DNA of 64,000 bases, taken from Gammaproteobacteria bacterium. Its GTDB lineage: Bacteria; Pseudomonadota; Gammaproteobacteria; UBA4575. Every line of letters begins with the position of its first letter. Position 1 is the first letter of the stretch. Shown here piece by piece: positions 1 through 64,000 of the stretch. The notes under the pieces are model-generated. The model saw only the letters and a program-made list of their open reading frames with translations. It did not search any database and was not told where the DNA came from. A program made the position numbers and the translations under genes. The stretch lies in NCBI GenBank assembly GCA_028279275.1, contig JANQOB010000006.1, positions 62,001-126,000 on the forward strand. Direction: 5' to 3'.

Positions 1-389
1 GGGCAATTCGTGACGAAGCTCATTTAACGGGTACAAAATATGGTTGCGGTCTTGCACTTTGTGGGGCCTGTACGATTTATCTTGACAACCAACCTATACG
101 TTCTTGTATTACACCCGTTGCCGCTGCTGTTGGTAAAAAAATTACTACGATTGAAGGCTTAGAGTCAAAGGAAAGCCAAGCCATACAGCAAGCTTGGAAA
201 AAATTAGATGTTCCTCAATGTGGTTACTGTCAATCCGGACAAATCATGTCTGCAACAGCTTTATTAAAAAATAATAAATCACCAAATGATAATGATATTG
301 ATGCTTTTATGTCAGGAAATATCTGCCGTTGTGTAACCTATGTGCGTATTCGCGCCGCTATAAAAGAAGCTGCTAAAAATCTTGTATAA
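1..389 (+). CDS. 2Fe-2S small subunit of molybdenum hydroxylase, 5' partial
   Basis: The reading frame is open at the left edge and ends with TAA at 387-389, so the N-terminus lies outside the window. The translation contains the plant-type ferredoxin cluster ([15 protein letters not shown]) followed by the second 2Fe-2S domain with [10 protein letters not shown] and CRC motifs. This two-cluster layout is that of the small subunit of the xanthine oxidase family, of the isoquinoline 1-oxidoreductase alpha (IorA) or CoxS type. It passes electrons from the molybdenum site of the large subunit to an acceptor. The large-subunit gene begins 9 bases downstream, so the two are co-transcribed. The substrate cannot be read from the sequence. 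Confidence 0.93.
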
Positions 390-398
390 CAATAAACG

Positions 399-2600
399 AT
401 GCCACAATCCGAATTAATAAATTTAAGTAGAAGAAATTTTCTTAAGGCGGGTGTTGTTTCTGGCACAGGCCTAACGTTGGGTATTTATTTTGGCTCGTCT
501 CTTGCTGAAGAACTCACGTCCGGCCCTGGTCACGCCTCCGCGGAACTGGCAAATCAAGCTCAGTTAGAACCCAATGCATTTGTACGTATTGGAACGGATA
601 ATTCAGTTACTATCATCGCCAAACATATTGAATTTGGTCAAGGAACACATACAGGTTTACCTACAATAGTTGCAGAAGAACTAGATGCAGCATGGGATCA
701 AATCAAAGTGGAAAGTGCGCCTGCAGATGCCTCCAGATATAACAATTTACATTGGGGCCCATACCAAGGTACGGGCGGTAGTTCAGCTATTGCAAATTCT
801 TATGAGCAACTACGTAATGCCGGTGCTACTGCACGAGCAATGTTAATTAATGCTGCCGCGAAATTATGGGAAGTATCACCCGAATCGATTTTGATACAAC
901 AGGGTGTCGTCTTGCACAAAGAATCAAATCGATCACTGAAATTTGGCGAGCTTGCGGAATTGGCATCCAAAGAAAAGATACCTGAAAAAGTCACATTGAA
1001 ATCACCAAACGATTACGTCTACATTGGTAAACAAGCAGCACGTACCGATACAGCTTCGAAAAGTAATGGTACCGCAATTTTCACACAAGACATCCAATTT
1101 CCAGACATGTTGACTGCCGTGGTTGCGCACCCCCCAAGATTCGGAGCAAAACTGAAATCATTTGATGCTACGAATGCAAAAAAGGTTGCGGGTGTAAAAG
1201 ACATATTTGCAATTCCCTCTGGTGTAGCGGTGCTAGCAAAAAACTTTTGGTCGGCTAAAAAAGCTCGCGATGCATTAGAAATTCAATGGGATGAAAGTAA
1301 TTCGTTTACTAAAAGTTCGCAGGATATTCTCAATGAATATAAAACATTAGCAAAAAAACCCGGTGCGACGGCCTACTCTAATGGCAGTGTTGATGAAGCT
1401 TTTAAACAAGCAAATGAAACCATTAGTGCCAGTTATGAATTCCCATTTCTTGCGCATGCCACAATGGAACCCATGAATTGTGTAATTCAATTGAATAATG
1501 ATTCATGTGAACTTTGGTACGGTTCTCAAACTCAATCAGGAGATCAATTTGCGGTCGCACAAACGCTTGGTTTAGCGCCTGAAAAAGTAAAAATTAATAC
1601 ACTCTTTGCGGGCGGATCATTTGGGCGTCGCGCGAATCCAACAGGTGATTATGTAGTTGAAGCAGCCAACATTGCAAAAGCATCAAAATTATCAACCCCT
1701 ATAAAATTAGTTTGGACACGGGAAGATGACACCCTTGCGGGTTACTATCGGCCATTAAACTATCACGAATTAAAAGCTGCTGTTGATGCAACCGGCACTA
1801 TCACTGCGTGGCAACACAGAATTGTGGGTCAATCAATTCTCACTGGAACCGCATTTGAAGAAATGCTTGTTAAGGACGGTATCGACTCTACCTCAGTTGA
1901 AGGTGCTGCGAACCTACCCTATTCCATTCCCAATATGCACGTTGATTTACATTCACCTACTCTTCCGGTACCTATTCAATGGTGGCGTTCAGTGGGTCAT
2001 ACACACACGGCACTGTCAACTGAAGTATTTTTAGATGAAATCGCACACAAGGTTGGCAAAGACCCTGTAGAACTTCGACGAGAATTATTGAAAAAACATC
2101 CCCGTCATCTTGGAGTTTTAAATCTCGCTGCTGAAAAAGCAAATTGGGGGTCTTCACTTGGTAAAAATAGAGGACGTGGAATTGCCGTACACAAATCCTT
2201 TAATTCTTACGTTGCCGAGGTTGCGGAAGTGACCGTAAATGAAAATCGAACTTTTTCAGTAGATAAAGTAACGATCGCAGTCGATTGTGGAATCGCAATA
2301 AATCCTGATGTAATTCGTGCACAAATGGAAGGTGGAATGGGTTACGGTTTATGTGCAACATTATCCAGCGCAATTACATTGAAAGATGGATATGTAGAGC
2401 AATCTAATTTTAATGGCTATCAAGTGTTACGTATGAACCAGATGCCTGAGGTCGAGGTTCATATTGTTGAATCAAATGAAAATCCAACTGGCGTGGGAGA
2501 ACCCGGAACACCACCTATTGCCCCTGCAGTAATCAATGCCATCGCTGCAGTTACAGGAAAATTTCATCATACAATGCCATTACCCAATAAACTCGCATGA
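399..2600 (+). CDS. Molybdopterin-binding large subunit, Tat-exported (IorB-like)
   Basis: 733 residues. The N-terminus has a twin-arginine motif (SRRNFLKAG, residues 10-18) and a hydrophobic stretch, so the folded cofactor-loaded enzyme is probably exported with its small subunit. The body is the aldehyde oxidase/xanthine dehydrogenase molybdopterin fold in the isoquinoline 1-oxidoreductase beta arrangement: EFGQGTHTG near residue 79, GGSFGRRA near 407, and a C-terminal GVGEPGTPP, the usual place of the catalytic Glu. It oxidises an aldehyde or N-heterocycle by hydroxylation. Start ATG 399 is chosen because it includes the Tat signal. It overlaps the next gene by 4 bases. The real substrate is unknown. 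Confidence 0.92.
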   Translation: MPQSELINLSRRNFLKAGVVSGTGLTLGIYFGSSLAEELTSGPGHASAELANQAQLEPNAFVRIGTDNSVTIIAKHIEFGQGTHTGLPTIVAEELDAAWDQIKVESAPADASRYNNLHWGPYQGTGGSSAIANSYEQLRNAGATARAMLINAAAKLWEVSPESILIQQGVVLHKESNRSLKFGELAELASKEKIPEKVTLKSPNDYVYIGKQAARTDTASKSNGTAIFTQDIQFPDMLTAVVAHPPRFGAKLKSFDATNAKKVAGVKDIFAIPSGVAVLAKNFWSAKKARDALEIQWDESNSFTKSSQDILNEYKTLAKKPGATAYSNGSVDEAFKQANETISASYEFPFLAHATMEPMNCVIQLNNDSCELWYGSQTQSGDQFAVAQTLGLAPEKVKINTLFAGGSFGRRANPTGDYVVEAANIAKASKLSTPIKLVWTREDDTLAGYYRPLNYHELKAAVDATGTITAWQHRIVGQSILTGTAFEEMLVKDGIDSTSVEGAANLPYSIPNMHVDLHSPTLPVPIQWWRSVGHTHTALSTEVFLDEIAHKVGKDPVELRRELLKKHPRHLGVLNLAAEKANWGSSLGKNRGRGIAVHKSFNSYVAEVAEVTVNENRTFSVDKVTIAVDCGIAINPDVIRAQMEGGMGYGLCATLSSAITLKDGYVEQSNFNGYQVLRMNQMPEVEVHIVESNENPTGVGEPGTPPIAPAVINAIAAVTGKFHHTMPLPNKLA

Positions 2601-3583
2601 ACAGTTCTGATGAAAACATAATTAAAACTGCTCAACTTTGGTTTACAAAAGACAATGAACTTTTATTAGTAACTGTAGCTAATACATGGGGCTCGTCACC
2701 CAGACCTGTTGGTTCAATGATGCTTATTCGTAAAAACGGTGAATATATTGGATCAGTATCAGGTGGTTGTATTGAAGAAGATCTTGTAAATAAATATATC
2801 AGCGGAAAAATTCCATCAAAAAAAGTCAGTACGCTCAGCTATGGAGTGGGACAGCTAGAAGCACAACGATTTGGCTTACCATGTGGCGGCAAGCTAGAGT
2901 TAGTGCTTGAGAGATTAGATTCATTCGATAGCTTAAATCCAGTAGCAAAAGCCATAGATAATAAAGATTCCATCACCAGACGCGTTAGCATCTTAAGTGG
3001 TCTCGTATCATTTAGTAATGCGAATGCCTATCAAACAACGCATTTTAACGATAATAGTCTAGATAAGGTGTTCGGCCCACAATGGCAAGTCTTACTCATT
3101 GGTGCCAACGACCTCGCTCAATCGGTTGCAAACCTTGCAATGACGCTTAATTTCAAAATTGTTGTCTGCGACCCACGAGAACACATTAATTTAAGTTGGA
3201 TAGATGAGAAGATCGCATTCACTACTGAAATGCCGGATGATGTAGTAAATGAACTAGAGCCTAAAAGTCACAGTATTGTTCTGGCTCTTACGCATGATCC
3301 AAAAATGGATGACATGGCGCTCATGCGTGCATTGGAACAAGATTTCTTTTATGTTGGCGCGATTGGTTCCAAGAAAACTCAAGCTGCACGAGTGAATAGA
3401 TTAAAACAGCTAGATTTAACAGATTCGCAAATCAGCCGTCTTCATGGTCCTGTCGGGTTAGAGATTGGTAGCAAAGCACCTTCTGAAATTGCGATTTCAA
3501 TTTTAGCTGAAATTATTCAGCTAAAAAATAAGAAGAAAGCTCCTGCGTCGATAGATTTCGACGAAGTTCTCAGAACAGCTTAA
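2597..3583 (+). CDS. XdhC/CoxI family molybdenum hydroxylase maturation factor
   Basis: 328 residues. The N-terminal XdhC_CoxI domain carries SVSGGCIEEDLV (about residues 53-64). The C-terminal Rossmann-like domain has a GANDLAQ loop and the typical VGAIGSKKTQAARVNRL. Family members bind Moco, help sulfurate it and insert it into xanthine dehydrogenase-like enzymes. The ATG overlaps the stop of the large-subunit gene (ATGA), indicating translational coupling, so this protein most likely matures that enzyme. Confidence 0.93.
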   Translation: MNSSDENIIKTAQLWFTKDNELLLVTVANTWGSSPRPVGSMMLIRKNGEYIGSVSGGCIEEDLVNKYISGKIPSKKVSTLSYGVGQLEAQRFGLPCGGKLELVLERLDSFDSLNPVAKAIDNKDSITRRVSILSGLVSFSNANAYQTTHFNDNSLDKVFGPQWQVLLIGANDLAQSVANLAMTLNFKIVVCDPREHINLSWIDEKIAFTTEMPDDVVNELEPKSHSIVLALTHDPKMDDMALMRALEQDFFYVGAIGSKKTQAARVNRLKQLDLTDSQISRLHGPVGLEIGSKAPSEIAISILAEIIQLKNKKKAPASIDFDEVLRTA

Positions 3584-4170
3584 TGTCATTTGAAATATGT
3601 GGCGTCCTACTCGCTGCGGGTTCATCTACCAGATTTGGAAGTCAAAAACTTCTACATAACTTACCAAATAAAGAAACTATCCTTTCGTTATCGTCAAAAA
3701 CTCTAAAACAATCGATACCGTATTCTGTAGCAATCGTTCAAGATATAAATTCTGAAATTTCAAGTATCTTAGATAGCGAAGGCTATCAACTGATTGAAAA
3801 TTCTGCTCATCAAAATGGAATTGGAAGCAGTATCAGTTGTGCAGTAAAACATACAAGTCCTAATGCTTGGGTGTTTGCGCACGCAGATATGCCATTTGTT
3901 AGTAAAACTACGATTGATGCAGTCGTGCAACACCTGTTACTGAACCACAAGATTGTTGCACCCTACTTCCAAAAAACCCGAGGTCATCCTGTAGGATTTA
4001 ATTCGTGCTTTAGAAAAGATTTAGAAGAACTAAATCAAGATTTTGGAGCTAAACAAATTATTGAAGAAAATATGAATATCGTAAAAAATATCGAAACTGA
4101 GGATTATGGTGTAGTAACAGATATTGATACAAAATTAGATTTAGATTTTATTATTAATAAACACCGTTAA
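3583..4170 (+). CDS. MobA-like / MocA-type nucleotidyltransferase
   Basis: 195 residues with the NTP-transferase signature LLAAGSSTRFGSQKLL at the N-terminus and HADMPFVS (about residues 105-112), the metal/nucleotide site. Relatives (MocA, CoxI-associated MobA-like proteins) add CMP or GMP to molybdopterin; xanthine oxidase family enzymes often use the cytosine dinucleotide form. The start overlaps the previous stop (TAATG), so it is the last gene of the molybdenum hydroxylase operon. Whether it transfers CMP or GMP cannot be decided by reading. Confidence 0.9.
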   Translation: MSFEICGVLLAAGSSTRFGSQKLLHNLPNKETILSLSSKTLKQSIPYSVAIVQDINSEISSILDSEGYQLIENSAHQNGIGSSISCAVKHTSPNAWVFAHADMPFVSKTTIDAVVQHLLLNHKIVAPYFQKTRGHPVGFNSCFRKDLEELNQDFGAKQIIEENMNIVKNIETEDYGVVTDIDTKLDLDFIINKHR

Positions 4171-4208
4171 TTTACGAATTTTCATAGCTGATAACAACCA
4201 GCAAACTT

Positions 4209-4234
4209 TAAAGATCAATATTTCAAGATCTTTA
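4209..4234. repeat. Inverted repeat after the molybdenum operon
   Basis: TAAAGATC and GATCTTTA form a perfect 8-bp stem around a 10-base loop, 39 bases after the stop of the MobA-like gene. No clear T-run follows, so it could be a weak terminator or a protein-binding palindrome. Confidence 0.35.
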
Positions 4235-4289
4235 GACCCATCACATATCTTTAAAGTATTAAATCCGACCTTTTCATTAAGGTTTATAC

Positions 4290-4295
4290 TGTACA
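4290..4295. promoter_or_regulatory. Single TGTACA box upstream of the Fe-S photolyase
   Basis: TGTACA directly follows a TATACT (4285-4290) that could serve as a -10 box, about 90 bases before the photolyase start. It matches the TnTACA half-site seen in pairs near the MerR regulator, but no second copy lies 11 bp away on either side. It is at best a half operator. Confidence 0.25.
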
Positions 4296-4381
4296 GATAT
4301 GGTATTCGTCTTGCCTAATGAGACTTTTTCAATACTATTCCGGCAATTGATAAGCATTTCAATCTAAGAATTCTAAATAAT

Positions 4382-5899
4382 ATGCCCTCACTAATACTCA
4401 TTCTCGGAGATCAGCTAAATAGAAATATCTCCAGTCTTAAAAAAGCAAATAAACATGAAGATTTCATCCTCATGTGTGAAGTGAGTGCGGAAGCTACCTA
4501 TGTGAAACATCATAAGAAAAAGATTGCCTTGGTATTAAGTGCAATGCGCCATTTTTCTCAGGAACTTACCGATGCTGGATATAAGGTCATTTATATAAAA
4601 CTCGATGATAAATCGAATACTGGTTCACTAGAATCTGAAGTTCAAAGAATCGCAAAAGCAAAAAAATGCAGCTGGGTAATTATCACGCACCCTGGAGAAT
4701 ATCGGGTTTATGAAAATTTAGATTCGTTAAAAAATAGTAATCTTGAAATTCAGTGGATCGAGGATGACCGCTTCATGTGCAGTCGTAATGAATTCGCTGA
4801 TTGGGTAAAAGAAAAAAAGCAACCACGTATGGAAAACTTTTACCGCTATATGAGACAAAAACACAATATTCTCATGCGGGGCAAACAACCTGAGGGTAAG
4901 AAATGGAATTTTGATAAAGATAACCGTAAAACACCAAAAAATGGAGAAATACCATCTAAACCCAGAAAATTTAAACCAGACGCAATCACTAATGAAATCC
5001 TAAGCCTAGTAGAAAAGAATTTTTCTGATCATTTCGGAGATTTAGAACCGTTTGAAATTGCGGTAACACGAAAACAAGCACTAATAGCCTTAAATCATTT
5101 CATAAATGAACGCTTGGTTAATTTTGGTGATTACCAAGATGCAATGCTAGAAAATGAACCTTTTATGTATCATTCCCTACTTAGTTTCTACTTGAATATT
5201 GGTTTATTGGTTCCTAATGAAATTATCGTTAAAGCACAACAGGCATATGAAAATGGGCATGTTGCGATTAATGCAGCAGAAGGTTTTATCAGACAAATAT
5301 TAGGATGGAGAGAATATATCCGTGGAATTTATTGGCACAAAATGCCCAATTATTCGAACAGTAACTTCTTCAACGCAAAAAAACAATTACCTGAATTTTT
5401 CTGGAATGGAGATACAAAACTGAATTGCTTGTCTCAATGCATCAATGAAACAAAAAACAACGCATATGCACATCACATCCAAAGGTTAATGGTGCTAGGT
5501 AATTTTTGCTTGCTTACTGGAATACAACCTAAGCAAGTGAATGAATGGTATTTAATCGTATATGCGGATGCATTTGAATGGGTGGAGTTACCCAATGTAG
5601 TAGGAATGATCTTATTCGCTGATGGTGGATACCTTGCGAGTAAGCCCTACGCAAGTGGCGGTGCTTATATCAATAAAATGTCAAATTACTGCAAAACATG
5701 CCATTACAAAGTTAGCGAAAAAACTGGTGAAAAAGCCTGCCCTTTTAACTATCTATACTGGAATTTTTTAGATAAACACCGTGAAAAATTGTCAAGTAAT
5801 CAAAGACTGACAATGGTGTATAGCACATTAAATAAAATGGGTCACGAAAGGCTCTCCGATATTCGTAGTGATGCTAAATCTTTTATCCGATCTATCTGA
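4382..5899 (+). CDS. Fe-S bacterial cryptochrome / (6-4) photolyase (FeS-BCP, PhrB-like)
   Basis: 505 residues, close to the 507 of Agrobacterium PhrB as I recall it. The N-terminal alpha/beta domain starts LILGDQLNRN; the C-terminal half is the all-helical FAD domain with HHIQRLMVLGNF (His364-His365). Four cysteines at 349, 437, 440 and 453 match, within one residue, the 4Fe-4S ligands of Agrobacterium PhrB (350, 438, 441, 454). Family members repair (6-4) photoproducts with blue light or act as photoreceptors. The second cryptochrome gene starts 11 bases after the stop, so they form a pair. The start is the first ATG; no clear ribosome binding site is seen. Confidence 0.95.
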   Translation: MPSLILILGDQLNRNISSLKKANKHEDFILMCEVSAEATYVKHHKKKIALVLSAMRHFSQELTDAGYKVIYIKLDDKSNTGSLESEVQRIAKAKKCSWVIITHPGEYRVYENLDSLKNSNLEIQWIEDDRFMCSRNEFADWVKEKKQPRMENFYRYMRQKHNILMRGKQPEGKKWNFDKDNRKTPKNGEIPSKPRKFKPDAITNEILSLVEKNFSDHFGDLEPFEIAVTRKQALIALNHFINERLVNFGDYQDAMLENEPFMYHSLLSFYLNIGLLVPNEIIVKAQQAYENGHVAINAAEGFIRQILGWREYIRGIYWHKMPNYSNSNFFNAKKQLPEFFWNGDTKLNCLSQCINETKNNAYAHHIQRLMVLGNFCLLTGIQPKQVNEWYLIVYADAFEWVELPNVVGMILFADGGYLASKPYASGGAYINKMSNYCKTCHYKVSEKTGEKACPFNYLYWNFLDKHREKLSSNQRLTMVYSTLNKMGHERLSDIRSDAKSFIRSI

Positions 5900-5910
5900 T
5901 CGTTATTTTT

Positions 5911-7443
5911 ATGGATAACTGTAATTTAGTCTGGTTCAAGAAGGACTTACGAACTTTTGACCATCAGCCATTGATGAATGCATGCGATACTGGAAAAGCT
6001 ATTGCATTGTATGTTCTTGAAGATGATTGGGTTTCAAGCAAGGAATTTTCTCAACATCAAGCTCAGTTTCTAAGGGATAGCTTAATTGAGTTAAGTGATT
6101 CGTTAGCTACACTTAACATTCCACTAATTATTAAAAGAGGCGATATGATTGCATGTCTGAATGATCTTCGTCGCGAACTAAAAATTAAGTCATTATTCAG
6201 CCATTATGAAACAGGAGTTGCTTGGACTTATGAAAGAGATAAAAAAGTAAAACAATGGTGTAATGAGAATAATATTAACTGGAGAGAATTTCATCAATTT
6301 GCAGTCGTGCGAAATTTGAAATCTAGAGATGAGTGGAATAAAAAACGAAAATTACTTATTGAGCGTGACACCTTTCCAAGACCCACAAGACAATATAATT
6401 CTCTCAATGTAAGCAAGATTAAGTCGTTGACTGTTAAATCTGTCTTTGATGATCTCTTGTCTAGAGACCTCCTCGATATACAAAAAGGTGGTCGAAATGA
6501 AGGCATAAACATGTTGAATAGTTTCCTCAACGATAGAGGTTTGAATTATGCTAAAAATATGTCCTCGCCAATGACAGCATATGATAATTGTAGTCGTATC
6601 AGTTCCCACATAACTTGGGGCACATTATCGTTATCAGAAATTCATAATTTACTCTCAAAAACACGTGACAAGATTGTAGACAGTAATACAAATTTGAAAA
6701 GTAACTGGCTTAAAAGTCTACAAGCATTTGAGAGTCGTTTATGGTGGCACTGCCACTTCATTCAAAAACTCGAGTCAGAACCATCAATAGAATTTAAGAA
6801 TGTGAATGCTGGATTTGATGGAATGCGTGAAGATAGTTTCAACCATGCATATTTTGAAGCATGGAAAAAAGGCGAAACTGGTTTCCCAATGATTGACGCA
6901 TGCATGCGTGCTCTAATACAACATGGCTGGATCAATTTTAGAATGCGTGCGATGCTAATCAGTTTTGCAGCCTACCAACTATGGTTACATTGGGAAAAGC
7001 CAGCAAACTATTTAGCAAAACTTTTTACAGATTTTGAGCCAGGTATTCATTACAGCCAAGCACAGATGCAATCTGGAGTTACAGGTATAAATGCCATAAG
7101 GATCTACTCACCCATTAAACAAGCAAAAGACCAAGATCCAACAGGCGAATTTATAAAAAAATACTGCCCTGAGTTGAATGGATTAACAACTCAAAACATA
7201 CATGAACCATATACAATGTCTCCCATTGAGCAAATAACATCAGGTGTAACTATTGGAAAAGACTACCCCAAACCCATAGTCGAACATGCCCCGTCATACC
7301 TTTCGGCTAGGAACACTGTATATAAATGGAAGTCCTCTGAAAAAACACAACACCTTGCAAAAGTTGTGTATGAAAAACATGGAAGCCGTAAGAACTCATT
7401 TTTTCCAAGTCAAAAACGAGATGAATTTATAAAATCTAGTTAG
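5911..7443 (+). CDS. Divergent cryptochrome/photolyase family protein
   Basis: 510 residues. The N-terminal photolyase domain begins LVWFKKDLRTFDHQPL, and the C-terminal FAD domain contains TGFPMIDACMRALIQHGW and an RMRAM segment. Where classical CPD photolyases have ANN-SWQW-AG-G-DAAPYFRIFNP, this protein has DFEPGIHYSQAQMQSGVTG and then NAIRIYSPIKQ, so the substrate pocket and flavin environment differ. It probably binds FAD and either repairs DNA or signals light; which one cannot be told here. It is likely translated with the upstream Fe-S photolyase. No good Shine-Dalgarno precedes the ATG. Confidence 0.9.
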   Translation: MDNCNLVWFKKDLRTFDHQPLMNACDTGKAIALYVLEDDWVSSKEFSQHQAQFLRDSLIELSDSLATLNIPLIIKRGDMIACLNDLRRELKIKSLFSHYETGVAWTYERDKKVKQWCNENNINWREFHQFAVVRNLKSRDEWNKKRKLLIERDTFPRPTRQYNSLNVSKIKSLTVKSVFDDLLSRDLLDIQKGGRNEGINMLNSFLNDRGLNYAKNMSSPMTAYDNCSRISSHITWGTLSLSEIHNLLSKTRDKIVDSNTNLKSNWLKSLQAFESRLWWHCHFIQKLESEPSIEFKNVNAGFDGMREDSFNHAYFEAWKKGETGFPMIDACMRALIQHGWINFRMRAMLISFAAYQLWLHWEKPANYLAKLFTDFEPGIHYSQAQMQSGVTGINAIRIYSPIKQAKDQDPTGEFIKKYCPELNGLTTQNIHEPYTMSPIEQITSGVTIGKDYPKPIVEHAPSYLSARNTVYKWKSSEKTQHLAKVVYEKHGSRKNSFFPSQKRDEFIKSS

Positions 7444-7515
7444 AGATTTACTTGTCAACTTAGCATTTTAAACTTCATCTACTTAACAATATCTTGTTTA
7501 AGAATTAATTCACAT

Positions 7516-7541
7516 AAAAAAAGCTCCCCGAAGGGAGCTTT
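7516..7541 (-). terminator. Rho-independent terminator of the alkB-like gene
   Basis: AAAGCTCCC, a 4-base loop and GGGAGCTTT form a perfect 9-bp stem (7520-7541). Read on the minus strand it is followed by seven T, so it ends the alkB-like transcript. On the plus strand the T-run is only three, so it may partly stop the cryptochrome transcript too. Confidence 0.85.
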
Positions 7542-7595
7542 AACACGCGTTGATGAGGAGCGACAACACGAATTTTTGTAATTAGTGAGATTGAA

Positions 7596-8738
7596 CTATG
7601 CGTAACCAGCTTGCTTGTTCATCTCATCTGCGATCTTAAGCTCACCTTCTGAAGCCATCTCATCATCCCATTCGGTAAGTCTCTTATTGATAAACTTGTG
7701 CCAGACAGGAGGAATGATCGCTAAAGCAAAGAGAGTAAAGTAACCACGTCCACAATCAGGTGCACCTACTTCATCTAATTCCCAGTAGTGTGTTTCACCA
7801 CGATCATGATGATCAGCTTGACGACCTATTTCGATAAAGAACCAGCTTGTGAAAGCAGTGCTGTTATCCCAGCTATGTCGATAGTCTATTGGCTGACCTT
7901 TTTCACGTATCAAGCCGTAATGCTCAAGATAATTCAGCGCCTCTAATTCAAAGTTAGCGATGGCCCAGACAATTGCAAGTGACGCAATTCCGATCCACCC
8001 ACCTACAAACCAGAAAAGTAAGACTGTAGGCAACGACATTGCGTAACCACGAATCCATCTGTTTTGCCATGATAAAAATGGCACGTCCAGTTTTTCTAGT
8101 CTTCTCTTTTCCATATTGAAGAGGAATTTACTCTGACCAAAACCAGACAATGGTAAGTGTGCATAGATGCTTCTACCTCTAGGTGCTGTTGCCGGATCAT
8201 CTTGATGCCCAAGTTCTAAATGGTGGTTGTAGACATGCGCATAACAGAAATGAGCTTTTCCACTTAGCGCCATCATCCAACGTGCAATTACAAAGCTGAA
8301 TCCCTTGGTGTGAGCAAGCTCATGGCCATAAATAATGCCTATTCCAGCAAAAATACCGGTCGACAAAATTGCGCCTATAAGTTGTGAGCCTGAAATACCG
8401 TTTTGGATGGCTAGACCCAGCATCGTTGCATCTGAGATAGGCACACCATTTACGTATTGCCAAATCCTCCATGCCAAAGCCACTTGTAAGAGTATAAAAA
8501 CGCCCAACATTCCGTACATCATGCCATTTTGTAGCGGTACGCTGGCGTTGGTCTCTCCTTGACTATCGAATCCTGCGCCAGGTGTTTTGCGAGTGATGAG
8601 TGTGTCTGCGATTATCGCAATGCCTAAGAGCACCACACCTGTCCACACCCATGGTCCACCAGCAAGTACCCCAAAGAGCGTTGCAAATATCAGCATGGGC
8701 GCAGAAAAATATCGCGCGTTAACAAGTATTTTTTTCAT
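7596..8738 (-). CDS. AlkB-type integral membrane di-iron monooxygenase
   Basis: 380 residues with about six membrane helices. Histidine boxes in the AlkB order are visible: HELAH (His139, His143), HVYNHH (168, 172, 173), NYLEHYG (His273) and ADHH (310, 311). AlkB inserts oxygen into terminal C-H bonds of alkanes with rubredoxin as electron donor. The fourth box reads GRQADHH, where AlkB has QRHSDHH, so one iron-ligand position is Gln307 instead of His. The true substrate may not be an alkane. The start at 8738 is preferred over an upstream in-frame candidate because AAGGAG lies 6 bases before it. The gene is divergent from the MerR regulator and has its own terminator; no rubredoxin gene is near. 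Confidence 0.88.
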   Translation of the reverse strand: MKKILVNARYFSAPMLIFATLFGVLAGGPWVWTGVVLLGIAIIADTLITRKTPGAGFDSQGETNASVPLQNGMMYGMLGVFILLQVALAWRIWQYVNGVPISDATMLGLAIQNGISGSQLIGAILSTGIFAGIGIIYGHELAHTKGFSFVIARWMMALSGKAHFCYAHVYNHHLELGHQDDPATAPRGRSIYAHLPLSGFGQSKFLFNMEKRRLEKLDVPFLSWQNRWIRGYAMSLPTVLLFWFVGGWIGIASLAIVWAIANFELEALNYLEHYGLIREKGQPIDYRHSWDNSTAFTSWFFIEIGRQADHHDRGETHYWELDEVGAPDCGRGYFTLFALAIIPPVWHKFINKRLTEWDDEMASEGELKIADEMNKQAGYA

Positions 8739-8750
8739 TAGAACTCCTTT

Positions 8751-8767
8751 TGTACAGGTTATGTACA
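8751..8767. promoter_or_regulatory. Candidate LitR/CarH-type operator upstream of the alkB-like gene
   Basis: Two TGTACA boxes begin at 8751 and 8762, exactly 11 bp apart. From memory, CarH operators are direct repeats of TnTACA at about 11-bp period. The pair lies just upstream of the alkB-like ribosome binding site (read on the minus strand), where a bound regulator would block transcription. The regulator encoded at 9240 has the matching type of DNA-binding domain. Confidence 0.5.
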
Positions 8768-8910
8768 CTATTTTTTAAAAATTGATCAAATTAATTAACT
8801 GTCATACAGCTATTTGCTTGATATCTAAGAATTTCATGAAGCTAATATAGCCAAATGCACAGATAAAATATAGCTCTTGAAGAGAATATATCTATATTTG
8901 TCCAGTACAT

Positions 8911-8939
8911 ATATAGGTTTTATTTTAATAAACCTATAT
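8911..8939. promoter_or_regulatory. Perfect 10-bp palindrome in the divergent control region
   Basis: ATATAGGTTT (8911-8920) and AAACCTATAT (8930-8939) are exact reverse complements separated by 9 bases. It sits in the middle of the alkB-like/regulator intergenic region, between the two TnTACA pairs. It could be an operator for a second factor or mark a promoter; no T-run suggests a terminator. Confidence 0.45.
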
Positions 8940-8976
8940 TTTTCTTAATTGATTAAGTATATTTTGTGTCAATGCT

Positions 8977-8993
8977 TATACACTATATGTACA
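8977..8993. promoter_or_regulatory. Candidate LitR/CarH-type operator before the small membrane peptide
   Basis: TATACA at 8977 and TGTACA at 8988 both fit TnTACA and are again 11 bp apart. The second box ends 13 bases before the ATG of the small peptide at 9007 and overlaps its leader. With the pair at 8751 this gives one candidate operator for each divergent transcript, as expected for an autoregulating MerR protein. Confidence 0.5.
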
Positions 8994-9006
8994 GAAAGGA
9001 ATAATT

Positions 9007-9159
9007 ATGGATTTTTACACAGTTTTAACACTTATCACATTAATGACGATCCCATTGTCGGGATTACTTTTACTGCCAGTCTTAATTTCAAGAATGACCT
9101 CTTTAGAGCCCATTCCAGTGAAGAGCACTGACCACCCACAGTTTAAGAGACAGAGATAA
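9007..9159 (+). CDS. Small membrane peptide upstream of the MerR regulator
   Basis: A 50-codon gene. The ATG at 9007 is preceded by AAAGGA with 6-base spacing, a strong ribosome binding site. Residues 6-28 are hydrophobic (LTLITLMTIPLSGLLLLPV in the core), and the tail after it is polar and ends basic (KRQR), so a single membrane helix is likely. It lies 80 bases before the regulator gene and directly behind a candidate operator, so it should be the first gene of that transcript. I do not recognise the family. Confidence 0.6.
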   Translation: MDFYTVLTLITLMTIPLSGLLLLPVLISRMTSLEPIPVKSTDHPQFKRQR

Positions 9160-9239
9160 GAAGCTAATCGATACGCTTAGCGATTTAGTTAGCAAAGATA
9201 TACAGATATTCACTAAATGAAACACAAGAAGGTTTAATC

Positions 9240-10259
9240 ATGTTAAATACAAATTTTGCAACATTACCAATCCAACGTTTTGAATCACTACAAAACAAGG
9301 CGGGCTATAAGATTGGTGCCGTTTCACGCATTACAGGAATAGGTTCAGAAACTCTAAGAGCCTGGGAAAGACGCTATCAAGCTGTTGTACCTACCAGGAC
9401 AGACTCTGGTGACCGTATGTATTCAAGAGAGGACGTAACAAAACTACTATTACTAAAAAATATTGTAGATTGTGGAATAGCAATCGGCACTATTGCTGAA
9501 CTAGATATTGATGAACTCAAGCAACTTGCTGAAGACTACTCTGCAAGCTTAAATAACAGTACAGCTAACTCAAACACTACAGAATGTCGCGTGGCATTAT
9601 TGGGTGATGGTTTTCCAATACGAATTTTAGACAATCTCGAAGAAGTCAAAGGTATCAATGTCACGGGCGTTTACAACTCATTAGCTGATTTCCAGCTAAA
9701 CGTGAATAAGAGCCATCAAACGAATGTTGTGATTATTGAAAAACCGACGCTAAATGCCGAGATTCAAAAAGAAATCACGCAAATAATTGAAATCTCTGGT
9801 GCGTGGCATGTCATAGTACTTTATGGTTTTGCAAATCATGAACAGATTGAACAGTTACAATCCTCTCAAATATCAGTAATTCGTTCTTCAGTCGATGTAC
9901 AAGAACTAGCTCGTTTGTGTATTTATCATTCCGGAGGAAGTGAACAATTACCAACCCTAAAAAGCGGTTCAACTCTTCACTATGAGCAAACAATCCCTTC
10001 GAGGAAGTTTAGCAATCAACAACTCACAAAGCTTGCAAGTATCTCCAGCACTATAAAATGTGAGTGTCCAAAACACTTATCAGATATTGTTAGAGATTTA
10101 GTAGCATTTGAAATTTACAGTGCTGAATGCGAAACCGAAAATGAACAAGATTCTGCTCTTCATAGCTATCTTCATGCAACAACGGCACAAGCGAGAAGCT
10201 TGCTAGAAGAAGCAATGTCTCACTTAATACGTATAGAAGGGATAGATTTAAACCAATAA
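9240..10259 (+). CDS. MerR-type regulator, LitR/CarH-like without evident B12 site
   Basis: 339 residues. Residues 23-91 form a MerR winged helix (YKIGAVSRITGI, LRAWERRY, GDRMYSREDV), the form found in CarH and LitR. The C-terminal two thirds have a Rossmann-like pattern, but I see no ExxH or DxHxxG motif for cobalamin. That fits what I recall as class II LitR of Pseudomonas putida, which lacks a functional B12 domain and is relieved by a LOV light sensor. AGAAGG precedes the ATG. It heads a gene string (DCC, unknown, DUF3429, SOUL) and is divergent from the alkB-like gene, with matching operators between. Light as the signal is inference. Confidence 0.85.
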   Translation: MLNTNFATLPIQRFESLQNKAGYKIGAVSRITGIGSETLRAWERRYQAVVPTRTDSGDRMYSREDVTKLLLLKNIVDCGIAIGTIAELDIDELKQLAEDYSASLNNSTANSNTTECRVALLGDGFPIRILDNLEEVKGINVTGVYNSLADFQLNVNKSHQTNVVIIEKPTLNAEIQKEITQIIEISGAWHVIVLYGFANHEQIEQLQSSQISVIRSSVDVQELARLCIYHSGGSEQLPTLKSGSTLHYEQTIPSRKFSNQQLTKLASISSTIKCECPKHLSDIVRDLVAFEIYSAECETENEQDSALHSYLHATTAQARSLLEEAMSHLIRIEGIDLNQ

Positions 10260-10269
10260 AGGCAAAATT

Positions 10270-10665
10270 GTGCGATCAACAAAAAATACTGGTTTAGTGG
10301 ATAAAGTACCGCATCTCGTTTTTTATGATGATGCCTGCCCTTTATGCTCAAAAGAAATCAATCACTATCGTAAGTTAGAAACTCGTCATCCTATCGAATG
10401 GATACCGTTACATAAAGAAGAGGATTTTGTGAAAAGTTTTGGTTTTTCGAAAATCTCTCTTCTAGAACGTCTACATGTAGTTCGCGGTGATGGTGTAATT
10501 GTGACTGGGGCCTCCGCATTTGCAACGATATGGTATTCCATTAAACGTTATCACTGGCTTGGAAAACTTGTGTATAAGTTACATCTAATACCATTTCTCG
10601 AATATTTTTATAAGTTTTTCGCTAAATGGCGCTCTAAACGTGAATATTGCAACACACAATGTTAA
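10270..10665 (+). CDS. DCC family thiol-disulfide oxidoreductase-like protein (DUF393)
   Basis: 131 residues, starting at GTG 10270 with AAAGG 8 bases upstream and 10 bases after the regulator's stop. The N-terminal VFYDDACPLCSKEI carries the DxxCxxC signature of the DCC (DUF393) family, which has a thioredoxin-like fold. A hydrophobic or aromatic C-terminal helix region follows. The reaction is not known for the family. DUF393 genes are, from memory, frequent neighbours of photolyase and cryptochrome genes in proteobacteria, which fits this place. Confidence 0.85.
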   Translation: MRSTKNTGLVDKVPHLVFYDDACPLCSKEINHYRKLETRHPIEWIPLHKEEDFVKSFGFSKISLLERLHVVRGDGVIVTGASAFATIWYSIKRYHWLGKLVYKLHLIPFLEYFYKFFAKWRSKREYCNTQC

Positions 10666-10680
10666 CCATTGGAAATGAAT

Positions 10681-11001
10681 ATGAACTTACTTTGCTTTAC
10701 TACTATTACCTCAACTGGAACCTCAAAGGAAATTGAATTTCCTTTGCATCCTGAAACAAAATCACCTGAATTAATTTCAAACATCGTAACGGAATTATTG
10801 AACACAATTAGCGAATGCGTAAATAAATTAGAGAGTTGTAAAGATGGTGATATCCTACAAGCCCTCTCTATGGTTATGGCTATTCGCAGCCGTATGGTGG
10901 ATATCAATCCTGAACACTCACACAAATTACTACAAGAGCTTGTCAATTTGCATCATCAAGCAGTAGTTGATGCTAAGGAGCAAATAGCTTCACGAGCTTA
11001 G
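10681..11001 (+). CDS. Hypothetical protein, 106 residues
   Basis: I do not recognise it. The ATG at 10681 has GGA 7 bases upstream; an ATG at 10675 and a TTG at 10669 are alternatives. The N-terminal part looks like a beta strand pair (LLCFTTITSTG), and the rest is helical and charged (about residues 25-105), suggesting a small soluble helical protein. It follows the DCC gene by 15 bases and precedes the DUF3429 gene by 33, so it belongs to the regulator's transcript. Confidence 0.7.
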   Translation: MNLLCFTTITSTGTSKEIEFPLHPETKSPELISNIVTELLNTISECVNKLESCKDGDILQALSMVMAIRSRMVDINPEHSHKLLQELVNLHHQAVVDAKEQIASRA

Positions 11002-11034
11002 ATTGTAAAAAATAATTACTGAAGAGTTCTCAGA

Positions 11035-11490
11035 TTGAATACACACGAAAGTGCGCTAACTCCTAAAATATTAGGTTATTTAGGCCTAATACCTTTTTTG
11101 ACATCCGGTGTGCTTATTTGGTTTACACAGTTCCATACCTATGCCATTAAAAGTTTAAGTATCTATGCTGCTGTTATATTAACCTTCATTGGTGGTGTGC
11201 ATTGGGGAATTGCCATGCATACTCATCAAAATAAAAACCAATCTAAAATTAACACTCGTAATCAATTTATTTTTAGTGTCATTCCTTCTTTGATAGCATG
11301 GTCGGCGATCGTTTTTTCCAATTCAACTGGGTTAGTAATTATTGCATTATGCTTCGGTATGTTTTGGTTAATTGAAAAATTATACTTTCATGAATATTTA
11401 TCCAGTTGGTATATGCGATTAAGATCTCATCTGACTTTGGTCGCATGCTTTAGCATCATCATTGGCTGGTTGGGTATTCTTTATAGATGA
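11035..11490 (+). CDS. DUF3429 family membrane protein
   Basis: 151 residues with four to five membrane helices. The core motifs LGLIPFL near the N-terminus and FIGGVHWGIAMH near residue 52 are those of DUF3429. The start is TTG 11035, since no ATG precedes the conserved part; the ribosome binding site is weak (GAAGAG). Function is unknown. From memory the family is often linked to photolyase/SDR/DUF1365 clusters in gammaproteobacteria, so its presence supports the light-response reading of the region. Confidence 0.82.
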   Translation: MNTHESALTPKILGYLGLIPFLTSGVLIWFTQFHTYAIKSLSIYAAVILTFIGGVHWGIAMHTHQNKNQSKINTRNQFIFSVIPSLIAWSAIVFSNSTGLVIIALCFGMFWLIEKLYFHEYLSSWYMRLRSHLTLVACFSIIIGWLGILYR

Positions 11491-11587
11491 GTATTTACAA
11501 CATTAAATTAATTTAACCTTGCGTACATATTTAATTTAAGTAACTAATTTATAATTACTGTTATCTTAATGAAATTACTAGTATGCA

Positions 11588-12205
11588 ATGAAATGTTTCT
11601 ATATATCAATCCTTTCAATTACTCTAGCAAGCTGTTCTGCAGTGGGTATTCGTAACTACGAAGAACCAAATTATCAAGCATTGGTTCAAGAAGACAAATT
11701 TGAAGTTAGACTTTATTCAGATGTGTTGATCGCGCAGTCCACATCATCCGGAAACTATAAAGAAAGCTCAGAATCAAACTTTGAACGATTAGCTGGATAT
11801 ATATTCGGTAAAAACATAGCTAACCAAAAAATGGATATGACTACTCCTGTGCTTCAGAAGAAAGAATCTGAAAAGATGGATATGACTGTTCCAGTATTTC
11901 AACAACAGACAGACACCGACTGGACTATGACATTTGTCTTGCCCAACAAATATACCATCGATACTGTTCCGATGCCCTTAGATGAGAATGTAACAGTAAA
12001 AGTGTTACCGAAAGTTAAAGTCGCCACACTCCGATTCAGCGGAAGACTAAGTGAAGACAGTATCCAGAAAAATACGGTTTTACTTGAGGATTGGGTGAAG
12101 CAAAAAAGCTTTAGCGCAGTTGCCAGCCCCTACTCTGCTGCATATGATCCACCATGGACATTACCTATGTTAAGGAGAAATGAAATACACATCCCTATTG
12201 AATGA
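11588..12205 (+). CDS. SOUL family heme-binding lipoprotein
   Basis: 205 residues. A short signal peptide ends in a lipobox (LASC, Cys at about 16), so it is probably a lipoprotein. The body is a SOUL/HBP domain: YEEPNYQALVQEDKFEVRLY, then two KMDMTTPV/KMDMTVPV repeats and a C-terminal RRNEIHI. SOUL proteins bind heme or tetrapyrroles. A 97-base gap separates it from the DUF3429 gene, so it may have its own promoter. It converges with the SDR gene with only 2 bases between the stops. Confidence 0.9.
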   Translation: MKCFYISILSITLASCSAVGIRNYEEPNYQALVQEDKFEVRLYSDVLIAQSTSSGNYKESSESNFERLAGYIFGKNIANQKMDMTTPVLQKKESEKMDMTVPVFQQQTDTDWTMTFVLPNKYTIDTVPMPLDENVTVKVLPKVKVATLRFSGRLSEDSIQKNTVLLEDWVKQKSFSAVASPYSAAYDPPWTLPMLRRNEIHIPIE

Positions 12206-12207
12206 TT

Positions 12208-12915
12208 TTATGACATTCCTCTAATCGAAGATAAACCACCGTCAAAATTAATAACCTGACCTGTCATCCAGCTAGACTCATCACTTACTAAAAATTTAAC
12301 TAAGTGCGCAATCTCGTGTGGTTCGCCAATACGGTTTAATGGATGACGTTTCGATATAGCTTCGAGCTTATTGGCATCACGAGTAAATTTACTTGCAAGA
12401 GGTGTATTAACTAGAGAGGGAGCAATAGAATTGAATCTAACTCCAGCCGAAGCAAACTCAGCGGCTAGCGAACGGACCAATCCTTCAAGTGCGCCTTTTG
12501 CCGTTGCAACTGAGGAGTGATAATTCATACCTTGCTTTACTGCAACAGTACTAAATGCAACTACTGAGGCATTCCCAGACTTTTTTAAGGTGTTAATGGT
12601 AGCTTTAACCGTATTGATAAAGCCAGTTACATTAATTTTGAAGTCTTTTTCAAAATCATCGCTGTTTAAACTGGTGAATGGTTTTAATTTAATGCTACCT
12701 GGGCAGTAAATAACACTGTGCAGTTCTTGAGGTAAAAACGAATAATCTAATCCAGCCTTGCAAACATCGCCCGTGAAATACTCTACATTATCTACAGGTC
12801 TATTTACATTACCACTTCTAGTTAATGAGTAAATTTGGTTATCTTTTGCAAGCACATCTACACAGGCAGAACCAATTCCGCTGTTACCACCAACAATTAA
12901 AATATTTTTCTTCAT
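12208..12915 (-). CDS. SDR family protein lacking the canonical catalytic Tyr
   Basis: 235 residues, a Rossmann-fold short-chain dehydrogenase. The cofactor loop GGNSGIG is at 9-15. The active-site Lys is Lys140 in ATAKGALEGL, and Ser122 fits the catalytic Ser, but the residue four before the Lys, normally Tyr, is Val136. A Tyr and a His stand at 132-133 instead. The NNAG motif is replaced by CPG (71-73). It may use a shifted residue or be non-enzymatic. SDR genes of this kind occur, as I recall, in light-inducible photolyase clusters. Confidence 0.85.
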   Translation of the reverse strand: MKKNILIVGGNSGIGSACVDVLAKDNQIYSLTRSGNVNRPVDNVEYFTGDVCKAGLDYSFLPQELHSVIYCPGSIKLKPFTSLNSDDFEKDFKINVTGFINTVKATINTLKKSGNASVVAFSTVAVKQGMNYHSSVATAKGALEGLVRSLAAEFASAGVRFNSIAPSLVNTPLASKFTRDANKLEAISKRHPLNRIGEPHEIAHLVKFLVSDESSWMTGQVINFDGGLSSIRGMS

Positions 12916-13054
12916 TCATAATACATATTTAGTTACATATTTACATTTTATTCTATTGTTGATTGGTCACCGAATTACTGTACTGTATGCCTATTTCTTA
13001 GCATCATTTGCAACTTTCTTTTCCTGGTGCTAATAGCTGACCTAGAACTGATTT

Positions 13055-13489
13055 TTAAGACTTAGATGGCACAATAAGTATGGGAATATTACTCAAACGC
13101 AGGGTGTTTTCAGCAGTGCTCCCTAATAATAGTCTTTTTATTCCAGTTTTTCCTCGCGTGCCCATAATGATTAAATCAGCTCCCCAAGTATTTGCTGTTG
13201 AAACAATCTCCTTACTTGGTTTCCCTTCTGGCAAAAATCGTTCAAATTTATCCAGATTAAGTTGGTTGACAATACCATCAATAAACTTTTCTGCCCCATC
13301 CTTTAGTTTGGCAATTTGTTCCTGGGGAAGTCTTCCTGATTTACCTTCATTGTTTACTTTTGTAGTATCGATTACAAAGACTAAAGCAATAGTAGCACCG
13401 AGCTGCGATGACGAATTCACACCATGCTCAACGACTTTAATAGAATGTTCGCTATCATCTACTGCAATTAATACTTTCTTATAGGGCAT
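13055..13489 (-). CDS. Universal stress protein (UspA family)
   Basis: 144 residues, a single Usp domain. It begins KKVLIAVDDSEHS and ends with GTRGKTGIKRLLLGS, the G-x2-G-x9-G-S ATP-binding signature. Such proteins bind ATP and raise survival under starvation or oxidative stress by unknown means. It stands alone, 139 bases upstream (in its own direction) of the SDR gene, and could be read with it, but a 139-base gap leaves room for a separate promoter. Confidence 0.93.
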   Translation of the reverse strand: MPYKKVLIAVDDSEHSIKVVEHGVNSSSQLGATIALVFVIDTTKVNNEGKSGRLPQEQIAKLKDGAEKFIDGIVNQLNLDKFERFLPEGKPSKEIVSTANTWGADLIIMGTRGKTGIKRLLLGSTAENTLRLSNIPILIVPSKS

Positions 13490-13640
13490 TATGGAATTTA
13501 ATCTATGTTCAACTCGGGAGAATTTATAACTAATACAATAGCAAAAAGTTAATTTAATATATTGTCACTTCTTTACTAAACGAATATTACAGTGCGAGTT
13601 TTAGCTCTTTAATTGAATGCTTTTGCTAGATTGGATGTTT

Positions 13641-14063
13641 TCAATAATTTCTACTTTTCTCCATTTCCATTTGCCTCATAGGCATTGTATCAATTAAGTC
13701 AAATATGCCTTCTAAATCTAGATCTTTTCCTTTTTTCTTAACACCACCATCCTTCCCTATCAGGACTACATTAGTTTCTGTATCACTAAAATATTTATCT
13801 AGTGATTCTTTATAAAATTTCTCTTTAATTTCACCGTTGAAATTACTTTCTACTCTTTTCTCTAAAAATACAAACCAATAGATATCTCTATCACGTATTT
13901 CTGGATCATATTTTTTTAGCGCATGTAAAACTTTTTCAGGTTCTTCATATTCTTGAATAAGAATTATTCTTGAGTTCCAATTTAGTTCACTTATGCTCTC
14001 TAATGCATAGATAGGCTGACAGGTAATAATTATTAAAAGAACTAAAAATAAAATTCGTACCAT
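13641..14063 (-). CDS. DUF4174 domain secreted protein
   Basis: 140 residues from ATG 14063. An N-terminal signal peptide (ILFLVLLIIITCQPIYA) is followed by a thioredoxin-like domain without CxxC: LNWNSRIILIQ, DRDIYWFVF, VVLIGKDGGVKKKG, FDLIDTMPMRQMEM. The last stretch is typical of DUF4174. It is probably periplasmic. An upstream GTG at 14087 would only add residues before the signal peptide, so I prefer 14063. Function unknown. Confidence 0.85.
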   Translation of the reverse strand: MVRILFLVLLIIITCQPIYALESISELNWNSRIILIQEYEEPEKVLHALKKYDPEIRDRDIYWFVFLEKRVESNFNGEIKEKFYKESLDKYFSDTETNVVLIGKDGGVKKKGKDLDLEGIFDLIDTMPMRQMEMEKSRNY

Positions 14064-14093
14064 GTTAGAAAGATAATAGAAAAACACAAATGA

Positions 14094-14125
14094 AGGTCGG
14101 CCCTATAATAAGTTTAGACCGACCT
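14094..14125 (-). terminator. Probable terminator of the hsp20 gene
   Basis: AGGTCGG (14094-14100) and CCGACCT (14119-14125) form a 7-bp stem with an 18-base loop. On the minus strand it follows the hsp20 stop by about 28 bases and is followed by a T-rich tract. Confidence 0.55.
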
Positions 14126-14153
14126 CATGGAGTTGGAGTTGGAATTGGTTATT

Positions 14154-14597
14154 TCAGTGCTTTGATAACACCTCAATCTTCCGTGCTTTTGCCTGATCTT
14201 TTTTCTTGATGATTATTTGAAGTACACCGTCATGATTGCTTGCTGAGATATCTTCAGAATCCGCAACATTTGGAAGCACAAACTGACGATGAAATCTTCC
14301 CACTGGACGCTCTAGTTTTGATCGACTGTTGTCATTATCAGATACATACTTTGTTCGCTCACCAGAAACAGTAAGGACATTTTTATCTAGGCCAACTTCT
14401 ATTGCATTTGCGGCAATTCCTGGCATATCCGCATATAATTCAAAGCGATCATCATACTCTAGAATGTCTACCAATGGTGTCCACTCAGCAGTTGCTGCAC
14501 TGGTGTCACGATCTTCGTGTAAAGCTGATTCTAGAATATCGTTCATTTGAGAATGTAATCGATTAATTACTGGGTGTAGATCATAACGTTGAATCAT
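14154..14597 (-). CDS. Small heat-shock protein, Hsp20/alpha-crystallin family
   Basis: 147 residues. The alpha-crystallin domain covers about residues 40-135, with FELYADMPGI, the loop to VLTVSGER, and GVLQIIIKK near the end. Hsp20 proteins form oligomers that hold unfolded proteins for refolding. The ATG is preceded by AAAGGAG. I looked for a sigma-32 promoter (CTTGAAA / CCCCAT) upstream and saw none. Downstream is a terminator hairpin, so it is a single-gene unit. Confidence 0.93.
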   Translation of the reverse strand: MIQRYDLHPVINRLHSQMNDILESALHEDRDTSAATAEWTPLVDILEYDDRFELYADMPGIAANAIEVGLDKNVLTVSGERTKYVSDNDNSRSKLERPVGRFHRQFVLPNVADSEDISASNHDGVLQIIIKKKDQAKARKIEVLSKH

Positions 14598-15007
14598 TAT
14601 GTCATTTACTCCTTTATTTAGATTGTATTAAAAAAATCATTTATGATCGTCCGATTACCTTTACTTTGTGAATATTATGCTTTCGATACACTCTTAAAAA
14701 ATAATCTCGTTTTGCTAAAGGAAACAAATGAAACATAAATGCGTTTTGTGTCTGCAATACATAGATTTGAGCACGTAGTAAAAGTTCTAGATTAAGTATA
14801 CGTTTTTTCCGATTTTAAGCTCAGAAATAATCTTATAATTATGTAGGAATGTTTAGAATTAGGTCATTCATAGACAAAGAAGTATCGGAATCTATTCTTT
14901 ATACACGAATTAAATTTTCAGCTAACTGTTGAATTTTTCTAGACTGCCCATATCTAATAAGTATGAACACTTGGTATGATTTGATTACATAATAGAGGAC
15001 GATCAAT
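14598..15007. other. 410-base intergenic region
   Basis: AT-rich divergent region between hsp20 and the small membrane protein at 15008. It must hold both promoters, but I could not pick confident boxes. The only coding-like trace is a 16-codon frame at 14728 behind AAAGGAA, which I do not count as a gene. Confidence 0.5.
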
Positions 15008-15211
15008 ATGGAATTCTTGTTGCCTATAATGATGACAATAGTGTCTGTCTTATTGGCATATCATATAGCCACAGAAAAAGGTCTAAACGTCAAGTTCTGG
15101 ATAATCATGGCAATTATCTTCGGTTTACTAATACTCCCTTTCATTTTCTTTGCGAAAAATAATTCTAAGGAAAATACAGAAAATAAACGTGGTGATTTTC
15201 TCGAAGCATAA
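15008..15211 (+). CDS. Small two-helix membrane protein, hypothetical
   Basis: 67 residues. Hydrophobic segments at about 3-18 and 30-49 flank a short charged loop (HIATEKGLN), and the C-terminal tail is polar (KNNSKENTENKRGD), so it is a likely hairpin membrane protein. The ATG has AGAGGA 8 bases upstream. I do not recognise a family. It lies about 100 bases before the CNNM-like gene on the same strand and could share its transcript. Confidence 0.75.
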   Translation: MEFLLPIMMTIVSVLLAYHIATEKGLNVKFWIIMAIIFGLLILPFIFFAKNNSKENTENKRGDFLEA

Positions 15212-15312
15212 TCCCTAATTCATCACATACTCTAATATAAAAATACTTAAAATTAAGTAGATATTTGAGTAAATTAGATTATTATCTATATTTTCAAACT
15301 TAGACTTAATAC

Positions 15313-16377
15313 ATGACTCTTCTGATATTGTATTTATTAATTGCGATTGGGGTTTCTTTTTTCTGCTCAATCGCAGAAGCAGTATTACTCTCGGTCAGAC
15401 CCTCCTATATAGCCGCACTTCAGCAGAAAAAAAGAAAAAGTGGAGACAGGTTAAAAGCTTTACAAGATAACCTCGATCGTCCCCTAGCTGCTATTCTCAC
15501 TGCTAATACCGTTGCACACACTGTAGGTGCCGCTGGCGTTGGAGCACAGGCCACTATTATATTTGGCAGTGGATATCTTGGCATAACTTCAGCTATCTTG
15601 ACTTTTTTGATATTGGTTTTTTCAGAAATTATCCCTAAGACGCTTGGCGCTACGTACTGGAAACAACTTGCACCTACTATGTCAACATTAATTACCTGGC
15701 TGACGAAAATACTGTCTCCACTTGTTTGGATGACTGAAAAGCTAACAAGGATGTTGTCTCGCACCGATGATAGCGTCTTTACTTTCAGTCGTGATGAGAT
15801 GATAGCGATGGCTCAAATTGGCAAAGAAGAAGGCTTACTTGACTTAAAAGAACATAAAATTATCTCGAATCTTATGAAATTACATCGACTATCTGTTCGC
15901 GATATTATGACTCCAAATTTGGTTATCTTTTCGGTCTCGCAGAAAAAAAGTGTTGAAGAATTTTTTAAAGCTCACAATGAATGTCCTTTTTCACGAATAC
16001 CCATATATGATGAAAATACTGATGACATCAAAGGATATGTCCTGAAAAATGACTTGCTGATAGCGTTTGCAAATAAGGAATTTAATAAACAACTTTCTGA
16101 ATTCAAACGAGATATACAAGTCGTTTCAGATAAGATGATGGCATCAAACTTATTTGATTACCTTATGCATGAAAAAAGCCATATCGCTCTTGTCGTTAAT
16201 GAGTATGGTTCAATCCAGGGCTTAGTAACACTAGAGGATATTGTTGAGACATTGATTGGGCTAGAGATTGTAGACGAATCCGACACGATTGAAGATATGC
16301 GCGAAGTTGCAAAAAAATTATGGAATGAGCGTATGAATTCTTTTGGAATCGACCCATCTTTAAAGTCTCTCAACTAG
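15313..16377 (+). CDS. CNNM/CorC-type transporter-associated protein (DUF21 + CBS)
   Basis: 354 residues. Residues 1-130 are a DUF21 domain with several membrane helices (LLSVRPSYIAAL, VFSEIIPKTLGATY). A CBS pair follows from about 200 (RDIMTPNLVIF, FSRIPIYDENTDDIKGYVLKNDLL, IALVVNEYGSIQGLVTLEDIVETLIG). Members (CNNM, MpfA, YfjD/PaeA) export Mg or polyamines, and nucleotide binding by the CBS pair controls them. The CorC_HlyC C-terminal domain seems to be absent, which is a common short form. The start is an ATG in a weak context. Confidence 0.88.
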   Translation: MTLLILYLLIAIGVSFFCSIAEAVLLSVRPSYIAALQQKKRKSGDRLKALQDNLDRPLAAILTANTVAHTVGAAGVGAQATIIFGSGYLGITSAILTFLILVFSEIIPKTLGATYWKQLAPTMSTLITWLTKILSPLVWMTEKLTRMLSRTDDSVFTFSRDEMIAMAQIGKEEGLLDLKEHKIISNLMKLHRLSVRDIMTPNLVIFSVSQKKSVEEFFKAHNECPFSRIPIYDENTDDIKGYVLKNDLLIAFANKEFNKQLSEFKRDIQVVSDKMMASNLFDYLMHEKSHIALVVNEYGSIQGLVTLEDIVETLIGLEIVDESDTIEDMREVAKKLWNERMNSFGIDPSLKSLN

Positions 16378-16444
16378 CTCATAATTTAAAATGCCGCTAA
16401 AAAATATTCTTGGTACTGAACTCTCTGAGTTCCTTTAATAATTG

Positions 16445-17866
16445 TTATTTTGTATTTTTTATAGATTGATAAGCTTCCAAAGCTCGTTCACGTGAATTTT
16501 TAATTTCGACAATTGGGGCTGGATAGTTTTCGCCAAGTTTTACACCTGCTTCGAGAAGCACATCATTTGGCGCTTCCCATGGACTAAACAGATATTTATC
16601 GGGGAGATTTTTCAGTTCCGGAACAAAGTTACGCGTATAGACACCGTCAGGATCAAATTTTTGACCCTGGGTTACAGGATTGAAAATTCGAAAGTAAGGT
16701 GCAGCATCAGCACCACATCCTGCAACCCACTGCCAACTTGCACTGTTGTTTGCAAGATCCGCATCAACAAGGCAATCCCAAAACCAACGTTCACCATTAT
16801 GCCAATGCAATAATAAGTTTTTGACTAGAAAGGACCCTACAACCATTCTCACTCGATTATGCATATAACCTGTCTGCCATAATTCACGCATCCCCGCGTC
16901 TATTAATGGATAACCCGTTTGCCCTTGTTGCCATTGCTTAAGAATTTCTAGATCTTCAACCCATGGAAACTCATCAAACTTTGGCTGCAAATTTTTATGT
17001 GGTAACTCAGGAAAATGGTATAGAAGATTATGAGAGAATTCTCGCCAACCCAATTCGCTTTGAAAGTGATCCAGACTATCACTATTTTCCATTGATTTTG
17101 TTGCATGCCAGATTTGATTTGGAGAAATTTCCCCAAAATGAAGATGTGGTGATAAACGTGATGTGTAAGCTTTAGCAGGAAAATTACGACCCTCTTTATA
17201 ATTATTTATAGCATTTTTTAAAAATTTCTTTAATTTATGTTGTGCAGGTTTCTCGCCTATTTTCCAGTGAGGTTCCAACTGAAGGTCCCAGCGAATTTTT
17301 GGCAATAAATTTAAATCTTCGATTGTTATGCCAGAATCATTATTATCAAATAACTCTAACTTTTTTGGTTTCGATAGCGGATCCCGTGGTGGATCTGCAT
17401 TCAGACAGCCCTTTCGATAGTAAGGTGTGAACACTTTGTATGGTGTACCATCCTGTTTTAAAACTTCCCATGGTTCCCAAAGCAATGAACCGTTAAAGCT
17501 ATTCGCTTCAGTGTTATGTGCTTGCATAACTTTTTTAATCTGTTTATCTCTGTCAATCTGCCAAGGTTCATAGCAACGGTTCCAATAGACAGCTTTGACA
17601 TTATGCTCTTCAATCAAATCAATCAGAACCTTCTTTGGATCCCCTATTTGGATACAAAGCTTATTATTCAAGGACTCATCTAAAGCAGATAAAGAATAAT
17701 AGAGCCACCATCGACTGGCAGCACCAAGTTGGTTTTCTCCAGAATTCTTATTATCAAAAATGTAAACAGGCAGAACTGTGCCTTGTTTAACAGCTGCGCT
17801 TAGAGATGGGTTATCAGCTAAACGCAAATCCTGCCTGAACCAATGAATAACAATATCTTTAGACAT
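16445..17866 (-). CDS. phrB: Deoxyribodipyrimidine photolyase, class I CPD
   Basis: 473 residues, the usual length. The N-terminal antenna-binding domain starts IVIHWFRQDLRLADNPSL. The FAD domain has TGYPLIDAGMRELWQTGYMHNR, WHNGERWFWDCLVDADLANN, SWQWVAGCGADAAPYFRIFNP and a C-terminal YPAPIV. All hallmarks of class I CPD photolyase are intact, including the Asn after DLAN that tunes the flavin. It splits cyclobutane pyrimidine dimers with blue light. It is the third cryptochrome/photolyase gene within 13.5 kb. It is monocistronic by its spacing; no TnTACA pair is seen upstream. Confidence 0.97.
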   Translation of the reverse strand: MSKDIVIHWFRQDLRLADNPSLSAAVKQGTVLPVYIFDNKNSGENQLGAASRWWLYYSLSALDESLNNKLCIQIGDPKKVLIDLIEEHNVKAVYWNRCYEPWQIDRDKQIKKVMQAHNTEANSFNGSLLWEPWEVLKQDGTPYKVFTPYYRKGCLNADPPRDPLSKPKKLELFDNNDSGITIEDLNLLPKIRWDLQLEPHWKIGEKPAQHKLKKFLKNAINNYKEGRNFPAKAYTSRLSPHLHFGEISPNQIWHATKSMENSDSLDHFQSELGWREFSHNLLYHFPELPHKNLQPKFDEFPWVEDLEILKQWQQGQTGYPLIDAGMRELWQTGYMHNRVRMVVGSFLVKNLLLHWHNGERWFWDCLVDADLANNSASWQWVAGCGADAAPYFRIFNPVTQGQKFDPDGVYTRNFVPELKNLPDKYLFSPWEAPNDVLLEAGVKLGENYPAPIVEIKNSRERALEAYQSIKNTK

Positions 17867-18004
17867 TAAATTATTTAGTTTTATTATTTAATAGGGATAA
17901 TTATTGAATCTTTAAACTTCAAATTGAATATAGGACCAAAATTTAATTAATAGATAGTACTTCGAAGTAATATTGATATCGAATTATGGCCTGTCTTAAC
18001 AAAC

Positions 18005-19399
18005 TTATATATACATAAGATCAGAAGACTTATTATTTCTCAAATACTTAACTAAGATTTTGTAAGTATCCAAATCAAACATCAATTCTTCTTTTTTAAA
18101 AAGACTCAGTTGATTTAGTTGCGATTCGTCATGAGCTGTTCCTAAGTAACACCAATTCTCGAATATATGTATATCGGTGTTACGTCTGTTTAATGACACT
18201 TCTCGTATACCTATTCTTCCATCAAATGGCCAAGTTTTGTTTTTGAGCGGTTGAAGTGCTTCCATCAAACGAATTTGATGTTGCATCAGAGACTCCTCAC
18301 CGACGCAGGCACCTTTACAATTCTTCAATTGGTAAGCAAAACAAGCACCTTTCCCCTTCTCAATGCCAATTAATTTTTCACATAGCTGGTGTTCTTTAGC
18401 GAGTTTACGTAGCGTGTCTTTCGCTTTCTTGTTAGTTTTAAATAAGCCATAGTGATTTGATATTGAAGCAGGGTCGAGTGAATCTGCATCAATTATTGTT
18501 GGTATCGATTCTTCATTGGATTCATTCCACTGAATTGTAGAAAGGCTGTCGTATCTTCTTAGCCGATGGTTATAAATCGGAAGACGTTTTTTTATCAATC
18601 GTGCTTCTTGTAACAATGCACCTAACTCTCCAGCCGTCTCAATATGTTCAATTGCTGCTAAATTTTGACTTATTTTCATTTCCTTAGCAGACAGATGATC
18701 ACTTGAAAAGTGAGACAAAACACGTTCTCGTATATTTACGCTTTTTCCAATGTATAAAGGGGCACCGCGTTTATCATAAAACATATATACGCCCGGGCTT
18801 TCTGGTAATTCATCAATATCATCTTCATTGATACCGGCTGGCATACTTGGGCGTTTAAGTAATTTTTTGATTACTTCATCAACTTGCTGCGGTTCAAGTG
18901 ATGCATACAATTGCTGCATAAACTCAAATAAGACTCTCGCATCCCCCAGAGCGCGATGCCGTGCACTGCAATGCAGACCATGTCGATCCATGATGCTGTC
19001 AAGATTATGCCTTTTGTATTCAGGAAATAGATTTCGCGAAAGTTTTACGGTACAAAGAACTGGTGCACGAAATGTTTTTGAACAACGTTTGAATTCATTC
19101 TTTAAAAATCCATAATCAAAACGTGCATTATGAGCTACGAACACACTATCAGATAAACGCTCATATACCTCATTACTTATTTCCTCAAATGGCGGTAGGT
19201 CTCTGACCATACAATCACTGATACCAGTGAGATTTTGAATATATTCTGGAATGCAGGCCAAGGGATTTACCAAAGTGCTCCACTCAGAAACAATCTCACC
19301 ATTTCGCATAGAAATAATCGCGATTTCTGTAATACGATCACGATTGGCATTACCACCGGTGGTTTCAATATCTACAAAAACGGTGTCTCTATCGAACAT
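18005..19399 (-). CDS. DEDDh exonuclease fused to a UvrC-like GIY-YIG domain
   Basis: 464 residues. Residues 1-175 are a DNA polymerase III epsilon-like 3'-5' exonuclease with VDIETTGG, HNARFDYGFL and HRALGDARVLFE (DEDDh set complete). Residues 205-290 are a GIY-YIG nuclease (ESPGVYMFYDKRG, PLYIGKSVNIRERV, ExxLLQEARLIKKRLPIYN) like UvrC and Cho. A C-terminal domain with a KGACFAYQLKNCKGAC cysteine pattern follows, as in Cho-type proteins. It probably processes damaged DNA ends or makes a Cho-type incision. It lies beside phrB and 1.5 kb from uvrC. Confidence 0.92.
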   Translation of the reverse strand: MFDRDTVFVDIETTGGNANRDRITEIAIISMRNGEIVSEWSTLVNPLACIPEYIQNLTGISDCMVRDLPPFEEISNEVYERLSDSVFVAHNARFDYGFLKNEFKRCSKTFRAPVLCTVKLSRNLFPEYKRHNLDSIMDRHGLHCSARHRALGDARVLFEFMQQLYASLEPQQVDEVIKKLLKRPSMPAGINEDDIDELPESPGVYMFYDKRGAPLYIGKSVNIRERVLSHFSSDHLSAKEMKISQNLAAIEHIETAGELGALLQEARLIKKRLPIYNHRLRRYDSLSTIQWNESNEESIPTIIDADSLDPASISNHYGLFKTNKKAKDTLRKLAKEHQLCEKLIGIEKGKGACFAYQLKNCKGACVGEESLMQHQIRLMEALQPLKNKTWPFDGRIGIREVSLNRRNTDIHIFENWCYLGTAHDESQLNQLSLFKKEELMFDLDTYKILVKYLRNNKSSDLMYI

Positions 19400-19878
19400 A
19401 AGCTACAATTGAAATATATGTCATATATTTCTCTAGCCTGTATATAGGCAAATTCAATTATTAGATAATACTTTAAAAAGTAGGAAATTTTCTAATGAGA
19501 TGCGGTAACGCATATTTATTCAACATTATCGCTATTCAATGTCTAGTACACACTAAATTTGCAATAGTAGTGTAACAAACGTCATTTACATTATATTCGG
19601 CTGGCGGGCTGCCCCATCACAAATCTTCGCTGTGACTTCCTAAAGTGTCCGTCAGCTTATTTTATTAGAGGTTAGATTTTTTTTGATTCTAAGTCTCAGA
19701 TAAACAAATTTCCCTTTTTCGAGTTATCCCTAAACTTCCCTTTAAGGTAAACCGCTGCTCTCTATCTATTAAATATGTATGGCACTTATTTGACATCAAA
19801 AGTGCTTGACTCTGTACCTAGGTTCATGGCGATAAATACACCTGATTAATGATTAGTACTTCAGTATAAGCTCTTTCT
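19400..19878. other. 479-base intergenic region
   Basis: Between the exonuclease fusion gene and the small gene at 19879. It contains the hairpin described at 19600-19656 and otherwise only AT-rich sequence with no gene I can support. A TTGACA-like box near 19809 is present, but I could not match it to a good -10. Confidence 0.5.
19600..19656 (+). other. Structured element, possible orphan terminator or small RNA end
   Basis: GCTGGCGG (19600-19607) pairs with CCGTCAGC (19649-19656) over 8 bp with one G-U pair, and the inside holds a 5-bp hairpin TCACA/TGTGA (19617-19635). A U-rich stretch follows on the plus strand. It is locally GC-rich in an AT-rich gap. No plus-strand gene ends here, so it may be the 3' end of an untranslated RNA. 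Confidence 0.3.
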
Positions 19879-20100
19879 ATGAAGATAATAAAACCACAAG
19901 AATATGTAGATAAATTAAATGAATGTATGCAAAAGCATGAAGATTATAGTGGTGAATATGCAAAACTTAATTACATGGAAAAAGGAATAGAATTATTCAA
20001 TACAAATGGTAATAAGATTTTAGGTGGAGTCTCGAAAGCATTTTTAGAGTGTGATGGAGGGATGAGATTAATCTACAATGTTGATACTACCGTGGACTAA
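19879..20100 (+). CDS. Hypothetical protein, 73 residues
   Basis: I do not recognise it. It is hydrophilic and helical at the start (PQEYVDKLNECMQKHEDY) and probably beta-rich after residue 35. Codon choice looks like that of the neighbours (AAA, GAA, TTA, AAT). There is no Shine-Dalgarno before the ATG, which lowers confidence. It is isolated: the next feature is tRNA-Gly on the other strand. Confidence 0.45.
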   Translation: MKIIKPQEYVDKLNECMQKHEDYSGEYAKLNYMEKGIELFNTNGNKILGGVSKAFLECDGGMRLIYNVDTTVD

Positions 20101-20158
20101 ATTATGAAATGGATTATTGATGCAAATTTTATAAGTAATTCATTTGCAGAAGAAATGA

Positions 20159-20234
20159 TGGAGCGGGAAACGAGGTTCGAACTCGCGACCTCAACCTTGG
20201 CAAGGTTGCGCTCTACCAGCTGAGCTATTCCCGC
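20159..20234 (-). tRNA. tRNA-Gly (GCC)
   Basis: Read on the minus strand, the 76 bases start GCGGGAATAGCTCAGCTGG, have anticodon GCC in the loop CTTGCCAAG, a T-arm with GTTCGAA, and end with encoded CCA at 20159-20161. Acceptor GCGGGAA pairs with TTCCCGC. It lies upstream of pgsA in no evident operon. Confidence 0.97.
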
Positions 20235-20293
20235 TTTAGGACAATCTTATTCTATTCGACCATTCAACTGAGTCAATGTGCTTAAGTGGTTAA

Positions 20294-20848
20294 TTACCCA
20301 AACACCTCAATGGCCCTCTTGAAGTAAACGAACATCGACCACAGCGTTAGGGCCGCTGCAAGATATAACAGCCATACACCAACATCAAATGTAGGAAAAC
20401 CCATAATTGGATAGCGATATAGCAGCAAAAAAAGCGCAAGCATTTGAGCTGTAGTCTTGATTTTACCCAACATTGAAACCGAAACCGTTGATCGGTAACC
20501 CAATTCGGACATCCATTCACGTAATCCGGAAACGGCAATTTCTCTGCCAATTATAATTAATGCAGGAATAAGTATGGAAAGTTTGCCGAATTCATCCGCA
20601 ATCATGACCAGCACGGTTACAACAATAAGCTTATCGGCAATGGGATCTAAAAATGCGCCCAGCTTAGAGGTCTGGTTAAGTTTTCGGGCCAGATAACCGT
20701 CCAGCCAATCCGTCAAACAAGCCAACCCAAACAGTAAAGCCGCAAGACGCATTCCAATTACATTTGGAGGAAAATAATACACAAATACAAGAAGAGGAAT
20801 TATCAAAATCCTTATAAATGTTAGGAGGTTAGGAATACTATATGTCAC
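20294..20848 (-). CDS. pgsA: CDP-diacylglycerol-glycerol-3-phosphate 3-phosphatidyltransferase
   Basis: 184 residues with four or more membrane helices. The CDP-alcohol phosphotransferase signature is complete: D-x2-D-G-x2-A-R then G-x3-D-x3-D in DWLDGYLARKL and LGAFLDPIADKL (about residues 42-70). The enzyme makes phosphatidylglycerophosphate, the first committed step to phosphatidylglycerol and cardiolipin. It follows uvrC by 6 bases, the uvrC-pgsA order conserved in gammaproteobacteria. Confidence 0.96.
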   Translation of the reverse strand: MTYSIPNLLTFIRILIIPLLVFVYYFPPNVIGMRLAALLFGLACLTDWLDGYLARKLNQTSKLGAFLDPIADKLIVVTVLVMIADEFGKLSILIPALIIIGREIAVSGLREWMSELGYRSTVSVSMLGKIKTTAQMLALFLLLYRYPIMGFPTFDVGVWLLYLAAALTLWSMFVYFKRAIEVFG

Positions 20849-20854
20849 TTTAAT

Positions 20855-22690
20855 TTAACTTCCTGTTATATGCATCTCTTGATAAATGGCTTTCGCTAGA
20901 TTCTTGCTAATCCCAGGTACTTTAGCAAGCTCTTCCTCACCTGCTTTGGAAACTCCTCGAATACCACCAAAATATTTGAGTAAATTCTGCCTGCGTTTTG
21001 GTCCCAATCCTTCAATATTTTCAAGTGGTGAGTGAACTCGCTTTTTATTACGTCTTTTTCGGTGACTGGTGATCGCGAATCGATGTGCTTCATCACGAAT
21101 TTGCTGGATTAAGTGGAGTGCTAAAGAGTGTTCTTCTAAATGAATGATACTTCCATCCATAGAGATTAAGGTCTCATATCCGGCGCGTCTTTCAACGCCT
21201 TTAGCTACACCAATAATATTTACACCTTCAATTTGTAACTCTTGTAGAGCTTCCTTGGCTTTGGAGACTTGTCCTTTTCCGCCATCGATAAATAAGATAT
21301 CCGGCAACTTCCCTTCACCTTTTTTTAAGCGTGTATAACGTCGAGTCAATGCTTGATGCATAGCTGCATAATCATCACCGGGTTCAATACCTTCAATATT
21401 AAATCTACGATAATCTGATTTAACTGCGCCTACTTGCTCAAACACTACACATGAAGCGACGGTAGCTTCTCCTTGCGTGTGACTAATATCAAAACATTCC
21501 ATGCGTGTAGGCATAAACTCGAGCTGCAACTCTTCTTGTAGTGCTTCATATCGTTGTGCCATACCGGCCTTAGTGGCTAATTTGGTCTTTAATGCAGTTG
21601 CCACATTTTTTTTAGCTATTTCCAACCAACGTGCCCGCTTACTTCTTGGTGCATGCACAATTTCAATTTTTTTGCCTAATTTGTTACTTAACATTTGTTT
21701 GAGCAAAGCAACATCACTCGGTTCATGACTGGTAATAATTTCTTCGGGTATGCTGTGAGTTAAATAATATTGACCTAAAAAAGCAGTCAATATTATTTTA
21801 GGTTTGATAGCTTCAGGCAGACTTGGAAAATAACTCTTGTTACCAAGATTCACACCAGCACGTATGTTAAATACTTGTACGCAGGCAATATCACCTTCGC
21901 ATTGCACTGCAATGATATCTACATTACCAGTTTCAGAGCTGACATATTGTTGTTCTGACACTTCGCGTAACATTCCGATTTTGTCACGAAATTCTGCTGC
22001 TTTTTCGTAATCTAAATCTGTAGAAGCTTTATCCATTTCTTCTACAAATCGCTCGATAAGTTGTTCACTATTACCATCAAGAAACTCAACGGCAGAATCT
22101 ATATCATTTCTGTAATCTTCCTCATTTATTAAACCTACACAGGGTGCGCTACAGCGATCAATTTGATGTTGTAAACATGGCCGACTTCTGTGGCTGAAAA
22201 AATAGTCGTCACATTGCCGTACTTTAAAAACTTTTTGCAAAAGACTTAATGCATTGCGTGCCGCGCCTACGCTTGTATAAGGTCCAAAATAACGACCTTG
22301 TTTTTTGCGGCTCCCGCGATAAAAGGTAATCTGAGGAAATTTATGCTTGGAAGAAATGTAAATATAAGGATAACTTTTATCATCTCTCAATAAAATATTA
22401 TAACGAGGACGATGCTGTTTAATTAAGTTATTCTCTAACAATAATGCTTCTGCTTCAGTATTTGTAACCACCACTTCTACATTAGTGGTTTGAGATAACA
22501 TTCTTGCAATACGTGCGCTGGGCTGTGTTTTTGAGAAGTATGTACTTACGCGTTTTTTTAAATTTTTTGCCTTACCAACATAAAGTAATTTTTCATTCGC
22601 ATCCAACATGCGGTAGACGCCAGGATTACTCGGTAACGATTTAATGTACTCCTTGGGATCAAATTTTAGATTCTTATGTAGATCTACCAT
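20855..22690 (-). CDS. uvrC: Excinuclease ABC subunit C
   Basis: 611 residues, typical length. It has an N-terminal GIY-YIG nuclease (LPSNPGVYRMLD, LLYVGKAKNLKKRV), a Cys-rich CLQHQIDRCSAPCVG segment, a UVR motif for UvrB contact (about 205-240), the RNase H-like nuclease (ECFDISHTQGE, FIDGGKGQ, HRFAITSHRKRR) and two C-terminal HhH motifs (ENIEGLGPKRRQ, VPGISKNLAKAI). It makes both cuts in nucleotide excision repair. It lies between the UDG gene (5 bases) and pgsA (6 bases), one operon. Confidence 0.98.
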   Translation of the reverse strand: MVDLHKNLKFDPKEYIKSLPSNPGVYRMLDANEKLLYVGKAKNLKKRVSTYFSKTQPSARIARMLSQTTNVEVVVTNTEAEALLLENNLIKQHRPRYNILLRDDKSYPYIYISSKHKFPQITFYRGSRKKQGRYFGPYTSVGAARNALSLLQKVFKVRQCDDYFFSHRSRPCLQHQIDRCSAPCVGLINEEDYRNDIDSAVEFLDGNSEQLIERFVEEMDKASTDLDYEKAAEFRDKIGMLREVSEQQYVSSETGNVDIIAVQCEGDIACVQVFNIRAGVNLGNKSYFPSLPEAIKPKIILTAFLGQYYLTHSIPEEIITSHEPSDVALLKQMLSNKLGKKIEIVHAPRSKRARWLEIAKKNVATALKTKLATKAGMAQRYEALQEELQLEFMPTRMECFDISHTQGEATVASCVVFEQVGAVKSDYRRFNIEGIEPGDDYAAMHQALTRRYTRLKKGEGKLPDILFIDGGKGQVSKAKEALQELQIEGVNIIGVAKGVERRAGYETLISMDGSIIHLEEHSLALHLIQQIRDEAHRFAITSHRKRRNKKRVHSPLENIEGLGPKRRQNLLKYFGGIRGVSKAGEEELAKVPGISKNLAKAIYQEMHITGS

Positions 22691-22695
22691 CGCAA

Positions 22696-23346
22696 TTAGT
22701 TTGTATTTATAAGATCAGTTACTATTTTAAATATTCGCTCAAACTGCTTGGTGGTTAGACGCTTGGTTTGCGTGTTGTAACGACTGCAATGGTATGAGTC
22801 TATTAAAGTAACTTGATTTGAAATTGTATGCTTGTTTTCATGTCCGAATGGATACTGGCTGAGCTTTAAATCAAATGAACGAATCACAGAATCATGAGCG
22901 ATTTTGCCAAGCGCTAAAATAACTGTACCTGGTTGCAAAGCTTGTAATTCATTTTTTAGATATACGTTACAGGTTTTGATTTCTTCAGTTGTGGGCTTAT
23001 TTTCAGGGGGGACACATTTTACTGCATTGGTAATTCTGCAATTTATCAGCTTCAAATTGTCTTCGGCACTGGTAGATTTTGGCGCGCTGGATAATTTAAA
23101 TTTATACAAAGTTTCATAAAGTAACACTCCTGCATAATCTCCTGTAAATGGTCTCCCTGTTGCATTTGCACCATGCAAACCAGGAGCTAAACCAACAATT
23201 AAAAGCCTTGCATCAGGATCACCGAATGCAGGCACAGGTTTACAAAAATAATCAGGAAATTTTTTTTTAGAAGAGCTTAAGTAATCTGCAAGTCGAGGGC
23301 ATTTTTTGCAGTTTGCCTTGTAAAGAGATGTTGTCATAGAAACCAT
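22696..23346 (-). CDS. Uracil-DNA glycosylase, family 5 (UDGb)-like
   Basis: 216 residues. GLAPGLHGANATGRPFTGD (about 52-70) and SYHCSRYNTQTKRLT near the C-terminus are the active-site motifs of family 5 UDG; the family usually shows Pro or Val before the second-motif Ser. N-terminal CKKCPRL and further Cys fit an Fe-S cluster. It removes uracil and other deaminated bases from DNA. An ATG at 23337 is an alternative start. It stands between fabH and uvrC, 17 and 5 bases away, so repair and lipid genes appear co-transcribed. Confidence 0.9.
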   Translation of the reverse strand: MVSMTTSLYKANCKKCPRLADYLSSSKKKFPDYFCKPVPAFGDPDARLLIVGLAPGLHGANATGRPFTGDYAGVLLYETLYKFKLSSAPKSTSAEDNLKLINCRITNAVKCVPPENKPTTEEIKTCNVYLKNELQALQPGTVILALGKIAHDSVIRSFDLKLSQYPFGHENKHTISNQVTLIDSYHCSRYNTQTKRLTTKQFERIFKIVTDLINTN

Positions 23347-23363
23347 ATACGATTATATGGAAA

Positions 23364-24332
23364 CTAATATTTCAATAATGCTGAACCCCAGGTAAAACCA
23401 CCTCCAAATGCTTCAAGCATTAAGGTTTCGCCCTTTTTAATTCGACCATCACGAACCGCACAATCTAAAGCCAAGGGAATGGATGCGGCAGAGGTATTCC
23501 CATGTTCGGAAACTGTCACTACGACTTGTTCCATAGACATTTTCAATTTGCGAGCTGTTGCTTCAATGATTCTATTATTCGCTTGGTGTGGAACAAGCCA
23601 ATCAATATCGCTTTTTTTAATATTATTTGCCTCTAAAGTTTCATCTACAATTCTGCCCAGAGTATTCACTGCCATTTTAAATACTGCATTTCCTTCCATA
23701 TACACATAAGCTTCACCAGCTTTAAGCTGTTCATAACCTTGAGAAATGCCATGCGGTACATGCAATAGATGCTCATAACTACCATCGGCATGCAAATGTG
23801 TAGATAAAATTCCAGGTTCATCAGAAGCCTCGAGTACTACTGCTCCTGCTCCATCGCCAAACAATACACATGTGCTACGGTCATTCCAGTCTAAAATTCG
23901 CGACAGTGTTTCAGAACCTACAACCAAAGCGCACCTTGCACTTCCAGTTTTAATAAAGTTATCAGCTATTGCCAAGGCATAAACAAATCCAGTGCAGACT
24001 GCCTGAACATCAAATGCTGCACATCCATGAATATCTAAACGTTTTTGTAACAAACAAGCTGTACTTGGAAAAATTTTGTCAGCCGTTGTCGTAGCCATAA
24101 TGATTAAATCTATATCTGCATTGGTTTTATTGGCCATTTCCAACGCGCGTCTTGATGCATTTACGGCTAGATCACAAGTAGTTTCACCATCTGCAGCAAT
24201 ATGTCGCTGTTTTATTCCTGTACGTCCCTGAATCCATTCGTCAGAAGTGTCAACGATCTTCTCTAGATCTTTATTTGTTAATATTTTTTCAGGTAGATAA
24301 CTACCCGTACCAATAATTTTTGAGTATTTCAT
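23364..24332 (-). CDS. fabH: 3-oxoacyl-ACP synthase III
   Basis: 322 residues. The catalytic triad is visible: Cys in AVCTGFVYA (about 112), His in [10 protein letters not shown] (about 249) and Asn in [10 protein letters not shown] (about 279). It condenses acetyl-CoA with malonyl-ACP to start fatty acid synthesis. It follows plsX by 2 bases. In E. coli fabH is followed by fabD, fabG and acpP; here the UDG gene comes next. Confidence 0.97.
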
Positions 24333-24334
24333 GT

Positions 24335-25360
24335 TTATGCTGCTACTTCTTGATTTAAATACTCTTCTATGTGTGCTTCAATTTTTTTAGGCACTTGTTG
24401 ACTAGCTTCAATACGTGCAATTTCTATAGCATTCTTGAAAGAAAATGCATCAGCTCCCCCATGACTTTTGATAACTACACCACGCAAGCCTAACAAACTA
24501 GCACCATTATAACGTCTAGGATCAATACGTGTTTTAAATGCTTTTAGCACCGGCATGGCAAATAAACCACATAACTTTGTAAAAATATTACGCGAGAATT
24601 CTTCTTTTGCGTAGTGCGCGACAATTTTAGCCACGCCTTCACTTGTTTTAAGCGAAACATTGCCTACAAAACCATCACAAACTACAACTTGTACATCTCC
24701 ACAATAAATATCATCCCCTTCCACATAGCCAATATAATTTAGATCGCTTTTCCTCAACACTTCATGTGCCTCTTTTACCTGTTCATTTCCTTTAATTTCT
24801 TCTTCACCAATATTAAGCAAACCTACTTTTGGTTTATCAATATTATCTACAGCTGAAGCAAGCACGGTGCCCATCACTGCAAACTGGAGTAAATGTTGAC
24901 TACTGCAACCGACATTAGCACCAAGATCCAGCATATATGTCGTACCATGCATGGAAGGCATTAAACTTGTTATAGCAGGACGGTCAATTCCTGGTAAGGT
25001 TTTCAAAACATAACGTGCTGTAGCCATTAACGCACCTGTGTTCCCTGCACTTACCGCAGCATCCGCCGTACCTTCTTTAACCAGATTAATTGCCACGCGC
25101 ATGGAGGAATCTTTTTTATTCCGTAATGCTTGAGAGGGAGGTTCATCCATCTCAACCTTTTGACTGGCATGTTGTACCCTTAAACGTTCATAAGGTTTTA
25201 CATTAAGTTTCTTGAGCTCGGTATTGATGACCTCTTGATCACCTACCAAGATTAGTGCGAGATCTTGATGTTCTTCGAGAAACTCAACTGCCGCCTTGGC
25301 TACTACAGCTGCACCAAAATCACCACCCATTGCATCAAGCGAGATGGTTAAATCAGTCAC
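24335..25360 (-). CDS. plsX: Phosphate acyltransferase
   Basis: 341 residues. It begins [12 protein letters not shown] and contains [12 protein letters not shown] (about 98-109) and [17 protein letters not shown], all typical of PlsX. It turns acyl-ACP into acyl-phosphate for PlsY in phospholipid synthesis. It sits in the conserved yceD-rpmF-plsX-fabH string; 101 bases separate it from rpmF. Confidence 0.97.
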
Positions 25361-25461
25361 TTTGGAGTTCAGTTATTTGTTTTGAATAAGATGAATCTCG
25401 AAGGATTATAATGTGGTGCAAGAAAAGTTAAATGATCCTGACCATAAGATAAAGAATGGTA

Positions 25462-25659
25462 CTATTCTTCATCATCCTCGTATTCATCTGGTACTTCAAT
25501 TACTTGTCGACCACGATAATAACCATCAGGCGTGACATGATGGCGCAAGTGAGTCTCACCGGTTGTTCCATCAACCGATAAAGCGGCCGCAGATAAGCTG
25601 TCATGAGATCTACGCATATCCCTTTTCGATCGAGTTTTCTTACTCTTTTGTACCGCCAT
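25462..25659 (-). CDS. rpmF: 50S ribosomal protein L32
   Basis: 65 residues: [20 protein letters not shown], then a short middle and an acidic tail ([10 protein letters not shown]). The zinc-ribbon cysteines are absent, so it is the Cys-free form. It follows yceD by 18 bases, its classical partner. Confidence 0.97.
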
Positions 25660-25677
25660 TTTGGTTCTCCATACTGT

Positions 25678-26220
25678 TTAGCGCTTTAGTATAGCAAAAG
25701 GATTATCTGACTTTTCGTCAGGAATCTCATTTTGCCCTTCATCTGAGGCGAGCCAAGCTACCATATCTTGGTTACATAATGAAATATCCTCATGTTTAGG
25801 CACCAAAGGCAATGAGAGTAGCAGTTCCTCTTCAATTAAGTCTGACAAGGCCAAGCTTTTACCGTCATATTCGTGAAAATCAGGGCTATTCTCTAGGCCT
25901 TCACTTTCTTCAGGCAAACTCTCAGATTCTGGCTTTATTAGGATATTAATATCTGGATCAAGGCTTATCTGCATTTCATCCAAGCATCTTTCACATTGGG
26001 TAGAAACTTCAGCATGGGCTTTGCCAATCGCTAATGGATATCCATACAGCCCTCTACTGAATTGAAGTTTGACTGTCACCATGGATTCCAGGCTTATCAC
26101 ATTCTCCTGTAATCGTGTCATTGCTTTAACAGCTACTAAACCATGCAATTCGGTAGAATGATCGGCAAAGTTTTGCGGATCAAACCGGATCGGTAGTAGC
26201 TCTAAATCTGATTTTGGCAT
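25678..26220 (-). CDS. yceD: YceD family protein (DUF177)
   Basis: 180 residues. The core motif is CERCLDEM (about 65-72), preceded by VTVKLQFSRG. YceD proteins are linked to 23S rRNA accumulation in bacteria and plants. The gene heads the rpmF-plsX-fabH transcript and is divergent from maf, as in E. coli. Confidence 0.95.
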   Translation of the reverse strand: MPKSDLELLPIRFDPQNFADHSTELHGLVAVKAMTRLQENVISLESMVTVKLQFSRGLYGYPLAIGKAHAEVSTQCERCLDEMQISLDPDINILIKPESESLPEESEGLENSPDFHEYDGKSLALSDLIEEELLLSLPLVPKHEDISLCNQDMVAWLASDEGQNEIPDEKSDNPFAILKR

Positions 26221-26308
26221 GCCTAATGTACCTTAAATTTGAGTATACAAAAGAACCCTATCCGCTTCATTATTATTCCAATTATCTTCGAATATAGGTT
26301 CGCTTTTT

Positions 26309-26899
26309 ATGAACATTATTTTAGCTTCCGGTTCAGCCTACAGGAAAGAATTACTCAAGAAACTCATCACAAAATTTGAATGCATCGCACCCAATATTGA
26401 TGAATCCAATAATTCAAATGAATCTGCACCTGACTATGTGAAGCGTCTTGCATTAGAAAAAGCATTCACAGTTTCTGAAACTATAAGTGACAAACAAAAA
26501 CCTGCATTAATCATAGGCTCAGATCAATGTGCTGTTCTGAAAATTGAAATCATTGGCAAACCTAATTCGCACGAAGCAGCATTTGAGCAACTGCAGAGTT
26601 CAAGCGGCAAGACTGTTACTTTTTATACGGGTATTTGTGTGATCAACACCAAAACAAGTTCTCAACAAGCAAGTTATGAAACATATCAAGTAACATTTCG
26701 CGATTTAACCGATCAACAAATAAAAACTTATCTTGAAAAAGATCAGCCTTATGATTGCGCCGGAAGTTTTAAAGCAGAAGGTTTAGGAATCGCTTTGTTT
26801 GAAAAAATGCAAGGTGATGACCCAAGCACACTTATTGGTCTTCCGTTAATAAAATTAACGTCTATGCTGCATTCAGAAGGATATGATCTACTAGCGTAA
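26309..26899 (+). CDS. maf: Maf family nucleotide pyrophosphatase
   Basis: 196 residues. It starts IILASGSAYRKELL, has GSDQCAV (about 71-77) with the catalytic Asp, and DYAGSFK-like YDCAGSFKAEGLGIALFE near 150. Position next to yceD and rluC corresponds to E. coli yceF, whose product hydrolyses 7-methyl-GTP. Its stop overlaps the convergent sppA gene by 9 bases. Confidence 0.95.
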   Translation: MNIILASGSAYRKELLKKLITKFECIAPNIDESNNSNESAPDYVKRLALEKAFTVSETISDKQKPALIIGSDQCAVLKIEIIGKPNSHEAAFEQLQSSSGKTVTFYTGICVINTKTSSQQASYETYQVTFRDLTDQQIKTYLEKDQPYDCAGSFKAEGLGIALFEKMQGDDPSTLIGLPLIKLTSMLHSEGYDLLA

Positions 26900-27865
26900 G
26901 ACGGGGTAATTTAATACTTGTTCGATTGGCTTCATCATTGCCGTACCCAGTTGTTTTGCAAAACGCTGGAATACATCTTCACGGAAAGTGTAATCTTGGA
27001 TTTCTTCTACTCCAATCACTTCTCTTGCAACATAGCTTGCACTTCCGAAACCATCTACCAATCCAAGTTCTAATGCTTGTTCACCGGTCCAGAATAATCC
27101 GCTGAACATATTTTTATCTTTGGCTAGTTTATCGCCCCTTCCCTCAACGACTACATCAATAAACTGTTGGTGGATCTCATCTAAAAGCGATTGCACATGT
27201 TGTTTTTCAAATTCATTTTCTGGTTGAAAAGGATCTAGTATTCCTTTGTGTTCACCGGCAGTCATCAATCTTCGTTCTATGCCAAGTTTCTCCATTGCGT
27301 CTACAAACCCAAAGCCATCCATGCGCACACCGATGGAGCCCACAATACTGGCTTTATCAGCATAAATTTTATCGGCGGCTACAGCAGCAAATACTCCGCC
27401 TGATGCACAAATATCGGTTACTACTGCATAAATAGGTTTGTCTTCATGAATTTCGCGCAAGCGTTTAATTTCACGATTTATATAATTCGCTTGAACCGGG
27501 CTCCCGCCAGGGCTGTTAATTCTTAAGATTACCGCTGCAGAATTAGTATTTTCAAATGCCGCACGCAAACCGGATACAACATTATCTGCACTGGCTTCTT
27601 CTCCATCTGCAATGATCCCTGCAAGCTCTACCAAAGCGGTATGCTGTACGCCTTTGCCCAAACTAGAAAAATGAGGCGCAAACAAGCTAATTATAAATAA
27701 ACTAACATAAGCGAAACCTAATAACTTAAAAAATACGCCCCAACGACGCGCACGCCTTTGTTCTTTAAGACCAGCGTTGGCTAGATTGATAATGGCATCG
27801 CGCTCCCAACCAGCGCCTGAACGATCTTCGCTGGTAATTTTGCCTACATTAATTCTTGGTTCCAT
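26891..27865 (-). CDS. sppA: Signal peptide peptidase SppA-type S49 protease
   Basis: 324 residues, the short one-domain form. A membrane helix at about 45-65 (LLGFAYVSLFIISLFA) anchors it. The S49 domain shows INSPGGSP, DICASGGVFAA (Ser nucleophile) and DKASIVGSIGVRM (Lys base). It degrades signal peptides and misfolded membrane pieces in the cytoplasmic membrane. It lies between maf and rluC. Confidence 0.95.
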   Translation of the reverse strand: MEPRINVGKITSEDRSGAGWERDAIINLANAGLKEQRRARRWGVFFKLLGFAYVSLFIISLFAPHFSSLGKGVQHTALVELAGIIADGEEASADNVVSGLRAAFENTNSAAVILRINSPGGSPVQANYINREIKRLREIHEDKPIYAVVTDICASGGVFAAVAADKIYADKASIVGSIGVRMDGFGFVDAMEKLGIERRLMTAGEHKGILDPFQPENEFEKQHVQSLLDEIHQQFIDVVVEGRGDKLAKDKNMFSGLFWTGEQALELGLVDGFGSASYVAREVIGVEEIQDYTFREDVFQRFAKQLGTAMMKPIEQVLNYPVLR

Positions 27866-27962
27866 ACTCTCTTTTCACTCATGAATGTCAATTTTAAGCA
27901 CTGAAATCAGTAAATAATCTATGTTTCAGTAAACCCCATCAATAGTGGAAAATCAAATCCAC

Positions 27963-28904
27963 TTACTTAGAAATTTCACCCTTTCGTTGATCTAGACCCT
28001 CAATAAATGTGGTTAGTTCATCGCTTAAGGGCGCTTTTACTCTGTTCACCTCAGGCATGTCAGATAGTTGATATGAGATCTCAGCCGCATGCAAAAACAT
28101 CCTTTTCAGACCCATTTTTTTACACTCACGATTAAATGCGAAATCCCCATGTTTTGAGTCGCCGACGATCGGATATCCTGATTGTGCTGCATGTATGCGA
28201 ATTTGGTGAGTTCGCCCAGTTTCAATATGAGCAGTAAGTAGCGAGAAGCCATTATAAAACGCCTTAGGTTTAAATGTTGTATAAGCTTCTTTCCAGCTAT
28301 TTTTTGCATCATCTGCCTCGGCATCATATCCCCTAGTTTGCAACGGAGTGTCTATGTTAACTACTCCTAAGTCCCATTCTCCTTTAACTAGAAGCAGGTA
28401 CTTCTTATCAATTTTTTTTGCACGTAGTAGTTCATGTAATTCGTTTAAAGTAATTTTATTTTTTGCAACCAATAAACATCCACTTGTATCTCGATCTAAA
28501 CGATGTACGAGCTCTAAAAATTCAGTATTTGACCGCAACTCACGTAACACCTCTATTACACCATAGGCTACTTTAGATCCCGGATGCACTGCTAAACCAG
28601 CCGGTTTGTTAATTACGATGACGTTTTGATCTTCGTAAATAATATTGTTATTTATTTTTTGTTTTACAGTCTCACTGATTTTCGCAACACGATTCTCTGT
28701 TATATCGATATTCGGAATTTTTACTTCATCATCTTCTTGTAAACGATACGTTTGTTTAACACGCTTGCCGTTGACACGTATTTTTCCCGTTCGCAACAAT
28801 CGATAAATTAAGCCCTTGGGCACACCTTTGAGCTGCTTAAATAAGTAATTGTCAATACGTTGGCCTTCTCTGCCGGGTAGTACAAATTTAGTCCAACCAT
28901 TCAT
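27963..28904 (-). CDS. rluC: 23S rRNA pseudouridine synthase
   Basis: 313 residues. The N-terminal S4 domain (GLIYRLLRTGKIRVNGKRV) precedes the RluA-type catalytic domain with HRLDRDTSGCLLVAKN (Asp nucleophile) and GRTHQIRIHAAQSGYPIVGD. RluC modifies U955, U2504 and U2580 in E. coli. Its position, divergent from rne, is the classical rluC/rne arrangement. Confidence 0.95.
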   Translation of the reverse strand: MNGWTKFVLPGREGQRIDNYLFKQLKGVPKGLIYRLLRTGKIRVNGKRVKQTYRLQEDDEVKIPNIDITENRVAKISETVKQKINNNIIYEDQNVIVINKPAGLAVHPGSKVAYGVIEVLRELRSNTEFLELVHRLDRDTSGCLLVAKNKITLNELHELLRAKKIDKKYLLLVKGEWDLGVVNIDTPLQTRGYDAEADDAKNSWKEAYTTFKPKAFYNGFSLLTAHIETGRTHQIRIHAAQSGYPIVGDSKHGDFAFNRECKKMGLKRMFLHAAEISYQLSDMPEVNRVKAPLSDELTTFIEGLDQRKGEISK

Positions 28905-29368
28905 TACGGGACAACGACCTTTGAACAGGCAGGTAAAAAACTCCCATAAAAACGGCTAGTTAAGTATTTGCTGAGCATGGCCTGGGTTGATATAGTTCGT
29001 GGTGTGCAATTTAAGCAGTTGTTTAATTTTAGCGCACACTTTGAGAAAGCCCTATTAAATCTGGTTTTTTTACAAAATTTAGGCCAGAGAAGGATTTCTC
29101 TTTTGCACAACATGAATTTCTACACTTTATGGTTAATATATCCATAAAGCGTAAATATAGACGTACTATGTACTATAAATAACCATAGTCGCCTCATAAC
29201 AAAACAGAATGATAAACATCTTTACATTATTTCATTTCCTTCGGTCTTATATCGTGGAATCAATCCAGTTGGTTGGTTTTTCCAATACTTTGTATTGTGC
29301 TGAATACTTTGTGGACATTGATAATCAAAGACAGCCCCGAAGGATAACGACTTTGGACGAAACCAAAC
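28905..29368. other. rluC/rne divergent region and long rne leader
   Basis: 464 bases without a gene I can support. It holds an 8-bp inverted repeat (CTTTATGG 29125-29132, CCATAAAG 29142-29149) and runs into a leader that ends with AAGGATAACGACTTTGGACG before the rne ATG. In E. coli the rne 5' UTR is about 360 bases and carries hairpins through which RNase E limits its own mRNA. The length here fits such control, but I cannot identify the rne5 element by eye. Confidence 0.5.
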
Positions 29369-31330
29369 ATGAAAAGAATTTTAATCAATGCCACACAGCA
29401 AGAAGAGCTTCGTGTTGGCATGGTCGATGGACAACGACTTTACGATCTCGATATCGAACTTCCTTCTCGAAACCAAAAGAAGGATAACATCTACAAGGGT
29501 GTTATCACCCGCATTGAGCCTAGTTTAGAAGCCGCATTCGTTGATTTTGGCTCGGAACGGCATGGCTTCCTTCCTTTTAAGGATATTTCTAGAGACTATT
29601 TTAATGACTCGGAAAATTCCGGTGAACGTTTCTCTGTTAAAGATCAAATTTCTGAAGGGCAACAGATTGTTGTTCAAGTAGAGCGGGAAGAACGTGGCAC
29701 TAAAGGTGCTGCCCTTACGACGTTTATCAGTTTAGCGGGTCGCTATTTAGTCTTAATGCCAAATAATCCTAGGGCGGGTGGTGTTTCGCGCCGTATCGAA
29801 GGCGAAGAGCGAGAAGAAGTACGCAAAGCACTCTCAGACTTGGAAATTCCCAAAGGCATGGGCGCAATCGTACGTACGGCAGGTGTAGGTCGCTCCACTG
29901 AAGAGTTGCAGTGGGATCTTAATTATCTCGAGCAAATCTATCACGCTATTAAAAATGCGGTTGACACTCATGACAAACCGTTCCTAATCTATCAAGAAAG
30001 TAACGTAATTATTCGCGCATTGCGTGATCACTTACGCGATGACATTGGTGAAATCATTATAGATGACACAGAAGTTTTCAATGATGCTAAAAAATTCATT
30101 GAACAAGTCATGCCGCATAACGTTAATAAACTCAAGTTATATGAAGACACAGTTCCATTATTTAATCGCTATCAAATTGAATCACAGATTGAATCTGCAT
30201 TTGAACGAGAAGTAAGTTTACCCTCGGGTGGGTCAATCGTAATTGACCATACTGAAGCGATGATAGCTATCGACATCAACTCAGCAAGAGCAACTAAAGG
30301 TAGCGATATTGAAGAAACCGCCACACATACCAACTTAGAAGCTGCAGATGAAATTGCCCGTCAACTTCGCATTCGAGATTTAGGCGGATTGATTGTTGTT
30401 GACTTCATTGACATGCTGGCAAACAAAAACCAACGTGAGGTTGAAAACCGTTTGCGGGAAGCGCTGAGAATTGATCGTGCGCGAGTACAAATTGGGAAAA
30501 TTTCAAGATTTGGTTTACTTGAGATGTCTCGTCAAAGGTTACGCCCCTCACTAGAAGAGTCGAGCCAGATTGTCTGTCCTCGTTGCTCAGGCCATGGAAC
30601 GATTCGCAGTATTGAATCATTAGCATTAGGTGTATTGCGTCTGATTGAAGAAGAAGCGCTTAAAGAAAAAACCGCTACGGTTACTGCAAAACTACCGGTA
30701 GATGTTACAAGTTTTCTACTTAACGAAAAACGTTCCAACATTGGTGAAATAGAAGAAAGACATCGAGTGCAAGTTATTATTGTCCCCGATCCGAACTTAG
30801 AAACACCTCATTTCAATGTTGAAAGAACTCGTGACGAAGGTAAAGAAGTTGTTAATCAACCAAGTTACGAACTTATTCCGAAGCAAGAAATGGAACCTAA
30901 TTTACATCAGCCTGCACCTATTGCAGCTGAACAACCCGCAGTAAAATCTATCAGTACGTCGTCTCCAGCACCTATACCGCAACAAGGCACAAAAGCGGTT
31001 AAAAAACCTGGATTGCTTGCTCGGTTTTTTACCTGGATTGGCGATAGCGAAGCAGATCAAACGCCGGAAAAATCCAATAAGCCACAACGCAGTAGAAATA
31101 GATCGCGAAATAATCGTGATAAAAATCGACGTAATCGTTCAGGAGGAAATAATCGTCGCCGTGGCAATAATCAAAATCGACGCAGAAATGACAATACGCG
31201 CAGAACCTCTAATCACCGCAATCGCAACAATGGTAAACATCATTCAGGGTCATCAAAAAATAAAACGGTTAGCAACGCTGCGTCAAACACAACAAAATCA
31301 TCAGATCGCAATACAAGTGCTAACCCTTAG
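29369..31330 (+). CDS. rne: Ribonuclease E, short form
   Basis: 653 residues, far shorter than the 1061 of E. coli. The catalytic half is complete: S1 domain (about 38-125), Asp residues in AIDINSA and VVDFIDM spaced 43 apart as in E. coli, and the zinc link CPRC (about 403-406). It cuts single-stranded mRNA and rRNA/tRNA precursors. The tail after about 555 is only 100 residues, rich in Arg and Asn ([14 protein letters not shown]), a likely RNA-binding segment. I cannot recognise the enolase or PNPase contact sites of the degradosome scaffold. Confidence 0.96.
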
Positions 31331-31333
31331 GTT

Positions 31334-31368
31334 AGTTTAACCTTAAACTCATGGTTAACTGTTTTTTT
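31334..31368 (+). terminator. Probable rne terminator
   Basis: AGTTTAACC pairs with GGTTAACT (one bulged T) around a 10-base loop and is followed by G and seven T. It starts 4 bases after the rne stop. Confidence 0.6.
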
Positions 31369-31381
31369 AAAGAAAGCGAAC

Positions 31382-31864
31382 TTATGTGAGATGATCTTTT
31401 TTAATATGTGCAAGCAAGCCTTCGCTTGCCTCTTCTACTAAATCTAGTACCGTCTCAAATCCTTTCAATCCGCCATAATAAGGATCTGGTACTTCCAAGG
31501 TTGGTTTATTAGAAGAATATTCTAAAAAATATTTGATTTTATAATGGTGCTCTTCTGGACATTGTTCGATTAGATCCATGTGATTGTCAGAGTCCATAAC
31601 TAGCACATAATCAAATTTTTCAAAATCAGCATCCTCTACTTTGCGTGCACGTAATTTTGATAAATCGTACCCGCGTTTAGTAGCAGCATCTATTGCGCGC
31701 GCATCAGGTTTTTTTCCAGCTTGATACGCAACTGTACCTGCTGAATCGATAACAATTTTTTTATCTAACCCATCTTTATCAACTAAGAACTGAAAAACTC
31801 CCTGGGCTGTTGGAGAGCGACATATGTTCCCCATGCAAACAAATAGCACACTAAAAGTTTTCAA
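31382..31864 (-). CDS. Low molecular weight protein-tyrosine phosphatase
   Basis: 160 residues from a TTG at 31864. The P-loop is VCMGNICRSPTA (CX5R) right at the N-terminus, and the acid/base loop is DPYYGG (about 122-127), so the enzyme should be active. In-frame sequence extends upstream, but it overlaps the preceding gene and adds nothing conserved. A GTG six codons downstream of the TTG is another choice. Substrate unknown; not next to a Wzc-type kinase. Confidence 0.9.
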   Translation of the reverse strand: MKTFSVLFVCMGNICRSPTAQGVFQFLVDKDGLDKKIVIDSAGTVAYQAGKKPDARAIDAATKRGYDLSKLRARKVEDADFEKFDYVLVMDSDNHMDLIEQCPEEHHYKIKYFLEYSSNKPTLEVPDPYYGGLKGFETVLDLVEEASEGLLAHIKKDHLT

Positions 31865-31871
31865 AATTCTA

Positions 31872-32114
31872 TCAGTCTTTCTCTTTACTGAGCAGCGCTT
31901 TAACCATAATGCGACCACATGTTAAGCCTAAGAACCACGTAAAAGCTATCTTCCATGCTTCTCCACTTTTAAATGCTAAAGCATTTTCATAGTACAGTGA
32001 GATTTCGTCTGTTGGTATGTTTTTAAAATACATGCGATCAAGCGGTACTAATGCAAACGTAATAAATAAAGCAATAAGTAACAAAAAAACATGAATGATT
32101 AGTAAGCGACGCAT
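31872..32114 (-). CDS. Small membrane protein, hypothetical
   Basis: 80 residues with two hydrophobic stretches (about 4-22, and 55-70). It starts 5 bases after the dihydroorotase gene and ends 7 bases before the phosphatase start, so the three form one transcript. I do not recognise a family; the role may be linked to neither neighbour. Confidence 0.75.
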   Translation of the reverse strand: MRRLLIIHVFLLLIALFITFALVPLDRMYFKNIPTDEISLYYENALAFKSGEAWKIAFTWFLGLTCGRIMVKALLSKEKD

Positions 32115-32119
32115 ATAAA

Positions 32120-33457
32120 TTATCGATCAAACTGAAGCGCTTCACCGTAAAATGGGCTCTTAGCAAAAGTGCTATCTTCGTAGACGACCTGCCCATTAAG
32201 AATTGTTTTATCGACAGTTGATTTGAATTGATATCCTTCAAAAGGAGACCAGCCACATTTATACAGTACATCTTCATTATATACAGCGTGTGGTTTATTG
32301 AAATCAATAACGGCTAGATCCGCATAATAACCCTCGCGCACGAATCCTCTATCTTTTACTGAGAAAAGCTTTGCTACATTATGGCTAGTCTTTTCAACAA
32401 TTTTTTCTATAGTTAGCACACCATTGTGGGCATGCTCTAAAGCGCTCAATAATGCGTGTTGCACAAGTGGTAAACCTGCAGGTGCTGTCATATAGTTGCC
32501 TTGTTTTTCTTCCCATGTATGTGGCGCATGGTCTGTGGCAATAATATCAATGCGGTCTTCTGAAACAGCTTTTAATAAACCTAAGCGGTCCTGTTCCGTT
32601 TTTATTGCAGGGTTGCATTTGATCAATGAACCTTTTTCAGCATAGTCTTTATCGCTGAAAAACAAGTGATGAACACAAACTTCTGCAGTAATATTTTTTT
32701 GCTCTACTTCACCTGTAGTAAATAATTCCATTTCCTTAGCTGTTGTTAAATGCAGCACATGTAACTGTGTGTTATGTTTTTTTGCCAATTCAACAGCTTT
32801 AGATGATGACAGATAACACGCTTCTTCTGAGCGAATGATGGGGTGATATTCAATCGGTATATCATCACCATATTCTTGTTGATATTTTTTTAAGTTTTGA
32901 TTAATCAGAGGTGAGTCTTCACAATGAGTAATGATTGGGACAGGAGCATGCTTAAAAATTCCATCTAATACGTCATAATCATCCACTAACATATTGCCAT
33001 AGGAAGCACCCATGAAAACTTTAATCCCACAAGCGAGTTTAGGAGGAACTCGTTTGAGCACTTCTAGATTATCGTTGCTGGCTCCCATATAAAAAGCATA
33101 GTTTGCTCGAGCGCGCTGATTTGCAGCAGCATATTTTTGCTCTAAGAGCTCAATGGTTAAGGTAGGTGGTTTAACGTTAGGCATATCCATAAAACTGGTG
33201 ATGCCACCTGCTATAGCTGCAAGAGATTCCGTCGCAATATCACCTTTATGAGTTAACCCAGGCTCTCTGAAGTGCACTTGATCATCCATCATTCCAGGAA
33301 TTACATACTTACCCTCAACATCGATTACACGTTTGGCTTGTTCGTGCTGTAAATCAGCCGCAATTTTCTTAATACGTTGATTTGAAATCAAAATATCGCA
33401 CTCTTTGATCTCAGACTCATTTACGAGCATACAGTTGGTAATTAATAGATCATGCAT
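32120..33457 (-). CDS. Dihydroorotase-type amidohydrolase, class I
   Basis: 445 residues. Metal ligands are seen in DDQVHFREPG, GIKVFMGAS (the Lys that becomes carboxylated), THCED, LHLTT and ATDHAPHTWEEK (catalytic Asp). The motifs VHFREPGLTHKGDIATES and APAGLPLVQH are those of the class I enzymes common in Bacteroidetes, and unlike E. coli PyrC. The likely reaction is ring closure of carbamoyl-aspartate in pyrimidine synthesis; an allantoinase-like role is the alternative. Confidence 0.9.
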   Translation of the reverse strand: MHDLLITNCMLVNESEIKECDILISNQRIKKIAADLQHEQAKRVIDVEGKYVIPGMMDDQVHFREPGLTHKGDIATESLAAIAGGITSFMDMPNVKPPTLTIELLEQKYAAANQRARANYAFYMGASNDNLEVLKRVPPKLACGIKVFMGASYGNMLVDDYDVLDGIFKHAPVPIITHCEDSPLINQNLKKYQQEYGDDIPIEYHPIIRSEEACYLSSSKAVELAKKHNTQLHVLHLTTAKEMELFTTGEVEQKNITAEVCVHHLFFSDKDYAEKGSLIKCNPAIKTEQDRLGLLKAVSEDRIDIIATDHAPHTWEEKQGNYMTAPAGLPLVQHALLSALEHAHNGVLTIEKIVEKTSHNVAKLFSVKDRGFVREGYYADLAVIDFNKPHAVYNEDVLYKCGWSPFEGYQFKSTVDKTILNGQVVYEDSTFAKSPFYGEALQFDR

Positions 33458-33545
33458 GACTAAGACTTATTACTTTAAAAATACTATATAAATTGTTGTT
33501 TTAATTAAGATATAAATGGCTTTCTGGGCTTAATTTAGATAAAAA

Positions 33546-33561
33546 CGTGAAACACATCACG
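33546..33561. promoter_or_regulatory. CRP/Vfr-like palindrome
   Basis: CGTGA-N6-TCACG is a perfect palindrome with the spacing of CRP-family sites (TGTGA-N6-TCACA). It lies 79 bases before the small gene at 33640 and 89 bases upstream of the divergent dihydroorotase, so it could control either. Confidence 0.4.
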
Positions 33562-33639
33562 ATATTTGTAGGCCTATTTTAGGTAGGGTATTCCTATAAA
33601 AATAATAACACTCATAGTTAGTTGTTTTTAGGGATCGAA

Positions 33640-33864
33640 ATGCACGAAATTAACCCATTGGAAAGGCGCAACCATAACGATCGCCGCACCTCTATGCAAG
33701 CGGCGCAATTTCCGATCATTACCCGAAATGGTGTGTGCGTGAGAGCCGATCGACGCCGTCTCCCGGATCGACGCGTCGCCAGTAATATTCAAGTCGACGA
33801 AGCACATGTGCGCGATGAGGTTTTTGATACATTATTTAAAGACGATACAAATCAGTCGCAATAA
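33640..33864 (+). CDS. Small Arg-rich hypothetical protein
   Basis: 74 residues from ATG 33640, with AGGGA 6 bases upstream; a TTG 18 bases earlier is less likely. It carries two similar basic patches, ERRNHNDRR and ADRRRLPDRR, then an acidic C-terminal end. Such RRxxDRR peptides might contact nucleic acid or an acidic partner. I do not recognise a family. It ends 33 bases before the Tat-type reductase gene. Confidence 0.7.
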   Translation: MHEINPLERRNHNDRRTSMQAAQFPIITRNGVCVRADRRRLPDRRVASNIQVDEAHVRDEVFDTLFKDDTNQSQ

Positions 33865-33897
33865 AAGCCTAATTTAGGCTTGATATAATTACGCTGT

Positions 33898-34806
33898 ATG
33901 AACCGGCGTGAATTTCTATACACAACTGCTACAGGCACTGCCTTATTTGTCTTACCTGCTTTTGCTACGCGTAGCTCAAGTATTCTTACACGGAGCATCC
34001 CCTCTACTATTGAAAAAATCCCCTGTGTTGGGATGGGCACATGGATAACTTTTGATGTCAGCGAAAATGAATCTAACATCAACCATCGTGCTGAAATCTT
34101 AAAACGATTTTTTGCAAATGGCGGCGGTATGATTGATTCTTCTCCTATGTATGGATCAGCTCAAGCTGTTCTAGGTAAATGTTTCCTGCAACTCACACCA
34201 CCTGAATCACTTTTCTCTGCAACAAAAGTCTGGACACCTGGCGAATGGCTGGGAATTCAGCAAATGGAAGCTTCTCAAAAGCTTTGGGGGCTAAATCAAA
34301 TTGATTTGATGCAAATTCACAATCTATTGGATTGGAAGGTTCATTTAAGAACATTGCGCGACTGGAAAGAATCTGGGCGTATCCGCTATCTGGGAGTTAC
34401 CACGTCTCATGGCCGCAGACATGAAGAATTAATTAAAATTATGCAAACGGAACCATTGGATTTTGTTCAGTTCACCTACAACATTACTCACACTGAAGCT
34501 GAGAAGATTTTATTACCACTTGCCGCAGACAAAGGTATTGCTGTGATTATTAACCGCCCATTTGACGGTGGTAGGCTGTTTAATAAAATTGAAAATAAAT
34601 CCTTACCTGACTGGAGTAAAGAATTTGATTGCAACAATTGGGCACAATTCTTTTTGAAATTTATTCTTTCAAACCCAGCAGTAACTGTCGCAATTCCTGC
34701 AACCTCAAAGACGGAGCATATGGATGAAAATATGGGAGCACTTAGAGGAGCATTACCTGACGCATCCCGAAGAAAACAAATGCAGGAGTACTACCTATCA
34801 GTTTAA
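33898..34806 (+). CDS. Aldo/keto reductase with a Tat-like signal
   Basis: 302 residues. The N-terminus NRREFLYTTATGTALFVLPAFA is a twin-arginine signal, so it is probably periplasmic. The AKR tetrad is visible: Asp and Tyr in IDSSPMYGSA, Lys in SATKVW, His in MQIHN. The C-terminal NADPH region is shorter than usual. AKRs normally work with cytoplasmic NADPH, so a secreted copy must carry a bound cofactor or have another role. An ATG directly precedes NRREF. Confidence 0.88.
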   Translation: MNRREFLYTTATGTALFVLPAFATRSSSILTRSIPSTIEKIPCVGMGTWITFDVSENESNINHRAEILKRFFANGGGMIDSSPMYGSAQAVLGKCFLQLTPPESLFSATKVWTPGEWLGIQQMEASQKLWGLNQIDLMQIHNLLDWKVHLRTLRDWKESGRIRYLGVTTSHGRRHEELIKIMQTEPLDFVQFTYNITHTEAEKILLPLAADKGIAVIINRPFDGGRLFNKIENKSLPDWSKEFDCNNWAQFFLKFILSNPAVTVAIPATSKTEHMDENMGALRGALPDASRRKQMQEYYLSV

Positions 34807-34811
34807 ATGAA

Positions 34812-35036
34812 CTAACTGTTTTGAACTTTATTAAAATATTCTAGAAACTCAGCCTTTGAAATCCGGATATCGGTTACTTCTATTCCTTTTATCTCGCTTT
34901 CCTGTGGGGCACGACGATTCTCGATAACAATATTGCCTTGCAAATCTTCAAGTGGAAATTCATTGTTTTGAACTGCTGAACGCCTTTCTCGGCGAAGCCT
35001 TACATTGGCAGAACTTTCAATCGTTCGATATTTCAT
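34812..35036 (-). CDS. Hypothetical protein, 74 residues
   Basis: AAAGGT stands 8 bases before the ATG. The protein is hydrophilic: a basic N-terminal part (RLRRERRS, about 13-20) and a C-terminal helix (SKAEFLEYFNKVQ). It converges with the reductase gene, ending 5 bases away. I do not recognise it. Confidence 0.65.
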   Translation of the reverse strand: MKYRTIESSANVRLRRERRSAVQNNEFPLEDLQGNIVIENRRAPQESEIKGIEVTDIRISKAEFLEYFNKVQNS

Positions 35037-35166
35037 AACGTACCTTTATTATTTTTATTATTGTAATGAGTACCTTACGTGAGCAAGCTCATTTAAAGTG
35101 TGACACAATTCTCACAAAAAACGATACTGATTGAAAGCTTTGATGTGCCTGTAATTTGGCCAAATA

Positions 35167-35194
35167 AAAAGGCCGCTCAGTTGAGAGGCCTTTT
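35167..35194 (-). terminator. Bidirectional terminator-like hairpin
   Basis: AAAAGGCC and GGCCTTTT with an inner CTC/GAG pair form a strong hairpin. It lies 21 bases after the stop of the 61-residue membrane protein on the minus strand, and has T-runs on both strands. Confidence 0.75.
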
Positions 35195-35214
35195 AGTCTA
35201 TAAATATCATGATC

Positions 35215-35400
35215 TTAACGAGCTACGATAAGCATTAATATCGCAACAAAGGCTATGACCATTGAAATAGGAAAAAGAAAAGCTTGCCAATCCCCTTTTT
35301 CAGCTTTTGGGCTATTTTTTAACCAATATTTTGCTGCGGGAAATATAAAAATTAACAACGCGACGATCAGTAGCGCATAGCCAATTTCCAAAGCGCTCAT
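35215..35400 (-). CDS. Small two-helix membrane protein, hypothetical
   Basis: 61 residues with hydrophobic segments at about 5-22 and 42-60, joined by a polar loop (KNSPKAEKGDWQ). It starts 26 bases after the Bax inhibitor-like gene on the same strand and ends at a terminator, so the two form a unit. Family not recognised. Confidence 0.75.
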   Translation of the reverse strand: MSALEIGYALLIVALLIFIFPAAKYWLKNSPKAEKGDWQAFLFPISMVIAFVAILMLIVAR

Positions 35401-35426
35401 GACATATCAATCAATTGCAGCGAAGC

Positions 35427-36095
35427 TTATTCGTTAGCAAAGCCCAATAAATGCAACAGCGAAGTAAAAATATTATAGATACTTAGAAATATCCCTGTAG
35501 TGGCCAAGACGTAATTTGTTTCACCACCATTAATAATTCGGCTGGTGTCAAATAAGATGAAGCCACTAAACAGCATGATTACTGCGGCATTGATTGCAAG
35601 CCATAGTCCAGGCATTTGCAAGAAAATACCTGCAAAGGCTGCAAGTAGTACAATAATTAAGCCTGCAAATAAAAACCCACCTAGAAAACTGAAATCACGT
35701 TGTGTCGTCAATGCATAGCCTGATAGGCCTAGAAATATAGCAGCCGTTCCACCCATTGATGTGGCAATGAGTTCACCGCCATTCGCCATGCTTAAGTAGT
35801 GATTAAGTATGGGCCCTAATCCAAAACCAAGTAGGCCCGTAAATGCAAAAACGACTGCAACACCTGCGCCCGATTCAGCTGTTCGCGGTAGTACGAACCA
35901 AATAAGCGCCAAAGCGCCAAAAGTGCAGGCCAAACTCGCGCCATAACCAACATTCATAGTGGTAGAGACCATCGCCATTACAGCACTGAATATTAGTGTC
36001 AAAGACAACAATGCATAGGTATTGCGTAGCACTTTATTGGTTGATAAAGCGCTTTCACGTGCTATTTGTTTAGTAGAAAATTGAGAATCACTCAT
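35427..36095 (-). CDS. Bax inhibitor-1/YccA family membrane protein
   Basis: 222 residues from ATG 36095, with AAAGG about 8 bases upstream; an earlier GTG-type start adds only eight residues. Seven membrane helices are expected. The C-terminal FILFDTSRIINGGETNYVLATTGIFLSIYNIFTSLL has the family's Asp and Asn. E. coli YccA modulates the FtsH protease; BsYetJ is a pH-sensitive calcium leak. Confidence 0.93.
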   Translation of the reverse strand: MSDSQFSTKQIARESALSTNKVLRNTYALLSLTLIFSAVMAMVSTTMNVGYGASLACTFGALALIWFVLPRTAESGAGVAVVFAFTGLLGFGLGPILNHYLSMANGGELIATSMGGTAAIFLGLSGYALTTQRDFSFLGGFLFAGLIIVLLAAFAGIFLQMPGLWLAINAAVIMLFSGFILFDTSRIINGGETNYVLATTGIFLSIYNIFTSLLHLLGFANE

Positions 36096-36247
36096 GGATG
36101 ACCTTTCTCCTATATACAATTTATAGATACTATAGTTATTAACATAATGGTATTTTTAGCTAATTCAAGCCCAGATATTCTATATATTTAGACACTTCAA
36201 GGTATAGCAGTTCCCTACACCCTTCGGGTATGCTTGCCTGCTTATTT

Positions 36248-36335
36248 GGAGAGGTGGCAGAGTGGTCGAATGCGGTGGTCTTGAAAACCATTGACTCGCG
36301 AGGGTCCGGGGGTTCGAATCCCTCCCTCTCCGCCA
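36248..36335 (+). tRNA. tRNA-Ser (TGA)
   Basis: 88 bases: GGAGAGGTGGCAGAGTGG at the 5' end, anticodon TGA in CTTGAAA, a long variable arm, GGTTCGAATCC T-arm and encoded CCA at the end. Acceptor GGAGAGG pairs with CCTCTCC. Confidence 0.97.
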
Positions 36336-36340
36336 GATAC

Positions 36341-36371
36341 AAAAAAGCCTCCCTAAATGAGAGGTTTTTTT
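36341..36371 (+). terminator. Terminator of tRNA-Ser
   Basis: AAAAAAGCCTC and GAGGTTTTTTT pair around a short loop, starting 6 bases after the tRNA. A T-run of seven follows. Confidence 0.8.
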
Positions 36372-36415
36372 GTTTAATTTCATGTAGATATGGGATTAAT
36401 TTAAATTAAATTCAC

Positions 36416-36898
36416 TTAATCTCGAAAGTTATTAAATTGTAATGGTATGCCTAGCTTTGCATCTTTGAGCATACTCATGACATTCTGCAAATCGTCGCGC
36501 TTTTTTCCCGTTACTCTAAGCTTTTCACCTTGAATCGATGACTGAACTTTTAGCTTAGAATCTTTAATCAATTTGACCATTTTTTTGGCTGTTTCTTTAT
36601 CAATACCCTGCTTTAGCAGAATCGCTTGCCGTGCACGCATATTAGTCTCTTCTACTTTGCCTCGTTCTAAGCACAATACATCAATGCCCCGTTTAGCCAT
36701 TTTAGTAATTAAAATATCGTAGATTTGATCAAGCTGAAATTCCGACTCACCTTCAATGCGAAGATTTTCTCCTTCCTGTGTAACCTTAGCATCAGATCCT
36801 TTAAAGTCGTATCGGTTGGATATCTCACGATTGGCTTGGTCAATAGCATTACTAAGCTCATGAGAATCTACTTCGGAGACCGTATCAAATGAAGGCAT
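36416..36898 (-). CDS. yajQ: YajQ family nucleotide-binding protein
   Basis: 160 residues. It begins MPSFDTVSEVDSHELSNAIDQ and contains NRYDFKGSD and LRVTGKKRDDLQ, which are hallmarks of YajQ. Xanthomonas YajQ binds cyclic di-GMP and acts with a LysR regulator. It stands alone, divergent from the DUF423 gene 42 bases away. Confidence 0.96.
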   Translation of the reverse strand: MPSFDTVSEVDSHELSNAIDQANREISNRYDFKGSDAKVTQEGENLRIEGESEFQLDQIYDILITKMAKRGIDVLCLERGKVEETNMRARQAILLKQGIDKETAKKMVKLIKDSKLKVQSSIQGEKLRVTGKKRDDLQNVMSMLKDAKLGIPLQFNNFRD

Positions 36899-36940
36899 GG
36901 CGAAACTCTCCTACAAAAATATTTTTTCAGGCAAAATTGT

Positions 36941-37318
36941 ATGATGTCTAGATTAGCGATCCTTCTTGGAGCTGGCAATGCAGTCCTGGCCATTCTTCTA
37001 GGTGCATTTGCAGCACATGCCATAGAAAATAAATTAACTGCGCGTATGCAGGAGATATTCAATACAGCCGCAGACTATCATTTATATCATGCAATAGGAC
37101 TGGTACTGATTGGAGTATTAATCCATCAACATCCTAAAAATAAGTTTTTAACTGCTGCAACCTATCTAATGATTTTCGGGATCATTGTATTTTGTGGCAG
37201 TCTTTATGCACTTAGTTTGAGTGGTATCACCAAGTTTGGAATGATCACACCCATTGGAGGGCTAGCCTTTATTTCGGCGTGGCTTTGTGTATTCATGGCT
37301 TTTATTAAGCGGCCATAA
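36941..37318 (+). CDS. DUF423 family membrane protein
   Basis: 125 residues and four membrane helices. GAFAAHAIENKL near the N-terminus, YHLYHAIGLVLIG and TPIGGLAFISAWL are DUF423 motifs. Function unknown; E. coli YgdD is a member. Confidence 0.92.
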   Translation: MMSRLAILLGAGNAVLAILLGAFAAHAIENKLTARMQEIFNTAADYHLYHAIGLVLIGVLIHQHPKNKFLTAATYLMIFGIIVFCGSLYALSLSGITKFGMITPIGGLAFISAWLCVFMAFIKRP

Positions 37319-37369
37319 ATTAAGTTGACATTAAAATAATTGCTCTTGGCCTTTGTTAGAATCTGAATT

Positions 37370-37849
37370 TTACTGACAAACCTCAACTTGGTCTCCAACG
37401 CTAATGATTCCGCCTTTTTTAACAATTGCGTTCACTCCACCATGGGGGCGCATTGCATTGTAAGCCCCATATCCTAGTGCATTTTCCATCTTTGCACAGG
37501 GTGCGCAATTACCAGTAACTTCAAGCACAACATCATTAATTTTTAGAGTATGTTTAAGCAGTATGCTTAGGCATATTTTTGATACAACAATGTTTCTTCT
37601 CAAAATTGCAGGAGAAATGCTTTTATTTAGTAAAGACTCCATGACTTGTATGTACTCTTTCTGAATTATGGTTACCTGCCGTTTGCTGCCCAATCTTAGG
37701 GCAGCTTTATCACCTGCCAAACCATGCCCCGCTATGAGTTCTGCAGTTTTAACTTCTATTATTTCCCCGTTCCTGTGAGGTCTTAACCCAATCCATTCGA
37801 TCTCACCTGGCTGCTTAAAATGTGTTTTTAATTGGCTTATGGCAGACAT
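37370..37849 (-). CDS. MOSC domain protein
   Basis: 159 residues from ATG 37849. It shows GHGLAGDKA, RQVTIIQ, LRRNIVVS, and the Cys-containing GNCAPCAKMENALG, the site of MOSC domains that bind Mo-cofactor or carry sulfur (YiiM and MoaC/Mocs3-linked types). It may help detoxify N-hydroxylated bases or handle Moco. It ends near the sRNA gene predicted below. Confidence 0.88.
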   Translation of the reverse strand: MSAISQLKTHFKQPGEIEWIGLRPHRNGEIIEVKTAELIAGHGLAGDKAALRLGSKRQVTIIQKEYIQVMESLLNKSISPAILRRNIVVSKICLSILLKHTLKINDVVLEVTGNCAPCAKMENALGYGAYNAMRPHGGVNAIVKKGGIISVGDQVEVCQ

Positions 37850-37938
37850 AATCTTTTTTATGCAGGTCAAGCAAATTTACTTCTAAATCTACGTGATTAA
37901 ATATAAATAAAGCTGAGATCTCACTGAGAATCAGGTAG

Positions 37939-37966
37939 TTGCGTTTTGCAAATGAAATTATATACT
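37939..37966 (+). promoter_or_regulatory. Predicted sigma-70 promoter of the small RNA
   Basis: TTGCGT (37939-37944) and TATACT (37961-37966) with 16-base spacing. TATACT fits the -10 consensus in five of six bases. It faces plus, away from the MOSC gene, where there is no protein gene. Confidence 0.45.
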
Positions 37967-37972
37967 CGTGAA

Positions 37973-38097
37973 AGCTGTAGCTGTGCTAGACTTCAAAGAC
38001 TGGGTTTGATGTTATAAACCTAAACCGAGTCCCCAAACCTACGTTATTAATTTAATGTAGGTCCCGAAGCCAGCGTGCCCCAACCCACGCTGGCTTT

Positions 38098-38099
<2 letters not shown>
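37973..38099 (+). ncRNA. Predicted small RNA ending at serS
   Basis: About 127 bases from the predicted promoter to a strong terminator, with no credible gene inside. Two further hairpins are seen: GGTTT/AAACC (38003-38020) and CCTACGTTA/TAATGTAGG (38038-38061, one G-U pair). Single-stranded C-rich pieces (GTCCCCAAACC, GTCCCGAAG) might base-pair with G-rich ribosome binding sites. The 3' end overlaps the serS stop on the other strand. Start and family are unproven. Confidence 0.5.
38067..38099 (+). terminator. Strong Rho-independent terminator
   Basis: AAGCCAGCGTG (38067-38077) and CACGCTGGCTT (38086-38096) form a perfect 11-bp GC-rich stem with an 8-base loop, followed by five T on the plus strand. 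On the minus strand there is no T-run after it, so it belongs to a plus-strand transcript. Confidence 0.85.
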
Positions 38100-39770
<1,671 letters not shown>

Positions 39771-39881
39771 AATTTACCTTCCTTTTTTGCTGATGAATTT
39801 AGCTTGTATTCTGACGCGCATAGTACCAATCAATGTTATATTGCGATACATAGAAATGGTAATCGAACAATAATTCAATAA

Positions 39882-41348
39882 ATGTCCACCTCAATCTCTA
39901 CAGCCGACCTTTCACGCGAGTTTTGTAAAATTCTCCCTAGAGCTTCAGTTTTAGACAGAGAGGAACAACTTAAACCATATGAATGCGATGCGTTAACTGC
40001 ATATAGACAATTGCCTCGTTTAGCATTGCTACCCAGCACCAATGAAGAAATTCAAGCAATCGTAAATGTCTGCAGGCGATATGAAATTCCTATTGTTGCG
40101 CGTGGGGCAGGAACAAGTTTATCCGGCGGTGCCTTACCACATTCTGATGGTATTCTTCTCAATCTAGCCAAACTTAATAACATCCTCGAAATTGATCCTC
40201 ACAATCGCACCGCTACGGTACAACCGGGTGTACGAAATTTAGCAATTTCAGAAGCTGCTAAACCTTACGGTTTGTACTATGCGCCAGATCCTTCTTCGCA
40301 AATTGCCTGCACAATTGGAGGAAACATTGCAGAAAACTCTGGCGGGGTTCACTGCCTTAAATATGGTCTAACCATACATAATATCTTGGCACTTAAAATT
40401 TTAACTATCGAAGGTGAAATTTTAGAAATTGGTGGGAAAAATTTAGATTCTTCTGGATTTAATTTACTTTCATTGATGACCGGCTCAGAAGGCATGTTAG
40501 GGATTACATTGGAAGCTACAGTGAAACTCTTACCTCACCCACATGATCGAAAGGTGATGCTAGCCGCTTTTGATCAAATCCAAAACGCGGGTGATGCAGT
40601 GAATGGAATTATTTCAAACGGTGTTATACCTGCAGGGCTTGAGATGTTAGATCACCTGACTATTCAGGCCACTGAAATGTATTGCAGTCCCGGCTATCCA
40701 CCCAACGCTGCGGCAATTTTAATATGTGAACTCGATGGATATGACGAAGAACTTGAGGTTCAAGTAAAACGAGTATCCGATATTTTCCATTCACATCATG
40801 CTATCGAAGTACGTATCGCAAAAGATGAACAAGAAGCCGAGTTGCTTTGGCAGGGTCGCAAAGCTTCTTTCCCTGCTCTTGGAAATTTAACACCAGATTA
40901 CTATTGTATGGATGGGACCATACCCAGGAAACATCTGGCATTAGTCTTGGATAATATTAATAAACTTTCAGTCAAACATGGGTTACGTGTTGCCAACGTG
41001 TTTCATGCAGGCGATGGTAATTTACACCCTGTGATTTTATATGATGCAAATGTTCCTGGTGAGTTGGAAACAGCAGAAAAATTAGGTGGAGAAATATTAG
41101 AGCTATGTGTAGAAGTGGGCGGAACGATCACCGGCGAGCATGGTGTAGGAGTAGAAAAACTCAATCAAATGTGTGTGCAATTTTCTAATGCGGAACTTGA
41201 AACCTTCCTTGCAATTAAAAATGCATTAGATAAAAAACAACTCTTAAACCCTGGAAAAGCTGTTCCAACCCTACATCGTTGCGCTGAATTAGGCGCCATG
41301 CATGTACATCATGGAAAACTACCTCACCCCGAACTTCCACGGTTTTAG
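39882..41348 (+). CDS. glcD: Glycolate oxidase subunit GlcD
   Basis: 488 residues. FAD-binding PCMH domain (about 50-230) with VARGAGTSLSGGALP and GGNIAENSGGVHCLKYG; the C-terminal FAD-linked oxidase domain has VFHAGDGNLHP and GEHGVGVEK. It is the catalytic subunit of the glycolate dehydrogenase GlcDEF, turning glycolate to glyoxylate at the membrane. No glcC regulator is in the window. Confidence 0.96.
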   Translation: MSTSISTADLSREFCKILPRASVLDREEQLKPYECDALTAYRQLPRLALLPSTNEEIQAIVNVCRRYEIPIVARGAGTSLSGGALPHSDGILLNLAKLNNILEIDPHNRTATVQPGVRNLAISEAAKPYGLYYAPDPSSQIACTIGGNIAENSGGVHCLKYGLTIHNILALKILTIEGEILEIGGKNLDSSGFNLLSLMTGSEGMLGITLEATVKLLPHPHDRKVMLAAFDQIQNAGDAVNGIISNGVIPAGLEMLDHLTIQATEMYCSPGYPPNAAAILICELDGYDEELEVQVKRVSDIFHSHHAIEVRIAKDEQEAELLWQGRKASFPALGNLTPDYYCMDGTIPRKHLALVLDNINKLSVKHGLRVANVFHAGDGNLHPVILYDANVPGELETAEKLGGEILELCVEVGGTITGEHGVGVEKLNQMCVQFSNAELETFLAIKNALDKKQLLNPGKAVPTLHRCAELGAMHVHHGKLPHPELPRF

Positions 41349-41358
41349 TGATTTACGC

Positions 41359-42414
41359 ATGAATGATTATGCGCAAGAGATTGCAGATAAGATATTAACT
41401 GCTTATCAACAAAAACAACCATTAAAAATAACTTCTGGTAAAACAAAACAGTTTTACGGTAGAAAAATTAATGCTGAAATATTAAATGTGAAAAACCACT
41501 CAGGTGTCGTTGAGTATGAACCTTCGGAATTGTATATCACGGCTCGCAGTGGCACGCCATTAAGTGAGATTGAGCGAATAATTGACCATAAAAATCAAAT
41601 TTTACCATTTGAGCCTCCTCGTTTTGGCGCTTCTGCAACAATCGGTGGTACGGTAGCATGCGGTCTGTCTGGTCCACGACGTGCTTATAGTGGCAGTTTA
41701 AGTGATTGCATATTGGGTGCAGATGTAATTAATGGTAAAGGGGAACAATTACATTTTGGCGGCCGAGTCATGAAAAATGTAGCTGGTTATGATGTATCAA
41801 GGTTGATGTGTGGAGCTCTTGGAACATTGGGAGTGATAACATCCATCACTCTGCGTCTCTTACCCAAACCTGAAAATGAACAAACCATTACTTTTGAGAC
41901 GAGTTGCACGGAAGCAATCGAGAAAATGAACCAATGGGCAAATACTCCCTTACCTATATCAGCAACTTTCCATGATATGAATACTTTATATGTACGCTTA
42001 TCAGGATCACCTTCGACTATAAAATCAAGTGCCAAGGAAATGCAGGGAGAATTTATAGAAAAAAATGAAACATTCTGGGAAACAGTCAAAAAGCATAAGC
42101 ATCCTTTTTTTGACACAGAGTTACCTTTATGGCGAATATCAGTGCCTCCAAGCACTCCTGAATTGAATATACAAGGAGAATGCCTGATGGAATGGAGCGG
42201 TGCATTGAGGTGGTATGCTACGGATTCGGATGAAAGAGCTATCCGCACCGAAGTGGAACGTGTTGGTGGTCAAGCCACTTTATTTAAAGGGAATAGTACA
42301 CAAAATATTTTTCATCCTTTGTCTAAAGCATCTATGAAATTTCATAAACATCTCAAACAAGTTATGGACCCAGGCTATATTTTAAACCCAGGCAAAATGT
42401 TTGCCGAGCTCTAA
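41359..42414 (+). CDS. glcE: Glycolate oxidase subunit GlcE
   Basis: 351 residues from ATG 41359. An FAD-binding domain with ITSGKTKQFYG, FEPPRFGASATIGGTVACGLSGPRR and RVMKNVAGYDVSRLMCGALGTLG is diagnostic for GlcE. It ends LNPGKMF. It starts 10 bases after glcD. An in-frame start at 41302 would overlap glcD and is rejected because E. coli GlcE begins close to the chosen place. Confidence 0.94.
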   Translation: MNDYAQEIADKILTAYQQKQPLKITSGKTKQFYGRKINAEILNVKNHSGVVEYEPSELYITARSGTPLSEIERIIDHKNQILPFEPPRFGASATIGGTVACGLSGPRRAYSGSLSDCILGADVINGKGEQLHFGGRVMKNVAGYDVSRLMCGALGTLGVITSITLRLLPKPENEQTITFETSCTEAIEKMNQWANTPLPISATFHDMNTLYVRLSGSPSTIKSSAKEMQGEFIEKNETFWETVKKHKHPFFDTELPLWRISVPPSTPELNIQGECLMEWSGALRWYATDSDERAIRTEVERVGGQATLFKGNSTQNIFHPLSKASMKFHKHLKQVMDPGYILNPGKMFAEL

Positions 42415-42433
42415 AATAATTTCAGTCATACTC

Positions 42434-43663
42434 ATGCAAACTTCTTTCTCTTCAGATTTTATAAAATCTAAAGACGGCGAACGAGTAAATGAAATACTAC
42501 GCAGTTGTGTGCATTGTGGGTTTTGTAATGCAACTTGCCCTACTTATCAACTGACAGGAGATGAATTAGACGGTCCGCGCGGCCGTATCTATTTAATTAA
42601 AAACTTCTTTGAAGAACAGTCCAAACAAGATAATGACTCCACTTCCAATAATGAAATTGGTTTGAAACATATTGATCGTTGTCTAACATGCTTATCATGT
42701 GAAACCACATGCCCATCTGGCGTCAAGTATGGGGAATTAGTTGACATAGGCCGTAAACATATTAACTCAAATGTAAAACGCAATTTACTAGACAAACTCA
42801 AACGAAAGTTAATTATTAATTTCCTTTCAAATCCTAAAAAGAGTTCTTTTGTATTTGCATTGGCGAGAATGGCTAAACCCTTTCTACCGTCGCATTTGGC
42901 AAAAAAAGTACCTGCTAAAACGAAACAACTGAATCAACCAGAATTTAATTGCAAAAATCCTAAAAAACGCACTTTAACCATCGCTGGCTGTGTACAGGCA
43001 GCAACGGCTCCACAAATTAATCAAGCTGCCAAAAAGGCCTTAGCCAAGTCCAATATTCAATGTGATGACTCAGGCAGCAAATGCTGTGGTGCACTCGCAT
43101 TCCATTTGACAGACTTAGATAACGCCTATGCAACGATTCGAAGCAATATTGATGAGTGGTATGAAAAATTAAGCGTTAACTATGATAATTTAATAATAAC
43201 TTCAAGTGGTTGCAGCAGTTTTATCAAGCAATATGTAACAATCATGCAGGATGACTCTAACTACGCTGATAAAGCAAAGCACATCTCCGAACGCTGTCTT
43301 GATCTGGCTGAACTTGCTCCTGAATTAAATATAGAGAAAACGAATTCACCAGATAAAATCATCGCATTCCACAGTCCTTGTACTCTGCAACACGTACAAA
43401 AAATAAAAGGTAGTATCGAAAACAAACTCACTGACGCAGGCTTTCAATTAGTTGAGGTCCACAATTCACATATATGCTGTGGCTCTGCAGGCAGTTATTC
43501 TTTGCTTGAACCAGAATTATCCACTCAACTTCTCAACAATAAAATTTCTGAATTAGAGCGAAATCAACCAGACGTAATCGTCACAGCTAATATAGGATGT
43601 TTAATGCATCTACAATCAGCTTCAAAGGTTGCTGTTAAACACTGGGCTGAATTGCTTGTTTAA
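42434..43663 (+). CDS. glcF: Glycolate oxidase Fe-S subunit GlcF
   Basis: 409 residues from ATG 42434 (MQTSF, like E. coli GlcF MQT). Two 4Fe-4S motifs, CVHCGFCNATCP and CLTCLSCETTCP, and two CCG domains (SKCCGALAF, ICCGSAGSY) are present. It passes electrons from GlcDE to the quinone pool. It is the last gene of the glcDEF operon. Confidence 0.96.
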   Translation: MQTSFSSDFIKSKDGERVNEILRSCVHCGFCNATCPTYQLTGDELDGPRGRIYLIKNFFEEQSKQDNDSTSNNEIGLKHIDRCLTCLSCETTCPSGVKYGELVDIGRKHINSNVKRNLLDKLKRKLIINFLSNPKKSSFVFALARMAKPFLPSHLAKKVPAKTKQLNQPEFNCKNPKKRTLTIAGCVQAATAPQINQAAKKALAKSNIQCDDSGSKCCGALAFHLTDLDNAYATIRSNIDEWYEKLSVNYDNLIITSSGCSSFIKQYVTIMQDDSNYADKAKHISERCLDLAELAPELNIEKTNSPDKIIAFHSPCTLQHVQKIKGSIENKLTDAGFQLVEVHNSHICCGSAGSYSLLEPELSTQLLNNKISELERNQPDVIVTANIGCLMHLQSASKVAVKHWAELLV

Positions 43664-43675
43664 ATATTAGTATTT

Positions 43676-44875
43676 ATGGATACAGAATTAATAAACCTGA
43701 GTGTTTCTTCTTCTGAATCTATAATTTTTTCTATATTCATAATTTTTACCAGTGCAGCAATTTTAGCAACTATTGCTTTATTTGCTCGTCAAGCACTACT
43801 TGTTGCCTATATTGCTGTTGGAATTATATTAGGACCTTCGGTGTTAAATTTTGTACCTGACACAGAATTTTCCCGCCAAATTGCACAAGTAGGAATCATG
43901 TTTTTATTATTTTTGCTGGGTTTAAATCTACACCCACAAAAACTTCTTGCATCCCTTAAACAATCTACACTAGTTACTTTAATTGCTTCATTAGTTTTCG
44001 CATTTATTGGTTTTATAGCGGCTTGGCTTTTGGAATTATCCCGCATCGATCAATTAATCATTGCTGGTGCTTTTATGTTTTCAAGCACCATCATTGGTTT
44101 GAAACTATTGCCCACTACCGTGTTGCACCATCAGCATGTAGGCGAAATTATTATAAGCATTTTACTACTACAAGATATATTAGCGATTATTCTTTTATTA
44201 TTAATAGAAACACAAGGCACAAATACCAACACTCTCCACGCACTAGCAAAACTTTCACTTGCGTTACCTGGGCTTATTGCGTTTGCATTTATTGTGGAAC
44301 GTTTCATCATCATTAAATTGATGAGCAAATTCGATAAGATTAAAGAATATATTTTCTTGCTCGCAATCGGGTGGTGTTTAGGTATTGCAGAACTTGCACA
44401 TTTTATAGGCCTTTCTCATGAAACAGGTGCCTTTATAGCAGGAGTATCTATAGCTGTAGGACCTATTTCTTTTTATATTTCGGAAAGTTTAAAACCTATC
44501 CGAGACTTCTTTTTAGTAATTTTCTTTTTCTCACTAGGTGCAAGCTTAGATATAGGTATCGCTTGGGAATTAATAATACCCGCAACGATTACCTCTGTAG
44601 TTTTACTTCTTGTCAAACCTTATATATTTAAGTTACTTATTTATAAAAGCGGTGAGTCGAAGCAAGATGCGAATGAAATTGGTGTCCGACTTGGACAGCT
44701 TAGTGAGTTTTCATTACTACTTGGTTTTGTTGCATTAGGTGCAGGTGTAATCTCATTAGAAGCAGCAAATTTTATTCAAGTTTGCACAATTGTAAGCTTT
44801 ATACTTTCTACGTACTTGATCGTCCTAAAATACCCAACTCCTATTGCTATTTCAGATAAATTAAGGCGTGATTAA
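43676..44875 (+). CDS. Cation:proton antiporter, CPA2 (KefB/RosB-like)
   Basis: 399 residues with about twelve membrane helices. GIILGPSVLNFVPD, FLLFLLGLNLHPQKL and GAFIAGVSIA are typical of CPA2 Na/H exchangers. There is no TrkA-N regulatory domain after the helices. It starts 12 bases after glcF, so it may be co-transcribed with the glycolate genes. Ion specificity is unknown. Confidence 0.9.
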   Translation: MDTELINLSVSSSESIIFSIFIIFTSAAILATIALFARQALLVAYIAVGIILGPSVLNFVPDTEFSRQIAQVGIMFLLFLLGLNLHPQKLLASLKQSTLVTLIASLVFAFIGFIAAWLLELSRIDQLIIAGAFMFSSTIIGLKLLPTTVLHHQHVGEIIISILLLQDILAIILLLLIETQGTNTNTLHALAKLSLALPGLIAFAFIVERFIIIKLMSKFDKIKEYIFLLAIGWCLGIAELAHFIGLSHETGAFIAGVSIAVGPISFYISESLKPIRDFFLVIFFFSLGASLDIGIAWELIIPATITSVVLLLVKPYIFKLLIYKSGESKQDANEIGVRLGQLSEFSLLLGFVALGAGVISLEAANFIQVCTIVSFILSTYLIVLKYPTPIAISDKLRRD

Positions 44876-44896
44876 TGCAATTCCCAGGCAAACTAG

Positions 44897-45295
44897 ATGG
44901 GCTCCAGAATTAACTATATCGCGTTATTTATAATAGTGACTGTTGGCGTCGCTACTGGAAATCTCATTTCAAATTGGATAACTGCTGAATTCGTTGAATC
45001 CGAAGTCGAAAAAGCTACAAAAGCAATTTCCAAAGAAATCTCTACGCAAACTAAAGAAGTAGAACAAAAAGTTAAAATAGAACAGGAAAAACCAAAAATT
45101 CAAAAAATTACTAGTCAAGAGTATTTAATGAAGCAAAGAGAACTGGATGATACTGGAATCCGTCTAGCAAAAAAATGCAGCGAATGGCAAATCGCGCATA
45201 AAGATATGCAAACACAGACAAGTGAAAGAGGTATGAAAAAACACTGCGAAGAGTATAAAAACTATATTGAGACAGGCGTGTTACCAAATAATTAA
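44897..45295 (+). CDS. Single-helix membrane protein with coiled coil, hypothetical
   Basis: 132 residues. One N-terminal membrane helix (about 6-26) is followed by a charged coiled-coil region (EFVESEVEKATKAISKE to about 80) and a basic C-terminal end with two Cys (KKCSEW, KKHCEEY). It starts 21 bases after the antiporter and converges with rarA. Family not recognised. Confidence 0.75.
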   Translation: MGSRINYIALFIIVTVGVATGNLISNWITAEFVESEVEKATKAISKEISTQTKEVEQKVKIEQEKPKIQKITSQEYLMKQRELDDTGIRLAKKCSEWQIAHKDMQTQTSERGMKKHCEEYKNYIETGVLPNN

Positions 45296-45314
45296 TAATT
45301 TCAGATTAGCTTCA

Positions 45315-46964
45315 TTAATCCCCTGGTTTCCAGATCCCAAACGCTTCGCCTTTTGGTTGCATAGTCTGCTGACGTTGACGTGTAATATCATCAAAAACGT
45401 ATTTTGAAAATGCGTTCAGTTCATTCATGATTTCATTTTTTTCTCCTGCAGGTAAATCATGATTACCCACTATGAAACCAATTATGGCTGCCAAATATTG
45501 TCCCGCTAATAACGGATTTCTAGCACGATCATCTTCCTCAACCAGTACTTTTTCAATTTTCTCGATGAGTTCTCTTGAGAGTTTTAACTGATCCATTTTT
45601 ATCCTTTTCGAAATCTCTGATTTATTTTGGCTATTCTTCTCTTTTAATATATCTAAATGCTGTTTAATTTTTGCCTCAAGACCCCGGTCTACAGGCTGAT
45701 AATATTGCCGCCCATGCAACTCTTCAGGCAAATACACTTCTCCTGCAGCAAAGGCATCTTCTTCATCATGTGCATAGCGATACCCTTCCCCATAGCCGAT
45801 CTCTTTCATTAACTTTGTTGGAGCGTTACGCAAATGCATTGGAACTTCTAAGGTGCCATATTCTTTTGCATCATGCATAGCTGCTTTATAAGCAGTATAC
45901 ACAGCATTACTTTTTGGCACACAACTCAGATATACGATTGCATGTGCGATTGCGAGTTCTCCTTCTGGGGAACCTATGCGTTCATAGGTATTCCATGCAT
46001 CCAAAGTAATTTGTAACCCCCTTGGATCCGCATTACCTATGTCTTCGCTTGCCATACGCACTACTCTTCGCGCGATGTAATGTGGGTCACAGCCACCATC
46101 AATCATGCGACAAAACCAATATAGTGCTGCATCCGGATCTGAGCCTCGCACTGATTTATGTAAAGCGGATATTTGATCATAAAAATACTCGCCTTGCTTA
46201 TCAAACCTGCGCATGGTTTGTGAAGTGACTTCTTGAATAATCTCTTTGGTAATTACACTTTCATGTGACTCACCTTCTAATAAATCTACGGCAATTTCCA
46301 AGAAATTGAGAGCGCGTCGTGCATCCCCATCAGCGGATAGCGCTAATAATTCCTTTGCATCATCTTCTATTAAGCTTACTTGATTAGCTAAACCAGATTT
46401 AGCATCATTAATGGCATGGTCAATACACGCTAGAATGTCTTCTACCGTTAAGCGTTTTAAAATATAAGTACGCGCTCTTGACAACAATGCATTGTTCAAT
46501 TCAAACGAGGGGTTTTCTGTAGTGGCGCCTATAAAATATATTGTGCCATCTTCAATATGTGGCAAAAAAGCATCTTGCTGAGATTTATTAAAGCGATGAA
46601 CTTCATCAACAAATAAAACCGTTCGAGCCTGGTAACCTTGGTTATAAGCTTTAGCCTGATCGATCGCTTGACGAATTTCTTTTACACCTGATAACACCGC
46701 TGAGATTGGAATAAACTGAGCATCAGAGGTGTTAGAAATAATACGTGCTAAAGTAGTTTTACCTGTACCTGGCGGGCCCCAGAAAATCATTGAGTGCAAC
46801 TTGCCTTGCTCAATAGCGACCCTTAAAGGCTTGTCTTCAGCTAGTAAATGGCTTTGCCCAACGAATGAATCTAATGTCAGTGGGCGCATCCTATCCGCGA
46901 GCGGACGATAATGAGTATCGGCTTGTTCGAATAAATCAGGTGAATTTAGTACTGAATTTGAAAT
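45315..46964 (-). CDS. rarA: Replication-associated recombination protein A
   Basis: 549 residues if the start is the ATT at 46964. Walker A WGPPGTGKTT and FVDEVHRFNKSQQ are in the AAA domain; the C-terminal MgsA domain contains LPEELHGRQYY. RarA acts at stalled forks with RecA and SSB. The first in-frame ATG (46889) would cut off ADTHYRPLADRM, which is conserved in RarA (PLAxRMRP). No ATG, GTG or TTG lies between it and an upstream stop; the ATT has AGGA 8 bases before it. lolA precedes it, as in E. coli. A second half after about 440 carries a basic linker (KNSQNKSEISKR). Confidence 0.92.
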   Translation of the reverse strand: MSNSVLNSPDLFEQADTHYRPLADRMRPLTLDSFVGQSHLLAEDKPLRVAIEQGKLHSMIFWGPPGTGKTTLARIISNTSDAQFIPISAVLSGVKEIRQAIDQAKAYNQGYQARTVLFVDEVHRFNKSQQDAFLPHIEDGTIYFIGATTENPSFELNNALLSRARTYILKRLTVEDILACIDHAINDAKSGLANQVSLIEDDAKELLALSADGDARRALNFLEIAVDLLEGESHESVITKEIIQEVTSQTMRRFDKQGEYFYDQISALHKSVRGSDPDAALYWFCRMIDGGCDPHYIARRVVRMASEDIGNADPRGLQITLDAWNTYERIGSPEGELAIAHAIVYLSCVPKSNAVYTAYKAAMHDAKEYGTLEVPMHLRNAPTKLMKEIGYGEGYRYAHDEEDAFAAGEVYLPEELHGRQYYQPVDRGLEAKIKQHLDILKEKNSQNKSEISKRIKMDQLKLSRELIEKIEKVLVEEDDRARNPLLAGQYLAAIIGFIVGNHDLPAGEKNEIMNELNAFSKYVFDDITRQRQQTMQPKGEAFGIWKPGD

Positions 46965-47035
46965 CGTATATTCCTAGAATTAGTGTATCTAGGTAATTAT
47001 TATATATTTTAATCTTTGATGACTAGGTTTTTCAG

Positions 47036-47659
47036 TTATTCTGCGCCAGGATAGCCAACGATATCCACACCCTCAGCTGCTACAAACTTAAACTGATCTG
47101 CAGAAAATGAGATATTCGTTTGCAAATCTAAAAACTCAATTACTGTTTTTTGCGAAAAATGATCATGTAATTCCATTTTCTTAACACCATTATTATCTAA
47201 TCCGATTTGTATTTTATGAAACTCGGTATCTTGAACTAAAGGTGTAAGCTCAACCCAATCTAAATTCTCTCGATTACCTCCCTCAACAATCTCAAAGTCT
47301 TCAGCAAGTGGTCGAATATCCGTTAATAGCATAATAGGTGCATTCCCTAGTGCTGAGTCTATTGGCTTAGCACTAGCCTGCAATAATTCTTCATCATATA
47401 TCCATAAGTATTCGCCATCTGCCAAAATTAATTGTGGATACGGTTGTGTATATTGCCACCGAAAACGCCCAGGTTTGTGCAATGCGACATCTCCTTTTGA
47501 TTCTTGCATTACTTCACCATTTTCGTCATACACAACTTGTGAAAATTGCCCTTTAAAGGAATTAACTTCTGCAAAGAATTTATCCAGACGCTGAATAGCA
47601 TCGCTACCAAAAACAGGTAACGAAAAAAATAAGAGCACTAGAAGCAATCCATGTTTCAT
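47036..47659 (-). CDS. lolA: Outer-membrane lipoprotein carrier protein
   Basis: 207 residues with a signal peptide (LLLVLLFFSLPVFG). SFKGQFSQVVYDENG and KPGRFRWQYTQPYPQLILADGEYLWIYDEEL are LolA signatures. It ferries lipoproteins through the periplasm from LolCDE to LolB. The ftsK-lolA-rarA order is conserved. Confidence 0.96.
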   Translation of the reverse strand: MKHGLLLVLLFFSLPVFGSDAIQRLDKFFAEVNSFKGQFSQVVYDENGEVMQESKGDVALHKPGRFRWQYTQPYPQLILADGEYLWIYDEELLQASAKPIDSALGNAPIMLLTDIRPLAEDFEIVEGGNRENLDWVELTPLVQDTEFHKIQIGLDNNGVKKMELHDHFSQKTVIEFLDLQTNISFSADQFKFVAAEGVDIVGYPGAE

Positions 47660-47788
47660 GATGAGTCCTAGAGATATTTCTCTATTCTAGATTTATATCC
47701 AATTTACTTGATTATGCTAATTAGACCAGAATCTGATACAAATGATTCAGTAAATCAATAAAAAACTAATGAAGAAATAATGAACTAT

Positions 47789-50122
47789 TTAAACGGGTAC
47801 TGGAGGTGGCGCTATTACTTCGCGCGTTCCATTGGACTGAACGCCACTCACCACACCGCTTGCTTCCATTTCTTCAATCATACGAGCAGCACGGTTATAG
47901 CCCACTTTTAGGCGTCTTTGCACATAGGAAATAGAAGCTTTTCTTGTCTCTGTGACGATCGCTACAGCTTCATCATAGAGCGGGTCCATATCGTCTTGAT
48001 CTCTAATATCCAATGGTTCTAAACCTGGAATAGCATCCCCGCCATTAATTGGATCTTGGGTAACTTCATCTAGATATGCTGGTTCACCTTTATCTTTTAA
48101 GAATGCTACAACTTTATGTACTTCTTCGTCCGATACAAATGCACCATGCACACGTTCCGGAATGGAGGTACCGCCCGGTAAAAATAACATGTCACCATGT
48201 CCAAGCAATTGCTCTGCACCCATTTGATCCAAAATTGTTCGTGAATCCACTTTGGAAGATACCTGAAATGCAATTCGAGAAGGTATGTTGGCTTTTATTA
48301 ACCCTGTAATGACATCAACCGAGGGGCGTTGCGTAGCTAGAATCAAATGTATCCCGGCGGCACGCGCTTTTTGAGCGATGCGCGCAATGAGTTCTTCAAC
48401 TTTTTTACCTACCACCATCATCATGTCGGCAAGCTCATCGATTATGATGACGATATTGGGTAACGGTGTTAGCTCCTCAGCTTGCTGAGGTTCTAATCCT
48501 TCAATTTGATCACCATTAAATAGAGGATCTAGAATAGGCTCACCTGCATCTATGGCTTTTTGCACTTTACTGTTGTATCCCGCCATACTACGTACACCTA
48601 ATGCTGACATGAGGTGATAACGCCGCTCCATTTCTGCAACACACCAGCGCAATGCATTTGAAGCTTCTTTCATGTCCGTTACAACGGGTGAAAGTAAATG
48701 AGGGATGCCTTCATAGACTGCCAGCTCTAACATCTTAGGATCGATCAGTATTAGTCGAACTTGCTGCGGAGTAGCTTTGTATAAAATGCTTAACAACATG
48801 GCGTTGAGCGCAACCGACTTACCAGAACCTGTTGTTCCCGCTACCAGCAAATGAGGCATCTTGGCTAGATCAGCAACTACAGGACGACCGCTAATGTCTT
48901 TACCTAAACCCAATGTTAGTGGCGATAATTCTTCGTCATACGTTTCAGATTCAATAATGTCATTGAGCACAACTAATTCACGATGCTCATTGGGAATTTC
49001 AAGGCCTATGTAAGACTTACCTGGTATGACTTCAACAATGCGAACACTCGATACAGAAAGTGCCCGGGCCAGGTCTTTTGCTAGATTGGTGACTTTGCTA
49101 ACTTTAATTCCAGGAGCAAGTTGAATCGCAAACCTTGTAATGACTGGCCCTGGATGTACTTCTACAACTTCAGATTCAATATTAAAATCAAGTAACTTAA
49201 GTTCTACCTGCCGAGAGATCGCTTCCAATGCATCGTCAGAATAACCTTTAGATGTATCGATTACTTTATCGAGTATAGAAATGGGTGGTAAATCTGTCGC
49301 AGCAGCAGCGTTAAATAACGGAATTTGTCGCTCTCTTTCTTTTCTATCACTCGGTTCGATTTCTTTTATTATCGGTTCAATTCTTGGTTTAGCGTGTTTT
49401 TGAATTTTTACTTTTGTCTCTTTAATAATTTCTGCCCGCTCTACTTTCGCTTTTCTACTTGCATACTCTTCAATGATTTCATTTACATGACCCCAAGCCC
49501 ACGAACTAAATTTGATTGTGTGCTTACCGGTAAAATCAAGCAGCCATAACCATGAAAATCCGGAAAATATTGTGATGCCAGCAAAAAATAAAGCTAATAA
49601 TAAAAGTGTGGCACCAACAAAACTAAACACTAAAACAAAGCCATTTCCTGTCAGATCACCAAATACACCACCAGCAAAGCTAGGCATATATCCGGCTTGG
49701 AAGTGTAAAGTAGCTAACCCACAACCTGCCCCTAGAGTTAATAAAAATCCTGCCCACCGAACTCCCAATGTTCGATAATCGATTTGACCATTCTCCAGCT
49801 TGCCTTCATAAATCAGCCAGCCACTATAGGCCACCATCAGAGGAGCCAGATAAGCAAGGTAGCCAAATAAAAAAAAGGCCAAATCAGCAAAATACGCACC
49901 CACTGTACCCCCCAAATTGCTGATCAAATGGTTTGTACCCGTATGCGTCCAGCCTGGGTCAGCGGGATCATAGCTCAATAGTGCGACCATAAAATAAGCA
50001 CCTAAGGCTACCAAAACAACTAGCGCACTCTCACGCAGTCCCTTTAACAAAGTGAGATTATGTGGCACCGAAGAACCTTTTCTGGATCTTGCGGCTGATT
50101 TTTTAAGCGTGGCTTGTCTCAA
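47789..50122 (-). CDS. ftsK: DNA translocase FtsK
   Basis: 777 residues. Four N-terminal membrane helices (about 28-200), a short linker (about 230-270, no long Pro/Gln region), the FtsK motor with Walker A AGTTGSGKSVALN (about 427) and VIIIDELADMMMV, and a C-terminal gamma winged helix (ISYVQRRLKVGYNRAARMIEEM) that reads KOPS. It links division to chromosome dimer resolution. Shorter than the 1329-residue E. coli protein because the linker is short. Confidence 0.97.
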   Translation of the reverse strand: MRQATLKKSAARSRKGSSVPHNLTLLKGLRESALVVLVALGAYFMVALLSYDPADPGWTHTGTNHLISNLGGTVGAYFADLAFFLFGYLAYLAPLMVAYSGWLIYEGKLENGQIDYRTLGVRWAGFLLTLGAGCGLATLHFQAGYMPSFAGGVFGDLTGNGFVLVFSFVGATLLLLALFFAGITIFSGFSWLWLLDFTGKHTIKFSSWAWGHVNEIIEEYASRKAKVERAEIIKETKVKIQKHAKPRIEPIIKEIEPSDRKERERQIPLFNAAAATDLPPISILDKVIDTSKGYSDDALEAISRQVELKLLDFNIESEVVEVHPGPVITRFAIQLAPGIKVSKVTNLAKDLARALSVSSVRIVEVIPGKSYIGLEIPNEHRELVVLNDIIESETYDEELSPLTLGLGKDISGRPVVADLAKMPHLLVAGTTGSGKSVALNAMLLSILYKATPQQVRLILIDPKMLELAVYEGIPHLLSPVVTDMKEASNALRWCVAEMERRYHLMSALGVRSMAGYNSKVQKAIDAGEPILDPLFNGDQIEGLEPQQAEELTPLPNIVIIIDELADMMMVVGKKVEELIARIAQKARAAGIHLILATQRPSVDVITGLIKANIPSRIAFQVSSKVDSRTILDQMGAEQLLGHGDMLFLPGGTSIPERVHGAFVSDEEVHKVVAFLKDKGEPAYLDEVTQDPINGGDAIPGLEPLDIRDQDDMDPLYDEAVAIVTETRKASISYVQRRLKVGYNRAARMIEEMEASGVVSGVQSNGTREVIAPPPVPV

Positions 50123-51512
<1,390 letters not shown>

Positions 51513-51532
51513 TAGTTGATGATTATTCTCGT

Positions 51533-52717
51533 TTGACAAATAAAGAGAATCATTCCGTTTTATCCTCTGAAGACTTTACCTTTGAATTTGTAAGTTCGCT
51601 TAAGGATATTAAACTTGAAGAATGGAATTCATTAATCGATGATGAAGATCCGTTCCTATGCTATGAATTTTTATCTGCGCTAGAAAAAAACGATTGCTTG
51701 GGCGAGAGGTATGGCTGGTACCCTCATCATTTAATTGTACGAAATAAAAATAATAATTTAGTAGCTGCGACACCTCTTTATATAAAAACTAACTCTTACG
51801 GTGAATTTGTTTTTGACTGGTCCTGGGCTTCTGCTTATGAACAAACCGGGTTAAATTATTATCCAAAAATTATTTCATCTATCCCGTACACTCCTGTTAC
51901 AGGCAAACGCATACTTCTCTCTTCTACACTACCTACACAACAGCAATCTGATCTTGCAGCATCTATGATCCAAGTTACCTTAGACGAATCAGAAAAACTT
52001 AAAATGTCAGGTTGTCATTGGTTATTTAATCAAGCAGATGAGTGTGCCTATTTTGATAAACAAGGATTAATGTTTCGTATGGGTTACCAATTCCATTGGC
52101 AAAATAGAGATTACTCCTCTTTTGATCATTTCTTAGAGAGCTTTATTTCCAGGAAACGCAAAAAAATAAAACAAGAACGCAGATATGTGAACGAACAAAA
52201 AATTAATATACAGCGTTTGCATGGTAACGAACTAAGTGAACAAGAATGGGTAAAGATTCATTCCTTTTATGAAAGTACTTTTTTTCGTAAAAGCGGGATA
52301 CCAACATTGAGTTTGAATTTTTTTAAAGAAATTGGAAATACCATTGGCAATAAAATAATGTTGGTTTTAGCCTACAGCGAAAATGAGCTTGTTGCCTGCG
52401 CAATAAATTTCTGTAGCTCAAAAAAATTATATGGGCGCTTTTGGGGTTGTACTAAAACTTTTAATAGCCTGCATTTTGAGGCCTGTTATTATCAAGGGAT
52501 TGAATATGCCATTGAAAATAAGCTAGAAACATTTGAACCAGGAGCACAAGGAGAACATAAAATCAGTCGTGGCTTCCTGCCAACGAAAACTTGGTCTGCA
52601 CATGCAATTCATGACTCACGATTTGAAATACCTATTCGTGATTTTTGCAAACGCGAGCAAACCTTCATGCAAAATGATTATGATGATCTAATGAACCTCT
52701 CACCTTATCGTTCATAG
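51533..52717 (+). CDS. GNAT-fold acyltransferase-like protein (peptidogalycan-type, DUF482)
   Basis: 394 residues from TTG 51533. DxEDPFLCYEFLSALE-like DDEDPFLCYEFLSALEKN near the N-terminus, FISRKRKKIKQERR and FEPGAQGEHKISRGFLPTKTWSAH near the end are the marks of this family, annotated peptidogalycan biosynthesis protein. It lies between trxB and aat, where such a gene is frequent. Reaction unknown. Confidence 0.85.
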   Translation: MTNKENHSVLSSEDFTFEFVSSLKDIKLEEWNSLIDDEDPFLCYEFLSALEKNDCLGERYGWYPHHLIVRNKNNNLVAATPLYIKTNSYGEFVFDWSWASAYEQTGLNYYPKIISSIPYTPVTGKRILLSSTLPTQQQSDLAASMIQVTLDESEKLKMSGCHWLFNQADECAYFDKQGLMFRMGYQFHWQNRDYSSFDHFLESFISRKRKKIKQERRYVNEQKINIQRLHGNELSEQEWVKIHSFYESTFFRKSGIPTLSLNFFKEIGNTIGNKIMLVLAYSENELVACAINFCSSKKLYGRFWGCTKTFNSLHFEACYYQGIEYAIENKLETFEPGAQGEHKISRGFLPTKTWSAHAIHDSRFEIPIRDFCKREQTFMQNDYDDLMNLSPYRS

Positions 52718-52745
52718 ATTGCCAAAAACTATGTAAATTGAATAC

Positions 52746-53477
52746 ATGGATATAACCTGGATAGATCCTAGCAACACTGATACTTCATTTCCCAATGTCG
52801 AAGAAGCTCTCACTAATCCAGAGGGCTTGCTGGCAGCTGGTGGTGATCTTTGTCAAACAAGACTATTAAACGCATATCGCAATGGCATCTTCCCTTGGTA
52901 TGAAGAGGGTCAGCCCATCTTATGGTGGTCGCCCAATCCTCGCGGGGTGCTTTTTACAAATAAATTTAAGATATCAACCAGTTTAAGAAAAACATTACGC
53001 AAACATGACTGGACCATCACTTTCGATGGCGATTTTAAAAAGACAGTCATGGCATGTGCTGCACCAAGAAGCTATGCACGTGGAACATGGATTACCAATG
53101 AAATGACCGATGCATATTGTCATTTACATCAGATAGGGCATGCGCATTCGATAGAACTATGGGATCAACAAGAACGATTAATTGGTGGAATCTATGGTGT
53201 ACAAATTGGCAAAATGTTTTATGGCGAATCAATGTTTAGTTTTCAAACCAATGCATCTAAGGTGGCATTAGCTTATTTAGCCATGCACATGAATCATTGG
53301 GGTTTTCCATTACTAGATTGCCAATTACCTTCAACCCATTTGGCAAGCCTTGGTGCAGAATCAATTAGTAGATCTGACTATATAAAAATAATGACGCCAT
53401 TATGCAATCAATTAGCAGACTCTTTTTATTGGAAATTAGATGAAACACTAGACATAGCAAATTGGCAACAGAAATAG
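52746..53477 (+). CDS. aat: Leucyl/phenylalanyl-tRNA-protein transferase
   Basis: 243 residues. NPEGLLAAGGDL, GIFPWYEEGQPILWWSPNPRGVL and GIYGVQIGKMFYGESMFS are family hallmarks. It adds Leu or Phe to proteins with N-terminal Arg or Lys, making ClpS-ClpAP degrons. Its place next to trxB agrees with E. coli; clpA and infA are not in the window. Confidence 0.98.
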   Translation: MDITWIDPSNTDTSFPNVEEALTNPEGLLAAGGDLCQTRLLNAYRNGIFPWYEEGQPILWWSPNPRGVLFTNKFKISTSLRKTLRKHDWTITFDGDFKKTVMACAAPRSYARGTWITNEMTDAYCHLHQIGHAHSIELWDQQERLIGGIYGVQIGKMFYGESMFSFQTNASKVALAYLAMHMNHWGFPLLDCQLPSTHLASLGAESISRSDYIKIMTPLCNQLADSFYWKLDETLDIANWQQK

Positions 53478-53484
53478 TTAGTTG

Positions 53485-54237
53485 CTACCAGGGGTCAATA
53501 GCAATGCCATCTACTGGCAGTCCAGTCGTTTTGTTTATCACAAGTGCTAAATCATTATTTTTCCCAACGAGAGGTAAAAATAAATAGTTTTCTTCATCAC
53601 CTTTATGTTTTTGCAAAAATTTAGCAATTTTCTTTTGATCAGTGCTTTCATTTTTTATTAGTTCAGCTAATGGTTTAGCTTTCTGTATAACTTTTTCTTT
53701 ATTTGAAAGATATGGGTGATAGTATTCCGGTCGCCGCTCTAGATCTGGCTTGCCTTCCATCACCGTTTCAAATAGGAATTTATTTCGCTCTTCTTTATCC
53801 TCAGGAAAATCTGCGTAAACTAAAATTGGGCCCCTGTTAGGTTTAATTTTCAATTCAGGGTATTTTATCTTATTCACGTCAATCTCAACCTTGCCTATTA
53901 CTTCAAAGCGATCAACTGCAAAAGCCAAATAGTAAGGACGCTCACCATAAATAACATGCACACCATATACTAATGCTGCTATTTGTATTGCTGCGATAAT
54001 AGACATATCCATTACTAAGCCTTTTTTTCCTCTTTTAAATAAAACTAACGTCAATAAAGGTCCAAGGATCAGATCCACCATTACTAATATTCGCAGCACC
54101 GTCCAAGCTCCGTTAGCTTCAAAGTATGGGCTCGGATACCAATAGAAAAATATTAATGCGATAACAATACCGACAATTGATGCGCTTATAGTTAGATGAA
54201 TTAAAAAAGCTTTGATTTTATCTGCAGTGAAAAACAT
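53485..54237 (-). CDS. TfpX/TfpZ family type IV pilin accessory protein
   Basis: 250 residues. Four N-terminal membrane helices (about 12-110) with FKRGKKGLVMDMSIIAAIQIAALVYGVHV are the family core; a periplasmic C-terminal part follows. Members glycosylate or help export specific type IV pilins. There is no pilin gene nearby, so this is an orphan copy. It converges with aat by 7 bases. Confidence 0.88.
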   Translation of the reverse strand: MFFTADKIKAFLIHLTISASIVGIVIALIFFYWYPSPYFEANGAWTVLRILVMVDLILGPLLTLVLFKRGKKGLVMDMSIIAAIQIAALVYGVHVIYGERPYYLAFAVDRFEVIGKVEIDVNKIKYPELKIKPNRGPILVYADFPEDKEERNKFLFETVMEGKPDLERRPEYYHPYLSNKEKVIQKAKPLAELIKNESTDQKKIAKFLQKHKGDEENYLFLPLVGKNNDLALVINKTTGLPVDGIAIDPW

Positions 54238-54342
54238 CTATGAGGAGAGAAATCTAAAACCAGAGAAAATTTTATCTATAAACTAGGGTTTGGCAATCAC
54301 AGCTATTCCTGCAAATTTACCATTTATCGACTGCTTTAAGAT

Positions 54343-55479
54343 CTAAATGCTATCTAAGATGGCTCTCTTTACAGATTCAAGTTCAGCATCAATAGTAATC
54401 ATTTCAGCCGTGCTTTGCTTAATCGCAATATCAGGATCTTTTAAACCATGCCCAGTAAGCGTACAAACCACGGAACTACCCTCAGGAATGTTGCCTACTT
54501 TTACATCATGCAAAGCTCCAGTTACCGAAGTGGCAGAAGCAGGTTCGCAAAATACACCTTCTGTAGAAGCAAGTAGTTTTTGTGTTGCCAAGATTTCGTC
54601 ATCTGTAAAACTATTAAACCACCCACCAGATTCTCTAACAGCTGCGTGAGCAAAATCCCAGCTTTGTGGATGACCAATGCGGATGGCAGTGGCTACCGTA
54701 TCAGGCTTATCGATCATGCTACCTTTAATAAAAGGTGCAGCACCGGCTGCCTGATAGCCCAACATTTTAGGCCTCAGTGCAATTTGCGGCTCACTCACAA
54801 ATTGACAATCACCATTACAAAAACCACACGCTTCAGTAACGTTCTTGCCTGAACTAGCTGCTAACTCCGAATAGCCAGTCCAGTGAGCAGAAATATTTCC
54901 GGCATTGCCTACAGGTATACAATGAAAATCGGGAGCACGACCTAATGACTCCACAATTTCGTAAGAAGCTGTCTTCTGTCCTTGTAAACGATAAGGATTG
55001 ATTGAGTTAACAATATTTACAGGCGCTTCACTTGCGACTTCCTTAACCAACCGCATTCCGTCATCAAAGTTGCCCCGTATTTGCAAGATGATCGCACCAT
55101 GCATCATTGCTTGAGCAAGTTTGCCCATGGCAATTTTTCCATCGGGTATCAACACAAACGCTTTTATTCCCGCACGCGCAGCATAGGCAGCGGCTGATGC
55201 AGAGGTGTTGCCTGTAGACGCACAAATAATTGCTTGACTACCTTCCGAAACCGCTTGCGTCACTGCAACCGTCATACCACGATCTTTAAATGACCCGGTT
55301 GGATTTAAGCCTTCAAATTTTAAATACAGCTTAATATTTTTTTCGTTTAACTGTTGTATGTTGTGGCATTGAATTAAAGGAGTATCTCCTTCACATAAAC
55401 TTATTACTTTGCAATCAGGTGCAAGAGGTAAAACTGAACGGTAACGGTCTATCAGACCGGTGTAATGTTGTGCTTTCAT
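54343..55479 (-). CDS. thrC: Threonine synthase
   Basis: 378 residues. The PLP lysine is in NPTGSFKDRGM (about 60-69), GNAGNISAHWTGYSEL is the phosphate loop, and GVFCEPASA is near the end. It makes Thr from O-phosphohomoserine. The alaC-hom-thrC order is one transcript; thrB is not here. It starts 27 bases after hom. Confidence 0.96.
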   Translation of the reverse strand: MKAQHYTGLIDRYRSVLPLAPDCKVISLCEGDTPLIQCHNIQQLNEKNIKLYLKFEGLNPTGSFKDRGMTVAVTQAVSEGSQAIICASTGNTSASAAAYAARAGIKAFVLIPDGKIAMGKLAQAMMHGAIILQIRGNFDDGMRLVKEVASEAPVNIVNSINPYRLQGQKTASYEIVESLGRAPDFHCIPVGNAGNISAHWTGYSELAASSGKNVTEACGFCNGDCQFVSEPQIALRPKMLGYQAAGAAPFIKGSMIDKPDTVATAIRIGHPQSWDFAHAAVRESGGWFNSFTDDEILATQKLLASTEGVFCEPASATSVTGALHDVKVGNIPEGSSVVCTLTGHGLKDPDIAIKQSTAEMITIDAELESVKRAILDSI

Positions 55480-55505
55480 AAATAAATTATATTAATAGAA
55501 AATGA

Positions 55506-56825
55506 TTACGAAAGAGTTTCTAACCTAATTCGCATAACTTTATTTGTCACAGCTTCAAGCTTTTCAATTTCATCAATAGCTTGATTCATATTTTGCTCAC
55601 TTACTTCATGAGTAAGAATTACAATGGGCACGATTGATATATTAGCTTGTGGTTCTTTTTGGATAATTGCCTCAATGCTAATTGTATGATCAGCAAAAAT
55701 TTGTGTGACATCTGCCAAAACACCGGCTCTATCTTGGACATGAATTCGTAAATAATAAGCAGTAGAGACATCATCCATAGACAATATTGGAATATCAGAC
55801 AATGCGCCTGGCTGAAAAGCTAAGTGTGGTACACGATTTTCTGGATCTGATGTCAGTGCGCGTACAACATCTACTAAGTCTGCGACGACTGCAGAACCTG
55901 TCGGTTCGGCGCCCGCACCCGCACCATAATAAAGACTTGGGCCTAATGCATCGGCTTTCACAACTACTGCGTTCATGACACCATCAACATTAGCTAGCAA
56001 TCTACGATGAGGAATTAATGTCGGGTGGACACGTAACTCCAGTCCTTTAGTCGTCCGCTTAGCTATACCTAAATGCTTTATTCGGTAACCTAACTCTGCA
56101 GCATACGCCACATCATCGCGTGTGAGTTCAGTAATACCTTCGGTATAAACTTTTTCAAACTGCAATGGCACACCAAATGCAATCGACGCTAATATCGTTA
56201 GCTTATGTGCTGCATCTATACCTTCAACATCAAATGTTGGATCTGCTTCTGCATATCCTAATTGTTGAGCTTCTTTTAATACATCATCAAAATCACGACC
56301 TTTGTCACGCATTTCAGTGAGTATAAAATTACCCGTCCCATTAATTATACCGGCTAACCATTGAATAGCATTTGCAGATAAACCTTCACGTATGGCTTTT
56401 ATAATTGGTATACCTCCAGCCACTGCCGCTTCAAATGCAACGGTTACACCCTTTTCTTGAGCTCGTTGAAAAATTTCATTCCCGTGGAGCGCAATCAGCG
56501 CTTTATTTGCTGTAACAACATGCTTGCCATGTTCTATTGCTTTAAGCACTAGGTCTTTTGCTTCATCCGTCCCGCCAATCAACTCAAGAACAATTTCAAC
56601 ATCAGGATCAGTAACAACTTTGTTTGAATCTTCAGTTAACGTTATCGATGACGTATCACAAGCACGTTGTTTTTTTGTATCACGCATGCTAGCAATAGAA
56701 ATTTCTATACCCCGACCCGCTCTTCGCGCAATCTCATCGGCATTACGCGATAATATATTTGCGGTGCCACAGCCTACGGTACCTAGACCTAAGACGCCTA
56801 CTTTTACTGGTTCTAGTGCAGACAT
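55506..56825 (-). CDS. hom: Homoserine dehydrogenase
   Basis: 439 residues, monofunctional. NAD(P)-binding GLGTVGCGTANIL, the substrate region EALNGTGNFILTEMRDKG-like IINGTGNFILTEMRDKG, and AEADPTFDVEGIDAAHKL are present; the C-terminal ACT domain (IHVQDRAGVLADVTQIFAD) is the threonine feedback site. It reduces aspartate semialdehyde. 13 bases after alaC. Confidence 0.97.
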   Translation of the reverse strand: MSALEPVKVGVLGLGTVGCGTANILSRNADEIARRAGRGIEISIASMRDTKKQRACDTSSITLTEDSNKVVTDPDVEIVLELIGGTDEAKDLVLKAIEHGKHVVTANKALIALHGNEIFQRAQEKGVTVAFEAAVAGGIPIIKAIREGLSANAIQWLAGIINGTGNFILTEMRDKGRDFDDVLKEAQQLGYAEADPTFDVEGIDAAHKLTILASIAFGVPLQFEKVYTEGITELTRDDVAYAAELGYRIKHLGIAKRTTKGLELRVHPTLIPHRRLLANVDGVMNAVVVKADALGPSLYYGAGAGAEPTGSAVVADLVDVVRALTSDPENRVPHLAFQPGALSDIPILSMDDVSTAYYLRIHVQDRAGVLADVTQIFADHTISIEAIIQKEPQANISIVPIVILTHEVSEQNMNQAIDEIEKLEAVTNKVMRIRLETLS

Positions 56826-56838
56826 ATTTCTTTATCCA

Positions 56839-58014
56839 TTAAGATTCTCTAAACATTTTCTTGATACTACGAACAGCTTGTCTGGTTCGATGTGCATTTT
56901 CTATTAAGCTGAAACGAACATGGGTATCGCCATACTTGCCAAATCCTATACCTGGGGAAACTGCCACTTTTGCTTCCTCTAATAGTTTTTTAGAAAATTC
57001 TAATGACCCTAAATGAGCATACTCTTGTGGGATTTTAGCCCAAACAAACATCGTGGCTTTAGGCTTCTCCACATTCCACCCCGCACTGCATAAACCTTCA
57101 CAAAGCACATCACGTCTTCTTTTATATGTATCACGAACCTCATCAATAACTTCCTGTGGACTGTTTAGAGCCTCTATTGCAGCTACCTGGATGGGTGTGA
57201 ACATGCCGTAATCCAAATAAGATTTAATGCGCGATAGTGCCTCGACTAAGGTAGGATTACCACACATAAACCCAACCCGCCAACCTGGCATATTGTAAGT
57301 TTTCGATAAAGAGTAAAACTCCACTGCAATATCTTTGGCACCCGCTACTTGCAAAATTGATGGAGCCTCATAACCATCAAAGGTAATTTCGCCATATGCG
57401 ATATCATGCACCAGCCACATTTGATGCTGTTTAGCAATCGTCACTAAGCGCTCTAAAAAGTCAAGATCTACACATTGTGTGGTTGGATTGCCAGGAAAAT
57501 TCACAATTAGCATCTTCGGCTTGGGCCAAGAATCTTCAATAGCTTTTTCTAGTTCAGAGAAAAAATCGGAACCCTCGGTTAAAGGAACATAAATGATGTC
57601 CGCACCCGCTATTACACAACCATAGGGATGAATAGGATAAGCAGGATTTGGCACCAGCACTGCATCACCAGGACCTAAGGTCGCAAGGGTTAAGTGCGCT
57701 AAGCCCTCTTTTGAACCAATGGTAACGATAGCTTCTTTTTCTGGGTCTATCTCGACATTAAATTTACGCTCATACCAATCCGCTACCGCTTTGCGTAAGC
57801 GCGGGATTCCTCGAGATAATGAATAACGATGAGTATTATCCCGTTGTGCCGCTTCGACTAATTTATCAGTAATATGCTTGGGTGCAGGCTTATCCGGATT
57901 ACCCATACCGAAATCGACAATATCCTCACCACGAGCACGGGCGCTCGCTTTGAGTTCATTCACAATATTGAAAACGTACGGGGGAAGCCGTGATATTCTG
58001 GGAAAATCTTCCAT
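56839..58014 (-). CDS. alaC: Glutamate-pyruvate aminotransferase
   Basis: 391 residues, class I/II fold. [15 protein letters not shown] and [12 protein letters not shown] at the N-terminus are AlaC-like; the PLP lysine is in [17 protein letters not shown] (about 241). It makes alanine from pyruvate and glutamate. It heads the hom-thrC string. LL-diaminopimelate aminotransferase is the alternative by fold. Confidence 0.92.
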
Positions 58015-58116
58015 TTGATTCTTCTATCCTATAAGCGCTGGGTATAATACTTGATTCGCCAACGTGTGCCTAACCTAATCTATTACTAAAAAATACAGAA
58101 CCAAACATTAACTGAT

Positions 58117-58494
58117 ATGGATATTACACAAGACTTTGCCGATGCAAAATTCATGATCACGGGCTATGACCAAGATTGTGTAATGATCAATAACGCTCCC
58201 CATTATCATAGCGTGCTGGTCAGTTCAGATACTCTAATTTCACCCTGGCAAGTTAATAAAATTAGTGATTTGAATGAATCCAACTTAAACGAAATTTTCC
58301 AACAACAACCTGAAATTGCAATTATAGGAACAGGTAAAAATTTAATATTTCCTGAACCAAAAATTATCGCATTATTTTCTCAATTTGGTATTGGGCTTGA
58401 GACAATGAACACTAGTGCTGCATGTAGAACATACGGAATTCTAGTTGCCGAAGGCAGAAAAGCTATGGCAGGAATTATTTTCCCAAATAACTAA
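58117..58494 (+). CDS. Mth938-like domain protein (DUF498)
   Basis: 125 residues. AIIGTGKNLIFPEPKI and GIGLETMNTSAACRTYGILVAEGRKAMAGII are the family motifs. The mammalian relative is NDUFAF3 for complex I assembly; in bacteria the role is unknown. Its stop overlaps the nlpD stop by 4 bases on the other strand. Confidence 0.92.
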   Translation: MDITQDFADAKFMITGYDQDCVMINNAPHYHSVLVSSDTLISPWQVNKISDLNESNLNEIFQQQPEIAIIGTGKNLIFPEPKIIALFSQFGIGLETMNTSAACRTYGILVAEGRKAMAGIIFPNN

Positions 58495-59210
58495 AGCTTA
58501 GGTAAATATTTTAACGGGTCGACGGGTTTACCTTTATAGCGAATCTCAAAATGCAGTTTGGGTTCAGTAGTTCCCGACTTTCCCAGTTCAGCAATTTTTT
58601 CACCGCGCTTTACTTCACCCCCCTCTTTTACAAATAATCTTTTATTATGCGCGTATGCACTTAAAAACTGCTCGCTATGCTTTACGATAATTAAATTTCC
58701 ATAACCTGCTAAACCATTTCCGCTATAAACTACTTTTCCGGATGATGCAGCCAATACTGGTTGACCTATTTTACCCGCTATATCAATTCCTTTATTGCCT
58801 CCTAAGCGGGATGAGTATGTTCGAATTACTTTCCCTTTGGTTGGCCAATTCCATTTGTGATTAATTACCTTTTCAGGTTTTTTAATGGCTGGTTTTTTTG
58901 CAACAGTCTTATTAGTTTGTTTTGCAGCTTTGGCTTTTGCAGCATATGTTTTTGATGTGACATTCGGGCGCGTTAGTTTAAGACGCTGTCCAGCATAAAT
59001 TGTGTAGGGCGGACGGATACTATTCCACCTGGCTAGAGTTTTATAATCTATACCATGTCGAAATGCTATTGAATATAATGTTTCACCTTTAAGCACCGTA
59101 TGATAGCCATGATCATAATCATAATAAACTTGGCTATTACGATTAGATACACATGAGACTAACGATAATAAAAGCAAATAGAAAATTACTTTTCTTGTGA
59201 TACTTTGCAT
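58491..59210 (-). CDS. nlpD: Murein hydrolase activator NlpD
   Basis: 239 residues. A lipobox (LVSC, about 20), a LysM domain (about 38-82, TLYSIAFRHGIDYKTLARWN) and a C-terminal M23 fold. In the M23 part NKGID replaces HxxxD and PKLHFE has Lys where HxH needs His, the degenerate state of NlpD, which activates AmiC rather than cutting peptidoglycan. The sequence KGIDIAG and LHFEIRYKGK agree with E. coli. rpoS, its normal neighbour, is missing. Confidence 0.94.
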   Translation of the reverse strand: MQSITRKVIFYLLLLSLVSCVSNRNSQVYYDYDHGYHTVLKGETLYSIAFRHGIDYKTLARWNSIRPPYTIYAGQRLKLTRPNVTSKTYAAKAKAAKQTNKTVAKKPAIKKPEKVINHKWNWPTKGKVIRTYSSRLGGNKGIDIAGKIGQPVLAASSGKVVYSGNGLAGYGNLIIVKHSEQFLSAYAHNKRLFVKEGGEVKRGEKIAELGKSGTTEPKLHFEIRYKGKPVDPLKYLPKL

Positions 59211-59794
59211 TAATGTAAATACTTAAAATAAACTATCGCTACTATAAGTAATAAGACCGTAATCCAACCAATCCATTCCACATATTTTAGTACTAAAGGC
59301 TCAAGTTTTGGACCAACATATTTAAGTAAACCTGCAACTAAGAAAAATCGTGAACCGCGACCTATAAAAGAAGCGATAATAAACGGAATTAATGCCAAAG
59401 AAAGCAACCCAGCGGTTACCGTAAACAATTTATAAGGTATAGGGGAAAATCCTGCTACAAAAACAACCCATATCCCCCACTCAGCAAACCAAACTTTAGC
59501 GGTTTCAAACTTTGATAAGTAAGACGATGATTGTATCCATGGTTCAATAAATTCAAATGCAAAAGCACCAATAAAATAACCCAACACTCCACCTAACACA
59601 GAAGTCACAGTAGTTAAAAATGCGAACCACCAGGCCCTATTAGGTCGCGCCAAAGACATGGGTGCCAACATGACGTCAGGCGGGATAGGAAAAAAAGAAG
59701 ATTCAGCAAAACTCAACGCACCTAAATAATACGATGCATGCGGATGCTTAGACCATCCAATAACCTTGTCGTAAAGCCAACTAAAAATTCGCAT
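59210..59794 (-). CDS. YqaA family membrane protein
   Basis: 194 residues with several membrane helices. AESSFFPIPPDVMLAPMSLARP and the GxxPIPYKLFTVTAG-like FSPIPYKLFTVTAGLLSL segment put it in the YqaA/DedA-like (SNARE-associated) family. It starts 18 bases after pcm and its stop touches the nlpD start. Related proteins handle lipid scrambling. Confidence 0.93.
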   Translation of the reverse strand: MRIFSWLYDKVIGWSKHPHASYYLGALSFAESSFFPIPPDVMLAPMSLARPNRAWWFAFLTTVTSVLGGVLGYFIGAFAFEFIEPWIQSSSYLSKFETAKVWFAEWGIWVVFVAGFSPIPYKLFTVTAGLLSLALIPFIIASFIGRGSRFFLVAGLLKYVGPKLEPLVLKYVEWIGWITVLLLIVAIVYFKYLH

Positions 59795-59812
59795 GTAGAA
59801 ATTTCATTTTAT

Positions 59813-60478
59813 TCATACACCGCCTTGTATAAGTGGTACAAAACTTACCAGATCTAAGCGTTCTTGTTGGATTCCGTCAGGAGTTTTATGTAATAACAAT
59901 AAATCTTGGACCTCAGAAGTTTTCCCCACAGGTATCACCAAGCGGCCATTAACATCTAGTTGGTCGATAAGTGCTTGAGGTATTTCTTTTGGTGCAGCTG
60001 TAACAACAATGGCATCGTAAGGTGCATAACTTTCCCAACCCCATGATCCATCTGAAAGTTTAAATCTTATATTCCGCAAACCCATTTGCATAGCTCTTCG
60101 TCGAGCTTGTTGGTACAACGGTTCAATTCTTTCTACTGTATACACTTCTTTAACAATGGCAGCGAGTATAGCCGCCTGATATCCGGAGCCCGTACCAATC
60201 TCTAAAACTTTTTCAGGAATGCCATCCTTCAAAATTGCTTCTGTCATTCTTGCAACAACATAAGGCTGTGAAATTGTTTGTTTATGTCCAATAGGTAGAG
60301 CAGTATCTTCATACGCGCGCGATGCCAAGGCTTCATCAACAAAAAGATGTCTTGGAGTCATACGCATCGCTTCCAATACGCGATCATTTTTGATTCCCTT
60401 TTCTTCAAGACGGGATATTAACCGGTCTCGAGTACGTTGAGATGTCATGCCTATCCCGGCATGATTATTTGTATTCAT
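59813..60478 (-). CDS. pcm: Protein-L-isoaspartate O-methyltransferase
   Basis: 221 residues. The SAM loop [16 protein letters not shown] (about 97-112), and [25 protein letters not shown] [19 protein letters not shown] and GRLVIPVG are typical of PCMT. It repairs isoaspartyl damage in ageing proteins. 18 bases after surE, the classical surE-pcm pair. Confidence 0.97.
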
Positions 60479-60496
60479 TTATTCGTTCTCAGAAGT

Positions 60497-61249
60497 TTAA
60501 ATTTCACAATTAGAAATCCATTTTTCAACATCTTCCATGGCTTTGTAATGCGTTAAATCAAGATGCATAGGAGAAACAGAAATATAATTATTATTCACGG
60601 CATAAAAATCAGTTCCGATACCTGCGTCTTGTTCGGGACCTGCCGCACCTACCCAATAAATCGGTTTTCCACGAGGGTCTTTGTCTTCAATAACTGGCTC
60701 AGCCTTGTGTCGATTTCCCAAACGAGTCGTTTGCACACCTTTTAGCTCACTTTTTGCCACATCGGGTATATTCACATTTATGATCACATCGTTTGGTAAA
60801 ATCGTCTTGTATAAATTTGCAACCAATTCAAAGCTTACATGAGCGGCATCATCCATAAACTGAGGTTGAAAGGATGTCAATGAAATCGCTACAGCCGGTA
60901 AACCCAAAAAACGACCTTCAATTGCTGCTGCCACGGTGCCTGAATAAATTACATCGTCACCCAAATTAGCGCCTGCGTTGATGCCTGAAACGACAATATC
61001 AGGCTCATCCCTTAATAATCCTGTGATGGCTAAGTGCACACAGTCCGTGGGGGTACCATCCACACTGTACCAATTTTCTGCAACTTGCTGGGCACGAATA
61101 GGTCGTTCAAGAGTCAAAGAATTACTGGCAGCACTGCGATTGCGATTCGGCGCTACCACTGAAATTTTACCTAAAGGTGCAAGTGCCTCAGCCAATAGTT
61201 TAAGACCGGTAGCATGAATGCCATCGTCATTACTTAATAATAGGTGCAT
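60497..61249 (-). CDS. surE: 5'-nucleotidase SurE
   Basis: 250 residues. [13 protein letters not shown] (Asp8, Asp9), the Ser loop [11 protein letters not shown] (Ser and Asn) and [20 protein letters not shown] hold the metal site. It removes phosphate from nucleotides under stress. First gene of the surE-pcm-yqaA-nlpD operon, divergent from the smr gene. Confidence 0.97.
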
Positions 61250-61349
61250 GTGATTTTCTGAAATTAGGTAAAATTATTATGAGCGGTAAATAGACCACTG
61301 TCTATGCTGAAAATAGTAACAAATTCAAATACTAAAATGGAAATTGCTC

Positions 61350-61916
61350 ATGCAACGGAATAAAGAGCCAAATAATAGTTCAGGCCTTGAAGAGGAACTA
61401 AGTTTTGAGGACTTGCTTGATAACGTCAAGCCCTTACATAGAGATCATCAAAACCAGGCTACTCATCAAAATCCTAAGCCAAACCCTACACCAAGGGAAA
61501 CACTTAAAGATGAGCAACGAGTTTTAGAAGAGTCTTTGGAAATAAGCCATGAATCTGGTGATTTACAACCTGGTGACATTTTGTCTTTTTGTCGCTCCGG
61601 AATTCAAAAAAGTGTTTTCAAAAAGCTTAGAAAGGGTCAATACAATATTGGCGCAGAATTAGATTTACATGGCCACACTCAAGCTGAAGCTCAAGTCGCG
61701 CTAGCTAAATTTATTCAAACAGTAAGAGAAGAAAACATTCGGTGCGTACGCATTATTCACGGTAAAGGTTATGGGTCAAACAACCAAGGGCCCAAAATTA
61801 AACCTTTGGTAAATAAATGGCTACAACAACGTAGCGAAATACTTGCATTTTGTTCTGCAAGACCCATTGATGGGGGTACTGGAGCAGTTTACGTTCTACT
61901 TAAGTCACTACGGTGA
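61350..61916 (+). CDS. Smr domain protein (SmrA/MutS2-type endonuclease)
   Basis: 188 residues from ATG 61350 with GGAAA upstream. An acidic and charged N-terminal part (about 1-90) is followed by the Smr domain with LDLHGHTQAEA and IIHGKGYGS, the nuclease motifs. SmrB of E. coli cuts mRNA at collided ribosomes; SmrA nicks DNA. Length and N-terminal form are between the two. It is divergent from surE. Confidence 0.92.
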   Translation: MQRNKEPNNSSGLEEELSFEDLLDNVKPLHRDHQNQATHQNPKPNPTPRETLKDEQRVLEESLEISHESGDLQPGDILSFCRSGIQKSVFKKLRKGQYNIGAELDLHGHTQAEAQVALAKFIQTVREENIRCVRIIHGKGYGSNNQGPKIKPLVNKWLQQRSEILAFCSARPIDGGTGAVYVLLKSLR

Positions 61917-61945
61917 TAAATTTAGAATATCGTTAATTAACGCAA

Positions 61946-62251
61946 CTAAAATTTTGTTGATGTGATTTCAATCTTTGATTGCCCCATTTGTGCCATCGCT
62001 TTTTGAACGTAAACTCCACAACCTATACACTGTTCAGCTTTAGGTTGTTCTAGCTCACACTTTGGACAAATCATTAGATTTTCTGTTTTTTCAGAATCAT
62101 CGTCATTATCCGCAGCAGCTTTCGCGGGTTGATTTACAGGCACTACTTTCTCAGCCTGCACTGCCGATTCTAACTTGTTGGTTTTTACCGGCTCTGTATC
62201 CTCCAGAGACAAACCTTCAAGATTAAACTTATCAAAATCTGTTTTACTCAT
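61946..62251 (-). CDS. Zinc-ribbon protein, short
   Basis: 101 residues. The N-terminal half is acidic and probably disordered; residues 62-86 form a zinc ribbon, CPKCELEQPKAEQCIGCGVYVQK, a CxxC-x10-CxxC finger. The same module is in the protein encoded 4 bases upstream (CPKCNLRQQKADQCAGCGVYVQK), so the two are a co-transcribed pair. No known family. Confidence 0.8.
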   Translation of the reverse strand: MSKTDFDKFNLEGLSLEDTEPVKTNKLESAVQAEKVVPVNQPAKAAADNDDDSEKTENLMICPKCELEQPKAEQCIGCGVYVQKAMAQMGQSKIEITSTKF

Positions 62252-62255
62252 AATC

Positions 62256-63419
62256 CTAACCTTCCCCTATTCCCATTTTAAATGCAGTACCAATCCCTAA
62301 AAAGAGAAATACAATTCCCAGTATTCCAAAATCTAAGAACATCAGTGAAGTTGTAGACATTGCTTCAACATTTTCTTGAAAGCTTCCTTCTAACCATTCC
62401 TCAAAGCTGGGGTTTGTATCCGTAATTCTTTTTAAATGAGGCACAACGTATTCATTAAAATCTGCAATTTCTGCATCAGAAATGTTTTCAACATCATAAT
62501 ATTCGGAGTATCCATGTTCACTCAGAAATGCAACCAACTCTTTTTTATCTTCAATACCATCACCAAACGCTTCTGCAGCTTTTAAATCTTGTTGATAATA
62601 TTCTCTATAAATATCTTCTTCGCCTTCGATCGCAGCAGTGATGTCTTGAGCCCACGTTTCTTGAAAATGGGACATCGCCATATACTTACCACCAAATATA
62701 GATAAAAGAGTAAAGATCGCACAAATTACTCCAGTTGCAACCCCTTGCGATTCAAACATAACGGCTACAATGCCCACGGCGGCTCCAATACCAATCGCAA
62801 TAATGGCAAATTCATAACCAAACCAAACTGTAATATATTTCCAAAGCAGCGCGCCTATAATTGCAACTACAGCTGCGGCGGCAACTCCTTTAGCATTTAA
62901 TGCTTTATCTTGTTTTGCACTAACATTTGTTGTAACACTTTGTATAGCCGAGGATTGAGGATCGTCTTTCTTTGAATCTTGTGGGGCATTGATGATAGTA
63001 GATGACCCGATGACCGAATCACTTGCCGATGGTGCCAATAACTTTTGAACGTAAACACCGCATCCAGCGCATTGATCTGCTTTTTGCTGACGTAAATTAC
63101 ATTTAGGACACGTCATTGTAGTGTCTTCTTTAACGGGATGCTTTTCTTCAATTGACAAAGTCATCCCATCATTCTTGACTTCAGATTTATGCTCTTTTAA
63201 GGCGACGACCATACCAATTTGCTCAAGGCGAGACTTTAGAGCTTTAGCTTTAGCGAGCTCCAAGTCTTTTTTGAGAATTTTTTGAACTCCCACATAAGAA
63301 CTGGCTTTCTCAGGTGTGGTTTTAAATAACTTTGCAAAGTTATTTTTAACGTCTTCAAGCCCAAAATCTTTTTGCAGCTGACCGGTACTAATTACCGTAT
63401 AAGTGGATGATTCGCTCAT
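62256..63419 (-). CDS. Membrane protein with N-terminal VKxNxAKLF domain and zinc ribbon
   Basis: 387 residues. Residues about 7-75 (GLEDVKNNFAKLFKT, KILKKDLELAKAKALKSRLEQIG) form a small helical domain often found before membrane parts in gammaproteobacteria. A zinc ribbon follows (about 104-126, same motif as the downstream gene). Three or four helices lie at about 175-260 and one at the C-terminus (MFLDFGILGIVFLFLGIG). Between them is a charged helical region. Function unknown. TfpX-like or DUF805-type relatives are possible, but no match is certain. Confidence 0.82.
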   Translation of the reverse strand: MSESSTYTVISTGQLQKDFGLEDVKNNFAKLFKTTPEKASSYVGVQKILKKDLELAKAKALKSRLEQIGMVVALKEHKSEVKNDGMTLSIEEKHPVKEDTTMTCPKCNLRQQKADQCAGCGVYVQKLLAPSASDSVIGSSTIINAPQDSKKDDPQSSAIQSVTTNVSAKQDKALNAKGVAAAAVVAIIGALLWKYITVWFGYEFAIIAIGIGAAVGIVAVMFESQGVATGVICAIFTLLSIFGGKYMAMSHFQETWAQDITAAIEGEEDIYREYYQQDLKAAEAFGDGIEDKKELVAFLSEHGYSEYYDVENISDAEIADFNEYVVPHLKRITDTNPSFEEWLEGSFQENVEAMSTTSLMFLDFGILGIVFLFLGIGTAFKMGIGEG

Positions 63420-63514
63420 AATGGCTTAATCTAAATCTTTGATTAGATTGTATTAATCTGAGCGAAAACACCTAGTCGTATAACGACAAAAGGCATTATG
63501 ACTGGCATCATTGA

Positions 63515-63563
63515 CCTAGAAAACTGTTGAAACAGCTAAAGCTATAATGACTGATTTTCTAGG
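63515..63563. repeat. Long inverted repeat upstream of the zinc-ribbon pair
   Basis: CCTAGAAAA (63515-63523) and TTTTCTAGG (63555-63563) are exact reverse complements. The 31-base interior has a small hairpin (CTGTT/AACAG). Two TATGACTG/AATGACTG copies also lie in the region. It is in the 270-base gap before the gene pair and after the partial gene, and could be a regulatory or terminator-like element. Confidence 0.4.
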
Positions 63564-63689
63564 AATTTAGTCAGGCAATATCATTCAGAACTTGCCCATT
63601 GGAGTATATTGATTAATGTGCAGTAAAATTCAGTCTTACGCCTAATTGAATGCGAAAGTTATTTACAAAACACTGATTCATTTTGAAAG

Positions 63690-64000
63690 TTAAAATAATT
63701 TTTTAAGCTTATCTCCCGCTCCACCAATATCTTTAAGCTTATCTAAAGCCTTATCATCTACGTTTAAATTTTCTTTACCTAGCTGCTTTAACATTTCTTC
63801 ATTCATCAATGACCGCAAATCAAGCTTACTAGCAGCAGAACCTATTTGGTTTGTAAGCACTGCAATTACTTTCTTTGCAACTTCGCCAGGTGTTGCGCCA
63901 CCGGACTCTTTGCCAATATCGCGCAGATGAATCGCCGGAAGTGGCGTGGACAATGTTTTACCTTTGACCATATCCGATGACACTTCCACTTCACCATTTT
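63690..64000 (-). CDS. C-terminal part of an unidentified protein, 5' partial
   Basis: Open at the right edge, at least 103 residues. It contains PAIHLRDIGKESGGATPGEVAKKVIAVLTNQIG and then a Leu/Lys/Asp-rich helical tail. The LRDIGKExGGxTPxEVA pattern recalls the C-termini of AsmA-like or other secreted membrane-associated proteins, but I cannot place it safely. Confidence 0.75.
   Translation of the reverse strand, partial: NGEVEVSSDMVKGKTLSTPLPAIHLRDIGKESGGATPGEVAKKVIAVLTNQIGSAASKLDLRSLMNEEMLKQLGKENLNVDDKALDKLKDIGGAGDKLKKLF

Follow-up and report, generated by a model that had tools for sequence, protein, structure and literature searches.

The class III LitR of Burkholderia multivorans reportedly needs a chromophore other than B12 (PMC6739363), and a light-dependent absorption change has been reported for recombinant class III protein (PMC9758184). 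The chromophore is left unnamed in the passages cited, in which LitR classes IV and V are termed of unknown function (PMC9758184, PMC6739363). CarH and class I LitR bind B12, and the CarH operator is described in the section cited as 11-bp direct repeats with the consensus nAnnTnnACAn (PMC8156234). The class II LitR of Pseudomonas, partnered with short LOV proteins (PplR1, PmlR2/PmSB-LOV), is described in part of one source as having TGTACA half-sites and phr/cry-type targets (PMC9758184). The Escherichia coli MerR repressor BluR, on which the BLUF protein BluF acts, reportedly lacks cysteines in its C-terminus (PMC3509220).

The Burkholderia regulon was viewed through a B. anthina relative. 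The regulator of the island described here is homologous over its full length to the B. anthina protein (29%, E = 5e-31), which is presumably a class III LitR and carries the same CECPxH/YSxEC/LH residues, and likewise to a B. arboris regulator. The B. anthina gene adjoins DUF3429, SDR, photolyase, folE, CFA, DUF1365 and FAD oxidoreductase genes. The present island shares the DUF3429, SDR and photolyase genes, and differs in having alkB and the gene of a membrane micropeptide, besides SOUL and DCC. TGTACA sites and an adjoining photosynthesis cluster distinguish it further; neither TGTACA nor TATACA was found between the genes of the Burkholderia and Caballeronia islands. With CarH and class I LitR it shares the HTH fold and, in the predicted operators, the 11-bp tandem direct repeats, but in place of B12 binding the regulator shows no B12 match and has a receiver-like domain followed by a helical module. 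On balance, the island can with moderate confidence be read as a LitR regulon of a class III-like, B12-free type, in which alkB and the micropeptide would be new members and from which light, sensed by the regulator's own module, would lift the repression.

Gene content of the island

A preliminary description treated positions 4290-17866 of the 64-kb window (the whole stretch of DNA analysed) as one light-response island. Pfam confirms the three different cryptochrome/photolyase types reported there, as well as the DCC, DUF3429, SOUL, SDR, USP and Hsp20 genes. The first (4382-5899, +) codes for a FeS-BCP-type (6-4) photolyase-like protein with both the Pfam DPRP domain and four Fe-S cysteines, which matches Agrobacterium PhrB (PDB 4dja) at E = 6e-175; Cys 349, 437, 440 and 453 are those we take to be the Fe-S cysteines from the PhrB ligand numbering. 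A divergent cry (5911-7443, +), assigned by alignments and the Pfam FAD_binding_7 and DNA_photolyase domains, starts 11 bp downstream of dprp.

On the opposite strand, alkB occupies the frame 7596-8768, with its likely start at 8738 (7596-8738, -), and is followed by a GC stem and U tract predicted as its intrinsic terminator (7513-7541, -; fold z -4.3 over 7500-7600). The product shows the Pfam FA_desaturase/AlkB fold (PDB 8sbb, 8f6t) and matches 8sbb at E = 5.6e-29 with the histidine boxes aligned. By this homology-based assignment, for which the substrate is putative, the AlkB-type enzyme is of the alkane monooxygenase family and not an AlkB demethylase; some homologues carry the source name alkane 1-monooxygenase.

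Divergent from alkB, the first gene of the operon codes for a 50-aa hydrophobic membrane peptide (MDFYTV..., 9007-9159, +), likely a single helix. A database search with the peptide returned no match, and the evidence that it is conserved comes from two syntenic copies, in the congeners G001 and G002, which have the stretch PLSGLL(L/M)LPVLI(S/E)RMT in common with it. It is followed by the LitR/CarH-type merR gene (9240-10259, +), a DCC1-like thiol-disulfide oxidoreductase gene (10270-10665, +; kept in G001 and G002), a gene for a 110-aa protein without a Pfam match (10669-11001, +; order kept in G001, 75%), and genes for a DUF3429 membrane protein (11035-11490, +) and a SOUL haem-binding family protein (11588-12205, +; kept in G001, 59%). 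An SDR oxidoreductase gene (12208-12915, -) is likewise kept in G001 (75%), along with the entire peptide-merR-DCC-orf110-DUF3429-SOUL operon, while G002 keeps the operon start and the complete genome of a third congener, G003, lacks a regulator orthologue. The remainder comprises usp (13055-13489, -), DUF4174 (13641-14087, -), hsp20 (14154-14597, -), a CNNM/CBS gene (15313-16377) and a CPD-type phrB (16445-17866, -) near the predicted regulon. Left of these, a candidate outlying member of the regulon (1-4170, +), proposed from Pfam and a site left of the window, codes for a [2Fe-2S] subunit (ending at 389), a MoCo-binding aldehyde/isoquinoline-oxidoreductase-like subunit (399-2600), XdhC (2597-3583) and a MobA-like protein (3583-4170).

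Upstream of the island, on the same contig, lies a photosynthesis gene cluster with pufLM, bch, PpsR, bacteriophytochrome and BLUF genes; it falls outside the window and was hence absent from the preliminary description.

The regulator and its predicted operators

The regulator comprises an HTH, a middle domain that resembles receiver domains and, at the C-terminus, a helical part bearing CECPxH, YSxEC and LH residues. CarH structures are the nearest by sequence, in the HTH region (5c8d, E = 2.3e-8), the NCBIfam CarH model ranks first of 13, although under its own cut-off, and CarH is the top Foldseek match of the structure model (E = 4.7e-7), in agreement with a broad LitR/CarH assignment by HTH. 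The model has a pTM of 0.45 and a TM score below 0.3 against CarH. Its alpha/beta domain superposes on receiver domains, with the helical module after rather than before it, in VIA-align rows spanning residues 22-95 and 113-234 only. The earlier view of the regulator as lacking a recognisable B12 domain is borne out: no B12-binding Pfam model, B12-binding_2 included, matches at E <= 0.01, B12-binding_2 does not match three same-type relatives at E <= 1, and the Wx9EH motif was not found, the nine residues after W189 being followed by NH. A neighbouring regulator in the island of G201 matches B12-binding_2 above the cut-off.

The Cys/His module begins with CECPKH (residues 274-279; codons at 10059-10076, +). 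CxCPxH occurs in 39 of the 41 same-type regulators with a readable C-terminus, a count that leaves out the cut L051 and L043, takes in L126 without its N-terminal part, and includes near-duplicate rows (L040/L041, L139/L142). In two relatives (G359 and G198) the module His is replaced by Q. CECPKH and C297/H308 lie in the model at opposite ends of helix 276-296, and would therefore not form a single site in a monomer.

The whole 2.7-Mb assembly contains just two exact copies of TRTACAN5TGTACA, both in the alkB/peptide-merR intergenic stretch. The predicted alkB operator (8750-8771, -) consists of the tandem 11-bp repeats ATAGTGTACAT-AACCTGTACAA, 11 bp upstream of the ATG, and the predicted peptide-merR operator (8973-8994, +) of TGCTTATACAC-TATATGTACAG, 12 bp upstream of the ATG. 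The N5 repeats fit the CarH consensus at nine of ten positions each, and the two operators are the sole intergenic matches at this level in window positions 1-20000. With up to one mismatch allowed, 11 strand matches were found genome-wide versus 21 for a reversed control pattern. Only the exact sites and their location are therefore counted, and genome-wide enrichment was dropped as an argument. The alkB and micropeptide genes proposed earlier as new members are thus present, each with a predicted operator ahead.

The remaining sites are less regular. Ahead of dprp-cry, a motif search found TATACTGTACA (4285-4295, +), a single TGTACA; an identical 11-mer stands ahead of the peptide-merR operon of both G001 and G002, and the sequence occurs at four places in three genomes, against three for a reversed-pattern control. 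A TTATACTGTACA site lies left of the window at C11:61824, 99 bp upstream of the [2Fe-2S] subunit start codon, and the SDR gene has a degenerate site upstream (TGTAC at 12979). Through these single or degenerate sites, dprp-cry and the SDR gene may belong to the regulon. In the upstream stretches of phrB, usp, DUF4174 and CNNM the tested GTACA-type motifs were not found, and that of hsp20 has single GATACA/TATACA hexamers only; the island proposed earlier thus takes in genes that do not belong to it. Sigma-70 promoter scans did not rise above shuffled sequences.

TGTACA occurs within 200 bp upstream of 17 of 30 same-type regulator genes, the window's included, versus 20 of 325 other genes (p = 2e-11). 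Of the 37 loci supplied for this count, L037 was dropped for too short an upstream stretch, and six lacked a called frame or escaped recognition by the filter (the truncated L051, L111, L115, L121, L124 and L126); the three same-genus copies (the window's, L034 and L057) were scored as misses because the peptide gene separates the operator from merR.

An earlier proposal likened the regulator to class II LitR working with a short-LOV photosensor. The two share the MerR HTH, TGTACA half-sites and, as predicted here, targets of the phr/cry type, but class II LitR has an N12 operator, B12-binding_2 and a LOV partner, whereas the spacing here is N5, B12-binding_2 does not match, a T(A/G)TACA-N12-TGTA(C/T)A pair was not found in C11:1-126000, and the codon pattern NCRFLQ, an exact LOV signature that variant LOV motifs would escape, occurs in none of 14 genomes; BLUF proteins are present instead. 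The class II model was accordingly rejected on domain content, operator spacing and this exact LOV pattern.

Relatives of the regulator and the possible source of a light signal

A photolyase, cryptochrome or DPRP gene occurs in 7 of 19 regulator-relative loci outside the family and in none of 18 other loci (p = 0.005); as four of the 18 come from adjoining parts of the contig studied here, the control is not fully independent. The clustering of photolyase-type genes looks greater than chance. About half of the distant relatives adjoin photolyase, SDR, DCC, CFA or DUF1365 genes. Light-island neighbours are thus confined to a part of the relatives. The eight orthologues from the family's other genera (L044-L051) all lie away from photolyase-type genes and the other light genes listed, as do nine of the 19 loci outside the family, one of the nine having a BLUF gene. 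Loci L037-L042 showed no match to any other window gene, and the copy on a Methylomagnum plasmid has no photolyase-type or listed light neighbour. With so many relatives lacking light-gene neighbours, the regulator may have other roles.

Under the favoured class III-like reading, the regulator would in the dark likely repress the divergent alkB and the peptide-merR-DCC-DUF3429 operon from the tandem TGTACA repeats. Light is predicted to relieve this repression as the regulator leaves the DNA. It would be perceived by the CECPxH/YSxEC/LH module, in keeping with reports that class III LitR senses light without B12. FeS-type photolyase, cryptochrome, thiol and haem proteins, the AlkB membrane oxidase and the micropeptide would then be produced together; the bacteriochlorophyll of such a cell would turn light into a hazard. 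Gene order, repeats, homology and conservation are observed, and a repressor mode, light as inducer and the identity of the sensor are inferred.

The photosensor might instead be a second protein, a BLUF protein of one domain that removes the regulator from the DNA, as BluF does with BluR, although this seems doubtful. The precedent offers a MerR repressor, GTACA half-sites and divergent small-protein targets (PMC3509220, in the part cited), and this genome has two BLUF proteins, one encoded at C11:45447, within the photosynthesis cluster and at a distance of 26 kb from merR, and one at C5:213013. Close relatives of the latter occur elsewhere in two of 369 genomes (G005 and G359), both with the regulator. 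BLUF matches were found in 8 of 21 regulator genomes versus 31 of 348 others (p = 6e-4), a co-occurrence that may merely mirror sunlit habitats. In G359 a BLUF gene is the first gene after a regulator copy, 333 bp downstream of it, and the only BLUF gene found beside the MerR repressor; this copy has Q for the module His. G198, the genome of the second Q copy, gave no BLUF match. Thirteen of the 21 regulator genomes show none at E <= 1e-8, among them the single-contig G010, also by the Pfam model. No BLUF gene was found in the window, and unlike the BluR system the Cys module is conserved here, while both BLUF proteins are single-domain and unlinked to the regulator gene.

Equally unlikely is that the signals are photo-oxidative or of a redox/metal kind (singlet oxygen, thiol oxidation, iron) and act through the regulator's cysteines, with light indirect. 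The conserved Cys/His residues and the DCC thiol oxidoreductase inside the operon would suit such a signal, and a Vibrio cholerae MerR protein has been proposed, in the passage cited, to be ROS-driven under blue light (PMC5241685). Metal-responsive MerR models, however, match the regulator's HTH and not its C-terminus, and the absorption change of recombinant class III LitR (PMC9758184) speaks for light itself.

Still less probable is that an AlkB/lipid unit makes up the operator-linked core, with the photolyases as mere neighbours collected next to the photosynthesis cluster. In this genome, as in G003 and G057, a paralogue of the regulator stands with another alkB; the G057 paralogue has TGTACA 49 bp upstream, and dprp and phrB have a single site and none, respectively. 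Yet the paralogue lacks the C-terminal module, CxCPxH included, in all three genomes and an upstream TGTACA in this genome and G003, and relatives of the regulator recur beside CPF, SDR and DCC genes in other families. Control by PpsR/CrtJ from the photosynthesis cluster is highly improbable, since TGTN12ACA is less dense in the window (11 in 64 kb) than left of it (33 in 62 kb); despite ppsR on the same contig, nine island intergenic stretches hold one such site (8965, ahead of the small peptide), and the operon, or its start, is kept in G001 and G002, neither of which gave a Photo_RC match.

Implications for a predicted light protection

A bolder form of the class III-like reading, considered improbable, would make the regulator a separate B12-free LitR branch whose CECPxH/YSxEC/LH module binds a metal or cofactor, coupling light to AlkB oxidation, the micropeptide and a (6-4) photolyase in an anoxygenic phototroph, with the module His lost where BLUF took over (G359). 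The island bears on how some B12-free light regulators sense light, and the Cys/His residue set kept across beta- and gammaproteobacteria offers a direct mutational handle on the class III chromophore. In the island, predicted LitR-type operators stand before the genes of an alkane monooxygenase and of a micropeptide, in a predicted light-protection regulon that adjoins a photosynthesis cluster with regulators of its own (PpsR, bacteriophytochrome and BLUF).

Gene order and predicted operators

All genes named for the island (4382-17866) in the preliminary description were confirmed by Pfam. The island opens with the pair dprp-cry, separated by 11 bp, followed on the opposite strand by alkB (alkane monooxygenase family), with a stem-loop terminator. 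Divergent from alkB are, in order, the genes for a 50-aa peptide, the LitR/CarH-type regulator without a recognisable B12 domain (merR, 9240-10259), DCC, a 110-aa protein, DUF3429 and SOUL, after which come the minus-strand genes SDR, Usp, DUF4174 and Hsp20, then a 67-aa hydrophobic peptide (15008-15211), a CNNM/CBS protein and, last, phrB, again encoded on the minus strand. The 67-aa product, the second small hydrophobic peptide, lacks a LitR-type site. At the alignment positions that read N-W-Q-W in Agrobacterium PhrA and S-W-Q-W in the window phrB, the divergent cry (5911-7443) shows Q-A-Q-M and so lacks the Trp adjoining FAD (E. coli W382); one cry of a further genome, G043, has Q-V-Q-M there. 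DUF3429 occurred in none of the papers from one literature search.

Exact copies of TRTACA-N5-TGTACA are found at two places in the whole 2.7-Mb assembly, directly preceding alkB (8751-8767) and the 50-aa peptide gene (8977-8993). With up to one mismatch the motif yields 11 strand hits genome-wide versus 21 for a reversed control and is thus not enriched as such; the weight of the case is that both exact sites lie inside one 270-bp stretch. Each fits two tandem copies of the CarH direct-repeat consensus nAnnTnnACAn (PMC8156234), with 9 of 10 fixed positions matched, and no further intergenic match at this level occurs in window positions 1-20000. The predicted sites are spaced N5, in contrast to the N12 of the class II LitR operator (PMC9758184). 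A second site form, TTATACTGTACA, precedes dprp and recurs ahead of a molybdenum hydroxylase operon that runs into the window, there at 99 bp from the start codon. This operon (1-4170), with TATACTGTACA at position 61824 of the contig (C11) on which the window spans 62001-126000, may also be part of the regulon. Taking the assembly and the congeners G001 and G002 together, there are four copies of the 11-mer TATACTGTACA, versus three for the reversed control; those in the congeners each lie before the peptide-merR operon. Of 30 regulator genes, 17 have TGTACA in the 200 bp preceding them, compared with 20 of 325 other genes, a difference whose significance is indicative only, as related genomes are not independent. 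The upstream stretches of phrB, Usp, DUF4174 and CNNM contain none of the tested motifs, that of Hsp20 only single TATACA/GATACA hexamers and that of SDR a degenerate TGTAC; judged by these stretches, phrB, Usp, DUF4174, CNNM and Hsp20 would not belong to the regulon.

Photosynthesis cluster on the same contig

To the left of the window, the region C11:7829-53397 (L087, L088, L072, L071) carries a photosynthesis gene cluster, marking the organism as an anoxygenic phototroph, and the first position of the island is C11:66285. The pufL and pufM genes occupy C11:7829-9654, and NCBIfam cut-offs are exceeded for pufM, pufL, BchZ, BchY, bchC, BchL, BchG, BchP and PpsR, and for BchB in one of its models. 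Between pufLM and C11:53397 are heme oxygenase, BLUF, BchI-/BchD-like, crtI-/crtB-like and bacteriophytochrome genes and one with a Pfam Rubrerythrin match, presumably AcsF-like. The cluster also holds a second PAS-HTH_8 protein. Photo_RC matches were restricted to two of the 23 genomes searched, the window's own and G043, with none in 18 other family genomes searched; the two genomes with a match both encode the regulator together with dprp and cry, but with the two on separate contigs in G043. TGTN12ACA, the PpsR-type site, has three times the density in the 62 kb to the left of the window (33 places) as in the 64-kb window itself (11 places). The exact N5 pair is absent from that left-hand stretch, and two regulons, for photosynthesis and for the island, thus seem to lie side by side. 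Within this genus, the peptide-merR operon does not seem to be tied to phototrophy.

Conservation and neighbourhoods of the regulator

The operon and SDR are kept in G001 at 54-75% identity, and the operon start in G002 as far as the contig end; both operons include the 50-aa peptide, and both genomes have a second regulator copy elsewhere. The complete genome of the congener G003 encodes paralogues only and no regulator orthologue, and none of the island genes is near the eight family orthologues (L044-L051). A paralogue without the Cys module, divergent from a second alkB and beside a presumably FabA-like gene, is found in the window's assembly (G000), G003 and G057 (L059, G000:C12:17654-18450; L060; L058).

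In the class survey the regulator occurs in 21 of 369 genomes. Photolyase, cry or DPRP genes are present in 7/19 regulator loci outside the family (L052, L054, L113, L116, L120, L123, L125) versus 0/18 control loci; three further loci contain SDR, DCC, CFA or DUF1365 (L121, L122, L124) and one BLUF (L115). Eight of the 19 lack such genes (L053, L111, L112, L114, L117, L118, L119, L126), L053 having a weak CFA hit only (24%) and L118 Hsp20 only. In the named loci L037-L042, merR is the sole match among window genes. The Burkholderia anthina homologue lies amid FAD oxidoreductase, SDR, DUF3429, sigma factor, folE, CFA, DUF1365 and photolyase genes, while that of Caballeronia sp. SBC1 adjoins folE, SDR and sigma factor genes, with photoactive yellow protein 7 kb off and no annotated photolyase at the locus. 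The Methylomagnum plasmid homologue has none of these neighbours, and the B. arboris record is unannotated there. All four retain the C-terminal residues (CECPxH / YSxEC / LH). Among titles and abstract openings, which provide weak evidence of absence, no paper was found in which LitR controls alkB or a micropeptide, or in which a CECPxH module is named.

Candidate sensors

For a LOV partner of the kind raised in the preliminary description, the exact LOV pattern NCRFLQ was found in 0/14 genomes; BLUF is encoded in 9/14. A separate BLUF protein could be the photosensor, as BLUF co-occurs with the regulator (8/21 regulator genomes versus 31/348 others, p = 6e-4; 7/19 once the family is collapsed, p = 0.0015) and is encoded next to a regulator copy in G359, but this is unlikely given that 13/21 regulator genomes have no BLUF match at E <= 1e-8. 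For this reason the regulator's own conserved C-terminal module is preferred, with moderate confidence, as the sensor through which light would be perceived. In the structure model, a helix of 21 residues separates C274/C276/H279 from C297/H308, one group at each end; the residues would form two sites, or one only across a dimer. That the regulator instead answers redox or metal signals through its cysteines, light acting indirectly, is just as improbable as the BLUF sensor. The likelihoods of the main reading and these two rivals are not exclusive, since the latter dispute the sensor step only.

The regulator copy directly adjoining the G359 BLUF gene (L115, G359:C203:18783-19199) reads CECPHQ, not CECPxH, while the second copy (L111) keeps the module His. 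TGTACA occurs 104 bp before the BLUF gene in G005 (L078:6606) and, in G002, directly before a GAF-protein gene followed by BLUF (L077:9122). In L113 of G201, a B12-binding_2 regulator is at the island's other end from the B12-less regulator, a CarH-type (4492-5430) and a CECPxH protein (9594-10607) bounding one light island, a naturally occurring arrangement in which two-input control could be examined.
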